In this document: positions 1 through 64,000 of the stretch, in pieces
How positions within the stretch are numbered: position 1 is the first letter of the stretch
Layout: each line of letters begins with the position of its first letter
Assembly (NCBI RefSeq): GCF_002214805.1
Contig: NZ_CP019914.1
Span: forward strand, 2,666,001 to 2,730,000
Origin: Brachyspira hampsonii
Lineage (GTDB): Bacteria; Spirochaetota; Brachyspiria; Brachyspirales; Brachyspiraceae
Reading direction: 5' to 3'
DNA length: 64,000 bases
The notes under the pieces: model-generated
What the model was told of the DNA's origin: nothing
The model's database searches: none
Seen by the model: only the letters and a program-made list of their open reading frames with translations
Position numbers and translations under genes: made by a program

Positions 1-324
1 TTTATTTTCTTTTCTTAGTTTTAATCCGTATTCAACATTTTCTCTGACAGTCATATGAGGAAATATTGCATAGTTTTGAAATACCATACCGATATTTCTT
101 TTATGAGCCGGAATATTATTGATTACATCTTCATCAAATTTTATTGTTCCACCTTCTATTGTATTAAATCCGGCAATCATACGCAAAAGAGTTGTTTTTC
201 CGCATCCTGACGGTCCAAGTAAAGTAAAAAATTCTCCGTTTTTTATATTTAATGAAAGATCAGGTATTATTGTAAGATTTTCATAACTTTTTACAGCATT
301 TGCAATAGATATGGATACACTCAT
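1..324 (-). CDS. ABC transporter ATP-binding protein (partial, C-terminus outside window)
   Basis: The frame starts at ATG 324 (complement), six bases after a GGAGA ribosome site, and stays open to the window edge, giving the first 108 residues. Walker A (GPSGCGKTT) lies at about residues 36-44 and the Q-loop region ([12 protein letters not shown]) at about 84-95. The layout and the Q-loop wording fit the PotA/FbpC class of importers (polyamine, ferric iron or sulfate). Such ATPases sit on the cytoplasmic face and drive import of substrate delivered by a periplasmic binding protein. The partner permease and binding protein are not in the window, so the substrate is unknown. Family assignment is firm; the substrate is not. 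Confidence 0.9.
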
Positions 325-600
325 TGTAATCTCCTTTTTTATAATCTAACAGCTAGAATATGTAATTAACTAAAAGTCTAATGATAATTATATTTTTTAG
401 TTATATTAATCTATAGTATAAAGCATATTCAATAAATTGCCATTAATATGAAATTATAAATATGGAAAAATTTTATTTTTTTAATTAATGCCAAATAAAT
501 ACTCATTTGATAATTTTTTAATTTAATTTTGCTAATTAATGTTAAAATGACTTAATTTTGTATTTTTATTTTATATGTTTATATTTTATATGTTATTTTA
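325..600. other. AT-rich divergent intergenic region
   Basis: This stretch separates the leftward ABC ATPase gene from the rightward operon that starts at 647. It is almost entirely A and T. I see no open frame with a ribosome site and no stable hairpin. It presumably carries the ATPase promoter on the minus strand, which I could not pick out with confidence. Confidence 0.5.
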
Positions 601-628
601 TTGACTTTGTATTAATATTGTATATACT
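601..628 (+). promoter_or_regulatory. Sigma70-type promoter of the 647-4473 operon
   Basis: TTGACT at 601-606 and TATACT at 623-628 are separated by 16 bp. A GAGGAG ribosome site follows at about 636-641, just before ATG 647. This is a textbook promoter directly upstream of a five-gene operon. Confidence 0.65.
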
Positions 629-646
629 GCAGTTAGAGGAGTATAT

Positions 647-2176
647 ATGTCATATATGAAAAAAGATAAAAAAGAAAAAAAGTCTTTTGATAATATTGTT
701 TTAGGGAATGCTGCTTCTGAAGTAGTTGATAGATATGGTTCTGCTGTAAAAGAGCATTTTGTTGCCTATAGCGGTGCTGATAACGAAGCTGGTAAACAAT
801 TAACTAAAGGATTAAAAGAGATTTCTCAATATAAAGTGAAACCTGAAAATAAATATTCTAATTTAAAACAACAGGCTGGTTTTTCTGCTGAAGTAAAACA
901 TGCAGCTAGAAAAAATGCTGAAAATATTATAAATAAAAATGGCGAGAGAGTAGTAAGAACAGACGATGTGGGAAGAGTTAATGATCAATTATATGATCAT
1001 GTTACTTATGATGAGCATGGCAATATTATAGAACAATCCCAAATGAAATTTGTAGGAAAGAATTCTAGCGAAGCTCTGCAAAAATTAGCTTCAAAAGACT
1101 ATCAGAAGTATTTAGATAATGATGTTCCTATAGATGTACCTTCAGAACAGTATGCAGGTATAAAAATAGAAGCAGAAGCAAAAGCTAAATCATGCTATGA
1201 ACAGGCTGAAAGATTAAAACAAGATGGAAAATTAGACATAGCCGAAAAAAAAATTGAAGAGGCTAAAAAATACGAAAAAATAAGTAAAAATGTTAGAAAA
1301 AGTGAATTATCTAGTGATGAAGCTATGGAGGCTAGGTTAAATCCAGAACTTTCCACAGCAAAGGACATTGCAAAACTAGGGCATAGGGCTGGTTTAGAAC
1401 AGGCAAAAATGGGGGCTGCCATTGGAGGAGGCATATCTATAATAAGAAATTGCGTAGCCTGTTTTAAAGGAGATAAAGAGCCAGAAGAGGCTATAATGGA
1501 TGTTGCTCTTGATACAGGTAAAGCAGCAGCATTAAGTTATACTACAGGTTTCACAGGAAGTGTTATAAAAGGAGCTATGCAGAATTCCAAAAATACTATG
1601 CTTCAAAATGTATCAAAAACTTCTATGCCTGCTATGATAGTTAGCACAACTTTGGAAGTAGGAACAACTTTTAAAAAATATTTCAGCGGAGAAATAGACG
1701 GAGTTCAGTGCTTTGAAGAACTTGGTGAAAAAGGTGTTTGTATGATGTCATCAAGCATGTTTGCTGTTGCATTTCAAGCTGCAATTCCTGTGCCTATTGT
1801 AGGAGCTTTAATTGGAAGTATGGTTGGATATGCTTTCAGCAGTGCTTATTATAAAGAAGTTTTAAATGTTTTTAAAGAAGCCAAACTTGCTCATGAAAGA
1901 AGATTAAGAATAGAAGCTGAATGTGCTGAGGCAATAAAAATGATCAGAGAATACAGAGAAAGATTAGAAGAACTTATATCCGAATATTTAATAGATCATA
2001 TTACTGTTTTTAATGATGCTCTAAATCAAATGCATACAGCATTAGAACTTGGAGATATAGATTCATTTATAGAAGGTAATAATAAAATAATAAATAAACT
2101 TGGCAAAAAATCACAATTCAATTCATTTAGAGAAATAGATGATTTTATGAATAGTGATGATGCCTTGACAATTTAA
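647..2176 (+). CDS. Unrecognised protein with glycine-rich membrane segments, first gene of operon
   Basis: 509 residues, no family recognised with certainty. The first 230 residues are charged and soluble-looking, with helical stretches rich in Ala, Lys and Glu (about 175-225). Hydrophobic, small-residue-rich segments follow at about 250-270 (GAAIGGGISII), 287-310, 322-340 and 362-398 (a long AIPVPIVGALIGSMVGYAFSS-like stretch). The C-terminal 110 residues are again charged and helical. There is no signal peptide. A start at the second Met (656) is possible, but 647 has the better-placed GAGGAG. Its neighbours are a TerB-like protein and another glycine-rich membrane protein, all co-directional with short gaps. 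I infer a membrane-inserting or membrane-associated accessory protein; a toxin or defence role is speculation. Confidence 0.75.
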   Translation: MSYMKKDKKEKKSFDNIVLGNAASEVVDRYGSAVKEHFVAYSGADNEAGKQLTKGLKEISQYKVKPENKYSNLKQQAGFSAEVKHAARKNAENIINKNGERVVRTDDVGRVNDQLYDHVTYDEHGNIIEQSQMKFVGKNSSEALQKLASKDYQKYLDNDVPIDVPSEQYAGIKIEAEAKAKSCYEQAERLKQDGKLDIAEKKIEEAKKYEKISKNVRKSELSSDEAMEARLNPELSTAKDIAKLGHRAGLEQAKMGAAIGGGISIIRNCVACFKGDKEPEEAIMDVALDTGKAAALSYTTGFTGSVIKGAMQNSKNTMLQNVSKTSMPAMIVSTTLEVGTTFKKYFSGEIDGVQCFEELGEKGVCMMSSSMFAVAFQAAIPVPIVGALIGSMVGYAFSSAYYKEVLNVFKEAKLAHERRLRIEAECAEAIKMIREYRERLEELISEYLIDHITVFNDALNQMHTALELGDIDSFIEGNNKIINKLGKKSQFNSFREIDDFMNSDDALTI

Positions 2177-2202
2177 ACATAATAAAGTATTAAGGAGATT
2201 AT

Positions 2203-2670
2203 ATGTTTTTATCTGAATTATGCGAAAGTATATACGATGAAGATGAAAAAAAGAAATTGGCAAGAAGTTTAGCCGCATTTATGGCTATAGATGGCGAGAT
2301 AGATGAAGATGAGAGAAGACAAATAGATTTAATATATTTGGAAATGCTTGGAAAGACTTGTCCTGAATCAACTTTAACTAAAATACTTGGAGTTGAAAAA
2401 GAAAAAGTAATAGTCCGTTTTAAAAAAATTATTGATAATAATTTTGATCCTGATTATAGGCAAGAAGAAGCTAAAAAGTTTCTTTTTGAAATAATATCAT
2501 GTGCTTTATGTAATAAGCAATATGATGATTATGAAAGAGAAGTTGTTAATGCCGTGGCTAAAAAATGTAAAGTGGATAATTCTATCGTAGAAGAGATGAA
2601 AGATATGATTAATACTGTATTAGTTTTGAATGAAAGAACAAATGAATTTATTTTTAATGAAAGGATATAA
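2203..2670 (+). CDS. TerB-like (tellurite-resistance/DjlA-type) domain protein
   Basis: 155 residues. Residues about 20-50 contain AAFMAIDGEIDEDERRQID, the acidic helix pair typical of TerB domains; a second acidic helical pair follows at about 100-125 (NKQYDDYEREVVNAVAKK). TerB domains bind metal, occur at the membrane, and are common in stress and phage-conflict gene neighbourhoods. The start has an AAGGAG site seven bases upstream. It follows the 509-residue protein by 26 bp and precedes the next gene by 2 bp, so co-translation is likely. The domain call is solid at fold level; the biological role is not known. Confidence 0.75.
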   Translation: MFLSELCESIYDEDEKKKLARSLAAFMAIDGEIDEDERRQIDLIYLEMLGKTCPESTLTKILGVEKEKVIVRFKKIIDNNFDPDYRQEEAKKFLFEIISCALCNKQYDDYEREVVNAVAKKCKVDNSIVEEMKDMINTVLVLNERTNEFIFNERI

Positions 2671-2672
2671 TC

Positions 2673-3206
2673 ATGTACTTAAGTTATATTGAAGATGGTG
2701 AAATAAAAAAATCATTCATAGCACAATTATATGTTATTTCAAAAATACATAATAATTATTTTACTTTGCAAGATTATGATTATTTTAATGGAGATGATAT
2801 AGATTCTGTATTATCTTTTAATATTAAAAAATCTATAGCAGAAATATCAAATTTAAACGATTATTATATATCAGAATTATTATCTTTTATTGATGAATTA
2901 GAAGAGTATATATCTGAAGTAGTAAGAGATAATGATTATGATTTTAAAGAGAGAATTGTTGTAAAAAAAGTTTGGAAAAGATATTCGAGATATTTAGAAG
3001 ATATAGATGATAATGTAGTAAAAAAAATTATATATTTTGAACTATTAACTATTACAGCATCTACTGATAATAAATTTAATTCTTATTTTAAATATTTAAG
3101 AAACAAACTTGGAATTATCGATATGATTTCAAAAGAAATTGATAATCTTGTATATGCTAATGCAAGTGTGTATAAAAGTATAAGAGATTTAGTAGAAATA
3201 GGTTAA
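2673..3206 (+). CDS. Unrecognised acidic protein in TerB operon
   Basis: 177 residues, rich in Asp, Tyr and Ile, with no signal peptide, membrane segment or motif I recognise. It starts two bases after the TerB-like gene stops, with an AAAGGA ribosome site inside the end of that gene, so translation is probably coupled. It is mostly predicted helical (ISELLSFIDELEEYISEVV at about 70-90). It could be a partner or immunity-type protein of the flanking membrane proteins, but nothing in the sequence proves this. Confidence 0.65.
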   Translation: MYLSYIEDGEIKKSFIAQLYVISKIHNNYFTLQDYDYFNGDDIDSVLSFNIKKSIAEISNLNDYYISELLSFIDELEEYISEVVRDNDYDFKERIVVKKVWKRYSRYLEDIDDNVVKKIIYFELLTITASTDNKFNSYFKYLRNKLGIIDMISKEIDNLVYANASVYKSIRDLVEIG

Positions 3207-3226
3207 TTTAAAAAAGGAGTGATAAT

Positions 3227-4213
3227 ATGCCGATACCATTTATTTTAGGAGCTATAGCAATAGGCAGTGCTGCTGCAGGCGTTGGAGCAGGTGTAAAAGG
3301 CTTGATGAATAATAGTGAAGCCAATGACATTAATTCTTTGGCTAATTCAACTATAGATACAGCAAAAGATAATTTGGATAAAGCAAGACAAGCTACATAT
3401 TATTCATTAGAAGCTTTAGGAAGAGAAAAAATATATGTATTTGATGTATCTATAAAAAGATTTATTGAAGCTTTTGAAAAATTAAAAAATGTAGATATAT
3501 CAGATTCTGTGGGTATTAATGAGATAAATAAATTGAAATTTGATAAAGCATATTTTGAAGAATTAAAAGAATGTTCTTTACAGGTAACATCTATGCTTGC
3601 TGGTGGAATAGGAGGAGTTGGAGCTGGTGCTTTGGCTGCTTTTGGAGCCTATAGTGCTACTATGACTTTTGCCGCTGCATCTACAGGTACTGCTATTGCT
3701 AGTTTATCTGGGGTTGCAGCTACTAATGCTACTTTGGCATTTTTAGGCGGCGGATCTTTAGCAGCAGGCGGTTTTGGTATGGCGGGCGGTATGGCCGTTT
3801 TAGGAGGACTTGTAGCCGGACCTGCTCTTGCTATTATGGGATTTGTTACTTTAGGTGCTTCTTCTAAAAAACTTGATGATGCATATTCCAATTTGGCTGA
3901 AGCAAATAAAATTTCAGAAGAACTTGAAACATTAAGAGTATCAACTAATTTTATAAGAAGAAGAACTCAAATGTTTGAAAGACTTCTTATAAGAGTGGAT
4001 TCATTATATAGTGAGGCTATTGATAATTTGGAAGAAGTTATTAATCAACAAGGTACTAACTACAGTTCTTATAGTGAAGAAGCTAAAAAAGTTGTGGCAA
4101 GCAATATAAAATTAACTCAAACTATTAAAGCTATTTTGGATACTCCTATATTAACAGATAATGGTTCTATTAGTGAAGAGTCTACAAAATTATTAGAAAA
4201 TTGTAAATTATAA
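3227..4213 (+). CDS. Glycine/alanine-rich (glycine-zipper-like) membrane protein
   Basis: 328 residues. A short hydrophobic N-terminus (4-24) is followed by a helical coiled region (30-120) and then by about 90 residues made almost only of Gly, Ala, Thr, Leu and Met (about 122-212), with many GxxxG-type spacings. A helical C-terminal half with heptad-like Leu/Ile follows (215-310). Glycine-zipper stretches of this kind pack membrane helices and occur in pore-forming or membrane-remodelling proteins. The ribosome site AAAAAGGAG is strong. It overlaps the next gene by one base (TAATG). This architecture recurs in hypothetical proteins of bacterial accessory islands; the function is not established. 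Confidence 0.72.
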   Translation: MPIPFILGAIAIGSAAAGVGAGVKGLMNNSEANDINSLANSTIDTAKDNLDKARQATYYSLEALGREKIYVFDVSIKRFIEAFEKLKNVDISDSVGINEINKLKFDKAYFEELKECSLQVTSMLAGGIGGVGAGALAAFGAYSATMTFAAASTGTAIASLSGVAATNATLAFLGGGSLAAGGFGMAGGMAVLGGLVAGPALAIMGFVTLGASSKKLDDAYSNLAEANKISEELETLRVSTNFIRRRTQMFERLLIRVDSLYSEAIDNLEEVINQQGTNYSSYSEEAKKVVASNIKLTQTIKAILDTPILTDNGSISEESTKLLENCKL

Positions 4214-4473
4214 TGAAATTTGATTGCGATTGCTGCGGTATATGTTGTAAAAATATTGAACATGTACCGCAGCTTCAAAAATATGATAATGGCAATGGTC
4301 AATGCATATATTTAACAGATGATAATAAATGTTCTATATATGAAAGCAGACCGGAAATTTGTAATGTAGATATTATGTATCAAAGAAAATATTCTAATAT
4401 TTATTCCAAAGAAGAGTTCTATAAATTAAATTATCAAGTATGTATTCAGTTAAAGAAAAATTATAAAAAATAA
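4213..4473 (+). CDS. YkgJ-type cysteine-cluster protein (CxxxCxxCC)
   Basis: 86 residues. The N-terminus reads FDCDCCGICCKN and a later CSIYESRPEICNVD completes a pattern of conserved cysteines typical of the small zinc/iron-chelating YkgJ family. The ATG overlaps the stop of the preceding gene (TAATG), so it belongs to the same operon and is probably translationally coupled. The family is widespread and poorly characterised; metal binding is expected from the cysteines. It could supply or sense metal for the TerB-like member, which is inference. Confidence 0.8.
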   Translation: MKFDCDCCGICCKNIEHVPQLQKYDNGNGQCIYLTDDNKCSIYESRPEICNVDIMYQRKYSNIYSKEEFYKLNYQVCIQLKKNYKK

Positions 4474-4631
4474 TGCAGTTATTTATATTGATTTATTAAA
4501 AATATTATATATGATTACTAATCATAATTAGTTTTAGGGTTAATATATGCATTAATAATTTCTTTTATTTCATAAATTTTAAACAATATTACAATATTTT
4601 ATTCTAAATTTTTTAATTGCAGAGGATTTCA

Positions 4632-5489
4632 ATGTTAAATGTTTTACTAGTTATAATAGGATCTATTGCTTATGGATTTTTGCCGATTTTTGTTAAAAAT
4701 ATTATAGCACATAATTATTCATCGCTTTCAATAGTTTTTTATAGATATTTTCTTACAGCAATTTTTTTATTTATAATTATAATAGTTTCAAAGAAAAGTT
4801 TTAAAATAACAAAAAGACAGTTTATAGAATTATTAATATTTAGCATTACAGGTCTTGGACTTACATTTTTCTTTTTATCTAAATCATTATTATATATATC
4901 TGCAGGTTTAAGCAATATGATACATTTCGGATATCCTGTTATAGTTCTGCTTGTAATGATATTTATATTTAAAGAAAATGCTAACATATTAAAAATTCTT
5001 TCTATAGTATTTGCCGTTGTAGGAATAGTAATGCTTACTCAGGTTGTAGAAGTAGAATCATTTTTGGGAGTAATATATGCCTTAATAACTACTGTAACTT
5101 ATGGTTCTTACATAGTAGCTAATAAGAGATGCAGTTTTTCTGAAGTTGATACTATAGTTTCGCTTTTTTATATGTCATTATTTGTGTCTGTATCTTTTTT
5201 TATAGCGGGAATGTTTACAGGTTCTTTGCAGGTACTTAATAATTTATATGTGTTTGGAAATTTTGCTGTAATATCTTTAGTATGTACAATATTTTCTCTT
5301 GGACTTTTACTTTACGGAGTTAAAAAATTAGGCTCTTCTCTTGCATCAATACTTAATATGTTTGAACCGACTACTACAGTTATCGCTTCTATTTTTATAT
5401 ATAAAGAAGAGCTGACAGTTAATATTATCATAGGATCTGTTTTAATAATACTTTCTACTATAAGTATGGTGATAGGAAGTAAAAAATAA
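4632..5489 (+). CDS. EamA/DMT-superfamily membrane transporter
   Basis: About 285 residues with ten hydrophobic segments in two repeats of five, the drug/metabolite transporter (EamA) layout. Conserved features include the early PIFVKNII and SIVFYRYF motifs and the late MFEPTTTVIAS motif. I place the start at ATG 4632 because AGAGG at 4621-4625 sits six bases before it; a TTG at 4617 would lie upstream of that site. EamA proteins export or exchange small metabolites across the inner membrane, and the substrate cannot be told from sequence. It stands alone between the TerB operon and feoAB. Confidence 0.88.
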   Translation: MLNVLLVIIGSIAYGFLPIFVKNIIAHNYSSLSIVFYRYFLTAIFLFIIIIVSKKSFKITKRQFIELLIFSITGLGLTFFFLSKSLLYISAGLSNMIHFGYPVIVLLVMIFIFKENANILKILSIVFAVVGIVMLTQVVEVESFLGVIYALITTVTYGSYIVANKRCSFSEVDTIVSLFYMSLFVSVSFFIAGMFTGSLQVLNNLYVFGNFAVISLVCTIFSLGLLLYGVKKLGSSLASILNMFEPTTTVIASIFIYKEELTVNIIIGSVLIILSTISMVIGSKK

Positions 5490-5545
5490 TTAATAATTTT
5501 TTATTTTTTTGTGTAATAAAATAACAAAAATATATTTTCTCTATT

Positions 5546-5573
5546 GACAATTTTATTTTCAATGTTAGAATAT
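5546..5573 (+). promoter_or_regulatory. Promoter of feoAB
   Basis: TTGACA at 5546-5551 and TAGAAT at 5568-5573 with a 16-bp spacer lie 55 bp before the feoAB start. I see no clear Fur-box palindrome overlapping it, so iron regulation is not shown by the sequence. Confidence 0.6.
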
Positions 5574-5627
5574 ACAAACAATTTGTAAGCGTGTATTAAT
5601 TTTCTGTTTTTGAAAAAAGGAGAAAAT

Positions 5628-8126
5628 ATGAAATTAACAGAATTAGATATTGAAGAAGGTTTCGTTGTTGATAAAGTAGCCACTGACGGTGAGATTAGAC
5701 AAAGAATTATAGAAATGGGATTTACTCCGGGAGCAAAAGGCTGGGTTGTTAGAAAAGCACCTTTAGGAGATCCTATACAAGTTCATATTATGGACTATGA
5801 AATTTCTCTTAGGAAATCTGAAGCTAATGGGATAGAAGTTGCTAAATCAGATGTTGAGATAAAAAAAGAAAGAGTATTAAAGCCTATAGAACATAAGGAA
5901 CATAAAGAGCTTAAAGATTTAGATGATTCTTTAATAGAAAGTAAAAGCGATATAGAAAAGAAAATAAAAGTTCCTTCTAATAATACTAAATTTAAGATAG
6001 CTTTAGCAGGAAATCCAAATTCTGGAAAAACAACTATATTCAATGCTTTAACTGGTGCTAATTATAAAGTTGCTAATTATCCCGGTGTAACGGTAGAAAA
6101 AAGACAGGCTAATATGCTTTATAATGGCTATACTTATGATTTAATTGATTTACCGGGTGTTTATAGTTTGAGTGCTTATTCTCAAGATGAGGTAGTTGCA
6201 TGCGATGTTTTACTTAATGAAAAACCTGATTTTATAATAAATGTTATAGATTCTACAAATTTGGAGAGGAATCTTTATCTTACATTGCAGCTTGTAGAAT
6301 TAGGCATTCCTATAGTATGCGTTCTAAATATGTATGAGCATGCTGAAAAAAATGGTGTTCATATAGATGAAAATAATTTGAGCGAGCTTTTCAAATTTCC
6401 TGTTATGAAAGTTCATGGAAATAAATATGAAAGCGTTGTTAGAATATTAGAGAAAATAGAGCAGATGCATACTTCTGGAAATAAGCTTCATAGAGATTCT
6501 GCTATAAGATATGGCGAAGAAGTAGAAAACTCTATAAAAAATATTGTAGATACTATGCATGGTGATATAAGCGAGATTCATAAAAGATGGCTTGCTATTA
6601 AAACTTTAGAAAAAGACGAAAGAGCTATTCATTCTATAAGAAGAGAATGCAATAACGGCGGAGAGGTAATAGAAGTTTTAAATAAGGAAATAATTAAATT
6701 AGAAACTTCTATGAATGCCAAAACAGATTCTATAATGGCTGACAAAAGATATTCATATATAAGAGGAGCTTTGCAGGAGGCGGTTCATAAGGATAATATA
6801 CAGGCATTTAATTTTACAGAGGCTGCTGATGTAATATTTTTAAATAAATGGCTTGGACTTCCAATATTCTTAGTTGTATTATGGCTTATATTTAAAGTAA
6901 CATTCACAGTAGGAGCTTATCCTCAGAGCTGGCTTGAAGCTGGAATAGGGGCATTATCTGGTTTTGTAGGCAGTTTGCTTCCTGAAGGCAGTTTGATACA
7001 GTCGGTTATTGTTGATGGTGTTATAGGCGGAGTTGGTGCGGTATTATCTTTCCTTCCATTAGTATTGATATTATTCACAGGGATTTCATTTTTGGAAGAC
7101 TGCGGTTATATGGCTAGGGCTGCTTTTCTAATGGATAAAATAATGCATAAATTAGGTTTGCATGGTCAGTCATTTATACCGCTTTTTTTAGGTTTCGGAT
7201 GTACAATTCCCGCAGTTATGGCGGCTAGAACATTAAGAAGTAAAAAGGATAGGGTAGTAACTATATTGATTACTACATTTATGAGCTGCGGTGCGAGACT
7301 TCCTGTTTATATATTATTTATTGGTGCTTTCTTTGCTCCCAAAATGGCTGCTTCTGTAATGTTCAGTATATATATGATTGGTGTATTGATGGCTTTTATA
7401 ATGGCATTTATATTTAGAAAAGCATTTTTCAAAGGAGAGGAAACTCCTTTCGTAATGGAACTTCCTCCATATAGAATACCAAGAGCTAAAGCTGTATTAA
7501 GACATATGTTTGACAGAGGCTGGATGTATATTAAAAAAGCCGGTACTTATGTATTTGGTGCTTCTGTTATAATATGGGCTTTAATGACATTCCCTCAGTA
7601 CAGTCCTACAGATGAAGATAATGCAAGACTTATGCAGGAGGCTAAATCATTGGCTATTAGTCATGGATTAGATGCTAATGATGAAGAGGTTATTACTGCT
7701 GAATATGACAGATTAGTCGCTTCTGAAGGTTTAAGAAATAGTTATGCAGGAAAAATAGGTACATTTATAGAGCCAGTATTAAAGCCTTTAGGTTTTGATT
7801 GGAGAATAGGTATCGGACTTGTTGCAGGCGGGGCTGCCAAAGAGGTACTAGTTTCTACTATAGCACAGATTAAATCTATAGAAGACGGAGATGAGGCTGT
7901 ACTTACAGAATCATTACAGAATGATCCGGTATTTAATCCTGTAGTAGCATATACATTACTGCTTTTTGTACTGCTTTATTTTCCTTGTTTTGCTGCAATT
8001 GGGGTCATAGGGACAGAGATTGGTAATAAATGGATTCCTTTCTTAGTAATTTATACCTTGTCAGTTGCTTGGATAGTAAGTTTTGCTTTCTATCAGATTG
8101 CCGGAAGAATTGCAGGTATTATATAG
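5628..8126 (+). CDS. feoB: Ferrous iron transport protein, FeoA-FeoB fusion
   Basis: About 832 residues. Residues 1-75 are a FeoA (SH3-like) domain, joined by a charged linker to a FeoB G-domain and then the gated membrane domain with paired Cys-containing signatures (FLEDCGYMARAAFLMD, FGCTIPAVMAARTL). G1 is GNPNSGKTT (about 128-136) and G3 is DLPG. The usual G4 NxxD reads NMYE here (see findings). FeoB imports Fe2+ through the inner membrane; FeoA is normally a separate small partner. The ATG at 5628 is supported by AAAAAAGGAG; an upstream TTG at 5610 would place the start before that site. A terminator follows, so it is a single-gene transcript. Confidence 0.96.
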   Translation: MKLTELDIEEGFVVDKVATDGEIRQRIIEMGFTPGAKGWVVRKAPLGDPIQVHIMDYEISLRKSEANGIEVAKSDVEIKKERVLKPIEHKEHKELKDLDDSLIESKSDIEKKIKVPSNNTKFKIALAGNPNSGKTTIFNALTGANYKVANYPGVTVEKRQANMLYNGYTYDLIDLPGVYSLSAYSQDEVVACDVLLNEKPDFIINVIDSTNLERNLYLTLQLVELGIPIVCVLNMYEHAEKNGVHIDENNLSELFKFPVMKVHGNKYESVVRILEKIEQMHTSGNKLHRDSAIRYGEEVENSIKNIVDTMHGDISEIHKRWLAIKTLEKDERAIHSIRRECNNGGEVIEVLNKEIIKLETSMNAKTDSIMADKRYSYIRGALQEAVHKDNIQAFNFTEAADVIFLNKWLGLPIFLVVLWLIFKVTFTVGAYPQSWLEAGIGALSGFVGSLLPEGSLIQSVIVDGVIGGVGAVLSFLPLVLILFTGISFLEDCGYMARAAFLMDKIMHKLGLHGQSFIPLFLGFGCTIPAVMAARTLRSKKDRVVTILITTFMSCGARLPVYILFIGAFFAPKMAASVMFSIYMIGVLMAFIMAFIFRKAFFKGEETPFVMELPPYRIPRAKAVLRHMFDRGWMYIKKAGTYVFGASVIIWALMTFPQYSPTDEDNARLMQEAKSLAISHGLDANDEEVITAEYDRLVASEGLRNSYAGKIGTFIEPVLKPLGFDWRIGIGLVAGGAAKEVLVSTIAQIKSIEDGDEAVLTESLQNDPVFNPVVAYTLLLFVLLYFPCFAAIGVIGTEIGNKWIPFLVIYTLSVAWIVSFAFYQIAGRIAGII

Positions 8127-8181
8127 CTTATATTAGGTATAATATAGTTTGACAATAAGATAGTTTTTTAATATAGTGTTT

Positions 8182-8222
8182 TGCTCAAGGCTTTGTTTAA
8201 TCAAGGTCTTGGGCATTTTTTA
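8182..8222 (+). terminator. Rho-independent terminator after feoAB
   Basis: A 14-bp imperfect stem with G-T pairs (8182-8195 with 8202-8215) closes a 6-base loop and is followed by a T run. Confidence 0.85.
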
Positions 8223-8325
8223 TATTAAATTAATAATAATAGTAGAATAATCAATAAAAATATTGTTTACTTAATTTATTTTACTAGTATAATTATTAAG
8301 AGAATATTATTTATGAGATTTTTTT

Positions 8326-9843
8326 ATGAAAAGGACTTTATTTGTTATATTATCAATTATTTTTATTTTAATATTATTTAATACATGTAATAGCCGTTTT
8401 AATCCTAGATATTATTATCAGGAAATGTCAAGAAATAATAGTACTAGTGATACAGCAGAACCTGATATTGGTGGAGAAAGTATTTTAAGTGCCGATGAGG
8501 ATCCTTTTGTTTATGATGCTGTATCAAAGGCTTGGAATGACCCTAATTATAGGGGATTTACTCTTGATCTTGACAATGATTATGTTATAGCTGCTTCTTT
8601 CGGATTAAAGAATGAGCCTACATATATGCTTATAAAAGATGATACTTGGAAGATAAATGATCCTTTGAGAAATGAATATTATTATGACGGAACTAATACA
8701 AAAGCAGCAGGTTTTACAGTAAGTAAAGTAAAATACTATATGTATAAGAATATGAATCCTACATTTAGTTCTTCAAGTGCATACAATAAAAGTGATAGAT
8801 TACAAAGATTTTGGTTTTATAGATTTACAGGAAGTGCCGGACTTGATACAGATAATTATTTAATAGCAATAGACAGTTACTCAAAACTTGTATTTGCATT
8901 TGCAGTTCCTACAAAATGGAAAACTATATTTGGTATTCCAGCTCCTATAGAATGGGGGGCTGTTGAATTAGGCTGGGAGGCTAGTGCCGACAGTGCTAAT
9001 TTAAATAGTCAGGTAAAATTTGCTGTTGATGGTTTTACTTATTTTTACGAATATGATCCTGTAGGAATAGTTCATTCTGACGGAACTATAGAGATATATC
9101 CTTGGTGTACTTCGTCTATAGCAAATGATAATAGTTATGCTCCTATTGTAGAAGGCGGTAAAATAGATTTATCAAGAAATATTGCTAGTAATGGAAGTCC
9201 TGGAAGATCTCCTTATATGCCTATAAAAACTGTTGAGAAAAATAAAATAGCTTTGAAAGTTGAGAATGTAGAAATAGAAAATATCAGTGCTAATAGTTTT
9301 TATGATAGAACTACTGGAAACGATGAATATTTAAATTATGCAGGTTTTAGTTATTATATGAGAATAGCTAATACTATCAATGGTACAAAAACTTTAAATA
9401 CTATAGTTTCAAAAGATAAGCCTAGCTTGTTTTTTGATTCTCTATTTAAAGTAAATATTGGAGAAACTAAAAGCATTCTTTCTACTGTTTATACTCTCGA
9501 TATACAGTATGAAGATAAAGATAAAAATAGTATTAGTATATCTTTAGATTCTAAAGTTTCTATGTATGATAGAAAAGGCATATCTATTGGAACTGAAACT
9601 GTTATAACAGATTATGATTCTCCAAGTATTAATTTTACTTATAACAGTGCCCAAGATGCTTTTATTTTCAAGGATATAACCGGAGCTAATAGTGCAAAAA
9701 TTATAGAATATACTCAAGGTTTTACTTTGAAAAAAGGCGAAACTAAAGTTTTTTATGCTGTAATAGAAGATGCGGGTATTGGCGAAAATAATGGTGCTGA
9801 AGCGAGCGGAAGAATAAAATTAATATATACATTATCCTATTGA
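8326..9843 (+). CDS. Unrecognised surface lipoprotein
   Basis: 505 residues. A hydrophobic signal (MKRTLFVILSIIFILILF) ends in FNTC, a loose spirochaete-type lipobox, followed by a Ser/Asn/Thr-rich spacer. The mature part is rich in Tyr, Asp, Ser and Asn, predicted mainly beta, with a central aromatic stretch around 160-230. No enzymatic motif was seen. Export and lipidation are probable; the exact Cys is less certain because the -1 residue is Thr. It is flanked by the feoAB terminator and the radC-HTH pair and appears to be transcribed alone. Confidence 0.75.
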   Translation: MKRTLFVILSIIFILILFNTCNSRFNPRYYYQEMSRNNSTSDTAEPDIGGESILSADEDPFVYDAVSKAWNDPNYRGFTLDLDNDYVIAASFGLKNEPTYMLIKDDTWKINDPLRNEYYYDGTNTKAAGFTVSKVKYYMYKNMNPTFSSSSAYNKSDRLQRFWFYRFTGSAGLDTDNYLIAIDSYSKLVFAFAVPTKWKTIFGIPAPIEWGAVELGWEASADSANLNSQVKFAVDGFTYFYEYDPVGIVHSDGTIEIYPWCTSSIANDNSYAPIVEGGKIDLSRNIASNGSPGRSPYMPIKTVEKNKIALKVENVEIENISANSFYDRTTGNDEYLNYAGFSYYMRIANTINGTKTLNTIVSKDKPSLFFDSLFKVNIGETKSILSTVYTLDIQYEDKDKNSISISLDSKVSMYDRKGISIGTETVITDYDSPSINFTYNSAQDAFIFKDITGANSAKIIEYTQGFTLKKGETKVFYAVIEDAGIGENNGAEASGRIKLIYTLSY

Positions 9844-9992
9844 ATTGTATAAATTTTTTATAATAATGGTAATTTTTTTAAAAAAGTTATAAAAGTTAAA
9901 TATATACTGTTTATTTTCTTTAATAAATGGCTTATTTTTTAAAAAGAATTTGTTTAACTAGGGCTATACTATAATTTATTAAGGAAATGCGT

Positions 9993-10694
9993 ATGTATAA
10001 TGATTTTTATAATGATAATACAAAATTTAGTAATGCCCTAGAAAATACTAATGCAGATATTGTCAATGAAAAGCAAATATTAGCTTCAATTATATCAAAT
10101 GGGATATCTTTGGAAAAGGCAAATAGCATAGTAGAAAAACTTTATTATAATTTCTACAATCTGCATAATATAGTTAATGCTTCAGCAGAAGAACTGTCAA
10201 AGGTTAAAGGTCTTAATTCAAAAAAGATTAATTTGATAAAAAGTATTCCTTCTATTTTGGAATATTATTTACTTAGCAGTTTAAAAATAGCTTCTCCTCA
10301 TTTAAAGAAAAAAGATTTAATTAATTATCTAATTATAAAATTAGGAAAATTGAAATTTGAAACTTTTTCTATTATTTGTTTAGATGTGAATAAAAGATTC
10401 ATATCTATGGAGCATATATTCAGAGGAACAATAGATTCTGCTACTATATATCCTAGAGATTTGGTAGAAAAGTCATTATCACTAGGAGCTAGTTATGTTA
10501 TAATATCGCATAATCACCCGTCGGGTGTATCCAAACCGTCAAAAGAGGATATTGAAATTACAAAGGTTTTATATCAGGCATTTCTAATGGTAGAAATAAA
10601 AATGATAGATCATATTATAGTTGCTGGTAATTCTTTTTATAGTTTTAGGGAAGATGGTATGTTTGACAAATACAAACATAATGCGGAGGTTTGA
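9993..10694 (+). CDS. RadC-like JAB/MPN-domain protein
   Basis: About 233 residues. The N-terminal 80 residues hold a helix-hairpin-helix-like region (EELSKVKGLNSKKINLIKSI). The C-terminal half is the RadC JAB domain with the metal motif HNHPSG…KPSKEDIEITK (about 170-190). Despite the name, RadC proteins are not proven repair enzymes; they are often linked to mobile or competence functions. I prefer ATG 9993 because AAGGA at 9981-9985 is seven bases away, against only one or two bases for ATG 9987. It ends two bases before the HTH gene start, so the two form an operon. Confidence 0.9.
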   Translation: MYNDFYNDNTKFSNALENTNADIVNEKQILASIISNGISLEKANSIVEKLYYNFYNLHNIVNASAEELSKVKGLNSKKINLIKSIPSILEYYLLSSLKIASPHLKKKDLINYLIIKLGKLKFETFSIICLDVNKRFISMEHIFRGTIDSATIYPRDLVEKSLSLGASYVIISHNHPSGVSKPSKEDIEITKVLYQAFLMVEIKMIDHIIVAGNSFYSFREDGMFDKYKHNAEV

Positions 10695-10696
10695 AT

Positions 10697-11122
10697 ATGC
10701 TTACAACTAATTTAAAGAAACCTTTTTATAATAATATACTTAGTGATAATAAGGAAGAGAACAATAATAATAATAACAAAGAGATATTTAGGGAAGATGA
10801 TGAGCTTATATCTTCTGTTGGAAATAATATAAGAGCTATAAGAAAATCACAGACTAAGACTATATCTGAAATAGCAGAAATGTCTGGAATATCGGCTAAA
10901 TATCTTCAAAGTGTTGAGGTGGGCAAGAGAAATATATCAATAACAAATTTGAATAAAATAGCAATAGCTTTAAATGTACCTATAGCTATACTATTTAGTT
11001 ATGATCATATAGAAAAAACTAAGAAACTTTTGTATATAGCAAATAAGCTTAAAAATTATTCAGTTTTGCAGTTATCTAATATAGATACTATAATAAAGGA
11101 TTTGAAAAATATCATAGATTAA
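10697..11122 (+). CDS. XRE-family helix-turn-helix regulator
   Basis: About 141 residues. An Asn/Lys-rich N-terminal arm (1-40) precedes a Cro/cI-type HTH domain (about 45-100) reading NIRAIRKSQTKTISEIAEMSG…YLQSVEVGKRNISITNLNKIA. A GGAGG site at 10685-10689 is seven bases before ATG 10697, making this a better start than the TTG at 10691. It follows the radC-like gene directly. XRE proteins bind operator DNA; the target is unknown. Confidence 0.88.
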   Translation: MLTTNLKKPFYNNILSDNKEENNNNNNKEIFREDDELISSVGNNIRAIRKSQTKTISEIAEMSGISAKYLQSVEVGKRNISITNLNKIAIALNVPIAILFSYDHIEKTKKLLYIANKLKNYSVLQLSNIDTIIKDLKNIID

Positions 11123-11142
11123 ATTTTTTATATATTTAAATT

Positions 11143-11189
11143 AATCCCTTATATTATTAATATAATTAAATATTAAAATATAAGGGATT
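11143..11189. terminator. Inverted repeat between convergent genes
   Basis: A perfect 13-bp stem (11143-11155 with 11177-11189) with a 21-base AT loop lies between the 3' ends of the HTH gene and the leftward lipoprotein gene. T runs are poor on both sides, so termination is likely but not certain. Confidence 0.5.
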
Positions 11190-11196
11190 GACTTAC

Positions 11197-13146
11197 TTAT
11201 TGTAAATTTAAAATCTTAAGCATTTCAGCTTCTATCGCTTTAATGTCACCTTTCGCTTCCTGAATAGTTTTTATTTCTGCCCTTCTTTGCTCCAATAACT
11301 CTTCCTGACCTTGTTTATCCAAAGTTGATTTTTTAGCAAAATATGCATCGCTTATTAATTTATCAGCCATTCTCAAAGTTCTGTCGGACACTATGGCTTT
11401 GTCGGATGCATTTTCTGCTTTAGACATGTCAAAGCTGGCATCAGTTTTTAAAGCCCCTTCAGGTACTCCGTAAAGTATACTTCCTTTCCATTCCAATTTA
11501 GGCTGATAAGTATATGTAATATAATCAAAATAATCTGAATTCTTTATTTCATTATTATCAATGAATATATCAAATGCTTTATTATAATTTGTATCTAATA
11601 AAAATATTTTATTCTTACCATCTTCGGTATATATTTTTTGAATACAGTTTAAATCTTGAAAATCTTTATTATTAATAAGCTGTCCTATTTCTGAATCAAA
11701 ATCTACTTCCAAATTCTCTTTCAAAAGCAAAGTAAAATTCACTGTACCGCCTCTTCCTCCGCCATAATCATAATCTCCTGAAAGCATTAATTCTTCTTTG
11801 CCGTCATTATTGATGTCGCATAAAAAGAAAGATGGAAAATATATACGCCAACCCATTGTTTCATCTATATACTCCAAATATTTTTCTTCATTAAATTTAC
11901 CGAAACTTATAAATTTAGAGCCTTTAGTATAATCTTTCAAATCATTTGTAGAAATTGAATTAATTTCAGCGGATTCTACTTTGTCTATATCTCCAAGTCT
12001 GAAATTGTAAGTTTTTATCTCTTCAAATGAAGCATATATATGCTCATTCATAAACTCAGGATTATAATAATGCATATTTACTCTTGATTCAATTAAAAAT
12101 GTATTTTTCTTAAACTCAAGAAAACTAAGTCCATTCCATCCATCATAATACTCCATAAAATCAATTCCGTAATAATTTCTAAAATACTCCGCATCATCAA
12201 AATATAATTTATCATCGCTAAGTCTGTTTGTAACATAAGTTTTTAAATATTTATTTATTATATTTGTATTGACTATTTCTGGTACTATATTTACTGAAGC
12301 TACATGAGCTGTACCTTCCAATTCAATTGAACTTAAAGAATAATTATTTTCATTAAATAAATCTATATATCCAGTATTTTTTGTAATATATCTAACGAAA
12401 CCATTGTTATAAGCATCAGCAACTAATTTTTCTGCCCTTAAAGAATCAGGGGCTTCTATTATATAATCAACTAATTTCATTTTACCACTGTAAGCGTCAT
12501 CATCATCATACTTTGATATCATCATAGATATGTTAGTGCCGCCTGCTTTTTTCCATTCTGTTAAATACTTTTTTTCTTCTTCAAAATAATAAAGCGAATC
12601 GCAAGCAAAATGCGACAAGAACAAAGCTAAATAAACATCAGCATCTTTTTTATTTAATTTTAATAATTCTTCTCTTGCCTTTTTTAATGCTAAATTCTGT
12701 TCTACATATAAATATTCATCAGCATAATAATCTGTAAGATCTTCATTATATCTATCCCAACTGCTGAAAGTTTCACTAAATGGATCATAATTAACATTTG
12801 ATATAAACTCTATAGAATATTTTTTTCTTTCATCATCATTTGCAAATTTCCTATTAAGAAAATCAAAATTTCTTTTTGCATATTCATTATTTTCTCTTGT
12901 ATTTTTAAGCTCTTCATCAAATTTAGCTTTATCTACTCTAACACCTTTATAAACATATTTCATATCAAAGAATTCTTTTTGATTATCTGTTTGTTTACTT
13001 TGATTAGCTGAAGTATTAGTTTGAATATTTTGAGATTGAGCATTTGTATTTTGTGATGTTTGATTTGCTTCTTTATTACCGCCGCCGCAGGAAATTATAG
13101 CAATCATAAAAATAAATGCTGCAATTATAGAAATAAGTTTTTTCAT
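11197..13146 (-). CDS. Lipoprotein with EF-hand/FG-GAP-like calcium loop (module copy 1)
   Basis: About 649 residues. The signal peptide MKKLISIIAAFIFMIAIISCGGG carries a clear lipobox (IISC). A Gln/Asn/Thr-rich tether follows. The body is unfamiliar except for FLCDINNDGKEELMLSG at about 440-460, a DxNxDGxEE loop as in EF-hand or FG-GAP calcium sites. The C-terminus is a charged helix. I choose the Met at 13146 because the signal peptide begins there. It is about two thirds identical by eye to the gene at 16098-18074. It is the last gene of the duplicated ankyrin-Rpn-lipoprotein module. Probable outer-surface or periplasmic location; function unknown. Confidence 0.82.
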   Translation of the reverse strand: MKKLISIIAAFIFMIAIISCGGGNKEANQTSQNTNAQSQNIQTNTSANQSKQTDNQKEFFDMKYVYKGVRVDKAKFDEELKNTRENNEYAKRNFDFLNRKFANDDERKKYSIEFISNVNYDPFSETFSSWDRYNEDLTDYYADEYLYVEQNLALKKAREELLKLNKKDADVYLALFLSHFACDSLYYFEEEKKYLTEWKKAGGTNISMMISKYDDDDAYSGKMKLVDYIIEAPDSLRAEKLVADAYNNGFVRYITKNTGYIDLFNENNYSLSSIELEGTAHVASVNIVPEIVNTNIINKYLKTYVTNRLSDDKLYFDDAEYFRNYYGIDFMEYYDGWNGLSFLEFKKNTFLIESRVNMHYYNPEFMNEHIYASFEEIKTYNFRLGDIDKVESAEINSISTNDLKDYTKGSKFISFGKFNEEKYLEYIDETMGWRIYFPSFFLCDINNDGKEELMLSGDYDYGGGRGGTVNFTLLLKENLEVDFDSEIGQLINNKDFQDLNCIQKIYTEDGKNKIFLLDTNYNKAFDIFIDNNEIKNSDYFDYITYTYQPKLEWKGSILYGVPEGALKTDASFDMSKAENASDKAIVSDRTLRMADKLISDAYFAKKSTLDKQGQEELLEQRRAEIKTIQEAKGDIKAIEAEMLKILNLQ

Positions 13147-13174
13147 GCTAAACCGTCCATAAGTATTTTTATGT

Positions 13175-13203
13175 ATCATAAATTAAAATGATTGAAATTG
13201 CAA
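13175..13203 (-). promoter_or_regulatory. Module promoter, copy for lipoprotein at 11197-13146
   Basis: On the minus strand TTGCAA (13203-13198) and TATGAT (13180-13175) are 17 bp apart. The spacer matches those before the three other lipoprotein genes of the module almost base for base (…TTTTAATT ending). Confidence 0.6.
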
Positions 13204-13221
13204 TCAAAAAATATTTTTAAC

Positions 13222-13259
13222 AAAAAAAGTGCATACATATATAATGCAGGCACTTTTTT
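13222..13259 (-). terminator. Palindromic hairpin H1 after rpn copy 1
   Basis: The GTGCATACATAT…ATGCAGGCAC palindrome is flanked by A and T runs, so it can terminate in the minus-strand direction. It is one of five near-identical hairpins found after each module gene. Confidence 0.75.
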
Positions 13260-13278
13260 ATTGTAACTTTTATATTTA

Positions 13279-13569
13279 TTATAGATTTTCTATTTCTTGT
13301 ATACTTAATCCTGTTATTTTACTTATAATATTAATATCTATATTTTCTTTTTTCATATTTTTAGCTGTTAATATTTGATTTTCTTTAATACCTTCTTTAA
13401 TACCTTCTTCTTTAGCCTTCTTTATATCTAACTCCATACTCTTATTAAAGAAATATGTATCTACTTCTCGTTTTTTATATTTATCCATTACTGGACTATC
13501 ATTAACAAAAGTGAGGCATTTTTTTTCTACCTCTTCAAATATAGTATTTTCTTTCATTAAAATAGACAT
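13279..13569 (-). CDS. Predicted intragenic RpnS-like C-terminal protein (copy 1)
   Basis: In frame inside the rpn gene, ATG 13569 is preceded five bases upstream by AGGGGG (13575-13580), which pairs with the anti-Shine-Dalgarno using one G-U. It would give 96 residues beginning MSILMKEN and lacking the nuclease core. The second rpn copy has GGAGG and ATG at the homologous place. In E. coli, a short protein from an internal start of rpnA is known to block the nuclease. Expression here is inference from the ribosome sites. Confidence 0.6.
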   Translation of the reverse strand: MSILMKENTIFEEVEKKCLTFVNDSPVMDKYKKREVDTYFFNKSMELDIKKAKEEGIKEGIKENQILTAKNMKKENIDINIISKITGLSIQEIENL

Positions 13570-14184
13570 GTCTTCCCCCTTAAAAAATTTTATCCAAGAA
13601 ATGAATTCTTTATGTATATTATCTAAACTTTCTATTGCAGAAATATCTTTTAAATTGAATTTAGGAAGTTCAAGGAAATGCAATTGACAATGATCTGTTA
13701 GAATTTTATTATTGTTTAATTCTTTTAAAACATAACAGCTATGCACTTTATCTTCATCTGTAAGTATAAAGTTTGTAATATTAATACTTACAGTAGGTTT
13801 TAATCCATCATAAAAAGAACCTCTATTTAAACTAGAACTATAATTATAAGCCCAATAGTATAAAGCTCTTTTTATAAAATCTTCATTTCCTCTTGATTGT
13901 ATCTCTATTAAAACAGTGATACCTGTTTCTGTAGTAGCTTTTATATCGACTATTGATTCTTTTTCATCATAGTTTTCTGATATATTAAAAGGATTAAGTA
14001 TTTCTATTTTATTAAAAGTTTCAAAGTTTAAATCTTTAAATACGGCATTAATGAAATTTAAAGCTATATTTTCATTGCCATCATGCGAAAATAAATAGCG
14101 TACAAAATAATCATTAATTCTATTTAAATTATTTATTGTAATAGGTTCATTTAATATTTGCTTTAACTTATTAAAATCTTTCAT
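13279..14184 (-). CDS. Rpn-family PD-(D/E)XK nuclease (module copy 1)
   Basis: About 301 residues. Motifs of the Rpn/transposase-like PD-(D/E)XK nuclease family are visible: NDYFVRYLFS near the N-terminus, KIEILNPFN, then ESIVDIKATTETG and VLIEIQSRGNEDFIKRALYYWAYNY, which hold the catalytic D…ExQ. A coiled C-terminus repeats KEGIKEG units and ends in ISKITGLSIQEIENL. Start at 14184: the longer reading (14274) would translate hairpin H2 and is rejected. Rpn proteins cut DNA, promote recombination and, in E. coli, act against phage. The gene holds a strong internal start at 13569. It is module gene two, between hairpins H2 and H1. Confidence 0.88.
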   Translation of the reverse strand: MKDFNKLKQILNEPITINNLNRINDYFVRYLFSHDGNENIALNFINAVFKDLNFETFNKIEILNPFNISENYDEKESIVDIKATTETGITVLIEIQSRGNEDFIKRALYYWAYNYSSSLNRGSFYDGLKPTVSINITNFILTDEDKVHSCYVLKELNNNKILTDHCQLHFLELPKFNLKDISAIESLDNIHKEFISWIKFFKGEDMSILMKENTIFEEVEKKCLTFVNDSPVMDKYKKREVDTYFFNKSMELDIKKAKEEGIKEGIKENQILTAKNMKKENIDINIISKITGLSIQEIENL

Positions 14185-14244
14185 AATATTATTATACAAA
14201 AAATAATTATAAAAGTAAAGTTTATTAAAATTATTATATATAAT

Positions 14245-14280
14245 AAAAAGTGCATACATATATAATGCATACACTTTTTT
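14245..14280 (-). terminator. Palindromic hairpin H2 after ankyrin lipoprotein copy 1
   Basis: AGTGCATACATAT…ATGCATACACT palindrome with flanking A and T runs, eight bases past the ankyrin gene stop. Same family as H1, H3, H4 and H5. Confidence 0.75.
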
Positions 14281-14288
14281 AGTATTTA

Positions 14289-15962
14289 TTAGTAACTAAG
14301 ATAACTTTCTAAATCTCTTGGATTAGTTAAATGATGAAGTGCTGATTTATCATTTCTAGCTGAAGCAATATCAATGGCTGTTTGTCCTTCTTTGTTTTTA
14401 ATATTATAATCAGCCCCCATATTGGCAAGAACTCCCACAATACCATAACTATAACTTGCCGCAGCAATCATTAATGGAGTATTTCCTTCCTTGTTCTTTT
14501 TATTTATATCAGCACCATTTTTTATCATATAATAACAAAGATCTGCTCCGCCGCCGTACTTGTTGGCATTTACCAAATATGTTAAAGGAGTATCTCCTGT
14601 TGCTGAACATATAGCATTTAAATCAGGCCTTAAATCAATAATATTTTTAGCTAAACCCACATTATAATAATCTATTGCTTTCATTAAAGGAGTATATCCG
14701 TATCCGTCTTCTAAATTTATATCAGCACCTTTCTCTGCTAAAAATTTAACCATTTCTTTATCATTTCTAGCAGCAGCTAAGCCAAGAGGTGTAATATTAT
14801 CATATTGTTTATTCAAATCAGTATCATCTTTTATAAGTTTTTCTAATGCTTTCATATCGCCTTTAGATACAGCATTCATTAATTCATCATATCCGTCTAT
14901 ATTATTTGAATCTTCGCTTGATAATAATTTTTCCATTTCATAATATTTTTTCTTCTTTGCTAATTCTATAGCTTCTTCTCTAGTTGTATTAGTATTAAGA
15001 TTAAAAACATCATTATCTATTAATAATTTAGCTATATCATAATTACCATAATCTATTGCATTATATATATAATCATCACTTGAGTTTAAATTAGCTCCTT
15101 TATCAATTAAAAGCTTAGCTATTTCTATATTGCCATTTTGAGCTGCTACTTTCATAGGAGAGTTAATCCAATCTCCATCTGCAAATATTTGAGCATTTAC
15201 ATCTTGTCCTATAGATATTAAATATTTAACCATTTCTATATTATTTTCTTCTATGGCATCAGGAATTAAGCTTGATTTTAAATCAATATCTCCGCTTTGT
15301 ACAAGTATTTTAAGCATATCAAGATTATTATTGTTTATCGCTGCATCTGTTAAATAATAAGAATATTCATAACCATAATCTCTTCCTGCATCAAGTCCTT
15401 TATCAATTAAAATTTTACTCATTTCAACATTATTATTTCTAACAGCATAATAAAGCATATCAATACCATCTTCTGTTTCCATATCGCTTGCTCTGGCATT
15501 AACATCAGCCCCTTCTTTTATAAGCTCTTTTGCCAAATCATTGTATCCGAATTGTACTGCCAAAAACAAAGGAGTAGAATCTTTATATATGTATTTATCA
15601 CCAAAATTTGTCATTTCAGTAATTTTTCCTTCTAGTCCTTCCTCTGCTAATAATTTTGATATTTCATATATTGGTGCTTTATATTTATATTGATTAAGTA
15701 TTTCATCTATTTTACTATATCCTGTAGGTATAGGATCTAACTCTGTACCTTGAATATATTCATTAGTATATTTAGTTTTATTAATATCAATATCTGTGTT
15801 ATGATTTTCATTTGTAGTTATAGGATTAACATATACTTTATTAGTTTCTGTTTGATTAGTTTGAATATTTTCTGTTTGTTCTGTTTTTTTATTACCGCTT
15901 CCGCATGAAATTATAGAAATCATTAAAATAAATATTATAATTATATGAATAATATTTTTCAT
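14289..15962 (-). CDS. Ankyrin-repeat lipoprotein (module copy 1)
   Basis: 557 residues. The signal peptide ends in ISIISC (lipobox), followed by a Thr/Asn/Glu-rich tether. From about residue 125 to the end there are about ten to twelve ankyrin repeats, recognisable by ADVNARA, NNNVEMSKILIDKGLD, NGNIEIAKLLIDKGANLN and GYTPLMKAI-type units. Ankyrin repeats bind proteins; here they would face the periplasm or cell surface. Start at 15962 has GAGGG eight bases upstream. The paralogue at 19289-20956 is highly similar along its whole length. The partner is unknown; position beside Rpn and the EF-hand lipoprotein is conserved in both module copies. Confidence 0.9.
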   Translation of the reverse strand: MKNIIHIIIIFILMISIISCGSGNKKTEQTENIQTNQTETNKVYVNPITTNENHNTDIDINKTKYTNEYIQGTELDPIPTGYSKIDEILNQYKYKAPIYEISKLLAEEGLEGKITEMTNFGDKYIYKDSTPLFLAVQFGYNDLAKELIKEGADVNARASDMETEDGIDMLYYAVRNNNVEMSKILIDKGLDAGRDYGYEYSYYLTDAAINNNNLDMLKILVQSGDIDLKSSLIPDAIEENNIEMVKYLISIGQDVNAQIFADGDWINSPMKVAAQNGNIEIAKLLIDKGANLNSSDDYIYNAIDYGNYDIAKLLIDNDVFNLNTNTTREEAIELAKKKKYYEMEKLLSSEDSNNIDGYDELMNAVSKGDMKALEKLIKDDTDLNKQYDNITPLGLAAARNDKEMVKFLAEKGADINLEDGYGYTPLMKAIDYYNVGLAKNIIDLRPDLNAICSATGDTPLTYLVNANKYGGGADLCYYMIKNGADINKKNKEGNTPLMIAAASYSYGIVGVLANMGADYNIKNKEGQTAIDIASARNDKSALHHLTNPRDLESYLSY

Positions 15963-15994
15963 ATTTTTACCCTCTGTATGTATTGTTATTTTTT

Positions 15995-16023
15995 ATAATA
16001 AATTAAAATAACTAAAATTTCAA
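15995..16023 (-). promoter_or_regulatory. Module promoter before ankyrin lipoprotein copy 1
   Basis: Minus strand TTGAAA (16023-16018), 17-bp spacer, TATTAT (16000-15995). The same promoter recurs before the other three module lipoprotein genes. Confidence 0.65.
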
Positions 16024-16044
16024 TTAGAAAATATTTTTAACAAT

Positions 16045-16080
16045 AAAAAAACTGCATACATATATAATGCATGCACTTTT
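16045..16080 (-). terminator. Palindromic hairpin H3 after lipoprotein copy 2
   Basis: CTGCATACATAT…ATGCATGCACT palindrome with A and T runs, downstream of the lipoprotein gene ending at 16098. Same family as H1-H5. Confidence 0.75.
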
Positions 16081-16097
16081 ATTGAAACTATTAAAAA

Positions 16098-18074
16098 TTA
16101 TTGTATATTCAAAATCTTAAGCATTTCAGTTTCTATTACTTTAATATCGCCTTTTGCTTCCTGAATAGCTTTTATTTCTGCTCTTCTTTGTTCCAATAAT
16201 TCTTCCTGACCTTGTTTATCCAAAGCAGCTTTTTTAATAAAATATGCGTCGCTTATAAGTTTGTCAGCTACTCGCAAAGTTCTGTCTGATACTATTGCTT
16301 TATCTGATGCATTCTCTGCTTTAAACATATCAAAACTTGCATCAGTTTTTAAAGCTCCTTCAGGTACCCCATTAAGTATGCTTCCTTTCCATTCCAATTT
16401 TGGCTGATAACTATATGTAATATAATCAAAAACTTCCGCATTATTTATTTCATTATTATCAACAAATATATCACATGCTTCATTGTTAAGAGTATCCAAT
16501 AAAAGAATTTTATTTTTTCCATTTTCTGTGTATATTTTTTGAGTACATCCCAAATGTTGAAAATCAGGATTATTAATAAGCAGTCCTGTTTCTGAATCAA
16601 AATCTACTTCCAAATTATCTTTTAAAAGTAAAGTATAATGTGCTATACCGCCTCTTCCTGCAGAACTTGTATATTTGCCTGAAAGCATTAATTCTTCTTC
16701 GCCGTCATTATTGATATCACATAAGAAGAAAGATACGCTATGCAAAGGATAATACATGTTGCTAGCTATATAAGATGAATATTGTTCTATATCAAAGCTG
16801 CCTGAATCTATAAATTTGGAGTCTTTAGTATAATCTTTCAAATCATTTGTAGAAATCGAATTAATTTCAGCAGATTTTACTTTATCTATATCTCCAAGTC
16901 TGAAATTATAATTTTTTATTTCTTTAAATGAAGCATATAAATTATCTTTTATGAACTCAGGATTATAATAATGCATATTTACTAATCCGTTCATAGTGCT
17001 TTCAATTAAAAATGTATTCTTTTTAAACTCAAGTAGATTAAGCTTATTCCAACCGTCATAACAATAAACGGCATTAATATTGTAATAATTTTGATAATAT
17101 TCTAAATAGTCTTCTATATCATCATTAGATAATCTATTATTTACATAAGTTTTTATATATTTGTTCATTATATTTGTATTTACTATTTCTTCTGCTATTT
17201 CTACTGAAGATAAACTGGCTGTACCTTGCAATTCAATTGAAGTTAAAGAATAATTATTTTCATTGAATAAATCTATATATCCATTATCTTTTACAATGTA
17301 TTTATAGAAATTATCTTTATAAGCATCAGCAGCTAATTTTTCTGCTCTTAAAGAATCAGGAGCTTCTATTATATAATTAATTAAATTCATCTTTTGTATA
17401 TAAGTATTCTCATTATCATTTTTTCTCATCATCATAGCAATATTACTTCCGCCTGCTTTTTTCCATTCTGTTAAATATTTTTTCTCTTCTTCAAAATAAT
17501 AAAGCGAATCGCAGGCAAAATGAGATAAGAATAATGCTAAATAAACATCAGCATCTTTTTTATTTAATTTTAATAATTCTTCTCTTGCTTTTTTTAATGC
17601 TAAATTTTGATCAACATATAAATATCCAACAGTATCATAATCTGTAACTTCACTATATATACCCCAATTACCCCAGCTTATTAAGAATTCTAAATCTAAT
17701 GCAGCATAATTAACATTTGATATAAACTCTATAGAATATTTTTTTCTTTCATCATCATTTGCAAATTTCCTATTAAGAAAATTAAAATTCCTTTTTGCAT
17801 ATTCATTATTTTCTCTTAAATTTTTAAGCTTCTCATCAAATTTAGCTTTATCTGCTCTAATGCCCTTATATACATATTTCATATCAAAGAATTCTTTTTG
17901 ATTATTTGTCTGTTTGCTTTGATTAACTAAAGTATTAGTTTGAATATTTTGAGATTGCGATGTTTGATTAGTTTGAGTATTTTGTTCTGATTGATTAGTT
18001 TCTTTGTTTCCACCGCATGAAATTACAGCAATAACTAAAATAAATGCTGCAATTATAGAAATAAAATTTTTCAT
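16098..18074 (-). CDS. Lipoprotein with EF-hand/FG-GAP-like calcium loop (module copy 2)
   Basis: 658 residues, paralogue of 11197-13146. Signal peptide MKNFISIIAAFILVIAVISCGG with a lipobox, a Gln/Asn/Thr tether, and the same loop FLCDINNDGEEELMLSG. The N-terminal 150 residues and C-terminal 150 residues are nearly identical to copy 1, while the middle (about 170-370) has diverged. The ribosome site GAGGG sits before ATG 18074. Function unknown; the divergent middle could be the part that meets a partner or a host, which is inference. Confidence 0.82.
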   Translation of the reverse strand: MKNFISIIAAFILVIAVISCGGNKETNQSEQNTQTNQTSQSQNIQTNTLVNQSKQTNNQKEFFDMKYVYKGIRADKAKFDEKLKNLRENNEYAKRNFNFLNRKFANDDERKKYSIEFISNVNYAALDLEFLISWGNWGIYSEVTDYDTVGYLYVDQNLALKKAREELLKLNKKDADVYLALFLSHFACDSLYYFEEEKKYLTEWKKAGGSNIAMMMRKNDNENTYIQKMNLINYIIEAPDSLRAEKLAADAYKDNFYKYIVKDNGYIDLFNENNYSLTSIELQGTASLSSVEIAEEIVNTNIMNKYIKTYVNNRLSNDDIEDYLEYYQNYYNINAVYCYDGWNKLNLLEFKKNTFLIESTMNGLVNMHYYNPEFIKDNLYASFKEIKNYNFRLGDIDKVKSAEINSISTNDLKDYTKDSKFIDSGSFDIEQYSSYIASNMYYPLHSVSFFLCDINNDGEEELMLSGKYTSSAGRGGIAHYTLLLKDNLEVDFDSETGLLINNPDFQHLGCTQKIYTENGKNKILLLDTLNNEACDIFVDNNEINNAEVFDYITYSYQPKLEWKGSILNGVPEGALKTDASFDMFKAENASDKAIVSDRTLRVADKLISDAYFIKKAALDKQGQEELLEQRRAEIKAIQEAKGDIKVIETEMLKILNIQ

Positions 18075-18106
18075 ATTGTACCCTCTGTATGTATTGTTGT
18101 TTTCGC

Positions 18107-18135
18107 ATTATAAATTAGAATAATTAAAATTTCAA
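18107..18135 (-). promoter_or_regulatory. Module promoter before lipoprotein copy 2
   Basis: Minus strand TTGAAA (18135-18130), 17-bp spacer, consensus TATAAT (18112-18107). It is the best match of the four related promoters. Confidence 0.7.
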
Positions 18136-18153
18136 TTGGAAATATTGTTACAA

Positions 18154-18196
18154 TAAAAAAGTGCATACATATAAAAAATATGCATGCACTTAAAAA
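18154..18196 (-). terminator. Palindromic hairpin H4 after rpn copy 2
   Basis: GTGCATACATAT…ATATGCATGCAC with an AAAAA insertion in the loop compared with H1-H3; flanked by A and T runs. It shares the loop type of H5. Confidence 0.7.
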
Positions 18197-18289
18197 ATTA
18201 TTCCATCTAATTATAATTTTTTTATTTCTTACATAGTTTATAAAAAACTTGTTCACTAACAATATCTATCAAGTGAACTTGATAGATGT

Positions 18290-18592
18290 TCACAAGTTTT
18301 TTATTTCTTCTATACTTAATCCTGTTATTTTGCTTATAATATTAATGTCTATATTTTCTTTTTTCATATTTTTAGCTGTTAATATTTGATTTTCTTTAAT
18401 ACCTTCTTCTTTTCCTTTTTTAATACCTTCTTCAATACCTAATCTTCTTTCTTCATCAAGCATTATTTGATTACCATATAAATAAGCCTCTTTATTCTCA
18501 TATTCCATCATCATCAATCTGCTTTTTACAAAATTATTATATTTTTTTTGTACTTCTTCCATTATAGGTTTTTCTTTTACTATTTCAGACAT
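18290..18592 (-). CDS. Predicted intragenic RpnS-like C-terminal protein (copy 2)
   Basis: In frame inside rpn copy 2, ATG 18592 lies five bases after a perfect GGAGG (18598-18602). The product would be 100 residues beginning MSEIVKEKPIMEEVQ, lacking the nuclease core. The position matches the internal start of copy 1 (MSILMKEN…IFEEVEKK). Such an internal product is known to inhibit the full-length enzyme in E. coli Rpn. Expression is predicted, not shown. Confidence 0.62.
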   Translation of the reverse strand: MSEIVKEKPIMEEVQKKYNNFVKSRLMMMEYENKEAYLYGNQIMLDEERRLGIEEGIKKGKEEGIKENQILTAKNMKKENIDINIISKITGLSIEEIKNL

Positions 18593-19174
18593 AGAAGCCT
18601 CCAAATTTTTGCTTGTAAACATTTTTAACCAACAATTTAAATCTTTAGTTAATATGTTTTTCTTAAACTTTTTTAATTCTATTATATGTATCTGCAAATG
18701 GTCTGTGAGAAGTTTTTTGTTATTCATCTCGTAAAGCATATAGCAGGAATGTATATTGTTTGTTTTGTCTAAATTGAAATTGAGTAAATTAATGCTTATT
18801 ACAGGTGTAAGTTCATCATATCTTTCTCCATGCTTTAATAATTTACTATAATTTGCTGCCCAATAATAAAGTATTCTTTCTGGAAACCTTGAATTACCTT
18901 GAAGCTGAATTTCTATAATAACAACTGAGCCATTCTGGGTAATACATTTTACATCGACTATAGTTTCTTTTAGATTTCTATTTTTCTTTAAATTAAATGG
19001 GGTTAATATTTCTACTGCTTTAAAAGTTTTCATTCTAGAATCAAGCATTATAGAATTAATAAAATCTAAAAGTATAGATTCGCTGCTTCCTTTGTCAGTA
19101 AAAAGGTATCGTATAAAATAATCGTTCAAAGGATTGAAATATTTTATTTTTTTTATATTTGTATTATTTTTCAT
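18290..19174 (-). CDS. Rpn-family PD-(D/E)XK nuclease (module copy 2)
   Basis: 294 residues. NDYFIRYLFTDKGS near the N-terminus, ETIVDVKCITQNG and VVIIEIQLQGNSRFPERILYYWAANY carry the PD-(D/E)XK residues. The middle third differs strongly from copy 1, but the last 40 residues (ENQILTAKNMKKENIDINI…) are nearly identical. Like copy 1 it has a strong internal ribosome site and ATG (18592). Rpn nucleases cut DNA without much specificity and were linked to recombination and phage defence. It is separated from the ankyrin gene by hairpin H5. Confidence 0.88.
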   Translation of the reverse strand: MKNNTNIKKIKYFNPLNDYFIRYLFTDKGSSESILLDFINSIMLDSRMKTFKAVEILTPFNLKKNRNLKETIVDVKCITQNGSVVIIEIQLQGNSRFPERILYYWAANYSKLLKHGERYDELTPVISINLLNFNLDKTNNIHSCYMLYEMNNKKLLTDHLQIHIIELKKFKKNILTKDLNCWLKMFTSKNLEASMSEIVKEKPIMEEVQKKYNNFVKSRLMMMEYENKEAYLYGNQIMLDEERRLGIEEGIKKGKEEGIKENQILTAKNMKKENIDINIISKITGLSIEEIKNL

Positions 19175-19227
19175 GAATATATTATACTAAAATAACTATA
19201 AATTGTCAAAATTTGAAAAATTGTGAA

Positions 19228-19268
19228 TAAAAAAAGTGCATACATATAAAAAATATGCATACACTTTG
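19228..19268 (-). terminator. Palindromic hairpin H5 after ankyrin lipoprotein copy 2
   Basis: GTGCATACATAT…ATATGCATACAC palindrome with an A-rich loop, downstream of the ankyrin gene ending at 19289. Fifth member of the hairpin family. Confidence 0.7.
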
Positions 19269-19288
19269 TATTTTATTGTTTTTTATAT

Positions 19289-20956
19289 TTATATAGTAAG
19301 ATAGTATTCTAAATTGTCAGGATTATTTAAATGATGAAGTGCTGCTTTGTCATCTTTTTCTATAACAATATCCATAGCTGTTTTTCCTTCTTTGTTTTTA
19401 ATGTTATAATCAGCACCCATATTTATAAGAACTCCTAACATACCATAACTTAAAATAAAATTTTGTACGGAAACTATTAATGGAGTATCTCCGTTATTAT
19501 TTTTTTTATTTACATCAGCACCATTTTTTATCAAATAATAACAAATATCTGATCCAAATTTCACTTTATCTACTAAATATGTTAAAGGAGTATCTCCTGT
19601 TGCTGAACATATAGCATTTAAATCCGGCTTCAAATCAATAATATCTTTAGCTAAACCAATATTACTATACTTCATTGCTATTATTAAAGGAGTATATCCA
19701 TATCCGTCTTCTAAATTTATATCAGCACCTTTCTCTACTAAAAATTTAACCATTTCTTTATCATTTCTAGCAGCAGCTAAGCCAAGAGGCGTAATCTTAT
19801 CATATTGTTTATTTAAATCAGTATCATCTTTTATAAGTTTTTCTAATGCTTTCATATCACCTTTAGATATAGCATTCATTAATTCATCATATCCGTCTAT
19901 ATTATTTGAATCTTCACTTAATAATAATTTTTCTATTTCATAATATTTGCCGTCTTGTACTAATTTTATAGCTTCTTCTTTAGTAGTATTAGTATTAAGA
20001 TTAAAAACATCATTATCTACTAATAATTTAGTTATATCATAATTATTATATGCATAAAGCATATAATCATCAGCTGAGTTTAAATTTGCTCCTTCATCAA
20101 TTAAAAATTTAGCCATTTCTACATAGCCGTTTTCAGCAGCTACTTTCAAAGGAGAATCAACCCAAAAACCGTCAAAAAATATCTGAGCATCTATATCTTG
20201 TCCTATAGATAATAAATATTTAACCATTTCTATATTATTTTCTCGTACTGCTTCTGGAATTAAAGTTTCTTTTGAATCTCCTCTTTTTACAAGAAGTTTA
20301 AGTATATCAAGATTGTTGTTGCCAATAGCAATATCTGTCAAATAAGTAGAATATTCATAACCATAATCTCTATTTTTATCAAGTCCTTTATCAATTAAGA
20401 TTTTAGTCATTTCAGGATTATTATTTCTAACAGCATAGTAAAGCATATCAAGGCCGCCTTCTGTTTCTGTTTCCATATCGTTTGCTCTGGCATTAACATC
20501 AGCACCTTCTTTTATAAGCTCTTTTGCTAAATCATTGTATCCGAATTGTACTGCCAAAAATAAAGGAGTAGAATCTTTATATATGTATTTATCACCAAAA
20601 TTTGTCGTTTCAGTAATTTTTCCTTCTAGTCCTTCCTCTGATATTAGTTTTGATATTTCGTATATTGGTGCTTTATATTTATGTTCATTAAGTATTTCAT
20701 CTATTTTTTTATATCCTGTAGGCATAGGGTCTAATTCTGTGCCTTGAATATATTCATTAGTATATTTAGTTGTATCAATGCTAATATTGATATTTGTATT
20801 ATTATTTTGATTTGTAGTTGTTGGATTAACATATACTTTATTAGTTTCTGTTTGATTAGTTTGTGTATTTTCTGCTATTTCTTTGTTTCCGCCTCCGCAT
20901 GAAATTATAGAGATCATTAAAACAAAAATAGAAATAATAGAAATAAAATTTTTCAT
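19289..20956 (-). CDS. Ankyrin-repeat lipoprotein (module copy 2)
   Basis: 555 residues, close paralogue of 14289-15962. Lipobox ISIISC, then a tether and about ten to twelve ankyrin repeats (ADVNARAND, NNNPEMTKILIDKGLD, NGYVEMAKFLIDEGANLN). The N-terminal 120 residues and repeats from about 350 to 460 are nearly identical to copy 1, while other repeats have drifted. GAGGG precedes ATG 20956. It is the first gene of the upstream module copy. Export and protein binding are likely; the target is unknown. Confidence 0.9.
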   Translation of the reverse strand: MKNFISIISIFVLMISIISCGGGNKEIAENTQTNQTETNKVYVNPTTTNQNNNTNINISIDTTKYTNEYIQGTELDPMPTGYKKIDEILNEHKYKAPIYEISKLISEEGLEGKITETTNFGDKYIYKDSTPLFLAVQFGYNDLAKELIKEGADVNARANDMETETEGGLDMLYYAVRNNNPEMTKILIDKGLDKNRDYGYEYSTYLTDIAIGNNNLDILKLLVKRGDSKETLIPEAVRENNIEMVKYLLSIGQDIDAQIFFDGFWVDSPLKVAAENGYVEMAKFLIDEGANLNSADDYMLYAYNNYDITKLLVDNDVFNLNTNTTKEEAIKLVQDGKYYEIEKLLLSEDSNNIDGYDELMNAISKGDMKALEKLIKDDTDLNKQYDKITPLGLAAARNDKEMVKFLVEKGADINLEDGYGYTPLIIAMKYSNIGLAKDIIDLKPDLNAICSATGDTPLTYLVDKVKFGSDICYYLIKNGADVNKKNNNGDTPLIVSVQNFILSYGMLGVLINMGADYNIKNKEGKTAMDIVIEKDDKAALHHLNNPDNLEYYLTI

Positions 20957-20988
20957 ATTTTTACCCTCTGTATGTATTATTATTTTTT

Positions 20989-21017
20989 ATAATAAATTAA
21001 AATAATTAAAATTTCAA
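20989..21017 (-). promoter_or_regulatory. Module promoter before ankyrin lipoprotein copy 2
   Basis: Minus strand TTGAAA (21017-21012), 17-bp spacer, TATTAT (20994-20989), matching the three other module promoters. Confidence 0.65.
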
Positions 21018-21188
21018 TTATTTATTATAAAATAAATATTTTTGACAAATATTGTATTTTTTTATATAATAGAAAATATTAAAATATTTATTTTTAATAA
21101 TCAATATGTTTTTTGAAATAGCTGTTAGGTTATCAATTTATTATAATCTATATTTTTATTAAAATATTATTTACACAATAGGATTTTT

Positions 21189-22784
21189 ATGAATATATCA
21201 ATACTGCTTTCTTCTATAATAATTATTCTTTGTATAATAGTGAGTAAAATTTCAACTAAGGTTGGAGTGCCGTCTCTTTTGCTTTTTCTAGTTTTGGGTA
21301 TGATATTTGGTACTGACGGGCTTTTAAAAATAGAGTTCGACGATTATAGAGTTGCTGAACAATTATGTACTATAACATTGATATTCATAATGTTTTACGG
21401 CGGATTTGGTACAAATTGGAAAGCTGCAAAACCTGTTGCAAACAAGGCATTTCTTTTATCTTTTATAGGTACATTTATAACATCTATGATAACAGGTGCT
21501 TTATGTCATTATATTCTTAAATTTGGTTTTTTTGAAAGTTTTTTAATAGGTTCTGTTATAGGCTCAACAGATGCCGCTTCTGTATTCTCAATACTTCGTT
21601 CTAGAAATTTAAACCTTAAAGATGGTCTTGCTTCATTATTAGAGCTTGAAAGCGGAAGTAATGACCCTATGTCATATATGCTTACAGTTATATTTCTCGG
21701 ACTTATAGGAAAAACTTTAACTAGTCCTCTTTCTATTTTGTATATGGTTTTTGCCCAGATAGTTTTTGCCTTGATAGTTGCAGCATTAGTATCATTTTTA
21801 GCTTATAATATGCTTAGGAAATTTAGATTTCCTGTAAACGGATTAGATACTATATTCACATTAGCGGTGGCACTTCTTTCATATTCTCTTTCTTCTATTA
21901 TAGGCGGAAACGGGTATTTAACAGTTTATATAGTAGGAATAGTATTAGGAAATAGCAATATTAAGAATAAAGTTACTTTGGTTCATTTCTTTGACGGAGT
22001 TACAGGACTTATGCAGATGGTTCTATTTTTCTTGTTAGGACTTTTATCATTTCCTTCAAGAATATTCAATGTGGCTCCTACAGCTGTATATGTAGCGTTA
22101 TTTGTGACATTTGTAGCAAGACCAATTGCCGTATTTTCTATATTAACACCATTTAAAATTTCATTTAAAAAACAGATTCTTGTTATGTGGGCTGGACTTA
22201 GAGGGGCAGCTTCTATTGTATTTGCAATATTTGTAATAGTTAATAATAATTCTATAAGCTATGATATATTTCACATAGTATTTGTACTAGCAATTTTATC
22301 TGTACTGCTTCAAGGTACGCTCCTTCCTTTCATAGCCAAAAAGCTGGATCTTGTAGATTCTGGAGAAAATGTACTTAAAACTTTCAATGACTATGTAGAT
22401 GATTCGGATATGGAGCTTATACAGGTAAAAATACCAAATAATCACCATTGGATTGGAAGACCTATTATGGAAATAGAGCTTCCGGAAGATTCGATTATAG
22501 TAACAATAGAAAGGGGAGGGGACACTATTATTCCTCATGGAAATACAGTTATTGAAAAAGGGGATATTGTCATACTTAATGCTAAAAGAACAAAATATTA
22601 TGATATGAGTTTAAGAGAAATAAATATTAACAGTAATCACCCTTGGAAAAACAAGGAATTAAAGGATTTAAATCTTCCTAAAAATAATTTGGTAGTTATG
22701 ATAAAAAGAGAAGGTGGAAGTGTTATTCCTAGGGGAAATACAGTTATTAAAGATAAGGATGTCGTTTTAATTAAAGATGTATAA
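21189..22784 (+). CDS. Potassium/proton antiporter (CPA1/NhaP2 type) with two RCK-C domains
   Basis: 531 residues. About twelve hydrophobic segments occupy residues 1-395, with the CPA motif GSTDAASVFSILRSR and ELESGSNDPMSYMLT that carry the ion-coordinating Asp residues. Residues about 405-465 and 468-531 are two tandem TrkA-C (RCK_C) domains, each with a W…L.LP…IPxGNTVI signature. RCK_C domains regulate cation flow in response to nucleotides. The family exports K+ or Na+ in exchange for protons and helps with osmotic and pH balance. It is divergent from the lipoprotein module and ends at a strong terminator. Confidence 0.92.
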   Translation: MNISILLSSIIIILCIIVSKISTKVGVPSLLLFLVLGMIFGTDGLLKIEFDDYRVAEQLCTITLIFIMFYGGFGTNWKAAKPVANKAFLLSFIGTFITSMITGALCHYILKFGFFESFLIGSVIGSTDAASVFSILRSRNLNLKDGLASLLELESGSNDPMSYMLTVIFLGLIGKTLTSPLSILYMVFAQIVFALIVAALVSFLAYNMLRKFRFPVNGLDTIFTLAVALLSYSLSSIIGGNGYLTVYIVGIVLGNSNIKNKVTLVHFFDGVTGLMQMVLFFLLGLLSFPSRIFNVAPTAVYVALFVTFVARPIAVFSILTPFKISFKKQILVMWAGLRGAASIVFAIFVIVNNNSISYDIFHIVFVLAILSVLLQGTLLPFIAKKLDLVDSGENVLKTFNDYVDDSDMELIQVKIPNNHHWIGRPIMEIELPEDSIIVTIERGGDTIIPHGNTVIEKGDIVILNAKRTKYYDMSLREININSNHPWKNKELKDLNLPKNNLVVMIKREGGSVIPRGNTVIKDKDVVLIKDV

Positions 22785-22857
22785 ATTTTTCATTTTATTT
22801 TTTACCATACTATGTATGAATGGTTATAATATATAGTATTTTTCATAAATAATCTCC

Positions 22858-22909
22858 CACTTTTATTTAGCTTTATTTTTATTAAAGCTAAATAAAAGTG
22901 ACTTTTTTT
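22858..22909. terminator. Strong bidirectional terminator
   Basis: A perfect 18-bp stem (22858-22875 with 22883-22900) with a 7-base loop and a following T run lies between convergent genes for the antiporter and the GGDEF protein. Confidence 0.9.
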
Positions 22910-22945
22910 ATTTAGCTATAGAATAATTATACAGTCTTAAATAAT

Positions 22946-23773
22946 CTAGAAATCTAATATAACAGATTTATTTCTTCCTGTTTCTTTTGCACTATATAGT
23001 GATTGATCCGCTTTATTTATAAATGTTCTTAATGATGTATCTTTTTCTTTTATTGCTCCGCCTAAAGAAGCTGTTGCTTTAAGGGAATACTCTTCAGTAG
23101 AAAAATCAGTTTCTGTAATAAAGTTTCTTATTTTTTCCATAGCTTTAAAAAGATCATTTTTATCTTGTATATCAAATACAACAATAAATTCTTCTCCTCC
23201 ATATCTTGCAAGTACAGATTTATTCTCTATGCTTTTTAAAGAATCCTTCATTGCTTTTGATGCTAATTTTAATACATGATCACCTACATTATGACCATAA
23301 GTATCATTGTAGTGTTTGAATTTATCTAAATCTATTATTACTATAGAATATATTTCATCTGAAGTTTCTTTTTCTTGCAGATATTTAATAATATATCCTC
23401 TATTGTATAGCCCTGTAAGTTTATCTCTGTTCGCTAAAAATGACAATTTTTCGCTATATAATATTATTGAAAGATAATTAATAAGTATTAATATATCATT
23501 TTTATTTTTATCCGTATTTATTATTATAGAACCGAATTTGTTTCCTCTGGCAGATAAAATATATTCTCTATTATTTTCTTTTTCATTTATGACCAATTTA
23601 TTTTCCGATACATACCATAATCTTGATTCGGCAGTATTATCTTTATGAAAATATATTGCAAAACTTTTTATAAAATCTTTAGAACTAGCTTCAAAAGTTT
23701 TTATTATTCCGTCTACAGAAAATGGTTCTGGTATTTCATTTAATATGTTTATTACTTTGATAATATCATTCAT
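22946..23773 (-). CDS. GGDEF-domain diguanylate cyclase
   Basis: About 275 residues. The C-terminal 160 residues form a GGDEF domain with DKLTGLYNR, DLDKFKHYNDTYGHNVGD and the active-site motif RYGGEEF. The N-terminal 110 residues are a soluble GAF-like sensory region without membrane segments. No RxxD inhibitory site is seen before the GGEEF, so product inhibition is not expected. The enzyme makes cyclic di-GMP from two GTP. Start at Met 23773 is chosen because the preceding residues look like untranslated AT-rich DNA; the ribosome site is weak either way. Confidence 0.93.
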   Translation of the reverse strand: MNDIIKVINILNEIPEPFSVDGIIKTFEASSKDFIKSFAIYFHKDNTAESRLWYVSENKLVINEKENNREYILSARGNKFGSIIINTDKNKNDILILINYLSIILYSEKLSFLANRDKLTGLYNRGYIIKYLQEKETSDEIYSIVIIDLDKFKHYNDTYGHNVGDHVLKLASKAMKDSLKSIENKSVLARYGGEEFIVVFDIQDKNDLFKAMEKIRNFITETDFSTEEYSLKATASLGGAIKEKDTSLRTFINKADQSLYSAKETGRNKSVILDF

Positions 23774-23838
23774 AATAAAAATATTATACAAAAATAAATA
23801 TAATTGTAAATAGTAATATAATAAAAATATATAAATTT

Positions 23839-23872
23839 AAAAAAATAGAAGGACTCTTGAAAGAATCCCTCT
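23839..23872 (-). terminator. Terminator after the M23 peptidase gene
   Basis: On the minus strand AGAGGGATTCT pairs with AGAGTCCTTCT (11 bp, two G-T) around a TTCA loop, followed by a T run. Confidence 0.8.
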
Positions 23873-23896
23873 AATTAGTTTTAATATTAATAGTTT

Positions 23897-25135
23897 TTAT
23901 CTTCTTCCTCTTAGGAATTTCTTTATAGGTATAAAATCAGCAGGATTAAGTGCCACGCCATTTCTTCTAACTTCAAAATGTAAATGACTTCCTGTAGATC
24001 TTCCTGTACTTCCCATTCTTCCTATCATAACACCAACACCTACAGTAGCACCTGCTCTTGTAGTTATAGAGTTAAGGTGTCCGTAATATGTTGTATATCC
24101 TTTATCATGACGAACTATTACCAAGTTACCATAACCGCCGCTGTATCCTGCAAATATTACTTTTCCTTTTCTGGCGGCATATACAGGGGTATTAAGTCTT
24201 CCCGGTATATCAACACCCATATGTTTAGTTCTAACTCCTGTAATAGGGTGAACTCTATATCCGAATACACTGCTTATTCTAGTGATGGTTGTAGGAAGGC
24301 TAAACATTTGTCCGAATTTATCTATTCTTTCATCTAAAGTATATTTAGCTCCCGGTAAAAATATATCTTCTCCCACTTTAATATCATTAGGATTGCTTAT
24401 TTTATTAAAGGAAAGAACTCTATTTAATGATACATCATATCTTTCAGCAATATCTTCTAGAGATTCATCTTTTTTTATTGTATATAATAATCCGTTACGA
24501 TTAGGTATAACAATTTTTTGTCCGGGTCTTAATCTATTTGCATTGCTTATTTTATTTACACTTACTAATGTATCCAAATTAGCACCTATTTTTCTTGATA
24601 TTGTTGTTAGATTGTCTCCTTCTTCTATGATATATTCATCATATTTCATCCCTATAGTGCCGTCTCCGACTAAAGTGTTATCTGAGGTTATAGAGTTGTA
24701 AAATATATCTGTAGCATTTTCTAGGGTTACTGCTGATGTTACAGTAGGAACTTCAGATATACTTGAAGTATTATAACTTACTTCTTCAGGAGATATTTCA
24801 TCTAATACTTTAGAATATGCTGCACTAGTAGGCATTTTATCTTTAGGAAGAATTGCCGCATTGGAAGTATGGCGTATATTCATTATTAAAAAGTTAGATA
24901 AAATCATAAATAATGATAGCGATGCTGCAGCTAATGAAAATTTTTTGATTATTGATATGAAAATATTATTTTTTTTACCTGTATATCTTGTAGAATGAAC
25001 ATAAGTTGTTCTTATTCTTTGAATACTATTTGATTTAGTAAATTGAGATTTGATTTTAAATAATATATCTTCTATATGCGAAAAAATATTATTATTTTTG
25101 CGAATTTTGGTGTACTTAAATTTGTTATTTTTCAT
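23897..25135 (-). CDS. LysM and M23 metallopeptidase cell-wall protein
   Basis: 412 residues. A basic cytoplasmic N-terminus (1-65) is followed by one membrane segment (about 68-88), a Ser/Thr/Glu-rich linker, two LysM domains (about 170-213 and 216-260, EEGDNLTTISRKIG and KKDESLEDIAERYD) and an M23 domain (about 285-400). Zinc ligands are visible in TKHMGVDI and SHLHFE, with YYGHL between. M23 enzymes cut peptidoglycan cross-links or activate amidases; the LysM domains bind glycan. Both active-site histidine motifs are intact, so it is probably active. It has its own terminator. Confidence 0.93.
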   Translation of the reverse strand: MKNNKFKYTKIRKNNNIFSHIEDILFKIKSQFTKSNSIQRIRTTYVHSTRYTGKKNNIFISIIKKFSLAAASLSLFMILSNFLIMNIRHTSNAAILPKDKMPTSAAYSKVLDEISPEEVSYNTSSISEVPTVTSAVTLENATDIFYNSITSDNTLVGDGTIGMKYDEYIIEEGDNLTTISRKIGANLDTLVSVNKISNANRLRPGQKIVIPNRNGLLYTIKKDESLEDIAERYDVSLNRVLSFNKISNPNDIKVGEDIFLPGAKYTLDERIDKFGQMFSLPTTITRISSVFGYRVHPITGVRTKHMGVDIPGRLNTPVYAARKGKVIFAGYSGGYGNLVIVRHDKGYTTYYGHLNSITTRAGATVGVGVMIGRMGSTGRSTGSHLHFEVRRNGVALNPADFIPIKKFLRGRR

Positions 25136-25234
25136 ATTGTTACTGTTAAATTAATACTTATTTTATTACTAATAAATAATCCATTTTAATATACAAATAT
25201 TTTATAGTATTGTCAAGTATATAATTCTTTTTAA

Positions 25235-25897
25235 TTAAATTTTTTTGTTAATTATATAATCGGCAATCTCATTGAACGAATTTAAATAATAATTGTTATT
25301 TAATTCTAACAAAATATTTTTATCTGTTATTCCGTATAAGACTAACAAACATTTTATACTTGAATTACATGCGAATTCATAATCCGGTATTCCGTCTCCA
25401 ATCATAACTGTTTCATCTTCTATTAAATTATAATCTTTTTTCAAACTGTACCATATATTTACATCAGGTTTTCTGTATGAATAAATACCGTCTCCTATAA
25501 CTGCTTTGAAATATTTTAGTATATTTAGTTTTTCTACAGTTTTTATAGCCATTTTATTAGGTTTATTGCTTATAACAAACATATTAATATTATGATTGTA
25601 TAATAATTCTAAAGTTTCATAAACTCCATTATATGCTTTAGTACTGTCTACACAATGTTCTTCATAGTATTTTATATAGTATTTATATACTTCTTCTTCG
25701 ATTTTCTCATTATGACTGTATTTATTAACAGCTCTTTTGATAAGAAGTTTTGCTCCGTTTCCAACAAACTTATGAGTATCTTCAATTGATATTGTTTTTA
25801 AGTTAAAATGTTTTAATGAAGCATTAACACAATTATATATGTCTGATATAGAATCTGCTAAAGTTCCGTCTAAATCGAATATTATATTTTTTATCAT
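25235..25897 (-). CDS. HAD-superfamily phosphatase (phosphoglycolate-phosphatase-like)
   Basis: 220 residues. HAD motif I is FDLDGTLADS at the N-terminus, motif II is VISNKPNKM and motif IV is MIGDGIPDYEFA. The alpha-helical cap between motifs I and II matches the Gph/PpaX subclass. The likely action is removal of phosphate from a small metabolite such as 2-phosphoglycolate; the true substrate cannot be read from sequence. It starts 6 bp after the deformylase gene ends, so the two are probably co-transcribed. Confidence 0.88.
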   Translation of the reverse strand: MIKNIIFDLDGTLADSISDIYNCVNASLKHFNLKTISIEDTHKFVGNGAKLLIKRAVNKYSHNEKIEEEVYKYYIKYYEEHCVDSTKAYNGVYETLELLYNHNINMFVISNKPNKMAIKTVEKLNILKYFKAVIGDGIYSYRKPDVNIWYSLKKDYNLIEDETVMIGDGIPDYEFACNSSIKCLLVLYGITDKNILLELNNNYYLNSFNEIADYIINKKI

Positions 25898-25903
25898 AAT
25901 TAA

Positions 25904-26467
25904 TCAGCTATTTTTTAACATTTCCCTGTTTTGTATTTTTTTTATTTCTCTAACAGTATTATTTCTAAGTTCTTTTAATTCTCTTTTCAATCTTCTTTTT
26001 TGATATGATTCTAATCTGTCTATAAATGATATGCCGTTTGTATGATCTATTTCATGCTGAAGTACTTTAGCTATGTAATTTTCAGCATCAAGTATCTGTT
26101 CATTGCCTTCTTTGTCCAAATATTTTACTTTAATTTGAGTATATCTTGCAACATCATCTCTTATTTCAGGAAATGAAAGGCATCCTTCCTCTAAAATTTC
26201 TTTTTCTTCTCCATGCCATATTATTTCCGGATTTATTAAAGCCAATTTAAAATCAGGCTTTGTTTCATCATCAAAATCAGGTACAGATATAACTATAAGT
26301 CTTTTTAATATTCCTACCTGAACCGCAGCAAGTCCGACCCCTTTCTCTTTATACATAGTTTCAAACATATCATCTATTAAAGTGAGTATTTCATCATCTA
26401 TTTTTTCTATTTTTTCTGATACTTTCTGCAGTCTTTCATCTCCGTATATTACTAATTTTCTTAGCAT
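25904..26467 (-). CDS. def: Peptide deformylase
   Basis: About 187 residues. All three deformylase motifs are present: GVGLAAVQVG (GxGLAAxQ), EEGCLSFPE (EGCLS, metal Cys) and QHEIDHTNG (HExxH). The enzyme removes the formyl group from the first Met of new proteins. GGGAGA six bases before ATG 26467 supports MLRKLVIYG as the start over the ATG at 26479. The C-terminal tail is rich in Lys/Arg. It leads a two-gene operon with the HAD phosphatase. Confidence 0.96.
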   Translation of the reverse strand: MLRKLVIYGDERLQKVSEKIEKIDDEILTLIDDMFETMYKEKGVGLAAVQVGILKRLIVISVPDFDDETKPDFKLALINPEIIWHGEEKEILEEGCLSFPEIRDDVARYTQIKVKYLDKEGNEQILDAENYIAKVLQHEIDHTNGISFIDRLESYQKRRLKRELKELRNNTVREIKKIQNREMLKNS

Positions 26468-26634
26468 ATTATCTCCCAAAATTATATATATTTATAAAAT
26501 AAAGATATTATTTACAATTATTATTAATTAATATTAAATCTAATATATAATATTAAATTTTTTATTTATAGTCAAGTGATTTTTTAGTTTACATAATTTT
26601 TTTGTTAATTACGGTTTAAAATTATAAAATTCCT

Positions 26635-26662
26635 TTGACAAATGATTTTTTTGTAGTAGAAT
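26635..26662 (+). promoter_or_regulatory. Promoter that predicts a leaderless transcript
   Basis: TTGACA (26635-26640), 16-bp spacer, TAGAAT (26657-26662). The ATG of the next gene begins only 8 bp after the -10 box, at the expected transcription start, and there is no Shine-Dalgarno. Confidence 0.6.
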
Positions 26663-26669
26663 AAACTTT

Positions 26670-27329
26670 ATGATGAGAGTTGCTTATTTTGATTTGGATA
26701 AAACTATATTAAATAAAGATTCTATATTTCCATTTATGATGTTCTATTTGAAAAAGAATCCTTCAAGTATAATGCATTATATGGCTTTGATACCTTATTT
26801 TTTATTATTTTGTTTAAAAATAATAGATAATCAAAGTATTAAGTACAGAATAGCTCATATATTCAAAAATATAGATATAGAATTCGGAGATAAAATAGGT
26901 AAAGAGTTTGCTGATGAAATTGTACCAAAATTATACTATAAAGATGCTTTAGATGAAATAAAAAAATTAAAAAATAATGGATATACATTAATTATGGTTA
27001 CAGCAAGTTTTGAAATTTATGCTAAGTATATAGCATCAAATTTAGGCTTTGACAGATGTATGGGTACTGAATTATGGACTTTCAGGGGAAAATATACAGG
27101 ATATATGTACGGTAAGAATTGTTATGGTGCTGCCAAAAGATACAGATTATTCACTGAGCATTTTTTCCCGCATCATAGCAATAAAAATATAGCGTATAGT
27201 GATTCTATAAGTGATTTACCTCTTTTTAATTTTGCCGACACTAAAGTATGCGTTAATCCTGATAAGAGATTAAAAGAGTATGCTTTAAAAAATAAAGATA
27301 AAGGTTTTACTATAGTTAATTGGAGATAG
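26670..27329 (+). CDS. HAD-IB family (SerB-like) phosphatase
   Basis: 219 residues. Motif I is AYFDLDKTIL, motif II is MVTASFEIYAKYIA, and SDSISDLPLF is the C-terminal motif of the HAD-IB group, which includes phosphoserine and lipid-phosphate phosphatases. A hydrophobic stretch at about 30-50 may touch the membrane. ATG 26670 and ATG 26673 are adjacent; the mRNA seems to begin at or just before them. The TPR gene follows after one base. The substrate is unknown; a lipid phosphatase is as likely as a serine pathway enzyme. Confidence 0.85.
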   Translation: MMRVAYFDLDKTILNKDSIFPFMMFYLKKNPSSIMHYMALIPYFLLFCLKIIDNQSIKYRIAHIFKNIDIEFGDKIGKEFADEIVPKLYYKDALDEIKKLKNNGYTLIMVTASFEIYAKYIASNLGFDRCMGTELWTFRGKYTGYMYGKNCYGAAKRYRLFTEHFFPHHSNKNIAYSDSISDLPLFNFADTKVCVNPDKRLKEYALKNKDKGFTIVNWR

Positions 27330-27330
27330 T

Positions 27331-28413
27331 ATGCTTGAAAATATTAACAATATCTATGATAATGCGGCAGTAGATGAGGATATTAAAGATATCATAAAAG
27401 AAAATAATGATGTTATTGCAGAAAAAATTAACAATCTTATAGATATAAATGATATTTCTTATGCCAAAAAATTAGCTTTAGAATTAATAAAAAAAGATAA
27501 TAAATACAAATACGGATATTTAGTTTTAATTGATATTTACTATGAAGAAAATGATTTCAAGTCTGTAATAGAACTTATTAATAATGCTCTTAATTTTATA
27601 AAAGATGATAAGGATTTGCTTGAAAATAAGATAGAGGCCCTTATAAGTACTTATGAATATGAAGAAGCTAAGAATGTAATAGAAAAGCTAATATCTTTAG
27701 GTAATGCTGATTCAAGTGTTTACGGACAGTATGGAATTTTACTTTCTATGGAAGGAAAACATAATGATGCTATAGAAAAATATAAAAAAGCCATATCAAT
27801 AGATAATGAAGATGTTTTATCTATGATTAATATGTCTGTAGCTTATAGGGCATTATATAAATATGATGATGCTTTGAATATTTTAGACAGGGCATTAACT
27901 ATAAATAAAAATGACCAAAATATTATAAACAGAATAAATAATATAAAATATTTAATAAATAATTCAAAGTTTGAAATAGGAAAATTAACAGCAATACAGG
28001 CTAATCCTGACAGATTTAATTTGATGGTTCCTGAGACTTTTAATGCCTCTATAGACGGAGCAGTATTAAAAATAGAAAGTCCTGATAATAGAATATCAAT
28101 AATAATCAGCTATAGTGATAAAAAATATGATGAAGCTGCTATAAGAGAGCTTTTTGACGGATTTAGAAGCAGGAGAGGGGAGCTTTACTCTATAATTACT
28201 CCTATATCCATAAAACAAAGAGAAGAATATAATGATTTATTTGCAGAGTATATATTCATTTCAAAGATAAATAATAATGATTTCTTTAATGCCATAGCGG
28301 TAGTTGGTAAGGTAGAAGAGTCTATAATACTTACAATATCATCAACTGTTACAGTAAGCAGTCATTTAATATCATTTGCTAAAGAAGTTATGAATAGTTT
28401 GTATTTTAAGTAA
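27331..28413 (+). CDS. Tetratricopeptide-repeat protein
   Basis: 360 residues. TPR units are visible from about 40 to 210 (ALELIKKDNKYKYGYLVLIDIYYEENDF, EKYKKAISIDNEDVLSMINMSVAYRALYKYDDALNIL in pieces). The C-terminal 140 residues are a separate beta-rich domain (NLMVPETFNASIDGAVLKIES…). There is no signal peptide, so it is probably cytoplasmic. It is coupled to the HAD-IB gene. TPRs mediate protein binding; the partner is unknown, although the flagellar rod genes start 120 bp downstream. Confidence 0.85.
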   Translation: MLENINNIYDNAAVDEDIKDIIKENNDVIAEKINNLIDINDISYAKKLALELIKKDNKYKYGYLVLIDIYYEENDFKSVIELINNALNFIKDDKDLLENKIEALISTYEYEEAKNVIEKLISLGNADSSVYGQYGILLSMEGKHNDAIEKYKKAISIDNEDVLSMINMSVAYRALYKYDDALNILDRALTINKNDQNIINRINNIKYLINNSKFEIGKLTAIQANPDRFNLMVPETFNASIDGAVLKIESPDNRISIIISYSDKKYDEAAIRELFDGFRSRRGELYSIITPISIKQREEYNDLFAEYIFISKINNNDFFNAIAVVGKVEESIILTISSTVTVSSHLISFAKEVMNSLYFK

Positions 28414-28466
28414 AGTAGTATATAAAATTTTATCATAATTTAACATAATATAATCCTAAAAAATAT

Positions 28467-28493
28467 TAAAGCAGTTTTTCATTAAACCGACAA
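28467..28493 (+). promoter_or_regulatory. Sigma28-like promoter before flgB
   Basis: TAAA (28467-28470), exactly 15 bp, then ACCGACAA (28486-28493), six of eight matches to the FliA consensus TAAA-N15-GCCGATAA. It lies 39 bp before flgB. Confidence 0.45.
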
Positions 28494-28532
28494 TATTTAT
28501 AAGTATAATTTTATAATTTAGAGGTTATAACT

Positions 28533-28961
28533 ATGAATATGTTTGCTGATACAACTTATGCTAAAACTATGACAGTAGCAAAAAAGCTTTTAAATGTTTA
28601 CGGACTTAGAGCTGAGGTTATAGCAGATAATATAGCAAATGTATCTACTCCAAATTTCAAAAGAAGCGATGTAACTTTTGAATATCAGCTTGCAAGAGCT
28701 TTAGATAGTGAAAATTATAATGGTATGGAAGCTAAAAGAACAGATTCAAGACATTTTCCTTTTAATATGCCTATGGATTATAAACAGGTTGCACCTACTA
28801 TTACAGTAGATTATGATACTAGCTATAGAAATGATAAAAATAATGTTGATATAGATAAAGAAATGGCAGAAGAAGCTAAAAATACTTTAAGATATCAAAT
28901 GTTTACGCAAATAGTAAATGCTCAGTATAGAGAAATAAGAAGAATGATAGGCAATGCTTAA
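28533..28961 (+). CDS. flgB: Flagellar basal-body rod protein FlgB
   Basis: 142 residues. The N-terminal rod signature LRAEVIADNIANVSTPNFKR and the C-terminal amphipathic helix (RYQMFTQIVNAQYREIRRMIG) match FlgB. It forms the most proximal part of the periplasmic flagellar rod. GAGG precedes the ATG. It leads flgB-flgC-fliE, the usual order, with gaps of 35 and 25 bp. Confidence 0.96.
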   Translation: MNMFADTTYAKTMTVAKKLLNVYGLRAEVIADNIANVSTPNFKRSDVTFEYQLARALDSENYNGMEAKRTDSRHFPFNMPMDYKQVAPTITVDYDTSYRNDKNNVDIDKEMAEEAKNTLRYQMFTQIVNAQYREIRRMIGNA

Positions 28962-28996
28962 TTTGTACTGCTTAAATTCTTGAAGGAGTAACAGAA

Positions 28997-29458
28997 ATGG
29001 GAATATTTTCAATTATTAATACATCAGGAAGCGGTTTAACTGCTCAAAGAACTAGACTTGATGTTATAGCAGATAATATAGCAAATGTTAATACAACACG
29101 CACAACAGAAGGCGGAGCTTTTAGAAGAAGCAGAGTAATATTCAAGCCTAGAGATGATGGCAACAAATACAGAAGTCCATTTTTACCAGAGGCTTTGCAG
29201 CCTAATGTTGGCACAGGCGTAAGGGTATTCAGCATAGAAAAGGATATGGAAACTGCAACTAGGTTTGTATATGATCCTTCTCACCCTGATGCTATTAAAT
29301 ACGGTGAAAAAGCCGGATATGTAGAAATGCCTAATGTTAACCCTGTTACAGAGATGGTTGATATGATGGAGGCTTCAAGAGCTTATGAGGCAAACTCTAC
29401 TATGATTCAGTCTGCTAAAACTATGTTTGGAAGTGCTTTGAATATAATTAGATATTAA
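28997..29458 (+). CDS. flgC: Flagellar basal-body rod protein FlgC
   Basis: 153 residues. The rod signature LDVIADNIANVNTTRT and the C-terminal MVDMMEASRAYEANSTMIQ are diagnostic of FlgC. The protein builds the proximal rod with FlgB, FlgF and FlgG. GGAG site before ATG 28997. Confidence 0.97.
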   Translation: MGIFSIINTSGSGLTAQRTRLDVIADNIANVNTTRTTEGGAFRRSRVIFKPRDDGNKYRSPFLPEALQPNVGTGVRVFSIEKDMETATRFVYDPSHPDAIKYGEKAGYVEMPNVNPVTEMVDMMEASRAYEANSTMIQSAKTMFGSALNIIRY

Positions 29459-29483
29459 TTTTTTATAATGGTAAGGATATTTT

Positions 29484-29852
29484 ATGAATATTAATAGTGT
29501 AATGAACTCTTATAGTGCTAGTACAAAAACAGGAAATGTCGGCGATAATTACGGATTTATACTTAAAACTAGAGATCCAAGACATTACGGACCTGCTCAG
29601 CAGTTAAGAAGAAGTTCAAGCAATGATTTAATAAGTAATTTTGGTACAATGTTAAGCGATGCTATTGATGCTGTTAATCAGAAACAGGTTGACAGAGACA
29701 ATATAATAGTTCAGGCTGGTATAAGACCGGATCAGGTTGATGTATCCGATGTGATGAATGCCATTGCTGAAGCTGAATTATCTCTTAGCTTTACAAAGGC
29801 TGTAATTGACAGAGCGGTTAGAGCTTATCAAGAAGTAACTACTTATAGATAA
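29484..29852 (+). CDS. fliE: Flagellar hook-basal body complex protein FliE
   Basis: 122 residues. The C-terminal part (DVMNAIAEAELSLSFTKAVIDRAVRAYQEV) matches FliE, the adapter between MS ring and rod. The first 60 residues are a poorly conserved, Ser/Arg-rich extension. It follows flgC in the standard order. Confidence 0.93.
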   Translation: MNINSVMNSYSASTKTGNVGDNYGFILKTRDPRHYGPAQQLRRSSSNDLISNFGTMLSDAIDAVNQKQVDRDNIIVQAGIRPDQVDVSDVMNAIAEAELSLSFTKAVIDRAVRAYQEVTTYR

Positions 29853-29878
29853 TAAATTCATCAAATAAATTAGTAATA

Positions 29879-30658
29879 ATGAACAATAATAAGCTGTTCT
29901 CCTTCAAAAAAGAGTTATTAAGGGCAAGCGTTTATGGTGTAATAGCCATAGCGTTTGCCAACTTAATTTTCTTTTCAATCTATAACAATAATCAAATATA
30001 TATAACTATAATTTTAATAATACTTGAAATAATAACTCTAGTATTTTTATATATTGATGCCTCAAATATTAATAAAAGAAAATTATTATTCATAAAAAAT
30101 AATTCTGTATTGGAACATAATATAGATAAAAAAGTAAGCAAAGAAAATATAATAGACAGATTAAAATATTTCGGATATAGTATGTATTCTATTAATTCAT
30201 CAAGGGTTTTCATAAATGCTGAAGTTATAAAAAATAAAAAATCTATTATAATACATGCATACTATTTCTTTTTAGTTGATATTGATAAAGATGGAGAGGC
30301 AGTTTTAAACAATATAAGAAATGAATTTAATGAAATATTTGATTTGTATATAGATGATAATCAAAAACTTTTCAGAAAAGATGATAATGATAAAGAAAAA
30401 ATAGTAAAAGCTAAATTATATAATCATGCGGTTTTTATTTTTTATGGTGATAATATACAAAGCGGAATAATAGAAATGTCAGAATATGGATATACTAAAG
30501 AAAAATTATTAAACAGTAATGCCCAAATATTCACTGTATCATATTTGCCAAGTAATAATAAATTATACTTTGCCGATGCTATAGAAAATGTAGTCAATAT
30601 GAATAAGTTTCCAAAGAATGATTTTGTTTATATAATCAAAGATATTTTTTCATTATAA
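29879..30658 (+). CDS. Unrecognised membrane-anchored protein after fliE
   Basis: 259 residues. Two hydrophobic segments close together (about 16-35 and 40-58) form an N-terminal hairpin, and the remaining 200 residues are a cytoplasmic-looking, Lys/Asn/Asp-rich domain. I recognise no family. It starts 27 bp after fliE without a clear ribosome site, so it may ride on the flagellar transcript, but a flagellar role is not shown. Confidence 0.7.
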   Translation: MNNNKLFSFKKELLRASVYGVIAIAFANLIFFSIYNNNQIYITIILIILEIITLVFLYIDASNINKRKLLFIKNNSVLEHNIDKKVSKENIIDRLKYFGYSMYSINSSRVFINAEVIKNKKSIIIHAYYFFLVDIDKDGEAVLNNIRNEFNEIFDLYIDDNQKLFRKDDNDKEKIVKAKLYNHAVFIFYGDNIQSGIIEMSEYGYTKEKLLNSNAQIFTVSYLPSNNKLYFADAIENVVNMNKFPKNDFVYIIKDIFSL

Positions 30659-30665
30659 ACATAAA

Positions 30666-31013
30666 TTAATAATTTAAATTTACATCGAATCTGTCATTTA
30701 AAAGCGGAATAATATTTATAACAGGCTCTTCATAAGGGTGAACTTCTTTCATAACTTTTATAATATTTTCTATATTTTTGGCATCTGTTGAAAACTCTAC
30801 CTTATCTTCAGGAGCTTCTGATATTTCATTAACTTTTCCGTCAAATGGATTAGCATTTTCTAAAGGACGCCAATAACCTGTAATTTTTGTTACAGACATT
30901 ACATTATCATAATTTCCAACACCTAATGCCCCTATATCATTTAAAGCTTCTCTGAGTTTTTGTGTATATTCTTCAGGTATATATATTTCTATTTTTACTT
31001 TTTTTATATTCAT
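30666..31013 (-). CDS. NIF3/YqfO-type PII-like domain protein
   Basis: About 115 residues. The sequence KIEIYIPEEYTQKLREAL…IGALGVGNYDNVMSVT…GYWRPL and EVHPYEEPVINIIPL matches the small CutA/PII-like domain found as an insert in NIF3/YqfO proteins and as a stand-alone protein. HPYEEP is a strong family signature. AAGGA precedes ATG 31013. The domain probably binds a small ligand or metal; no function is proven. It is convergent with the preceding gene. Confidence 0.8.
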   Translation of the reverse strand: MNIKKVKIEIYIPEEYTQKLREALNDIGALGVGNYDNVMSVTKITGYWRPLENANPFDGKVNEISEAPEDKVEFSTDAKNIENIIKVMKEVHPYEEPVINIIPLLNDRFDVNLNY

Positions 31014-31035
31014 CAATATTCCTTTATTTAAAATA

Positions 31036-31063
31036 AAGAGCATAGTAAAAATACCATGCTCTT
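31036..31063 (-). terminator. Terminator after lipoprotein gene 31086-31844
   Basis: On the minus strand AAGAGCATGGTA and TACTATGCTCTT form a 12-bp stem with one G-T pair, followed by TATTTT. Confidence 0.7.
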
Positions 31064-31085
31064 CTTTTAATCATATTAAATTATA

Positions 31086-31844
31086 TTATTTTGTTTCTGT
31101 TAAAGTACCATTAATTTTTATTATATTATTTTCAAAAGTAGCTTTAAGATCTCCTTTCCAATAAGGATTTCCATCTTTAGCTTTATCAACTATTAAAAGA
31201 GCAGAATCTGTATTAAAATCAAAATCATTTGTAAGCGGAGTTTCGCTTCTTTTGAAGTTTTCAGTACCGGCACCGATTTGGAATACTCCGTTAGCATCAG
31301 ATTTCATTTCAAATACATAAGGTTCTACTGTTTTACCGCCTGCATGTACAAATCTGATAGTAATAACTCCATCATCGCCTTTTGTAATACCTGTACCTGT
31401 AACTTTAGGACCTGTAGTACCATCAACAGTTCTTTGAGCTATACCGGAACCAGACATACCGTCATCAATATATCTTGATGCATTAGCTGTACCGAATAAT
31501 AAGAATTGTCCCATACTTACTTCCATTCTGTTATTTAATACATTGTTGTCAGCAGATCTGTATTTGTTTAATAAGTCTGGTGTTCTAGTAGGTGTAGAAG
31601 CTCCTGTAGCAGCATCTATTTTACCGTCTATGTCTCCATAAGAACCTGTAACTTTTAAATAAGCGTTGCTGCTTATTGAAGCATTATTAGTATCTCCAAC
31701 CATAGCTTGGAAATCAATAGTTAATGTTGCAGCTTCTGCATTATTAGCAGCTGCTGCATCATTAGCTGTAGTTGTTTCTGTTTTTTGACCGCCGCATGCG
31801 ATAGCTAAAACAGAAATGACAAAAATAATAAAAATCTTTTTCAT
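31086..31844 (-). CDS. Unrecognised lipoprotein
   Basis: About 252 residues. Signal peptide MKKIFIIFVISVLAIAC with a good lipobox (AIAC), then an Ala/Thr/Asn-rich tether. The mature part looks beta-rich with many Gly, Asp and Thr. GAGGG eight bases before ATG 31844 is the same site type as in the other lipoprotein genes here, so this start is preferred to the more distant Met codons. No motif gives a function. It has its own terminator and is probably transcribed alone. Confidence 0.78.
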   Translation of the reverse strand: MKKIFIIFVISVLAIACGGQKTETTTANDAAAANNAEAATLTIDFQAMVGDTNNASISSNAYLKVTGSYGDIDGKIDAATGASTPTRTPDLLNKYRSADNNVLNNRMEVSMGQFLLFGTANASRYIDDGMSGSGIAQRTVDGTTGPKVTGTGITKGDDGVITIRFVHAGGKTVEPYVFEMKSDANGVFQIGAGTENFKRSETPLTNDFDFNTDSALLIVDKAKDGNPYWKGDLKATFENNIIKINGTLTETK

Positions 31845-32004
31845 TTTTACCCTCATTTTTATTAAAATATTTTGCAATATTGTAATATATTGTTTATTTT
31901 ATGTCAAAAAATTATTAATATTTTATTATAATAATAATTTATTTATTTAAAAAAATACGATTTTATAATAAAATTGGATTATAATTTAGCTTTTAGGAGA
32001 ATAT

Positions 32005-33039
32005 ATGCAATATTTGAAAGAAACGATTATTTGGAATAATAGTTTATTAAGGTACTTGATATCGTTATCTGTATTTATTATTAGTTTAGTTTTAATGAAT
32101 GTTATATTAATATTTTTTATGAAAATATTATTAAAACTTAATACAAAATTTCAAAGCACATTTTTATACGAGCTTGTAAAAAGTATTAAAAAAAGAGTAA
32201 GACCTATTATATTTATGGTATCTTTATCTTTTGGAAGGGTTGGATTAATACTTCCTAAAGAGGTTGGAACATATTGGATAAAAATACTTATTGTACTTAT
32301 AATAATATTTGTAATAATGTTTATATGTGATATTATAAGCAATTTCAGTAATAATTATTTGTCTAATAAAAAAGGTGTTGTAATATCTGACGGTATTATC
32401 ACAATATTAAAAGCTTTAATATGGGTTATTGGATTTTTAACAATACTTTCAAATTTGGGAGTTAATGTTAATACTTTCATAGCTGGACTTGGTATAGGCG
32501 GTGTGGCTGTTGCTTTTGCGGCACAAAGTATAATAGCCGATTTATTTAATTATTTTGTTATAGTATTTGACAAACCTTTTTTGAAAGGTGATTATATACA
32601 GATAGATGCTGATAAAGGTGTAGTTGAATATATAGGCATAAAGTCTACTCGTATAAGAAGAAACAGCGGTGAACAGCTTTTAATATCAAATACTAATTTA
32701 CTTGCTTCAAGAATACAAAACTATAGAATATTAGAAAAAAGAAGACAGTATATGATGTTGGGGGTTGAATATTCTACTCCTTTAGAAAAATTAAAAGTGA
32801 TACCGGATCTTTTAAAGAGAATTATAGAAACTAATAATACTGAATTTATAAGTGCCAGATTTATAGAGTTTGCTGATTCTTCTCTTAATTTTGAAGTAAT
32901 ATACTATGTAAATACTGCAGAGTACAATGAGTTTGTAAGAGTAGTGGAAGATATAAATTATAAAATAATAGATGAGTTTAATAAACTTGGTGTAGGATTT
33001 GCATTCCCTTCAAGGACTTTGTATATAAGCAAAGAATAA
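32005..33039 (+). CDS. MscS-family mechanosensitive channel
   Basis: 344 residues. Four to five hydrophobic segments in the first 150 residues, then the pore helix and neck signature (TFIAGLGIGGVAVAFAAQSII) and the beta domain (FDKPFLKGDYI, STRIRRNSGEQLLISN). These are diagnostic of small-conductance mechanosensitive channels in the inner membrane, which open upon osmotic downshock. AGGAG precedes ATG 32005. Confidence 0.94.
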   Translation: MQYLKETIIWNNSLLRYLISLSVFIISLVLMNVILIFFMKILLKLNTKFQSTFLYELVKSIKKRVRPIIFMVSLSFGRVGLILPKEVGTYWIKILIVLIIIFVIMFICDIISNFSNNYLSNKKGVVISDGIITILKALIWVIGFLTILSNLGVNVNTFIAGLGIGGVAVAFAAQSIIADLFNYFVIVFDKPFLKGDYIQIDADKGVVEYIGIKSTRIRRNSGEQLLISNTNLLASRIQNYRILEKRRQYMMLGVEYSTPLEKLKVIPDLLKRIIETNNTEFISARFIEFADSSLNFEVIYYVNTAEYNEFVRVVEDINYKIIDEFNKLGVGFAFPSRTLYISKE

Positions 33040-33084
33040 TATTTTTTAAATAATAGCTTCATACTTAATTTAAGGAGTTTATTT

Positions 33085-33939
33085 ATGAATTATACTTTAA
33101 AATCTTCAAATATAATGCCTAAATTTGGAATAGGAACTTGGTGTATAGGAGAAGTTGAAACAGAATTTAAAAAAGAGTCTGAAGCTATAGCATTTGCTTT
33201 AGAAAATGGTGTGAGGCTTATAGATACAGCTGAGATGTACGGAAATGGAAAAGCTGAGTCAATAATAGGAAATGCTTTAAAGACAGTAAATATAAAGAGA
33301 GAAGAGCTTTTTATAGTTTCTAAAGTGTATCCTCATAATGCCGGAAGAGATAAAATATTTGATAGTTTAAAAGCATCATTAAAGCGTTTAGGATTAGATT
33401 ATTTGGATATGTATCTGCTTCATTGGAGGGGAAGAGTACCTTTAAGTGAAACAGTTGAATGTATGGAGACAGCAAAAAAAGAAGGGCTTATAAATGATTG
33501 GGGCGTTTCTAATTTTGATATTGATGACATGAAAGAGCTTGAAACTGTAAAAGATGGCGATAAATGCACAGTTAATCAGGTATTATATCATTTAGGTTCT
33601 AGAGGTGTTGATTATTCTTTAGCTCCTTATATGGAGGAGAGGAATATTGCTTTGATGGCATATTGTCCTTTGGCACAGGCAGGAGGATTGGGTAAGGATA
33701 TATTAAAAAATGATACTCTTTTAAGCATAGCAAAAAAACATAATGCTATGCCTTCTCAGATAGCTTTAGCATTTATTATGAGTTTTAATAATAAAATAGC
33801 TATTCCTAAAAGCTCTAATAAAAAACATTTGATAGAAAATATAGAGTCGCAAAAAATTAAACTTGATGATGAAGATATGGTACTTATAAATAAAGAGTTT
33901 CCAAAACCAAATAAAAAAATGCATTTGGATATAGTATAA
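33085..33939 (+). CDS. Aldo/keto reductase
   Basis: 284 residues. The AKR active-site residues are present: DTAEMYGNGKAE (Asp, Tyr), SKVYPHNAG (Lys), and LLHWRG (His). The C-terminal cofactor site reads IPKSSNKKHLIEN. It is an NAD(P)H-dependent reductase of aldehydes or ketones; substrate unknown. AAGGAG precedes ATG 33085. Confidence 0.94.
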   Translation: MNYTLKSSNIMPKFGIGTWCIGEVETEFKKESEAIAFALENGVRLIDTAEMYGNGKAESIIGNALKTVNIKREELFIVSKVYPHNAGRDKIFDSLKASLKRLGLDYLDMYLLHWRGRVPLSETVECMETAKKEGLINDWGVSNFDIDDMKELETVKDGDKCTVNQVLYHLGSRGVDYSLAPYMEERNIALMAYCPLAQAGGLGKDILKNDTLLSIAKKHNAMPSQIALAFIMSFNNKIAIPKSSNKKHLIENIESQKIKLDDEDMVLINKEFPKPNKKMHLDIV

Positions 33940-34116
33940 ATAAATATATTTTAGTTATTAAAATATTTTATTTATGCTATAAAAACAACTTTTTAAATTT
34001 TTAGTTTTATTTATATAAAAATGTAGTGGTTTTATATATTATAAATAATATTAAACTATAAAACATAATTAATTTTTTTATTTTTAATAAATTAATATTT
34101 TTGTAATACTCGTTTA
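33940..34116. other. AT-rich intergenic spacer
   Basis: Nothing supportable is seen here: no ribosome site, no hairpin with a T tract and no frame of note. It separates the reductase gene from the decayed gene and the polysaccharide region. Confidence 0.5.
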
Positions 34117-34438
34117 TTATAGATAATATGATTTAGTAGTTTTATAATTTTCTATTTCAGTTTCTATTTTTTGTAAATAATTATTATCTAATTTAATAAA
34201 ATTGATTATTTTATTTTTCATTATTAATAGTGAAAGTTTTATTAATATGTCTATAAAAATTACATTTGAAGTATCATATTGAAAATTGGTTTTATTATAT
34301 ATAGATTTAGAAATTTCTATCCCATTTCTTTTTATAAATTCTCTGTAAATATCTCGATATTTCTTATATGGAATATACCATGCTATATTTTTAGCTAAGG
34401 ATTTGATTGAATATTATAAACAAAATGGATTTATTCAT
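34117..34438 (-). pseudogene. Frameshifted remnant at the edge of the glycosyltransferase cluster
   Basis: An ATG at 34438 with a GGAG site opens MNKSILFIIFNQI and stops after 15 codons. A one-base change of frame at about 34400 would continue into about 95 residues reading SLAKNIAWYIPYKKYRDIYREF… to a stop at 34117. The WYIPYKKYRDIYREF stretch resembles the tails of the neighbouring glycosyltransferases (LPFQKWRDRFREK and WWIPTFKLRDKVRR). I infer a broken polysaccharide-type gene; a sequencing indel would look the same. Confidence 0.5.
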
Positions 34439-34486
34439 TTTTTCTCCAATTTTAAAAATAAAATATTTAATGATTATTAATAGTTA

Positions 34487-35503
34487 TTATTTAAATTTTT
34501 CTCTAAATCTATCACGCCATTTTTGAAAAGGCAGAAGTCTTCCTATATCCCTTCTTTTTTTGTAATCTATAGATATATTAATCTGTATTCCGAATATAAC
34601 TATTTGAAGTACTTTATCACTGCTGTATATTCCAAATAGTTTTATCCAATTACCTTTTAAACGCACATCATCATAATCATAAAATTTCTGTTTTAGTATT
34701 GTTTGAAAAGCTGTGATAGGCTCATCTCTAAACCAAGGCGTGTATTGATAGTATTTCCAAAACTCATCTATTAATAATGAAGTTCTGCAGTTTTCCATCC
34801 AAGGCTTATCAAATCCTAAATAATGAATAATAATAAGATCTTCTAAATTACTATTTTTATAATGATATCTTTTATCAGAAAAAAAAAGCCATTTTTCAGG
34901 TACATATTTTATTTTATCTTTTAATACTTCATTTAATATATCCTGATCTCCAAAACAAGTTTGATAATTTTTTTCATAATAATCTATAAATTGCTGTTCT
35001 ATATTATTTTCTTTCCATAATTTATTATTTATTAATAAAAAACCAGAACAAAAATATTTATTATTATTATTTTTTTTTTCTAATTCTTCTAAATGTTTAA
35101 CAACAATAGCATAATAGTTTTCAAAATCCATTAAAAATAATTCTCTCAAACTTCCTGTAACTACTAAATCAGAATCTAAATATAAGATTTTATCAACATT
35201 TGGTATTAATGTAGATATTGATAGTCTGTAAAACATTGCAGGAGAAAAATATAATTTAGCAGATGTTTTTTCAAACCATTCATTGTACCTTTCTATATCC
35301 GGTGTGTAGAATTTTATTTCGCAGTCTTTTATGTTTTTTAGTGATAATATTTTCTCTTTATTTTCTTTAGTTATTCCGCCGTCTATTAAATGAAATGTTA
35401 TTTTTTCATCTTCTAGGCTATTTTTTAATACAGATGCAATGGCTGTACCCATATATGGAGCATAATTATTATCAGATGTAAAACATATATTCATTTCTAA
35501 CAT
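34487..35503 (-). CDS. Glycosyltransferase family 8
   Basis: 338 residues. GT8 signatures are NICFTSDNNYAPYMGTAIAS at the N-terminus, the metal/donor motif LYLDSDLVVTG (DxD, about 105-115), and FGDQDILNEVL. GT8 enzymes add galactose or glucose to lipopolysaccharide-type glycans. The C-terminus LPFQKWRDRFREKFK is a basic amphipathic tail, perhaps a membrane anchor. Two starts (35503 and 35494) are close; neither has a perfect ribosome site. It lies at the left end of the polysaccharide cluster. Confidence 0.9.
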   Translation of the reverse strand: MLEMNICFTSDNNYAPYMGTAIASVLKNSLEDEKITFHLIDGGITKENKEKILSLKNIKDCEIKFYTPDIERYNEWFEKTSAKLYFSPAMFYRLSISTLIPNVDKILYLDSDLVVTGSLRELFLMDFENYYAIVVKHLEELEKKNNNNKYFCSGFLLINNKLWKENNIEQQFIDYYEKNYQTCFGDQDILNEVLKDKIKYVPEKWLFFSDKRYHYKNSNLEDLIIIHYLGFDKPWMENCRTSLLIDEFWKYYQYTPWFRDEPITAFQTILKQKFYDYDDVRLKGNWIKLFGIYSSDKVLQIVIFGIQINISIDYKKRRDIGRLLPFQKWRDRFREKFK

Positions 35504-35564
35504 TATAGCTTATTTCCTGTATATGTTGTTATCATGAAAGTAATGATATCATCAATTTTATAAT

Positions 35565-35592
35565 TTGCAAATTTAAATTTATACTTTATAAT
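35565..35592 (+). promoter_or_regulatory. Promoter of the GT11-like gene
   Basis: TTGCAA (35565-35570), 16-bp spacer, consensus TATAAT (35587-35592). Transcription from it would begin near 35599, after the ATG at 35595, which supports the internal start at 35619. Confidence 0.6.
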
Positions 35593-35618
35593 AAATGCAA
35601 AATATTTATAGGTTTTAT

Positions 35619-36473
35619 ATGGTTTTTCTTTATAAAAGATTTGGAGATAAAAGCAATAGATTATTGCAGAATATTCATTTTGAGGCATATTGTAAACATA
35701 ATGATATTGAATATCATAATTTAGAGTTTTATGATATGGAAGATTTTTATGGTATAAAAGATAAATACAGCTTTAAAAAAATCCCTCCTATACTTTTACC
35801 TCCTCTTAATACTAGATATGCAATTATTGAAGGTATATCCAATTTTTGTAATAAACTTCATATAAAAAATTATTTAATATATGATTATATGGATATTAAT
35901 TTAAGAGAAAATATTAATTTATATGATAGCCAGATACTAGCAAATAAAAATAAAACTATATTTGTTTCAGGCTGGGATTTTAGAGTTACAAATTTGGTAT
36001 ATCAGTATAGAGATTATTTTGTAAATAAATATACTCCTATTAATCTAAACTCAGAAGAGTACAATAATATAAAAAATAAATTTGCAGATTATGATTTGAA
36101 AGTTGGTATTCATATAAGAAGAGGCGATTACAAAGTTTGGAATAATGGCAAATATTATTATGAAGATGAGGTTTATAATGATAAGATAGAGCAGTTTTAT
36201 AATTTATTCCCGAATAAAAAAATTTTGTTTATAATTTTTTCTAATGAAGAGATAACCCTAAAACCAAATCATGATTATGTAATTTCAAAATGCAATTGGA
36301 ATGAGGATCACAGCTTACTGAGTTTGTGCGATTATATAATAGGGCCTCCTTCAACTTTCACCCTATGGTCTAGTTTTATTGGAAATGTTCCTCTTATGTG
36401 GATAAATAATAAGAATGATATAGTTTCTATAAAAGATAGTTTTATAAACAGTAATATTGGTATAACACCTTAA
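35619..36473 (+). CDS. GT11-like (alpha-1,2-fucosyltransferase-type) glycosyltransferase
   Basis: About 284 residues. VGIHIRRGDY (about 160) is the donor-binding motif of GT11 and related fucosyltransferases, and the N-terminal MVFLYKRFGDKSNRLLQNIHFEAY corresponds in place to the family's GGLGNQLFQYA motif though the glycines are changed. The late CDYIIGPPSTFTLWSSFIG is also typical. ATG 35619 is supported by AGG six bases upstream and by the promoter position. It is divergent from the GT8 gene and convergent with the next. The sugar donor is inferred from family only. Confidence 0.8.
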   Translation: MVFLYKRFGDKSNRLLQNIHFEAYCKHNDIEYHNLEFYDMEDFYGIKDKYSFKKIPPILLPPLNTRYAIIEGISNFCNKLHIKNYLIYDYMDINLRENINLYDSQILANKNKTIFVSGWDFRVTNLVYQYRDYFVNKYTPINLNSEEYNNIKNKFADYDLKVGIHIRRGDYKVWNNGKYYYEDEVYNDKIEQFYNLFPNKKILFIIFSNEEITLKPNHDYVISKCNWNEDHSLLSLCDYIIGPPSTFTLWSSFIGNVPLMWINNKNDIVSIKDSFINSNIGITP

Positions 36474-36488
36474 TTTTTATTTTACTGT

Positions 36489-37421
36489 TTATTTTCTTGT
36501 AAAAAGACCTTTTATTTGTCTAATTATTCTTTTAATTTCTCTAGTGATATTATGTTTTAATGAGAAAGGTATTAAATTAAATCTTTTAACTGCTATTTCA
36601 AAGTCCGCCTGTGCATCACATTTTATTTCTTTAGGATGAATTAAATTTTCGTAATCTATAGGATATGTTTTTCTGTTTGCATTTTCATCATTTGGATTTC
36701 CAGTATGAGTAGAATCTTCCCCAAATCCTATATTAGAAGTTAGATTTAAACTAGGGTTAATACATATACCGTCTTTTGATATTATGCAGTAAGTCCATTG
36801 ATAATCCCAAGTATTAATATCCGCCGTTCTATAAAACCAATTCTGCCAGTAATCTCTTATATTAAAGTCTTTATATCTTTTTTTAAGAGTTTTTTTAGTA
36901 TCTTTATAGCTTATAGTTTTCATCGTTGAGTCATAATATTTCCAGGCTCGTTTCCAAGAAGCCCAGCCCCAGCAATGCTGAACAGTGGCAAAATAATAAC
37001 TTGCTTCTCCAACTTTTCTATCTAAAGGAGAGTCTCCAGCAATATGCATTATTCTTTCATTATCTTTATAATAGTCTAGTAATTTTTCACAGTAATAAAA
37101 AAATGAGTTTTCTGCTATTATGTCATCTTCAAGTATTATCCCTTGTTCTTCATTATCAAAAAACCAAGTTATAGCAGTTGCTACTCCATTACAGCAGCCT
37201 AAATTTTTATTTTGAAATAAAGTTTTTACTTCGCATTCCCAATCAATGGATTTTAAAATACTTTCTCTTGTGTCAATACATTTTACTTTTTCTTCATCAT
37301 TTCTCCATCCGTCTGCAGATATATATAATTTTTTAGGCTTTACTTTTCTTATAGTGTCTAATACTTTTAATGCGGTATCTTTCCTTTTGAAAATTATTAA
37401 TAGTATTGGAGTATTAAACAT
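36489..37421 (-). CDS. Glycosyltransferase (GT2/GNT-I-like), downstream of the microsatellite
   Basis: 310 residues. N-terminal NTPILLIIFKRKDTALKVLDTI and LYISADGW are followed by QGIILEDDIIAENSFF, a DxD-type donor motif, and by HCWGWASWKRAWKYYD. This matches the group often named HlpA-like or GNT-I-like sugar transferases of surface-polysaccharide loci. The start at 37421 has GGAGA six bases upstream. The leader ORF with the (CAACA)14 repeat overlaps its first codons, so its translation may be coupled to a phase-variable frame. The tail is Lys/Arg rich. Confidence 0.82.
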   Translation of the reverse strand: MFNTPILLIIFKRKDTALKVLDTIRKVKPKKLYISADGWRNDEEKVKCIDTRESILKSIDWECEVKTLFQNKNLGCCNGVATAITWFFDNEEQGIILEDDIIAENSFFYYCEKLLDYYKDNERIMHIAGDSPLDRKVGEASYYFATVQHCWGWASWKRAWKYYDSTMKTISYKDTKKTLKKRYKDFNIRDYWQNWFYRTADINTWDYQWTYCIISKDGICINPSLNLTSNIGFGEDSTHTGNPNDENANRKTYPIDYENLIHPKEIKCDAQADFEIAVKRFNLIPFSLKHNITREIKRIIRQIKGLFTRK

Positions 37422-37603
37422 ATATTATCTCCAACATTATTAATTTCAATGTATTTTTCTTTGCAGCTAAAATGCCCCATATATTTAAAATATGGGGTAG
37501 TGAAATATATAATTGAGTTATTATTGTTATTGTTGTGTTGTGTTGTGTTGTGTTGTGTTGTGTTGTGTTGTGTTGTGTTGTGTTGTGTTGTGTTGTGTTG
37601 CAT
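37397..37603 (-). CDS. Leader ORF built on a (CAACA)14 microsatellite
   Basis: 68 residues: Met, then four and a half QHNTT units encoded by the 5-bp repeat, then about 44 other residues ending inside the glycosyltransferase gene at 37397. It has TTGACT (37647-37642), a 16-bp spacer and TAATAT (37625-37620), and AAAGG seven bases before ATG 37603. With 15 repeats the frame would instead end at 37414, also inside the glycosyltransferase start; with 13 it would stop at once after the repeat. I infer a phase-variable leader controlling the next gene. The peptide itself has no recognised function. Confidence 0.5.
   Translation of the reverse strand: MQHNTTQHNTTQHNTTQHNTTQHNNNNNNSIIYFTTPYFKYMGHFSCKEKYIEINNVGDNICLILQYY
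37475..37497 (-). promoter_or_regulatory. Hairpin between leader repeat and glycosyltransferase
   Basis: CCCCATAT and ATATGGGG form an 8-bp stem with a 7-base AT loop inside the leader ORF, 54 bp before the glycosyltransferase start. T content after it is modest, so it could be an attenuator or weak terminator that depends on whether the leader is being translated. Confidence 0.45.
37531..37600. repeat. Pentanucleotide microsatellite (TGTTG)14
   Basis: Seventy bases of perfect 5-bp repeat, TGTTG on the plus strand and CAACA on the minus strand, with no interruption. Five is not a multiple of three, so unit gain or loss changes reading frame. It lies directly after the ATG of the leader ORF. 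Confidence 0.98.
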
Positions 37604-37651
37604 ATAAAAACCTTTATTTATATTAACTTCAGTATTAAAAAAGTCAATATA

Positions 37652-38560
37652 TTACCTTCCTGTAAGTCCTGATTTTCTTAGTAAATATCTTCTTACTTTA
37701 TCACGCAATTTGAATGTAGGTATCCACCAAACAATTTTATCTATTTTTTTTCTTTTAGCATTATTTTCTTCATATGTTTGATTTCCGCCTGCTTCTATCC
37801 ATATTTTATTATTCTCTTCCCAATATTTATTGTAAGTTCCCCTCCAAAATTTTTGAGGACCTATAGCATGTATTATATGAGCCTCATTAGCTATTTTGGA
37901 AGTGGGATATGCTCCGTAACTTTCAGTTAAATCATAAACTTCAATATTAAACTCTTGTATTAATAAATTTATTATGGATTGATCATTGGTTTTATATTCT
38001 TCTGCTTTTTTATAACACCATTCTGTCATAATTTCATGTCTTTCCAGATTATCATTGATTAGTAAAACAGCATCTATTATTGAAATTTTATTTAAATCGT
38101 ATTTTTTTACTAATTTAATATTATCATCCGTAAAATTTCCGGATATAGGCATTTTATTTGGAAAATATATAGTTGATATATTTTTATTTATATTTATTAT
38201 TTCTGAAATATCTTTTTGTATAACTATATCAGTGTCTGTATAGAAAACTTTTTGATAATTGTCGAGTAAATTAAATGCTTCAAAACGTGCATAAGCGAAC
38301 ACACTGAAATTGTTTAATTCTTTTAAATCCATCATTTTTTTTGAAAATGGAGACTGATATATTTTGATAATTATTCCCCTGAATATTTTTTTAAGAGCAT
38401 TTTCATCATTAGGTTCTAATTTATCAGTATAAAATATAATATCATATTCTTCATCTTTTAAGTTTTGAAATAGATATTTTTTAGCCCCTATTATAACATT
38501 TCCAGCTGCAAAGGCTTCGTTTCCGGTAGAGCATAAAAGCAGAGCAATTTTCTTTTTCAT
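37652..38560 (-). CDS. Glycosyltransferase (GT8-like)
   Basis: 302 residues. The DxD motif is in VFYTDTDIVIQKDI (about 108-121), in the context NLLDNYQKVFYTD that resembles GT8. The N-terminal ALLLCSTGNEAFAAGNVIIG fits the start of a Rossmann-like donor domain, and KTNDQSIINLLIQEF matches the GT8 D-Q-D-type region. The C-terminal WWIPTFKLRDKVRRYLLRKSG is a basic amphipathic tail like that of the GT8 gene at 34487. It precedes the microsatellite leader on the same strand. Confidence 0.82.
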   Translation of the reverse strand: MKKKIALLLCSTGNEAFAAGNVIIGAKKYLFQNLKDEEYDIIFYTDKLEPNDENALKKIFRGIIIKIYQSPFSKKMMDLKELNNFSVFAYARFEAFNLLDNYQKVFYTDTDIVIQKDISEIININKNISTIYFPNKMPISGNFTDDNIKLVKKYDLNKISIIDAVLLINDNLERHEIMTEWCYKKAEEYKTNDQSIINLLIQEFNIEVYDLTESYGAYPTSKIANEAHIIHAIGPQKFWRGTYNKYWEENNKIWIEAGGNQTYEENNAKRKKIDKIVWWIPTFKLRDKVRRYLLRKSGLTGR

Positions 38561-38655
38561 AATTTTATATCCATTTTTATTGTTGTATTTATAATATAGT
38601 ATAATGATGAAAAAGTAAATAATTTTATATTTTTAAATTATAAATGTTTTATGTA

Positions 38656-38683
38656 TTGTTTATTATCAAAAAAGATATATAAT
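38656..38683 (+). promoter_or_regulatory. Promoter of galT operon
   Basis: TTGTTT (38656-38661), 16-bp spacer, consensus TATAAT (38678-38683), 65 bp before galT. Confidence 0.5.
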
Positions 38684-38747
38684 ATATTCATATTAAAAAT
38701 GAAATATGATATTAAAGAATATAAATTAATATTAAGGAGAAATAAAT

Positions 38748-39722
38748 ATGGCAGAATTGCGTTACAACCCATTGCTTGGAGATTATGTTATGATAGCTAG
38801 TCATAGGCAGGCACGTCCTCAGATGCCTAAAGACTATTGTCCGTTTTGTCCCGGAAGCGGAAAAGTACCGGATACTTATGAGGTTCTTTGTTATGATAAT
38901 GATTTTCCTGCTTTATCTTTTGAGCCTCCTTATCCAGATGAAGTAGATAATGGTAAAATGTTTAAAACAGCTCCTTCTATAGGTAAATGCGAAGTTATTT
39001 TATATTCTCCGGATCATAATACCACTTTACCAGAACTTCCTGTAGAGCATATTGCTAAATTGGTAGCTTTATGGCAGGAAAGAATGAAAGTTATAGCAGA
39101 AAATAAAAAAATAAAATATATTATGCCTTTTGAAAATAAAGGGGAAGTTGTAGGTGTTACAATGCCGCATCCTCATGGACAGATATACGGCTACAGTTGG
39201 ATACCTTTAAGAATTAAAAGAAAAATAGAAATGGCTTCAAGCTATTATAATACTAACTGCAGAAATCTTTTTATGGATATGATAGAGCAGGAGTTAGAAT
39301 ACAATAAAAGAGTCATTTTTGAAAATGATCATTTTATATGTTTTTTGCCTTTTGCATCAGAATATCCTTATGGTATTATGATAATGCCTAAAAAGAAAAC
39401 ACTTTCAATAACTGATTTTAATAAAGAAGAAAGTTTGTCTCTTGCTGATGCTTTGAAAAAGGCTACTTCTACATTAGATTTGTTATTTGATATGAAGTTT
39501 CCATATATGATGTGTATGTATAGTGCACCTGTTAATGACGGTTTTAATTACAGCGATATATGGAATTACCATATAGAATTTTTCCCTCCTATGAGAAGTA
39601 AGGAAAAACAAAAATTTAATGCTTCTTCTGAAACAGGAGCTTGGGCACCTTGCAATCCTACAAGCCCTGAGGAAATGGCTGCCCAATTAAGAACGGCATA
39701 TATTAGATATATGGGAATGTAA
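38748..39722 (+). CDS. galT: Galactose-1-phosphate uridylyltransferase
   Basis: 324 residues. Zinc-binding CPFCPGSG is at about 25-32 and the active-site motif MPHPHGQIYGY (HPHGQ, nucleophilic His) at about 140. FNYSDIWNYHIEFFPP contains the second histidine motif. It exchanges UMP between UDP-glucose and galactose-1-phosphate (Leloir pathway), supplying UDP-galactose for glycans. galK and galE are not adjacent. A glycosyltransferase gene follows after 3 bp, suggesting a link to surface sugar synthesis. Confidence 0.95.
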   Translation: MAELRYNPLLGDYVMIASHRQARPQMPKDYCPFCPGSGKVPDTYEVLCYDNDFPALSFEPPYPDEVDNGKMFKTAPSIGKCEVILYSPDHNTTLPELPVEHIAKLVALWQERMKVIAENKKIKYIMPFENKGEVVGVTMPHPHGQIYGYSWIPLRIKRKIEMASSYYNTNCRNLFMDMIEQELEYNKRVIFENDHFICFLPFASEYPYGIMIMPKKKTLSITDFNKEESLSLADALKKATSTLDLLFDMKFPYMMCMYSAPVNDGFNYSDIWNYHIEFFPPMRSKEKQKFNASSETGAWAPCNPTSPEEMAAQLRTAYIRYMGM

Positions 39723-39725
39723 AAC

Positions 39726-40718
39726 TTGCTTAAATTTACTATTATAATACCGCACAGAGTTGGTGAAAATATAGAAAAAACATTGGAAGGGGTATATCTA
39801 TCTAATTACCCTAAGGAAGATATCGAAATTTTCCAAGCTGAGGGTACGCACCCTACAGTTCAAAGAAATGAATGTATTAAACAATCATTAGGAGATATTG
39901 TATACTTTATAGATAATGATTCTATTGTAAGTGCGGATAATATCAAAGAAGCTAGTATTATATTTGAATCTAATGAAAATGTTGCCGTAGTAGGTGGACC
40001 TGCTATTCATAATGTTAATTCACTTACAGAAATGTATATTGACAGATGTATGAAATCTTATTATGCTGTTGGTCCAATAGCAAATAGATATAAATCTAAT
40101 GATGAGGATATGAAAGAGGGTACTGATAGAGATGTCATACTTTGTAATTTGTTTGTAAGGCGGAATGTATTATTTGAGGCTGGGCTTTTTAATGAAAGAT
40201 TGTACCCAAATGAAGAAAATGCTTTGATAGATAAAATACTTTCTTTAGGATACAAATTAATATATAATCCTAAAATAATAGTTCATCGTCCTCCAAGATC
40301 AAATTTAAAATCTTATATAAAAATGCTTCTTAATTATGGAAGGGGCAGATTTGAGCAATTATTCAGAGATTTTAATGTTAAAAATTTAATATTTATTTTA
40401 CCGTCATTATTTGCTGTTTATATACTTTCAAGTCCTATAGTATTAGTTATTTATCATTTTTCTAAATTAGATATATTGAAATTTTATTTTCTTCCATTAT
40501 TAGTTTACATAATAATGACTTTTTTTGCCGGCGTTGTATATTCTTTATGCGATAAAGGCTTTATATCAAAAATTCTAGGTATATTCATATATCCTTTTAT
40601 GTTTTTTATTACGCACTTTTTTTACGGACTTGGATTTTTTTATGGGATCATTAGAATAATAACTAAATTTAAAAGAGTTGCTACTTTTTCTATAAAAAAA
40701 TATAAATCTTTTGGCTAA
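39726..40718 (+). CDS. Glycosyltransferase family 2 with C-terminal membrane segments
   Basis: 330 residues. The GT2 domain begins at once (KFTIIIPHRVGENIEKTLEG) and has the donor motif YFIDNDSIVS (DxD) and NLFVRRNVLFEAGLFNE…NEENALIDKI. Residues about 225-310 hold three or more hydrophobic segments. The start must be TTG 39726, because an in-frame stop (the galT TAA) lies two codons before and no ATG occurs until far into the domain. Probably transfers a sugar to a lipid carrier or membrane glycan. It is co-transcribed with galT. Confidence 0.88.
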   Translation: MLKFTIIIPHRVGENIEKTLEGVYLSNYPKEDIEIFQAEGTHPTVQRNECIKQSLGDIVYFIDNDSIVSADNIKEASIIFESNENVAVVGGPAIHNVNSLTEMYIDRCMKSYYAVGPIANRYKSNDEDMKEGTDRDVILCNLFVRRNVLFEAGLFNERLYPNEENALIDKILSLGYKLIYNPKIIVHRPPRSNLKSYIKMLLNYGRGRFEQLFRDFNVKNLIFILPSLFAVYILSSPIVLVIYHFSKLDILKFYFLPLLVYIIMTFFAGVVYSLCDKGFISKILGIFIYPFMFFITHFFYGLGFFYGIIRIITKFKRVATFSIKKYKSFG

Positions 40719-40914
40719 AAAATATATTTTGTTTATCTTCAAAATATAAGTATATATTTTTATATTGTGTTAATTTGATGTATATATTAGAATATAATAA
40801 ATTATTTATGATATATAGTTGTTATTATTAATATTATTATATTAATAGTATATATTATTTATTAGAAAATATTTAAAAAATATAATAAAGTTTGTTTTTT
40901 ATTAAAATAAATAT

Positions 40915-40943
40915 TTGCAAATTATAATTATTTATGATATACT
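40915..40943 (+). promoter_or_regulatory. Extended -10 promoter of cmk-rpsA
   Basis: TTGCAA (40915-40920), 17-bp spacer, TATACT (40938-40943) preceded by TG at one base distance. It lies about 40 bp before cmk. Confidence 0.6.
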
Positions 40944-40980
40944 CTAGAGAAACTTATATTAATTTAAAAAAAGGTTATAG

Positions 40981-41652
40981 GTGTCAAGTACATACGAAAT
41001 AATAACTTTAGATGGTCCTTCCGGGGCAGGTAAAAGTACAATAGCTAAATTATTAGCCAAGAAATTATCTTTTAAATACTTAGATACAGGAGCTATGTAC
41101 AGAGCCGTAACCCTATATATGATCAAGCATAATATTAATATAAATAATAATATTGAAGTCATATCAGCTCTTAATAATTTAAGTATTAACTTTGATAATG
41201 CCGGCAGAATATATTTAGATAATGAAGATGTAACAGAGGCTATAAGAAGTATGGAAGTTGTTAATCTTGTTTCTAAGGTTTCTTCTATAAGCATTGTAAG
41301 ACAGAATATGGTATCTCTGCAAAGAAAAATAGCAGAAGGCGGTAATTATGTAGTAGACGGTAGAGACATAGGCAGTGTAGTATTCCCAGATTCCAAATAT
41401 AAGTTTTATATGGATGCTTCTTTAGATGAAAGGGCTAAACGAAGATATAATGAGGAATTATCTAAGGGTAAGAATATTAGTTATGAGGATATTCGCGAAA
41501 GTATAAGAAAAAGAGATGAGTTTGACTCAAATAGAGAGGATAGTCCGCTTGTTGTACCTAAAAATGCAAATATAATAGATACTACCAGCATGACTATTGA
41601 TGAAGTTGTTGAAAAAATTACTAATGTGATTTTTAATATAAAGTCTAATTAA
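40981..41652 (+). CDS. cmk: Cytidylate kinase
   Basis: 223 residues, starting with GTG; AAAGG six bases upstream supports it. The P-loop is DGPSGAGKSTIAK, followed by YLDTGAMYRAVTL (CMP site) and DGRDIGSVVFPD. It phosphorylates CMP and dCMP. cmk directly before rpsA, with 48 bp between, is a classic pairing in bacteria. Confidence 0.96.
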   Translation: MSSTYEIITLDGPSGAGKSTIAKLLAKKLSFKYLDTGAMYRAVTLYMIKHNININNNIEVISALNNLSINFDNAGRIYLDNEDVTEAIRSMEVVNLVSKVSSISIVRQNMVSLQRKIAEGGNYVVDGRDIGSVVFPDSKYKFYMDASLDERAKRRYNEELSKGKNISYEDIRESIRKRDEFDSNREDSPLVVPKNANIIDTTSMTIDEVVEKITNVIFNIKSN

Positions 41653-41700
41653 ATATTAGATATTTTTTAACCTGTCAAAGTACAGGAGGGAGAAGGAACA

Positions 41701-43365
41701 ATGGAAGATAATAAAAATTTATCAAATGATGAAATTGAATTTCGTAAGGCTTTAGAAGAAAGTGATAATACATTTTTAAGCCGAGGCAAAATCGTTAAAG
41801 GCAAAGTGGTGCAGTTTGATGACACTGATGTTTTTATAGATTTTGATTCTAAATCTGAAGGTAAAATAAAAAGAAGTGAATTTGATAAAGAACCTATTAT
41901 TGGAGAGGAAATAGAAGCTATTGTTTCAGGCGAAGATGATAAAGGTTATGTTATATTGTCTAAGAGTGAAATAGATAAGAGAAAATCTCAGGAGTTAATA
42001 GATAATGCTGTAAAAAATAATACCTCAGTTACAGGCGTTGTTAAAGAGGTTGTTAAAGGCGGATTTAAAGTATCTATAATGGGACATCAGGCATTCTGTC
42101 CTTTTTCTCAAATAGACTTGGCTAGAGGAATTAAAGAATCTGATTATATAGGTAAAGAGTATGAGTTTAGAGTAATTAAGAAAAACGGAAGAGATGTTGT
42201 AGTTTCAAGAAGAGTTCTATTAGAAGAAGCTCAAAATGCAGGAATAGAAACATTCTTAAATAATCTTCAGGAAAATGATATTATTAATGGTAAAGTAAAA
42301 AATATCGAGAAATTTGGAGCTTTTGTTGAAATTACTCCGGGTTTTGATGGTTTCCTTGCTATACCTAATATGTCTTGGGATAAAGTTGTAAATCCTAAAT
42401 CTATAATATCAAAAGGCGAAGAAAGGATGTTTAAAGTTCTTCATATTGATAAAGAAAACAAAAAAGTTGATTTAGGTATTAAACAATTAGATGAAGATCC
42501 TTGGGGTAAATTTGTTGAGCAGTATCAAATAGGCGATGTTATTCAGGGTGAAGTTACTAATGTTAAAAAATTTGGTGCTTTTGTAAAAGTTGCTGATGGT
42601 ATAGAAGGACTTGTACATGTTTCAGATTTAAGCTGGAATTCTCATGTTAATAATCCGGCAGATTTCGTTAAAAAAGGTGCTTTCTTAGAGTGTAAAATAC
42701 TTGATATGAATGCTGCTGAAAGAAAACTTACTTTGGGATTAAAGCAGGTTAAAGAAAATCCTTGGGATACAGTTGAAAAAGATTTCCCTGTTAAATCTGC
42801 TGTAAAATGTAAAGTAAAAAGAATCATTAAAAACTTCGCCGTATTTGAACTTCCTAATGGTTTGGAAGGAATATGCGATATAAGCGACTTCGATTGGAGA
42901 AATAATATAGTTAATATGAAAGACTATGTAAAAGAAGGCGAAGAAGCTAATATGGTTATAATGTCTATAGACAGAGATAAACAAAGAATTAAATTAAGCT
43001 ATAAACATACTAAAGACAGTCCTTGGAGATTATTTGAAAAAGCACATCCTCAAGGTTCTATAGTTGATGGCACTGTAAAAGCTATAGTTGATTCAGGTGC
43101 TATTATTGCTTTGGAAGATGATTTGGAAGGATATATGCATATTTCTCAGGTAGAAATTCCTAAAGGTAGCACTTTAGAAGATGTTCTTAAAGTAGGAGAA
43201 ACTTATCCTTTTGTTGTAAGAGAAGTTAATAAAAGTAAAAGAAGAATATCGCTATCCAGAAGAGAATATATGGAAGCTCAAAATAAAAAAGAAACACAAA
43301 ATTATATCTCTAAAGCAGAACCTACTTCTCTAACTTACAATCCTTTTGATAATATTAATAACTAA
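41701..43365 (+). CDS. rpsA: 30S ribosomal protein S1
   Basis: 554 residues with six S1 RNA-binding repeats (about 28-92, 105-175, 192-262, 277-350, 362-435, 448-520), recognised by G.V..….FGAFVE(I/V) and GLVHVSDLSW type units. S1 helps mRNA bind the 30S subunit and unfold. GGGAGAAGGA provides a very strong ribosome site. A terminator follows at 43392. Confidence 0.96.
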   Translation: MEDNKNLSNDEIEFRKALEESDNTFLSRGKIVKGKVVQFDDTDVFIDFDSKSEGKIKRSEFDKEPIIGEEIEAIVSGEDDKGYVILSKSEIDKRKSQELIDNAVKNNTSVTGVVKEVVKGGFKVSIMGHQAFCPFSQIDLARGIKESDYIGKEYEFRVIKKNGRDVVVSRRVLLEEAQNAGIETFLNNLQENDIINGKVKNIEKFGAFVEITPGFDGFLAIPNMSWDKVVNPKSIISKGEERMFKVLHIDKENKKVDLGIKQLDEDPWGKFVEQYQIGDVIQGEVTNVKKFGAFVKVADGIEGLVHVSDLSWNSHVNNPADFVKKGAFLECKILDMNAAERKLTLGLKQVKENPWDTVEKDFPVKSAVKCKVKRIIKNFAVFELPNGLEGICDISDFDWRNNIVNMKDYVKEGEEANMVIMSIDRDKQRIKLSYKHTKDSPWRLFEKAHPQGSIVDGTVKAIVDSGAIIALEDDLEGYMHISQVEIPKGSTLEDVLKVGETYPFVVREVNKSKRRISLSRREYMEAQNKKETQNYISKAEPTSLTYNPFDNINN

Positions 43366-43391
43366 TTTATAAATGATTATTTGAAATAAAA

Positions 43392-43425
43392 AATCCTAGT
43401 ATCATTATGGTATTAGGATTTTTTA
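43392..43425 (+). terminator. Rho-independent terminator after rpsA
   Basis: AATCCTAGTATCA pairs with GGTATTAGGATT around a short loop and is followed by a run of six T. Confidence 0.85.
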
Positions 43426-43456
43426 TTATAATATTTTGTTTTGATTTTTGATATTA

Positions 43457-43484
43457 TTGACAAATGAATCAATTAAAGTATAAT
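43457..43484 (+). promoter_or_regulatory. Promoter of the glycolipid synthase gene
   Basis: TTGACA (43457-43462), 16-bp spacer, TATAAT (43479-43484): full consensus in both boxes, 30 bp before the ATG. Confidence 0.7.
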
Positions 43485-43514
43485 TATTACATATAGTTTT
43501 TTAGAAGGTATATT

Positions 43515-44648
43515 ATGAAAAAGATTCTTATTATATCATCAGAATATACAGGACATGGACACAAAAGCGTACACACTTCACTTTTACAAGGTTTTAAATC
43601 ATTGTACTGTGAAGAAATAGAATGTAAAGTTGTAAATGGTTTTACACTTGGTAATCTGGCTCTTATGACTACAGAAAGGCTTTATAATAGCTGCATAAAA
43701 TATGCACCGAAACTATGGTACAGAATTTTTAAATTTTCTTTTAAAAATAAAGATATTATCAATAAAAATAATGCTTTTCATGTTAAAAGAAAATTTTTAA
43801 AACTTATAAATGAATATAAGCCAGATATAATAGTAAATGTTCACCCTATGTTTAGCGGAAGTCTTTTAAATATCTTAAAGAAGAAAAATATAAATATAAA
43901 ATTTTTCATCATAATAACAGATTTAATTACAATAAGCAAATTATGGTTTGATAATAGGGCAGATAAAATTATAAGTCCTTCTTATGAGGCTTCTGAATAT
44001 ATGATGAAAAACGGAATAGATAAAGAAAAAATTATCACATTTGGTTTACCCGTAAGAGAAGGATTCTCTTCATCGTTTAAAAGTAAAGAAGAGGTTGTAA
44101 AAAATACAAATATTAATAATACATTGAAAATACTTCTTCTCAATAATTCTGAAAGAACTAAAAGACTTATTTACATAATAGATGGTTTATATGAAAGATA
44201 TAAATGCGAAGTAACAGTTGTATGCGGAAGAAATGAAAAGACATTTAATACTTTAAATAAAGTATATTCTTCAAAAGATAATAAGCCTACTATAATAGGA
44301 TATACACAAGAACTTCCTAGATTATTTCATGATAATGATATATTAATAACAAGATCCGGTCCTACAGCTATAATAGAAGCTATTAACTGTTTAATACCTA
44401 TTGTATCTATGGGGGCTTTACCGGGACAGGAAGAGGAGAATCCTATATATATTGATAATAATGGATTAGGGTATGATACTAGTTCTACAGATGATATATT
44501 TAATAAAATAGATTTGCTTGTTGCTAATAATAGAGAGAATTTAGTAAAAATGAGAGAAAAACAATTCGATTATTACGGCAGAGATGTAAGAGAAAAGATA
44601 GTTAAATATATTGCTGATGAATTATTTAAAGATTCAGAAAATAAATAA
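43515..44648 (+). CDS. MGDG-synthase/UgtP-type diacylglycerol glycosyltransferase
   Basis: 377 residues. The N-terminus KILIISSEYTGHGHKSVHTSLLQG carries the GxGHx2A-type motif of GT28 diacylglycerol glycosyltransferases, and the C-terminal half has GYTQELPRLFHDNDILITRSGPTAIIEA and PGQEEENP, the UDP-sugar site. These enzymes add galactose or glucose to diacylglycerol at the membrane and build glycolipids known from Brachyspira membranes. A MurG function is less likely because the N-terminal motif is of the MGDG type. Strong promoter, weak AGAAGG ribosome site. Confidence 0.88.
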   Translation: MKKILIISSEYTGHGHKSVHTSLLQGFKSLYCEEIECKVVNGFTLGNLALMTTERLYNSCIKYAPKLWYRIFKFSFKNKDIINKNNAFHVKRKFLKLINEYKPDIIVNVHPMFSGSLLNILKKKNINIKFFIIITDLITISKLWFDNRADKIISPSYEASEYMMKNGIDKEKIITFGLPVREGFSSSFKSKEEVVKNTNINNTLKILLLNNSERTKRLIYIIDGLYERYKCEVTVVCGRNEKTFNTLNKVYSSKDNKPTIIGYTQELPRLFHDNDILITRSGPTAIIEAINCLIPIVSMGALPGQEEENPIYIDNNGLGYDTSSTDDIFNKIDLLVANNRENLVKMREKQFDYYGRDVREKIVKYIADELFKDSENK

Positions 44649-44694
44649 AATATTTTTATAATAAAAAATATCCCATTGATTAGAGGTTAATATA

Positions 44695-45165
44695 TTGATT
44701 GCTAATGTCAAGATGAAAGAACTGATTTCAGATATTGATTTATCAAATATAGAATTAAAAAATTATTATTCTGTATTTGAAAAAGAAAATTATCAAAATG
44801 AAAAATATTGGGTTATTAGTAATGAGTCAGATTGTACTATGTGTAAAGCTCCTGCAAATATAGGGAATCTTTCTAATTTTGAATGGGACAATAATGAAAT
44901 ATATATAGCAAACAGCTTAGATATAAAACAGGTTTTAAATTTATCTTTAAAAATGTTTATGTCCTTGAAAAAGATTCTTGAAGAAAATTATCATTATCAG
45001 GTATTTGATTTAATATTATCTGTATCAGAAATGAAAGATGATATTGCTCCTAATGCTAATATAAGATTTTATGCTGTAAGGGATAACTTTAGAATAATAG
45101 ATTTAGAAAATATTGATGATTATAAATCAGAAGCACTTTTAATAGAAACAGTTAATCAAAATTAA
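44695..45165 (+). CDS. Unrecognised small cytoplasmic protein
   Basis: 156 residues, no signal peptide or membrane segment. TTG 44695 is eight bases after AGAGG; the alternative Met at 44713 lacks a ribosome site. The sequence contains WVISNESDCTMCKAPANIG with a CxxC pair and is mixed alpha/beta. It follows the glycolipid synthase by 46 bp on the same strand and may be co-transcribed. No function can be given. Confidence 0.65.
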   Translation: MIANVKMKELISDIDLSNIELKNYYSVFEKENYQNEKYWVISNESDCTMCKAPANIGNLSNFEWDNNEIYIANSLDIKQVLNLSLKMFMSLKKILEENYHYQVFDLILSVSEMKDDIAPNANIRFYAVRDNFRIIDLENIDDYKSEALLIETVNQN

Positions 45166-45250
45166 TATTTTAGTTTTATCATGAATATATTGGTCATTTT
45201 TTTTAATTCACTAATCTATACATAAAAGATAAATTATATATAAAATATAC

Positions 45251-45279
45251 TTGATATTTATTTATTAAAATGTTATAAT
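45251..45279 (+). promoter_or_regulatory. Promoter of the Fe-S assembly operon
   Basis: TTGATA (45251-45256), 17-bp spacer, TATAAT (45274-45279), about 92 bp before the small ferredoxin gene. The leader shows no obvious hairpin. Confidence 0.6.
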
Positions 45280-45371
45280 ATTCTAACAATGGAAGGTTAT
45301 AAAATAGATTAATATGCGGATTCATATTTTTCTATTTTCTTAAATTAATTAGATAATAGGAGAATCTAAAA

Positions 45372-45548
45372 ATGGCTGATAAGACAATATGTTTTTGTAT
45401 GGCGGTAACTGAGAATCAAATTAGAGATGCTATCAAATCAAAAAAATTAAAAACAGTAGAAGAAGTTTCTAATGCCACTAAAGCCGGCACTGGATGCGGC
45501 GGATGTCAGGCGGCAATAAAACAAATCTTAGATGAGATGAATAAATAA
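45372..45548 (+). CDS. BFD-like [2Fe-2S] ferredoxin, 58 residues
   Basis: A short gene of 58 residues with AGGAG before ATG 45372. Cys7, Cys9, Cys42 and Cys45 form the C-x-C…C-x2-C pattern of the bacterioferritin-associated ferredoxin fold. The stretch KKLKTVEEVSNATKAGTGCGGC closely matches the middle domain of NifU encoded 87 bp downstream. Four-cysteine BFD domains bind a [2Fe-2S] cluster. In front of nifU-nifS it may donate electrons or act as a scaffold; that role is inferred. Confidence 0.88.
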   Translation: MADKTICFCMAVTENQIRDAIKSKKLKTVEEVSNATKAGTGCGGCQAAIKQILDEMNK

Positions 45549-45635
45549 TTTTAAAAATAAAAAAATATTATTTTTATATTCCAAAATTATTTAATATATT
45601 TATATTAAATTATTAACTTAGATGGAGGTAAGAAC

Positions 45636-46469
45636 ATGTGGGAATATACAGATAAAGTAAAGGATCATTTTATAAATCCTAGAAATGTAGGGGAGATAGA
45701 AAATCCCGATGCAGAAGCTATGACAGGCAGTATTGTCTGCGGAGATGCACTTAAATTAACATTAAAAATCAATAAAGATACTGAAGTCATAGAAGATGCA
45801 AAATTTCAAACATTCGGCTGTGCTTCAGCTATAGCAAGCAGCAGTATATTAACTGAGATGATTAAGGGTAAAACTCTTGATGAAGCTGCCAAAATTACTA
45901 ACAGAGATATAGCTTTAGAGTTAGGCGGTCTTCCTGAGGAGAAGATGCATTGCTCTGTTATGGGAATGGAAACTTTAGAAAAGGCAATTAACAATTACAG
46001 AGGAATTGCTACTGAAGATGATGAACATGATGAAGGAGCTATTATTTGTAAATGTTTTGGTATAACAGATACTAAAATAAAAAGAGCGATTAGAGAAAAT
46101 AACTTAAAAACTGTAGATGAAGTTACTTTCTACACTAAAGCAGGCGGTGGATGCGGAGCTTGTAAAGTTAAAATTGAAGATATACTTAATGAAGAGTTAG
46201 CTGAGATGGAGAGAGAAGCTAAAAATGCTCCTATGACTACCGTTCAGAAAATTAAAAAGATAGAAGAGGCTTTGGATAGAGTTATTAATCCTATGCTTAA
46301 GATGGACGGCGGAAGCTGCAGACTTGTAGATGTTGATGGTAATAAAGTGATGATAGAGTTTAAGGGAGCTTGTTCAGGTTGTGCTTCTTCAAAAAATACT
46401 TTGAAAGGTTTTGTTGAGCCTAAATTGCAGGAACTTGTTAATAAAGATTTAGAAGTTGTAGGTGTTTGA
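45636..46469 (+). CDS. nifU: Fe-S cluster assembly scaffold NifU (three domains)
   Basis: 277 residues. An IscU-type N-terminal domain with Cys35, Cys62 and Cys106 is followed by a BFD-like [2Fe-2S] domain (Cys138, Cys140, Cys173, Cys176) and a C-terminal Nfu domain with Cys246-x2-Cys249. This is the full-length NifU architecture. It builds Fe-S clusters with sulfur from NifS, next door. GGAGG precedes the ATG. No nitrogenase gene is nearby, so it is probably the general Fe-S system. Confidence 0.96.
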   Translation: MWEYTDKVKDHFINPRNVGEIENPDAEAMTGSIVCGDALKLTLKINKDTEVIEDAKFQTFGCASAIASSSILTEMIKGKTLDEAAKITNRDIALELGGLPEEKMHCSVMGMETLEKAINNYRGIATEDDEHDEGAIICKCFGITDTKIKRAIRENNLKTVDEVTFYTKAGGGCGACKVKIEDILNEELAEMEREAKNAPMTTVQKIKKIEEALDRVINPMLKMDGGSCRLVDVDGNKVMIEFKGACSGCASSKNTLKGFVEPKLQELVNKDLEVVGV

Positions 46470-46485
46470 TTTGAGGAGTTGATAT

Positions 46486-47652
46486 ATGGAAAATAAAAAA
46501 ATAATATATATGGATAATAATGCCACAACTAGAATATATCCTGAAGTTTTGGAGGCTATGCTTCCTTATTTTAAGGATCAGTATTTCAATCCTTCTAGTA
46601 TGTACACTCCTGCAGGTGCTGTTCATAGAGAGATGGAGAAGGCAAGAGAACAGGTTGCTGATTTTTTAGGATGCGAACCTATAGAAGTATGTTTTGTTTC
46701 TTGCGGAAGTGAGGGTGATAATATGGCTATTAGGGGAACTATAGAAGCATATCCCACTAAGAATCATATTATTACTACTAAAGTTGAACACCCTGCTGTT
46801 ATAGAAACTTGTAAATCTTTAGAGCGTCATGGATATAGAGTTACTTATCTTTCTGTAGATAATGACGGTAATATTGATATTAATGAGCTTAAAAGTGCAA
46901 TTAATGAAAATACTGCAATAGTGTCTATAATGTATGCCAATAATGAAACAGGTGTTATTTATCCTATAAGAGAGATAGGGCAGATAGTGAAAAATGCAGG
47001 GGCAGTATTTCATGTTGATGCTGTTCAGGCTGCTGGTAAACTTCCTCTTAATATGAAAGATGAATCTTATATTGACATGCTTACAATAGCTGGTCATAAA
47101 ATACATGCCCCTAAAGGAATTGGTGCTTTATATATAAAAAATGGTACCAAATTAAGAACCGTTTTAACAGGAGGGCATCAGGAGAGAGGCCGCCGTGCCG
47201 GTACTGAGAATGTGCCTTATATTATTGGTTTGGGTAAAGCTGCTTCTATGGTTAAGGCTGAACTTCCTAGATTTATGGAGCATACTGCTAAACTTAGAGA
47301 TACTTTAGAGGCTGAAGTTTTAAAAAGAATAACTGATGTTAAAATAAATGGTAAGAATGCTAATAGAGTAAGCAATACAGCGAATATTAGTTTCAAAAAT
47401 ATAGAAGGAGAAGCCATACTGCTTTTATTAGACGGATATGGAATTTGTACTTCAAGCGGAAGTGCCTGTTCATCTGGTACATTAGAACCTTCCCCTGTAC
47501 TTCAAGCTATGGGAGTGCCTTTTGAATATGCACATAGTTCTACAAGATTTTCTTTGTCATTGGATAACACTATGGATGAGATAATGTATACTGCTGATGC
47601 TATAGAAAAGATTGTAGCAAGATTAAGGGATATATCTCCTTATAGAAATTAA
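46486..47652 (+). CDS. nifS: Cysteine desulfurase NifS
   Basis: 388 residues. PLP-binding Lys is in AGHKIHAPKGIGALY (about 203-217), the catalytic Cys in SSGSACSSG (about 323-331), and MYANNETGVIYPI is family-typical. It removes sulfur from cysteine and passes it to NifU. GAGGAG precedes ATG 46486, 16 bp after nifU. A terminator follows, closing the operon. Confidence 0.97.
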   Translation: MENKKIIYMDNNATTRIYPEVLEAMLPYFKDQYFNPSSMYTPAGAVHREMEKAREQVADFLGCEPIEVCFVSCGSEGDNMAIRGTIEAYPTKNHIITTKVEHPAVIETCKSLERHGYRVTYLSVDNDGNIDINELKSAINENTAIVSIMYANNETGVIYPIREIGQIVKNAGAVFHVDAVQAAGKLPLNMKDESYIDMLTIAGHKIHAPKGIGALYIKNGTKLRTVLTGGHQERGRRAGTENVPYIIGLGKAASMVKAELPRFMEHTAKLRDTLEAEVLKRITDVKINGKNANRVSNTANISFKNIEGEAILLLLDGYGICTSSGSACSSGTLEPSPVLQAMGVPFEYAHSSTRFSLSLDNTMDEIMYTADAIEKIVARLRDISPYRN

Positions 47653-47676
47653 TAATTAATATTTTAATTTTTTAAT

Positions 47677-47706
47677 AGCTCATCATTTATATGATGGGCT
47701 TTTTTA
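47677..47706 (+). terminator. Rho-independent terminator after nifS
   Basis: AGCTCATCAT pairs with ATGATGGGCT (10 bp, one G-T) around TTAT, followed by a run of T. Confidence 0.88.
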
Positions 47707-47745
47707 TTAATTATATGATAAAATATATAAAATTATTATAAGATA

Positions 47746-47774
47746 TTGACAAAAATATAAATATATAATATTAT
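47746..47774 (+). promoter_or_regulatory. Promoter of the 47921-50056 gene pair
   Basis: TTGACA (47746-47751), 17-bp spacer, TATTAT (47769-47774). The transcript would have an AT-rich leader of about 140 bases. Confidence 0.5.
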
Positions 47775-47920
47775 TAATATATTGATTTAATATCTGTTTT
47801 ATTATGTAATTTTCTATAAAATATAAAAATACCATAATAGTACAAATACTTATAATTGAAAGGTATAATTTTAGTAACTATTTAATATATTTAAATTAAT
47901 TTTTAAGGAGAGATAAAATT

Positions 47921-48328
47921 ATGGATGAAGATATAATCACTCAATTAACTAATGTGAATAATAAACTTAGCACATCTTTAAGCAAACTAAATTTTTCAAG
48001 TGATGCCTCGTTTATAGTTGGAAGTATTTCATCTGCTGTTACTACTATGAAAGAAATAGAGAGAGATATGCTGTTAATAGATAGAGAATTTCAGCATTTG
48101 ATGAAAAAAGCAGATGTTGATTTAGAAAAATTTAGACATAGTTTTGATTTGACTTCTAATATGCTTAATAATATTTCTAACAATTTAAATTTATTTACTC
48201 AGCAAGTGTTGAGTATACCTACAGATACAATAAATGAATCTGAAATAAAGCATAGAACAGAACTTTTAAATATGATTAATAATTTTAATTTGACAATCTC
48301 TCAAATGTTAATTAATTTATTAAAATAA
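47921..48328 (+). CDS. Unrecognised helical protein, partner of the following membrane protein
   Basis: 135 residues, no signal peptide, almost entirely helical with heptad-like Leu/Ile/Met (LTNVNNKLSTSLSKL, FDLTSNMLNNISNNLNLF). One Gly/Ser-rich stretch (SFIVGSISSAVTTM, about 35-48) could dip into a membrane. AAGGAGAGA precedes the ATG. A truncated paralogue lies at 51056-51220. The next gene begins 13 bp later. No family recognised; a coiled-coil adapter is my best description. Confidence 0.7.
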   Translation: MDEDIITQLTNVNNKLSTSLSKLNFSSDASFIVGSISSAVTTMKEIERDMLLIDREFQHLMKKADVDLEKFRHSFDLTSNMLNNISNNLNLFTQQVLSIPTDTINESEIKHRTELLNMINNFNLTISQMLINLLK

Positions 48329-48340
48329 TGGAATTAATAT

Positions 48341-50056
48341 ATGTATAATAAATTATTAAATGATGAAGAGTTCTTAAAGATAAAAAAGGATCTAGATGAT
48401 ATATTTGCAGCAATAGATAAGATAGCATCAGGCTGGATAGATATAGGAAATGCTATTTCAGGAATAGGCATAATGTCAGTTTCTTTTATAAATCCATTAT
48501 TAGGTGTTGGTGTAGCTGCAGCTAGTACAATTTTAATAAATATTAAAAAGAAAAAAGTATTAGAAGATAAGAAAAAAAATTTTTATGAGGCTTTGCCTAC
48601 ATTACAAAGTACGGCAAAAGCCAAAATGTCAGCTGTAGAGCAAAATATAAACCTTCTTAATAATAATAAAAAATTGACAGAACAAATAATGATTAATGAT
48701 TCTAAATTGCTATTATCAGAAAAGAATATACAAAATAAAGAACATTTAATTAATGGACTAGCCTTATCTTTTAAATCTTATTGCAGAGATTCTTATACTT
48801 TAAAATTATATCAATATGCTTTAGATACATTCAAAGCATGGCTTAATGAAGAATATTCAGCAGATTATGAATGTCCAAATATAGATGATAGTAATGCTAA
48901 GTGTACTATGGAGCTTTATAAAAATTCGGATTTTTATTCCGTAGCAACTAATAACCCAACCATAGGTACATTATTTATAGTAAATAATAATAATGATGAT
49001 GAGATAGATTTTATACCTAAAGTGGTAACAGAGAATGTTTATAAGTCATACGGAAATGATGATGTAATATTTAAAAATAGAAACAGTATTAATTTGATTT
49101 CTAGTAATTTATTTAATAAATATAAGGATTATAGAGAACATAATGTTTTAAAAAGTCTGAGTAATTATTTTAATAAAATGATAATAGTTATGCCTATAGT
49201 ATTTGCAATATCATTTTTAGTATCAATCTTAGTTGATTTTAATGCATATAGTATTGGTATAATTAAATTTATATTATTATCTATATTATCTTCTCTAATA
49301 ATAACTGGAATTACAGCATTAATATGGTTTATAAGTTATCATTATTTATTTAATATTAGATTTAAATTTTATACTACTAATTTAATAAAATCAGCTTTAT
49401 ATTTACTGTCAATGCTATTATTATTAATTGGTGTTCCTACAGTATATGGATATTTATATGCCAATAATTACAGACAAAATAATATTGAATATATTAATTT
49501 ATCAAGTAATGAAATTTCTAATTTGATAGAAAATAAAAAATTTAATGATGCATACGATAAAAATAATAATATGCATTTAAAATATATTTATCCTTTCGCA
49601 GATATTAATGAAGTTGCTGCATTAAAAAAAGATAAAAAAGAATTATATGATAATATGTCCACAAATTTTTTTAATGATTTTAAAAATACTTTGAATAATG
49701 AAATGAATTATTCTAATTATCAGTATGTATTTGAGGCTTATAATGATAGAAATAAATATTATAAAAAAATAGCAGATAAAAATTATAAAAAAGAAATAAA
49801 AGAATTTATTTCTGATATTGATAAAGAAATTGATAATAAAAGGCATGAATATCTGTTATCAGAAGTCGATATTGTAAATGATTTGATAAATACCAATAAA
49901 TCAAAAGCTATTGAATTAATAGATGGTATGCAGCATTTTTCTAAAGATAAATTCAATCTATCTGATGATAAAAAATTTATGATTTTTAATGATAATATTT
50001 CATATAAAGAATATTGGGGAAAAACAGAGAGAAGAATTATTATCAAAAATAAGTAA
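48341..50056 (+). CDS. Unrecognised polytopic membrane protein with glycine-rich N-terminal hairpin
   Basis: 571 residues. A hydrophobic, Gly/Ala/Ser-rich region at about 38-68 (IGNAISGIGIM, GVGVAAASTILI) is followed by coiled coil (about 80-130), a soluble region, four hydrophobic segments at about 280-375, and a Lys/Asp/Asn-rich C-terminal domain of about 190 residues. No family recognised. The arrangement, a membrane-inserting N-terminal hairpin plus a helical bundle and a paired small helical protein, resembles the 647-4213 proteins in style but not in sequence. Transcribed with 47921-48328 and closed by a terminator. Confidence 0.7.
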   Translation: MYNKLLNDEEFLKIKKDLDDIFAAIDKIASGWIDIGNAISGIGIMSVSFINPLLGVGVAAASTILINIKKKKVLEDKKKNFYEALPTLQSTAKAKMSAVEQNINLLNNNKKLTEQIMINDSKLLLSEKNIQNKEHLINGLALSFKSYCRDSYTLKLYQYALDTFKAWLNEEYSADYECPNIDDSNAKCTMELYKNSDFYSVATNNPTIGTLFIVNNNNDDEIDFIPKVVTENVYKSYGNDDVIFKNRNSINLISSNLFNKYKDYREHNVLKSLSNYFNKMIIVMPIVFAISFLVSILVDFNAYSIGIIKFILLSILSSLIITGITALIWFISYHYLFNIRFKFYTTNLIKSALYLLSMLLLLIGVPTVYGYLYANNYRQNNIEYINLSSNEISNLIENKKFNDAYDKNNNMHLKYIYPFADINEVAALKKDKKELYDNMSTNFFNDFKNTLNNEMNYSNYQYVFEAYNDRNKYYKKIADKNYKKEIKEFISDIDKEIDNKRHEYLLSEVDIVNDLINTNKSKAIELIDGMQHFSKDKFNLSDDKKFMIFNDNISYKEYWGKTERRIIIKNK

Positions 50057-50082
50057 TTAAATTTTTTTAATGTATAAATAAA

Positions 50083-50130
50083 AAACTAGTTAATAATAGT
50101 TTTCTGAATTATTAACTAGTTTAAATTTTT
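50083..50130 (+). terminator. Terminator after 571-residue gene, left copy of a flanking repeat
   Basis: Perfect 15-bp stem (50083-50097 with 50108-50122), 10-base loop, then AAATTTTT. The hairpin and about 40 bases after it recur at 53584-53660. Confidence 0.8.
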
Positions 50131-50204
50131 AATCACTTACCGTGAGTATCAATAAATAAAATACTTAATAAGTGCTTTTTATTTTTATATAAAGATATAA
50201 AATA

Positions 50205-50232
50205 TTGACAAATGTTAATTATATTATATACT
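50205..50232 (+). promoter_or_regulatory. Promoter of the zinc-ribbon/YkvA operon
   Basis: TTGACA (50205-50210), 16-bp spacer, TATACT (50227-50232). It gives a leader of about 190 bases before the gene at 50432. Confidence 0.6.
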
Positions 50233-50431
50233 TAATTAATGAAAATACTAATATAAGGTTTATTTAATTATGTTGTTTAATCGCATCGCATCGCATTTAA
50301 TGTCTTATTAAACTTTATAAACCCATTCTATCAAATAACTATCAAAAATTTATTTCAATCTTCGGAAATACTTAAATATATTAATGCCATCTCTTTCGGC
50401 ATTGCAATAAAAAATAAAATAGGAGAATACT
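50233..50431 (+). promoter_or_regulatory. Long leader with (TCGCA)3 and a small hairpin
   Basis: After the promoter there is an ATG at 50270 followed by three tandem TCGCA units (about 50281-50297), in a short ORF of 13 codons ending at 50311. At about 50381-50402 AATGCC and GGCATT form a 6-bp stem. A regulatory role is possible; the leader peptide has only a distant AAGG site. Confidence 0.4.
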
Positions 50432-50683
50432 ATGTCAAATTTTTACTGTGAATATTGCGGCTCTAAGTTTTCTACAGCAGCTTCTTTATTATCTCAAAAC
50501 TGTCCAAGACATCCAAATGGTATTAATAAAGGAAAGCATAAACTTTATGAGGGCAGCGAAAAATCTAGTTACATTTGTAAATATTGCGGAAGTTCATTAA
50601 CTTCTTTAAGTTCATTAACTTCTCAGAATTGTCCAAGGCATCCTAATGGAATTAACAATGGAAAACATACACCAGCATTATAA
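50432..50683 (+). CDS. Tandem zinc-ribbon protein
   Basis: 83 residues made of two similar units of about 38 residues. Each has CEYCGS/CKYCGS, then SSL(T/L)SQNCPRHPNGIN and GKH, so each unit offers Cys-x2-Cys plus Cys and His ligands for one zinc. The ending GKHTPAL is like that of many small bacterial zinc-ribbon proteins. AGGAG precedes the ATG. First gene of a run with a YkvA-type membrane protein and the truncated helical paralogue. Function unknown; nucleic acid or protein binding is possible. Confidence 0.82.
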   Translation: MSNFYCEYCGSKFSTAASLLSQNCPRHPNGINKGKHKLYEGSEKSSYICKYCGSSLTSLSSLTSQNCPRHPNGINNGKHTPAL

Positions 50684-50703
50684 TAAAATAATAGGAGTTT
50701 TTT

Positions 50704-51033
50704 ATGAGCGATTACAATAACTATGATGATAATTCCAACAAACCTGCACAATCTGGAATAGCACCTTGGATACCATTAATATTAGCATTAATATATACGG
50801 TTTCACCTGTAGATTTAGTGCCTGATGTCATACCAATAGTAGGCTGGTTTGAGGATGCATTATTACTGATTGTAGGCGGACTTAACGGCATACAGAATGG
50901 AGTTTTAGAAGCTAATAGTTCATTAAGAGGGATAGTAAAATTTTTAAAATGGGGACTTTTAATAGTTGGTGGTATAGGAGTTATTATAGTAGTTCTTCTA
51001 GCAGTATTAGTTTTTAAAGTAGCAACAAAATAA
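50704..51033 (+). CDS. YkvA/DUF1232 membrane protein
   Basis: 109 residues. APWIPLILALIYTVSPVDLVPDVIPIVGWFEDA in the first half is the DUF1232 (YkvA) signature: a short helix, SPVDLVPD, and a second helix. A C-terminal hydrophobic segment follows (about 82-105). AGGAG before ATG 50704. The family is membrane-associated and of unknown function. It is 21 bp after the zinc-ribbon gene. Confidence 0.88.
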   Translation: MSDYNNYDDNSNKPAQSGIAPWIPLILALIYTVSPVDLVPDVIPIVGWFEDALLLIVGGLNGIQNGVLEANSSLRGIVKFLKWGLLIVGGIGVIIVVLLAVLVFKVATK

Positions 51034-51055
51034 TTTTTTATGGAGTAATAATATT

Positions 51056-51220
51056 ATGAATGAAAATACATCTAATGATATCAATAATCAATTAACTAGT
51101 GTAAATAATAAACTTAGCAGATCTTTAAATGAATTAAATAATTCACAGCAAGCAGGCGGAATAGTGGGAACTATGTATTCAGTTGATTGGTTTTCTGATG
51201 ATATATTTTTAGTAAAATAA
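51056..51220 (+). CDS. Truncated paralogue of the 47921-48328 protein
   Basis: 54 residues. The first 42 residues (NDINNQLTSVNNKLSRSLNELN…GIVGTMYS) match the first 45 of the 135-residue helical protein (ITQLTNVNNKLSTSLSKLN…FIVGSISS). The match then ends and twelve unrelated residues (DWFSDDIFLVK) precede the stop. GGAG lies 11 bases before the ATG. It may be a remnant or a short functional homologue; its presence suggests an old duplication of the pair 47921-50056. Confidence 0.65.
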   Translation: MNENTSNDINNQLTSVNNKLSRSLNELNNSQQAGGIVGTMYSVDWFSDDIFLVK

Positions 51221-51246
51221 AAAATTAATTTAAGGAAATTTTTAAA

Positions 51247-52263
51247 ATGGGATTATTAGGTAATTTTGGAAAAGTAGTAGCAAAAGTAGTAGTAAAAGAA
51301 ACTGTTAAAAATTTAACATATAAAGCAGCAAATGCTAATGATAAATTGAATGAAAATGCTAAAGAGTATAATGTTAAATTTGAACTTTATACTAGAGGAG
51401 GAGTAAATAATTATTATAGATGGGAGTCAGATACTAAAAATATTAAAGCCAATTCAGAAGAAAATGTTTTGGAGAGATTAGAAAGAGCTTACGGACGGGT
51501 AAGAAATGTACAAATATTATCTGTTCAAGATATAGATAAAGATGAAAATTATGAAGATGAAAATCCATTGCCAGAAGATTATGATGAGTTATTAAAACAA
51601 GGAAAAGCGTATTATAATAATAAAGAATATGAAGAAGCCATAAAGTATTTTCAGAAAGCTGATGAATTAAACCATGATGATGAAGTTAATTTGTATTGGC
51701 TAGGATGTTCTTATAGTAGAAATGGAGAATATGATGAAGCTATAAAATTTTTAATCAAGGCTGTAGAGTTAAATCCTGATAATGAAACTAATTGGAGTTG
51801 GTTAGGTGCTTCTTATAATCTAAATGGTAATTATGAAGAAGCTATACGATGTTTGAATAAAGCGACAGAGTTAAATCCTGACAATGATTGGAATTTGGCT
51901 TGGCTTGGAAATTCTTATAATAAAAATTGTCAATTTAAAGAAGCAAAAGATATTTATAATAAACTACTTGAAAATAATAAGGATAATAAAGAAATTACAG
52001 AAAAACTTAATTTTATAAAAGATAGCGGAAATATATCCAAAAAGAGCTGGAAGGTTGCTTTAATTTTAGCTGTAATACTTCCTTCGTTCCATAGGTTTTA
52101 TGCTGGTAAAATATTTACTGGCATAATATATTTAATAATTTTAATAGTTTCTTTTAATACACCAAATTATTATGTATTTGGATTTTTTTATCTTATAGAT
52201 ATATTTTTCTTGTTAATATTAAAATTTAAAGATAAAAATGGTAAATATATAATACCATATTAA
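51247..52263 (+). CDS. TPR protein with C-terminal TM2 domain
   Basis: 338 residues. The N-terminal 100 residues are unfamiliar and basic. Three to four TPR units run from about 115 to 245 (QGKAYYNNKEYEEAIKYFQKA and NGNYEEAIRCLNKATELNPDN types). The last 70 residues have two hydrophobic helices with LPSFHRFYAGKIFTGIIYLI, the TM2 domain signature. TM2 domains anchor proteins at membranes. It may recruit partners to the membrane; partners unknown. AAGG before ATG 51247. Confidence 0.85.
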   Translation: MGLLGNFGKVVAKVVVKETVKNLTYKAANANDKLNENAKEYNVKFELYTRGGVNNYYRWESDTKNIKANSEENVLERLERAYGRVRNVQILSVQDIDKDENYEDENPLPEDYDELLKQGKAYYNNKEYEEAIKYFQKADELNHDDEVNLYWLGCSYSRNGEYDEAIKFLIKAVELNPDNETNWSWLGASYNLNGNYEEAIRCLNKATELNPDNDWNLAWLGNSYNKNCQFKEAKDIYNKLLENNKDNKEITEKLNFIKDSGNISKKSWKVALILAVILPSFHRFYAGKIFTGIIYLIILIVSFNTPNYYVFGFFYLIDIFFLLILKFKDKNGKYIIPY

Positions 52264-52290
52264 AATAATAACTATATTTAGGAGCAAAAA

Positions 52291-52740
52291 ATGAAAAAAA
52301 TTATTTTATTATTTTTATTAATATCAAGTTTCTTATTTACTGAAGAAATATCTTATATAATACTTGATTCTTATATTAAAAATGAGGATCTTGTTGATCA
52401 AGTCTATTCTTATTTAGAGAAAAAAACTATTGAAGAATTACTTGAAATAAAAGATGATTATGATGGTAGTAATCTTTTATTTTCAGCTGTAGCGTGGAAT
52501 CTATTAAAACTTGCAGAAATGTTGTTAAAAAAAGGATTTGATCCTAACTACAAAAATAATAATGGAGATACTGCGTTATTTGAATGTGCTTCCATAGAAT
52601 GTATTATTTTATTATACCATTATAATGCTGATATAAATATAAGAAATAAAGAAGGAAAAACTATATTAGGTAAATATATAGAATGGAATGTTGACAAAGA
52701 TGAAATAAGAAAACTTAAAGAATTAGGTGCTAAAGAATAG
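52291..52740 (+). CDS. Exported ankyrin-repeat protein
   Basis: 149 residues. Signal peptide MKKIILLFLLISSFLFTEE without a lipobox, then two to three ankyrin repeats (LLKLAEMLLKKGFDPNYKN, NGDTALFECASIECIILLYHYNADINI). AGGAG before the ATG. It is co-directional with the TPR-TM2 gene and two small exported proteins, with 12 and 30 bp gaps. Possible immunity or binding role in the periplasm; not shown. Confidence 0.8.
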   Translation: MKKIILLFLLISSFLFTEEISYIILDSYIKNEDLVDQVYSYLEKKTIEELLEIKDDYDGSNLLFSAVAWNLLKLAEMLLKKGFDPNYKNNNGDTALFECASIECIILLYHYNADINIRNKEGKTILGKYIEWNVDKDEIRKLKELGAKE

Positions 52741-52751
52741 AGGATTAACAG

Positions 52752-53180
52752 ATGAAAAAAATTTTATTATTTTTGTTGCTAATTTTTAATTCTACTATTT
52801 TTGGACAAGAAAATATTCCTAAATATTCTTTTAATTATTCAGATAAAAAGAAAGAATATTATGAAGAAATTGATAATCCTGTATTATTTACAATAGGTTC
52901 TTTTATAATTAACGCGAAATCAAAAATGTATTATAGTTATTATATTCATATTTTTATGGATCCATTGAGACCTCATGATTTTAGAGAATCAGATATTGAA
53001 GCTTATGAAGAATGTATAAAATATACTGAATTTTGTTTAAAAAACATTAGTGTGGAAATAGAATTAGGTACTACATTTTATTATATCAAAAATATTATGA
53101 TGGATGAATTTGGGATTACTATTTATATAGAATTAGAAGACATAATTGATTATCCATATTCAGAAGATTTTGATATATAA
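52752..53180 (+). CDS. Small exported protein, unrecognised
   Basis: 142 residues. Signal peptide MKKILLFLLLIFNSTIFG, cleaved probably after Gly-Gln. The mature part is acidic and Tyr-rich with two Cys in ECIKYTEFC. No family recognised. It lies between two other small exported proteins in one transcript. Confidence 0.65.
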   Translation: MKKILLFLLLIFNSTIFGQENIPKYSFNYSDKKKEYYEEIDNPVLFTIGSFIINAKSKMYYSYYIHIFMDPLRPHDFRESDIEAYEECIKYTEFCLKNISVEIELGTTFYYIKNIMMDEFGITIYIELEDIIDYPYSEDFDI

Positions 53181-53209
53181 AGTAGAAAATTAATAATTAA
53201 GGATAAAAA

Positions 53210-53557
53210 ATGAAAAAACTAATTTTATTTTTAGTAATGTATATAAATATTTTCGCCATTGATATTAAATATCCTACAGGTTATACCCAATATTCTATAG
53301 ATCTAACAAAATATAATAGTGCTAATTCTTTTATAGAAGATTTTTCAAAATTATTTAATGGAGCTATTAATAACAGTCTTTTTGGGTTTTACATAAAAAT
53401 TGAATATATTGATAGTTTTTATAAAGAATTTAGTGAATGGTGTGATACTTTTGTATTTATAGAATTATCTAAAAAATATTGTAAAAAATTTAATGTTAGA
53501 ATGACATACGTATATATTAATGATAATGATATTAGAATATATTTTGTAAAAAATTAA
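53210..53557 (+). CDS. Small exported protein, unrecognised
   Basis: 115 residues. Signal peptide MKKLILFLVMYINIFA, then a small alpha/beta domain with one Cys pair region (FSEWCDTF, KKYCKKF). AAGGA precedes ATG 53210. Last gene before the right copy of the flanking repeat. Function unknown. Confidence 0.62.
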   Translation: MKKLILFLVMYINIFAIDIKYPTGYTQYSIDLTKYNSANSFIEDFSKLFNGAINNSLFGFYIKIEYIDSFYKEFSEWCDTFVFIELSKKYCKKFNVRMTYVYINDNDIRIYFVKN

Positions 53558-53583
53558 AAATTTTATATAGTCTATTTTTAAAT

Positions 53584-53660
53584 ATAGTTAATAATCAACA
53601 GAATTATTAACTATGTTTAAATTTTTAATCTATTTACAGTGTGTATTATAATAAATAAAA
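53584..53660 (+). terminator. Terminator and right copy of the flanking repeat
   Basis: Perfect 12-bp stem (53584-53595 with 53603-53614) followed by TTTAAATTTTT. The hairpin arms and the following 40 bases closely match 50090-50160, the tail of the 571-residue gene. Confidence 0.75.
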
Positions 53661-53661
53661 A

Positions 53662-56600
53662 TTAATCTCCAAAAACGCTTTTTACTATACTGTAAATTGA
53701 AGAAGCAAATCTTTTTTCTACTTTTAGAGGATTAATTAGAGTTTCAATACCGTCATTTATCTCGCAAAACTCTATATCTCCAAACTCAATATCTTCATTA
53801 GCGTCCATTCCAAAATACATATAGTCAAATGAGATGTGAACAGCAATATTGAGATAAGTATCTTTTAATATGTACTCGCAGAAACTTCCGCCGTCCATAG
53901 TCTCGCCTCTAGTCATGTCGTATTTATTTGCTAATGACATCAATACGCCTGCTTTTATTTTTTTGGAATTAAGAGAAGTAATTTTATCTTCGCTTATATC
54001 TTTTTCTTTAATATCAGAATATTTAAAATCAAGCTGTTCTATAGGCTGCGATATCTCATAGTCTGATAATTGGTTTTTCCATTTTGCTATAGTGTCAGAG
54101 CTTAATTCTGAAGGGTGTACTAAAGTTATTAAAGCATTTTCTTTGATAGTGTACTCTTCTTCATCAACAGTATTAAAAGTGCCGTCTTCCATATATCTGA
54201 AACTTTCTATTAAATTGTTATTCTCATCATAAACACCCCATATAAGTTTTAATGCAAATAGATTCATTATAGGGTTTTCAACAAATACAGTTTTGAAATT
54301 ATCATAAGTCCATTTTCTACCGTTTAATAATACTTTCTGAAGTCTTATTTTCTGACTCTGTATTAAAGTTTTTATCTCTTTTTTGAGAGCAGAGCATTCT
54401 TTTTTGGCATTATCTGCTTCTGTTTTGTCATCTTTGCTGTTAGGAGCTGGGAGCGATTTTATTATTTTTTGTTTGTCATTATCTGTTATTGTGAGTTCAA
54501 GATCATTGTTTATTGATAATGTAAATGTTCTTTTTGCCTCTCCTCCATAGCTTAAAACTTTTTCGCCTTTTCTGTCAAATCCGAAATTAGGTATTATTCT
54601 GTCTGAAAGCTCATCGGCTGTCATATCAAGTAAGTAGGCAGCATTTTCCATAGTTTCTATTGCCACTTCTTTTATTTTAGCAGTAGGTGCTTTTCTTGTG
54701 AGGCTGTCTACTAATATTAATGCATAGCTTTTTCCGTTTAATGCGATACATTTTACAATAAATGCACCCATAACAGTGCGTGAACCTTTAGCAAACTCTT
54801 TTATAAGAGGATAAACTTTATCTATCTTTGAATTATCAGAATATAAAAGATAAGGTATTAAAATATTTTTTTTGTTAGCTTCGTAATTAGAATCTTTCCA
54901 ATAAATATACAACATTTCTAAAGCATTAGTAAATGAAGAGGTATCAAGAATCTCAGTAAGCATATCGCAGTCTTTTAATCTGGCAGGCTCAATTAAGTTC
55001 ATATATTCCATAATAATATATTTAAATATTCTCTCATCAGCCAATTTTCCATTATTGTATAAAACTTTTGTCAAATGAACATCATCTAAGAATTTTATAT
55101 TTTTTTCATAATTTGTATTGTAGTAGGTATCTATAAACTCCAAAACCTCATCAATACTTTTGAAATTATTGCCGTATTTTTTAAGATTCCAATTCTTAAT
55201 AATATTTTTTAATGCCCCTTTAAGTTCTGATGATCTTACCTTCTCTGACATCTTTTCGACATATTCTCTTGTAATAGCTTCATTATCAGAAATAACTTTG
55301 ATACAATGTCTTTTTACTTCGGCTCTCTTTGTATTTTCAAGAACTGTATAAATCAAATGATAATTTTCATAATTATATTTATTATACAAAGTCTTTAATA
55401 TATCTAATGCTGTATTTTTATTTGATGCTATATTATCTTTTATAAACTTATCATCATTTAATATATTTACCACTTCATCAAAATAGCTTTTAAACAATTC
55501 ATCTTTTACGCTGTTTATAATAACATTATTATTTTCATCTACGCATCTAAGCTCTTTGTATAATGTAGGAAGGCATTTGCCGCCATAGTCATAATAATAA
55601 TTTGAAAAATCTCCTGCATAATCAAAATAGTATGAAAGCAGAATTTCTTTTAATGTAATATTCAATTCTTTATTATTTAATAAACTATCAATAACTTCTT
55701 TTAGAGTTTTCTTTCCTATAGATGCCTGCACTTCTATATATTTTCTTACTGCTAACTGAATTGGTAAGTATTTAAAAATATCAATAGCAAACTTTTTATA
55801 GTTTTTCATTTCTGCACTATCATAATTAAATAGAGAGTATAAATAATAAAGTTCTGTCTCAATACTATATTCAGGAAGGCTATCCCATCTGTTGCTGTAT
55901 AGATTGTATGTATTTTTTTTGTCTGTATAATATTCAATAAGCGTATCAAAGAGTTTATTTTTATCTTTATCAAATATTTCTTCTATTTTTTCTGTAGTGG
56001 TAAATGCTGGTCTTTTATTATATCTATCTGAATTATCTTCTGTAAATTTATTAACTATAGTTTGAAATACGGGTATAGACTTTTTTAAATTATTTGTGTC
56101 TATTTTATTATCATTATTCTCTAGTAAAACACCGCTAAGCACTATAAATATTCTTTTGTTTCTATCATTTTTTAAATCATTTCCTACTAAATTATAAACT
56201 TTATAAAAATCTTCTCTATAGTTTAAATATAAATCTCTTGCTCCATAAATGAACTCATAACGAAAATAATCTTCAAAATGTTTTGCTATAAATATAAAAG
56301 AGTTTGGATAATTTATTGCTTTGAGGAATTTATCTTTGGCTTTATAAGGATTGCTGTAATCTAATAATCTTAAATACTGTCCAATTTCAATATTTATATC
56401 AATAATATATTCTTCATTGTTATTTAATACTTCTATAAATTTATTTTTTATAGCCTCGTTTTTATCTAAAAGAGCAGCAATTACATTTAAAGTGTCATAA
56501 AGATTTGGAAAAATATCAAATGATTTTATAGCCGCATTTATATATTTTTCATCGCATTCTTTATTATTTTTTATAACAGAACATATTGCAATCAATGGTA

Positions 56601-57096
56601 TTACAGCATCTCTTCCCATTTTATGCAGTATTTTTTTATTGTCATTGTTATTAATAATATCAATATATTTATCTGTATATTCTTCAAACTCTTTACTGAA
56701 GTATTTATTAAAATCTTCAAAAACTGTATATATTAATTCTTCACCATTTAGAGTTCTTACATTCTCTTTATGTCTTTTCTCATATCCGTAAGCCATATAT
56801 CTGAGTGACTTTTCAAAATCTTTATTGACTATATAATCAAGAATAACATATCTAGTTCCGCCTTCTCCTTCTTTATCGTTTCCGTAAAGAAGTATCTTAA
56901 CAAAATGTTCATATCTTTTCTTTAATGCTTCATCTTCTATAGTAAAATAATCTTTCAAAAACTCATCTCTATAATAAAAATAATCATAAGAATTCTTCCT
57001 TATTTTGCTGAAATCATTTGCAGATTCGCATTTCTTTATATCATCTTCTATAGGCGAGTTTTTATAGTACATTTCAAGTTTTTCTTCTAAGTTCAT
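53662..57096 (-). CDS. Large DUF4132-domain protein
   Basis: About 1144 residues, start at ATG 57096 with AGAGG upstream. Residues up to about 880 are predicted helical-repeat (HEAT-like) with many Leu, Lys, Asn and Tyr. Near 890-1090 lie RLQKVLLNGRKWTYDNFKTVF, NPIMNLFALKLIWGVYD and LITLVHPSELSSDTIAKW, which match DUF4132 (once called MolR-related). The role of the family is unknown; it often occurs with WGR-type or AAA proteins, none of which is here. No signal peptide, so cytoplasmic. It is convergent with the small exported protein genes. Confidence 0.85.
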   Translation of the reverse strand: MNLEEKLEMYYKNSPIEDDIKKCESANDFSKIRKNSYDYFYYRDEFLKDYFTIEDEALKKRYEHFVKILLYGNDKEGEGGTRYVILDYIVNKDFEKSLRYMAYGYEKRHKENVRTLNGEELIYTVFEDFNKYFSKEFEEYTDKYIDIINNNDNKKILHKMGRDAVIPLIAICSVIKNNKECDEKYINAAIKSFDIFPNLYDTLNVIAALLDKNEAIKNKFIEVLNNNEEYIIDINIEIGQYLRLLDYSNPYKAKDKFLKAINYPNSFIFIAKHFEDYFRYEFIYGARDLYLNYREDFYKVYNLVGNDLKNDRNKRIFIVLSGVLLENNDNKIDTNNLKKSIPVFQTIVNKFTEDNSDRYNKRPAFTTTEKIEEIFDKDKNKLFDTLIEYYTDKKNTYNLYSNRWDSLPEYSIETELYYLYSLFNYDSAEMKNYKKFAIDIFKYLPIQLAVRKYIEVQASIGKKTLKEVIDSLLNNKELNITLKEILLSYYFDYAGDFSNYYYDYGGKCLPTLYKELRCVDENNNVIINSVKDELFKSYFDEVVNILNDDKFIKDNIASNKNTALDILKTLYNKYNYENYHLIYTVLENTKRAEVKRHCIKVISDNEAITREYVEKMSEKVRSSELKGALKNIIKNWNLKKYGNNFKSIDEVLEFIDTYYNTNYEKNIKFLDDVHLTKVLYNNGKLADERIFKYIIMEYMNLIEPARLKDCDMLTEILDTSSFTNALEMLYIYWKDSNYEANKKNILIPYLLYSDNSKIDKVYPLIKEFAKGSRTVMGAFIVKCIALNGKSYALILVDSLTRKAPTAKIKEVAIETMENAAYLLDMTADELSDRIIPNFGFDRKGEKVLSYGGEAKRTFTLSINNDLELTITDNDKQKIIKSLPAPNSKDDKTEADNAKKECSALKKEIKTLIQSQKIRLQKVLLNGRKWTYDNFKTVFVENPIMNLFALKLIWGVYDENNNLIESFRYMEDGTFNTVDEEEYTIKENALITLVHPSELSSDTIAKWKNQLSDYEISQPIEQLDFKYSDIKEKDISEDKITSLNSKKIKAGVLMSLANKYDMTRGETMDGGSFCEYILKDTYLNIAVHISFDYMYFGMDANEDIEFGDIEFCEINDGIETLINPLKVEKRFASSIYSIVKSVFGD

Positions 57097-57186
57097 AATT
57101 TTACCTCTGAAATCTATATTAATATATAGTATACACATTTTTATTTATTTGTCAATATATAACTATAAAAGATTAATTATAATAAA

Positions 57187-57215
57187 AAAGCCCATGCAAT
57201 AAATGCATAGGCTTT
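57187..57215 (-). terminator. Terminator of the 35-residue gene
   Basis: On the minus strand AAAGCCTATGCA and TGCATGGGCTTT form a 12-bp stem (one G-T), 5-base loop, then TTTTTTATT. It closes the transcript of the small gene at 57240-57347. Confidence 0.85.
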
Positions 57216-57239
57216 AAGGAGAAACAAATAATATAATTC

Positions 57240-57347
57240 TTATATGTATTTACTTATTATTTCATAATATTCACTTATTAATGAGCCGTAGTCTTCATCA
57301 CTAAGAAAAGTACATTCGTTATTTAAAATATTAAATAATTTAGTCAT
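57240..57347 (-). CDS. Small protein of 35 residues with strong ribosome site
   Basis: MTKLFNILNNECTF… to …EIISKYI, 35 residues, acidic, without a hydrophobic helix. AAAGGAGGT five bases before ATG 57347 is a perfect Shine-Dalgarno, and a terminator starts 25 bp after the stop. The spacing of ribosome site, frame and terminator makes it a real candidate although it is too short for most gene finders. No family known to me. Confidence 0.55.
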   Translation of the reverse strand: MTKLFNILNNECTFLSDEDYGSLISEYYEIISKYI

Positions 57348-57646
57348 AATATACCTCCTTTTACCCATTAATTGACTCTAATATTTTATGTGAAATAATT
57401 ACTAAATATTGTAGTTAATTATCACAATCATCTATTAATAATATAATAAATTGTATGATAAATACAATAACTTTTTAATATATTATTAAAAAAATATCAT
57501 AAAACATAATTGATTAGTATAGTTTATTTAAAAAAGAGGAAATAAAATATTAATATGCAATCATTATAAATTATTAAGTTTTATATAAAAAAGCAATATA
57601 CTTTATAATATGTATATTGCTTTATATTTAAATTTTTATAAATTAA
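57348..57646. other. AT-rich intergenic region
   Basis: Lies between the 35-residue gene and the Vsp-like gene, both leftward. At 57587-57625 AAAGCAATATACTTTATAATATGTATATTGCTTT is an imperfect hairpin with T run that probably terminates the Vsp-like transcript. I see no other feature. Confidence 0.5.
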
Positions 57647-58732
57647 TTAGTACCGCCAAATGCCCCAGATGTCCAATCCTCCGCCGAATGCATTATATAT
57701 ATTAAAGTCGGCACTTTTTTTCATTATTCCCTGACCTTCAGCATAGCCCGTCAAACCGAATGTAAAATTTTCCACTAAAGTAACTCGAATTTCTCCTTCA
57801 ACTCCATAATGCAAATTATATTCACCATCCACTTTATATATTTTACCCTCAAACATAAGTCTAGGCATTACATAAGTATATATTGCCCCCAATTTAGCTT
57901 CAAATTTAGCCGGCATTAATATATAGAAATATATGCTGTCAGTAGATCTTCCTCCTACATCATCATATAAATAATTAAGTGTGGCATCTTCAGCATATCC
58001 TGCATCTATAGTAGCCCATCTAGCACCTATACCATAATAGAAAGCTAATTTTACAGGAAGACTTATTTGAACAGGATAATTATCAAATCTTGTAAGCATT
58101 ATACTGCCGTATAAAGATCCTCCTAATACCATAGGAGCTATTTTTGTTCCGCCTACATCATTCGTAACTGTAGAAAGCTGTATACCGTAATGGAGCGACA
58201 TTGTAAATTCATCTAATAATCCGCCTCTAAACATAAATGAGAATTTAGGCGTTGTACTTACAGAAAGTTTTCCTCCATAATATGAAGAATCTCCTACAGA
58301 TACAGAAACAGGTAATGATAATCGGTATTTTTCTGTAGCAAAACCAAAAGAAAATGAATGGCTATGTGCAACTGTACTATTTTTATCATTAAGATTATTA
58401 TACAAACTAAATTGATATCCGAATCCAAATATACCGTAGCTTAATCCTACAAAACCTTTAGGCAAAAAAGCTAATTTTCTGCTGCCGTCAGTGTTTGTAT
58501 GACTATTATCGACTATATGTGATAAATCTAATATTGCTACTCCTAACTTAAAAGGGGTATTATGATTCATAAGCGGAGCAAAATCATATATGGTGCTGAT
58601 TCTATCTGATCCGAATCTTGTTGAGGTTACTCCTTCTATTAAATTATGCATATTATCTTTATCTACTATATCATCTATAGCAAAAGCAAAAGAGTTTAAT
58701 ATTAATAGCATCATAAATATTATTTTTTTCAT
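57647..58732 (-). CDS. Outer-membrane beta-barrel protein resembling Brachyspira variable surface proteins
   Basis: About 361 residues. A signal peptide (MKKIIFMMLLILNSFAFA, no lipobox) is followed by IDDIVDKDN. The rest alternates hydrophobic and Gly/Ser/Tyr-rich strands, as in a beta-barrel, and ends in aromatic WGIWRY, as outer-membrane proteins do. The mass, about 39-40 kDa, fits the 39-kDa Vsp family of Brachyspira hyodysenteriae. I base the Vsp link on size, architecture and my memory of the family, so it is moderate. Start at 58732 has GGAG. Confidence 0.65.
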   Translation of the reverse strand: MKKIIFMMLLILNSFAFAIDDIVDKDNMHNLIEGVTSTRFGSDRISTIYDFAPLMNHNTPFKLGVAILDLSHIVDNSHTNTDGSRKLAFLPKGFVGLSYGIFGFGYQFSLYNNLNDKNSTVAHSHSFSFGFATEKYRLSLPVSVSVGDSSYYGGKLSVSTTPKFSFMFRGGLLDEFTMSLHYGIQLSTVTNDVGGTKIAPMVLGGSLYGSIMLTRFDNYPVQISLPVKLAFYYGIGARWATIDAGYAEDATLNYLYDDVGGRSTDSIYFYILMPAKFEAKLGAIYTYVMPRLMFEGKIYKVDGEYNLHYGVEGEIRVTLVENFTFGLTGYAEGQGIMKKSADFNIYNAFGGGLDIWGIWRY

Positions 58733-58922
58733 TTTTTCTCCACTTATCATTATACTATAATACAAAACAGATATTATCTAATAATGTAAATAATTTAATC
58801 GTCGTAATAGTTTATAGTATAAACTCTATTTTTTCAAGTGCATACTTTATTTATATTTTATATAAGCTTAAGAGTAAATTAAAAGGTATTTTCTTCCGAT
58901 AAATTCATATACGGAATTAAAA

Positions 58923-59831
58923 ATGATAAAAGATTTTTTTTATTTTATAGTTATTATACTAACTAAAACTATAATAGATTTATTCAGATCATTCGGAAGC
59001 ATTATAATATTCGGATTTATTTTATATGTGCTTTCTTCTATTACTAGGCGAATATTTGCTAAAACATTAGGCTCTAAAACAGAAGTTTATATTACAGGCT
59101 GGATAGGTACTCCTATACATGAGCTTTCACATGCCTTATTTTGTTTATTATTCAAACATAAAATTAATGATATTAAATTATTCAATACGAAATCAGATAC
59201 TATAGGTTATGTTCTTCATAGTTATGATTCAAGAAGCTGGTATCAGCAAATGGGTAATTTTTTTATAGGGGTAGGGCCGATTATTATCGGTACTTTGATA
59301 GTTTATTTATTATTTATTTTATTAGCTCCTGAATTAAAAAATAATATTTTTGAAATTCCTATTATAAAATATAAACAAGTATTTAATTCTGATATATTAT
59401 CAATATTTTACTATACAATATCAAATATCTTTGTATATACTTATAATATTTTTATAAATATTATAAAAAATGTGGTAGAGTATTCTGCTTTCAAAAATAT
59501 TACTTTTTGGATATTTTTATATTTATCAATAGCAATAGCTTCTCATATGGAGTTAAGCCCAGCAGATATTTCGCATGCTTCAAAAGGTATTATAGTGATA
59601 TTTGCTTTATCATTAATACTAAATACAATATTTATTATAATGAAAGTATTTTTTAAATTTGATATTCCTATTTTTATAAATCATTTCTTTAATAGAATTT
59701 TAGAAACATATAATATGCTATTAATATTTTCGGCTATAATATCATTATTTAATTTCTTGATAACTTATATAATTTTAACGCCAATTAATTTAATAAAAAA
59801 CGGCGGATTGATTAATCCATTTACAAGCTGA
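58923..59831 (+). CDS. Membrane metallopeptidase-like protein (HELSH motif)
   Basis: 302 residues with about six hydrophobic segments. The sequence WIGTPIHELSHALFCLLF at about 57-74 places an HExxH zinc motif inside the first membrane pair, as in M50 intramembrane peptidases. A second conserved-looking site, HMELSPADISHASKG, is at about 203-217 and may provide the third ligand (Asp). Possible roles are intramembrane cleavage or a related non-peptidase function. No start problem: ATG 58923 is the first Met, ribosome site weak. Confidence 0.72.
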   Translation: MIKDFFYFIVIILTKTIIDLFRSFGSIIIFGFILYVLSSITRRIFAKTLGSKTEVYITGWIGTPIHELSHALFCLLFKHKINDIKLFNTKSDTIGYVLHSYDSRSWYQQMGNFFIGVGPIIIGTLIVYLLFILLAPELKNNIFEIPIIKYKQVFNSDILSIFYYTISNIFVYTYNIFINIIKNVVEYSAFKNITFWIFLYLSIAIASHMELSPADISHASKGIIVIFALSLILNTIFIIMKVFFKFDIPIFINHFFNRILETYNMLLIFSAIISLFNFLITYIILTPINLIKNGGLINPFTS

Positions 59832-59921
59832 TGACTTATTATGTCATTTATTACTTTTTTAAAAATAAAAATAATGAAGTTTAGATTTTATAAGAATTTT
59901 AAGAAAAATAATATTATTTAA

Positions 59922-60170
59922 TTACTGTTTTTTACCAAATTTATTTTTAACAAAATTACTCAAAATATTCAATTTATCAGCAGTAGCTTCTTTTGATGCC
60001 TCTAAGTTTTGGCTTTCTATTTCCTCATAAACTTCTTTTCTGAATATTTTTACATTTTTAGGAGCATTAATACCGAGTTTTATTTGATCTCCTCGTATAT
60101 CTACGAGCATTATTTCTATATTATCTCCTATTACTATGCTTTGATTGATTTTCCTAGAAAGTACAAGCAT
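59922..60170 (-). CDS. csrA: Carbon storage regulator CsrA
   Basis: About 82 residues. [20 protein letters not shown] and [21 protein letters not shown] are the CsrA signature. It binds GGA in mRNA leaders and represses translation, in flagellated bacteria usually that of flagellin. The C-terminal 25 residues are longer than in E. coli (61). AGGAG eight bases before ATG 60170 lies inside the end of fliW; the stop and start are separated by one base. Confidence 0.96.
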
Positions 60171-60171
60171 G

Positions 60172-60648
60172 TCATGAACTCCTTTCTTCTGTATTGGCAT
60201 TTTCTGAAGAATCATTATCTTCTAAAAGAATGGAATGTCTTGTTGTGTATTTATCACCTGAAACAGTACATTGTTTAGCTTTATGATTTTTTATATTAAA
60301 AACTACAGGAGCTACTAAATTAGCACTCATAGATTTAAAATCACTATTTGGAATGCTGACAATAGTAAGCAGGTATAAATCTTCATTATTTTCTATACCT
60401 AAATATTTTATATCATCATCATGCACATCAGGTTCATAATTTTTAAATATTAAAAACGGATCTATAAGTATAAAACATACATTTTTATTGTCTTTAGACT
60501 GAAGAATTTTAAAAGTTCCTTCCTCATCCATATTGACAAGATAAAATTCATCATAGTCCTCAAATGCTAATATAGTACCATTTAGATGGTATAATGAATC
60601 ATCTGAAACTTCTATTTTTCCTAATATCCTAGATTCTATTTCCGGCAT
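60172..60648 (-). CDS. fliW: Flagellar assembly factor FliW
   Basis: 158 residues. [39 protein letters not shown] and LLTIVSIPN…[11 protein letters not shown] match FliW. FliW binds CsrA and flagellin; when flagellin is exported, FliW sequesters CsrA and frees translation. It sits between flgL and csrA in the order known from Bacillus and spirochaetes, and is tightly coupled to csrA. Confidence 0.96.
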
Positions 60649-60708
60649 AAAATTATTTCCCTCTATACATTAAAAATATTTTATATTGTCAGCATTTTAT
60701 TTTTTATA

Positions 60709-61962
60709 TTATCTTAAATAGTCCATAAGAGTTCTGCCTAATAATCTTCCGGCTGTTTGAAGAGAAGCATTATGAGCATATTCCCACATATTAAAATTGA
60801 TAATCTCTTCTGCATAATCTATATTTTCATTTTTAGCCAAAGCTTCTTGAATAGCAAGTTTTTGATCTTCAAAGCTAGTATAACCCATATCAAGTCTTGT
60901 TACTTTAGAAGAAGCATTAGCCTGTACTGTTAATACATTATCCAAAGAGCTGTCTATATAACCTAAAGCCTCACTGCCTATAGCTCTTACATCATCATTA
61001 AGCATAGCATCTCTTAAATATATTAAACTTTCAAATACACTTTTTCCTGTTACTAAAGCACTAGGCTCATAATTATTTTCCGGATTATTAGCAGAACCTT
61101 CTCTTACTAATCCTATATCCTGCAAAACTGTGCCTCCTGCTAAATCCTGTAAAAGTATTTTATGAGGAGAGCCTGTTTTTAATTGTATAACTTTTTCTCC
61201 GCCTTTTAAATCTCCTATGCTGGCACTTACATTTCCATTAGCATCATTTATTCTCTGTACTACAGCTTCAATATTATCGCCTTGCTTAATATTGATAACC
61301 ATATCATCTATCATAATATCCTGATCTTCAGCAGCAATATAAGTTGATGCATCGGTTGTGGATATTATTTCCATATCAGTTCCCCAAAAAGCATAATTAC
61401 CCGGAGTTGCTACATTAATAACTTGTCCATTTTCTATTTCTCTATTTTGGGCATTTCCATCTCCTTCATACATAACGGATTGTACTATAGAGCGTCCTGC
61501 TTTTTCATCATATCCGTAAAATGCTCTGAATGGTGCAGTTTTTATACTAGTACCTGAGAAAATAAACTCTCCCTTGCTTTGAGTTTTGGATATATCATAT
61601 ATTCTCTCTATCATTTCCTCAACTTCCATAGCCATTTTAGCTCTGTCATCAGCACCGTATGTACTGTTTGCACCTTGTACTGCTAAATCTCTAGCTCTGT
61701 TTAATGCTTCTGTTATTGCTGACATAGAATCATGTGCTACGCTCAATCTTTCTTTTCCGTCAACTATATTATTCTGATATCTGTCTACTGATGACATTCT
61801 TGTTCTGTAATAGATAGAGTTAATAGTTGCTGTAACATTCTGGTGAGGGTACTGTACCCTTTGACCAGTGGAAAGCCTTGTTTTGGAAGCTCCCATTTCC
61901 ATTTTATTTCTTCTTATTGCACTAACTGATCCATTTAATTGGGCTTGTTCAGTAACTCTCAT
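60709..61962 (-). CDS. flgL: Flagellar hook-associated protein FlgL
   Basis: 417 residues. The N-terminal D0/D1 coiled coil (LNGSVSAIRRNKMEMGASKTRLSTG…SSVDRYQNNI) and the C-terminal coil (NYAEEIINFNMWEYAHNASLQTAGRLL, in parts) match HAP3, with a variable middle domain. FlgL joins hook to filament. AGGAG precedes ATG 61962. First gene of flgL-fliW-csrA with 60 bp to fliW. Confidence 0.95.
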   Translation of the reverse strand: MRVTEQAQLNGSVSAIRRNKMEMGASKTRLSTGQRVQYPHQNVTATINSIYYRTRMSSVDRYQNNIVDGKERLSVAHDSMSAITEALNRARDLAVQGANSTYGADDRAKMAMEVEEMIERIYDISKTQSKGEFIFSGTSIKTAPFRAFYGYDEKAGRSIVQSVMYEGDGNAQNREIENGQVINVATPGNYAFWGTDMEIISTTDASTYIAAEDQDIMIDDMVINIKQGDNIEAVVQRINDANGNVSASIGDLKGGEKVIQLKTGSPHKILLQDLAGGTVLQDIGLVREGSANNPENNYEPSALVTGKSVFESLIYLRDAMLNDDVRAIGSEALGYIDSSLDNVLTVQANASSKVTRLDMGYTSFEDQKLAIQEALAKNENIDYAEEIINFNMWEYAHNASLQTAGRLLGRTLMDYLR

Positions 61963-62292
61963 TTTTTATCTCCTGTTTTAATATAGAAATGATTATTATA
62001 TCGCTTCTATTCTCGTAATAATCTAAAATTCTTTTATTATTTTTTCTTACTATTATTAATAAAAATTGTTTATGCATTCATAAAAAGTATAGAAAATAAA
62101 TTTTATATACGCTTACAATTTTTAGCTTCCTAGCATTTAAAATTTTATTATTACTAATGATAAAAACTATACATTATTATCGGAATATAAATTATAAAAA
62201 ATATTTATACACATATTAAATTTCTCTATAAAAAAATTATATTGCCGTTAATATTATGTTTATTAAACATATTTATGGGGTATTAATATTTT
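61963..62292. other. Divergent AT-rich intergenic region
   Basis: Lies between flgL (leftward) and the DUF5674 gene (rightward). It must hold both promoters, but neither a clear sigma70 pair nor a sigma28 box could be assigned. No small ORF with ribosome site was seen. Confidence 0.5.
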
Positions 62293-62634
62293 ATGATAAT
62301 TATAAAGGAAAGCATTGAAGCTGCAGAAATAAAAAATATGCTTGGAAATTTTTTTACAGATATGGTTAAGGGTGTCGTTGATATAGAAAAAAATGAATTA
62401 GCTTTGGATGCAGAACTTCATAGCGATTTAGAATCTTTACTTATAGAAAATGGTTCTTCACAACATAATTTATGGGGTATTAATATTTACCCTGAATTAG
62501 ATGATGAAGATTTTATAGAGTTTGATTCTTTAATTAATATAAGACCTTCTGATAATAATAGAAGCAGATATGTAGAAGATGAAAATATTAGAAATAAAAT
62601 AATAGAAATATTAAATAATTTAATCATTAAGTAA
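62293..62634 (+). CDS. DUF5674 family protein
   Basis: 113 residues. LWGINIYPELDDEDFIEFDSLINIRPSDNNRSR is the DUF5674 core. The family is short, cytoplasmic and of unknown function, often in toxin-antitoxin-like small gene pairs. It overlaps the next gene by one base (TAATG). Confidence 0.8.
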   Translation: MIIIKESIEAAEIKNMLGNFFTDMVKGVVDIEKNELALDAELHSDLESLLIENGSSQHNLWGINIYPELDDEDFIEFDSLINIRPSDNNRSRYVEDENIRNKIIEILNNLIIK

Positions 62635-62981
62635 TGGGTATATTTATGAGTTATATGCATAAAGATTCGGCAAATGGAAAATGGAAAACTTTAAGTCTTG
62701 CAGAACAGATGGCTAATATTGGAAGCGAAGTTTACAGAGCAATAAAATTTAAAAAGAAAAATAATTCTGAATATTCTAAAAATGCTGCATACAGAGCTTT
62801 GGAGCTTATAGATTTAACTATATTAGCTCAGTATAAAAAACATAGTATAAAAGAGTTTACAAGATTAAGAGAAGTTTTATGCGATTATTTGCTTGGAGAT
62901 AATGAATATAATACAGATGAAAGTATTATGAAATATTTTGATAGTTTTGCTTATATATCGGCAAAAAGAAAAGGAAAATAA
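62634..62981 (+). CDS. Unrecognised helical protein coupled to DUF5674
   Basis: 115 residues, mostly helical (four-helix-bundle-like), basic. WKTLSLAEQMANIGSEVYRAIKF and AYRALELIDLTILAQYKKHSIKEFTRLREVLCDYLLG are its conserved-looking parts. The start could be ATG 62634 (overlapping the stop before) or ATG 62646, which has GGGT seven bases upstream. The overlap suggests coupled translation of two interacting proteins. No function is known to me. Confidence 0.68.
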   Translation: MGIFMSYMHKDSANGKWKTLSLAEQMANIGSEVYRAIKFKKKNNSEYSKNAAYRALELIDLTILAQYKKHSIKEFTRLREVLCDYLLGDNEYNTDESIMKYFDSFAYISAKRKGK

Positions 62982-63104
62982 AATAACCAGAATAAAATTA
63001 AGAGTTTTTATTTTTTATAATATTTCAATTTATCATAATTTTTAATGCAGCTTCTAATTCTTTATTATACAAACAATATTATTAAAAATCGTCTTTACTC
63101 TTAA

Positions 63105-63941
63105 TCATTCTTTAGTTTTACCTATGATAGCCTGTTGGCATATATCATTATATCTCGTATCTCTTTTTCTTTTTTCTATTATTACTATGCCGTCATAATA
63201 GTGAATAGAGTAGGTGCTGTCTGTAAAGGCATTTGGAAATAAATCATCTTCTTCTGTAGCCCAATATGCATTAAGATAATCTATTAAATTTTTTGTATAT
63301 TCTATGTATGAATTAGGATTTTTATAACCGCCTCCAAAATTTGGCCAATATGAAGTATAAACATCTTCGCATAAATAAAGTCCGTCATCTTTTATATGTT
63401 CATACATCTCTTCAAAAGTTATAATTTGCTGATTCATTCTATGTCCGCCGTCATCTATTAAAATATCTAATTTTGGAATTTGACTTTTTACTTCTTTTAA
63501 AAAATATCTGTCATCTTGAGAGCCTATAAATATTTTTATATTATCCTGTTCAAATTGTTTGCATTTAGGATTTTTATCTATTGCATATATATGAACATTA
63601 GCTTCAGGGTTATTGTTTCTGAAATATTCTCTCCACATCTTTACAGCTCCGCCGCTTCCTACACCAATTTCCATCATATTGATATCTTTACCCCTATATT
63701 TTGAAAAATGTCTTTCATATATATCAAAAAAAGGAAGATGTTTAAAAATTGCCTCTCCTTTATTATTCAAAAAGTAATTATGCAAATCATATTTAGACTG
63801 ATCATCATCATTATTTATGAGTATATCTCTAATAGTTTCTAACTTTCTTTTATCTTCTTCACTGTCGCTTTTTACAAGTAAAAGATTTTTATGTTTTTTC
63901 ACTCTTAATTTTTTTATTTCGGACTTTTTACCTTTTTTCAT
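63105..63941 (-). CDS. Class I SAM-dependent methyltransferase
   Basis: 278 residues. Motif I is MEIGVGSGGAVKMW (about 95-108), motif II IYAIDKNPKC, and DILIDDGGHRMNQQIITFEEMYEHIKDDGLYLCEDVYTSYW follows in pieces, as in the Methyltransf_24 group near macrolide and sugar methyltransferases. It transfers a methyl group from SAM. The N-terminal 70 residues are basic. Substrate unknown; surface-glycan methylation is a possibility. Confidence 0.85.
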   Translation of the reverse strand: MKKGKKSEIKKLRVKKHKNLLLVKSDSEEDKRKLETIRDILINNDDDQSKYDLHNYFLNNKGEAIFKHLPFFDIYERHFSKYRGKDINMMEIGVGSGGAVKMWREYFRNNNPEANVHIYAIDKNPKCKQFEQDNIKIFIGSQDDRYFLKEVKSQIPKLDILIDDGGHRMNQQIITFEEMYEHIKDDGLYLCEDVYTSYWPNFGGGYKNPNSYIEYTKNLIDYLNAYWATEEDDLFPNAFTDSTYSIHYYDGIVIIEKRKRDTRYNDICQQAIIGKTKE

Positions 63942-64000
63942 CTGCTTGCCTCAAATTAATAAATACAGTTAATATTATGTTAATTCTTTATACTATAAAA

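Follow-up and report, generated by a model that had tools for sequence, protein, structure and literature searches.

A strain-variable gene site in Brachyspira flanked by hairpin tails that look like worn copies of a dispersed near-palindromic repeat

We propose that two similar hairpin tails in a Brachyspira genome are degenerate copies of a dispersed repeat, here called P, that the copy behind a DUF4132 gene is the fixed edge of a variable gene site, and that at this site an upstream unit was inserted and a resident gene pair replaced. We put the probability of this reading at roughly 0.62. The locus lies in a 64,000-nucleotide window (G000:C1:2666001-2730000) of a 3.19-Mb genome (G000), in which a first-pass annotation had noticed the same tail on either side of a group of genes. 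The gene list given there proved correct: a zinc-ribbon-like protein, YkvA, a truncated paralogue, TPR-TM2, ankyrin and two small proteins that appear to bear signals, the zinc-ribbon label resting on matches that, as listed below, stay under the family thresholds. The features are as follows, in window coordinates, with another Brachyspira genome, G003, as the point of comparison.

47921-48328, + strand: 135-aa gene, first of an intact diverged pair; dS 0.40 to G003
48341-50056, + strand: 571-aa gene, second of the intact diverged pair; dS 0.55 to G003
50070-50160, + strand: tail 1, apparently a worn P copy of the hairpin subtype, without the left arm CGCACG and with CGTGAG as right arm
50119-50134, + strand: exact 16-mer GTTTAAATTTTTAATC, copy 1
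50196-50415, + strand: orthologue of the G003 nifS-YkvA intergenic region, which it matches
50205-50232, + strand: promoter-like TTGACA-16-TATACT, 11 of 12 positions; such sites are as common in regional shuffles
50280-50296, + strand: pentanucleotide repeat ATCGC, 3.4 copies (10.4 in G003)
50432-50683, + strand: 83-aa protein with two CxxC motifs; zinc-finger/ribbon-like matches, all under Pfam cut-offs
50704-51033, + strand: YkvA-like (DUF1232) gene, vertical orthologue of the G003 gene; dS 0.16
51056-51220, + strand: 54-aa stub; 51056-51172 corresponds, at 100% amino acid identity, to the 5' part of the resident 139-aa gene, the remainder being unalignable to that gene
51247-52263, + strand: TPR-TM2 protein by family match, cargo
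52291-52740, + strand: ankyrin protein, cargo; N-terminal signal-like segment, by eye
52752-53180, + strand: 142-aa exported-looking protein, cargo; no family, signal by eye
53210-53557, + strand: 115-aa exported-looking protein, cargo; no family, signal by eye
53572-53660, + strand: tail 2, apparently a worn P copy of the hairpin subtype, 3 nt past the DUF4132 stop codon; right arm CAGTGTG
53615-53630, + strand: exact 16-mer GTTTAAATTTTTAATC, copy 2
53662-57138, - strand: 1158-aa DUF4132 protein, which forms the conserved flank of the hotspot

The recurrence of the tail is well founded. When 50060-50175 was searched against the own genome, three matches had E <= 0.001, among them tail 2 on the same strand (E=1.5e-11, 81% identity over 75 nt, query 28-102), and a third copy lies 44 kb off at G000:C1:2760024-2760112. 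The interval between the tail matches, 50161-53578, is 3418 bp. Tails 1 and 2 have GTTTAAATTTTTAATC in common, a repeat that arose in 0 of 100 shuffles of the window, and the hairpin-plus-tail pattern occurs at 3 places in the own genome vs 0 for a control pattern. Both strands of both tails fold better than shuffled sequence (z -3.1 to -3.3, with 0-2 of 200 shuffles equalling them) into hairpins with T runs. The tails are putative terminators, and likely ones. Covariation in the hairpin is slight: one compensating pair, C-G to G-C, appears in 6 of 21 tails and is weak against its shuffles, which also reach as many pairs changed on both sides. At E <= 0.001 the tail is present in 17 of 19 Brachyspira genomes with 1-4 matches each, a count in which some matches are one place read on the opposite strand and several, such as that in G017, are weak. 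Two distant genomes outside the genus (G025 and G029) gave short matches at E ~1e-4, which we take as chance, and there was no match among 50,697 phage records.

Many tails in other genomes keep perfect arms, CGCACG and CGTGCG, which define an 80-bp near-palindromic dispersed repeat, P (CGCACG-N67-CGTGCG). The pattern CGCACGN{62,72}CGTGCG finds 118 perfect copies in the own genome, none of them inside the window, and 35, 29, 132, 91, 143, 0, 52, 51, 95, 2, 145 and 35 in G001 to G012, a range of 0-145 over 13 Brachyspira genomes in all of which a control pattern gave 0. Outside the genus, one genome (G019) had 14 vs 11 for the control, another (G020) 9 vs 1, and five others 0; P may possibly occur beyond Brachyspira on these pattern counts, and a stricter pattern run over a species collection found 36 stretches, all from Brachyspira. 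The consensus structure of P consists of the 6-bp outer stem alone, whose arms are invariant because the copies were chosen for perfect arms.

The link between the window's tails and P runs through a chain. A model built from 93 oriented P copies, three of them of the tail subtype, was run on 12 sources in which 17 tails are known and, under default filters, recovered 7 of these at E < 0.001. With filters off it recovered 9 of 13 tail-bearing loci at that threshold (34-56 bits), including the third copy in the own genome, or 7 of 11 once two training-set loci are removed; one more tail locus scored 0.03 and the G003 tail 0.45. The window's own two tails gave no match at E <= 1, filters off included, so their membership runs from the window tails to related or orthologous tails and from these to the model. 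By this route the two tails look like degenerate P copies. The model finds at least 150 matches in the own genome, many places being counted twice since P is near-palindromic. The first-pass annotation had named, as the finding that would count against it, a tail recurring at many unrelated terminators as a common dispersed repeat; this is half true, in that the family is dispersed in 118 perfect copies but the tail's own hairpin subtype occurs just three times.

The empty state of the site is provided by G003, where the order is nifS, YkvA, a 139-aa gene, a 572-aa gene, a single tail and the DUF4132 gene, with no cargo between the 571-aa-type gene and the DUF4132 gene and without the 83-aa protein at the corresponding place. 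Two stretches of the window, 47893-50162 and 53552-59832, can be aligned to G003, and each overlaps the single G003 tail, leaving 50163-53551 outside the alignment. Part of this inter-tail stretch is nonetheless resident rather than foreign: 50196-50415 matches the G003 nifS-YkvA gap, and 50675-51174, which spans YkvA and the opening 39-40 codons of the 139-aa gene, matches G003 at 94.8% identity. Synonymous divergence points the same way. Five backbone genes gave dS values of 0.14, 0.20, 0.23, 0.19 and 0.21 against G003, and the stub 0.04 (on 23 synonymous sites), so that YkvA and the stub sit at backbone level or below, whereas the intact pair, at the values listed, has diverged about 2-3 times as far as the backbone at synonymous sites. 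The downstream remnant is therefore the resident copy, YkvA and the 54-aa stub being vertical copies of the G003 operon. The odd one is the intact 135-aa and 571-aa pair with tail 1, seemingly older or of foreign origin, which now lies upstream, with nifS on one side and the resident promoter region on the other. The resident pair breaks off at about 51174; beyond that point, as far as tail 2, it has given way to the TPR-TM2, ankyrin and two exported-looking genes.

These comparisons bear on the suggestion that a tandem duplication of pair and tail was followed by replacement of the second large gene by cargo. A second copy of the pair was indeed once present, the stub being its 5' end, but a recent tandem event fits dS poorly, the two copies being unequally close to the single G003 copy (0.04-0.16 vs 0.40-0.55). 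Likewise, replacement by cargo holds for the resident downstream pair, but the intact upstream pair seems too diverged to be its recent duplicate. An old tandem duplication of the whole YkvA-pair-tail unit, which shifts the first-pass suggestion to a date preceding the split from G003, with G003 then losing one copy and the own genome eroding the other, would likewise give high dS. It agrees with the YkvA-pair-tail order in G003, with the stub and second tail here, and with a -35-like stretch, ATAARATATTGACAAA, found both at 47738 on the nifS side and at 50197 after tail 1, as a tandem copy could leave. Set against this, YkvA occurs once at the locus, and several losses would be needed because the 571-aa family was matched in just 2 of the 13 Brachyspira genomes searched; we consider the old duplication rather unlikely.

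The proposal that the site is an insertion hotspot, with cargo varying across Brachyspira while the tail stays, is supported. Thirteen of the fetched loci, which had been picked through the tail, hold ORFs that group with the DUF4132 gene, and in 12 of these the tail lies 3-15 nt past the DUF4132 stop codon; the locus in G012, where the ORFs are shorter, has none within 200 bp. Because the loci had been picked in this way, a further search was made with the DUF4132 gene itself, which found orthologues at >= 85% identity in 8 of 12 Brachyspira genomes, all eight with the tail 3-15 nt past the stop codon. Beyond the tail, the first gene of at least 80 aa is of nine kinds across 12 loci, in one of which (G015) it is a doubtful 89-aa ORF. 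A single family, c3, takes this position in G009, G004 and G013, and in G003 is found beside a different tail about 50 kb away. A gene grouped by blastp with the TPR-TM2 gene also stands beyond the tail in G011. Together with the cargo-free G003, these comparisons support the inter-tail stretch being a strain-variable gene site, at which the tail stays and the neighbouring gene changes.

P does not stand alone. It alternates with Q, a 265-bp inverted repeat, in P(QP)n arrays with a step of about 345 bp. Among 73 Q hits of at least 150 bp, P lies on both sides of 43, on one side of 25 and on neither side of 5 (at least one side in 68 of 73), and the P pairs flanking Q run in the same direction in 36 of 43. 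One Q folds as a long hairpin, and both arm pairs appear in the consensus of 43 Q copies. At two loci of the own genome (L080 and L081) Q holds a PepSY-like gene in its loop (PF11396 was found in the L080 copy), and the gene-bearing Q-P-Q-P unit is common to both over 1437 bp at 96.5% identity with differing flanks. The Q pattern matched one viral contig, and at Rfam gathering cut-offs five sources yielded no known RNA family at P or Q, one tRNA being the only match.

These P/Q arrays can change length between relatives. Of 15 P places with both flanks on one G003 stretch and at least one P between, nine kept the same P number, which we count against the preferred reading, and six differed, the gap holding other DNA in two of them; taking G003 as the starting point adds a seventh difference, and the long L079/L084 array has been rearranged. 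Two cases allow the change to be followed within the repeat. At L090/L088 the solo P of G003, judged by eye, joins the left half of P1 to the right half of P2 from the own pair, a chimera such as homologous recombination would produce. At L075/L088 the solo P of G003 corresponds to P1 (96%) of an own P-Q-P-Q-P array and is followed by the sequence that follows P3, the two being joined at CGTGCGTT, a case that is also compatible with the addition of units at the P edge. As for a general effect, in the fetched loci 23 of 71 breakpoints relative to G003 lie near P, against 6.7 for random positions and 25.5 for random intergenic positions, and the enrichment is accordingly given no weight as support. 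Since breakpoints are no closer to P than the intergenic control, recombination at P is claimed here for single cases and not as a general law.

In the reading that we favour, a self-contained unit consisting of a promoter-like region, the 135-aa gene, the 571-aa gene and tail 1 would have entered between nifS and the YkvA operon of the resident copy; it would be older than that copy or foreign to it. The resident pair, of the 139-aa and 572-aa type, would have been truncated near codon 40, and everything from there to tail 2 exchanged for the TPR-TM2, ankyrin and exported genes. The likeliest mechanism is homologous recombination between repeats, the joints arising between P copies or other short homologies, although two junctions, the one at the left of the upstream unit and the one where the stub was cut, lie outside P and count against this reading. 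The DNA was perhaps delivered by the gene transfer agent of the genus, which two reports describe as carrying 7.5-kb genome pieces (PMC3163572, PMC9662315); for a fragment with P at one end, any local homology at the opposite end could suffice for uptake by ordinary recombination. The hairpins would meanwhile end transcription for the genes on both sides. Promoters are assigned from position and from the matching G003 stretch, because promoter-like sites number 62 in the region vs 61.8 in shuffles. No donor of the diverged pair was found; G003 holds a second copy of the 571-aa type, broken and distant. A phage origin was rejected, the 571-aa protein having no relative in viral contigs and the tail being unmatched in the phage records, and a defence system was likewise set aside after PADLOC gave just weak TPR and ankyrin matches.

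Could the tails simply be conserved two-way terminators, kept for their function, whose flanking of the cargo has nothing to do with its arrival? Beyond the T-run hairpins on both strands, the distribution of P lends itself to this: in G000 and G003 loci chosen for holding P, 77 of 80 arrays or solos are intergenic, overlapping no ORF of 80 aa or more, and P is rarer between divergent genes (9 of 76 classified) than among background gaps (62 of 263). The lack of breakpoint enrichment over intergenic DNA also fits. Against it, both window tails align by their outer side with the one G003 tail, which is where the extra DNA starts and ends; the chimeric P and the changes in array length also speak against it; and the stems of the tail hairpins are AT-rich and were unlisted by a terminator scan. 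We think this explanation unlikely.

A more elaborate alternative holds that P is a structure-specific recombination site and that gene units ending in P behave as cassettes, as in integrons but with another enzyme. Units can end at CGTGCGTT, the L075/L088 array keeps P1 whole with Q-P units added on its right, a gene-bearing Q-P-Q-P unit occurs at two loci, and at L079 paralogues of DUF2262/DUF7021 lie between successive P copies. Yet no integron integrase (TIGR02249) scored above its cut-off in 13 Brachyspira genomes; weaker hits occurred in all 13 and likewise in 14 control genomes, and the own genome has 6 tyrosine recombinase matches. Among 111 perfect-arm P copies, the attC R boxes GTTRRRY and RYYYAAC were found in 27 and 11, respectively, and both together in 0. 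The orientation of solo P shows no tie to genes (27 same and 26 opposite after a gene's 3' end; 15 and 14 before a 5' end), one solo P is internally chimeric, and no recombinase or transposase was found among 20 proteins between or beside P. Several of these 20 are ordinary, including a trans-2-enoyl-CoA reductase, SMC, GH4 and a phage terminase, so that a position between two P copies is unremarkable by itself. A site of this kind is in our judgement very improbable, and membership among integrons and attC sites was rejected on the integrase, the R boxes and the absence of an orientation rule. One study names Treponema as the sole spirochaete clade found to carry integrons (PMC3607928), and these chromosomal integrons resemble the present case in having inverted-repeat sites between gene units and strain-specific cargo; they differ from P in their IntI, their R boxes and a site orientation tied to the cassette gene. 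The bolder view that P and Q form an undescribed Brachyspira mobile system, in which an unrecognised enzyme acts on the folded repeat to move CGTGCGTT-ended, gene-carrying units that build up strain-specific sites such as the present one, is speculative and improbable.

Closer parallels to P are found among short intergenic repeats. The REP/BIME elements of enterobacteria are intergenic palindromic units of about 20-40 bp, with copy numbers above 100, seldom found between divergent genes and arranged in mosaic arrays. P is alike in being an intergenic palindrome in mosaic arrays (77 of 80; P(QP)n), in exceeding 100 copies, in its rarity between divergent genes, in its alternating modules and in its chimeric copy, and would seem by analogy to work most like BIME repeats; it is unlike them in its 80-bp length and in having a 265-bp full-length inverted repeat as partner, both unusual. 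A REP system driven by RAYT was rejected, as the Y1 (RAYT-type) transposase PF01797 was matched in 0 of 9 Brachyspira genomes and in 5 of 14 control genomes. Q, for its part, has terminal inverted repeats as MITEs do, and resembles MITEs and BOX-type modular repeats in being an inverted repeat able to hold a gene in its loop; searches for PF01797 and PF00589 identified no parent transposase.

A high-copy, two-module repeat for which we found no description would offer a handle on accessory-gene reshuffling in Brachyspira, which includes pig and poultry pathogens, and the locus allows a test of whether an intergenic hairpin can act as transportable homology through which genes are exchanged, given that the genus has a gene transfer agent. 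The Brachyspira literature searched, largely outside subscription journals and including passages of PMC3532143 and PMC3163572, showed no description of a P-like repeat. An inverted repeat beside tva(A) in B. hyodysenteriae (PMC6018095) is a further candidate parallel.

A short five-base repeat, ATCGC, lies between a promoter-like site on one side and, on the other, the YkvA operon resident in the strain-variable gene site, both in the window and in a relative with one tail and no cargo (G003):

window 50280-50296: ATCGC repeat, 3.4 copies
L032:7190-7241 (G003): ATCGC repeat, 10.4 copies

It is possible that this repeat is a phase-variable leader.

Arrays of arms of the type found in P, the 80-bp near-palindromic dispersed repeat, adjoin DUF4132 loci in two other Brachyspira genomes, where they recur at a step of ~233 bp:

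L046:11380-12625 (G007): array of P-type arms
L044:10261-11035 (G015): array of P-type arms

DUF4132-like proteins themselves form a large paralogous family, with 13 matches in the B. hampsonii genome (G000) and up to 17 in its relatives (E <= 1e-20 in each case). Two loci of G000 carry a unit in which P alternates with Q, a 265-bp inverted-repeat module, and the second Q contains a PepSY-like gene:

G000:C1:1408519-1409955 (L080): Q-P-Q(PepSY-like gene)-P unit
G000:C1:1634630-1636064 (L081): Q-P-Q(PepSY-like gene)-P unit

These units share 96.5% identity across 1437 bp and have different flanks. The Q pattern also matched one viral contig of 57.8 kb (L169:6330-6345).

Integron integrases scoring above the TIGR02249 cut-off were found in two genomes that share an order with Brachyspira and belong to a different family:

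G020:C16:286828-287766 (L097): integron integrase, 375 bits
G019:C109:30463-31230 (L098): integron integrase, 335 bits

Their presence contrasts with the statement, in the abstract of PMC3607928 (2013), that Treponema is the sole spirochaete clade found with integrons.

Elsewhere in the window a set of genes recurs in tandem (translations judged by eye):

window 11197-20956, minus strand: two tandem copies of a three-gene unit

Its products are of ~660 aa, ~300-330 aa and, for the ankyrin protein, ~555 aa.
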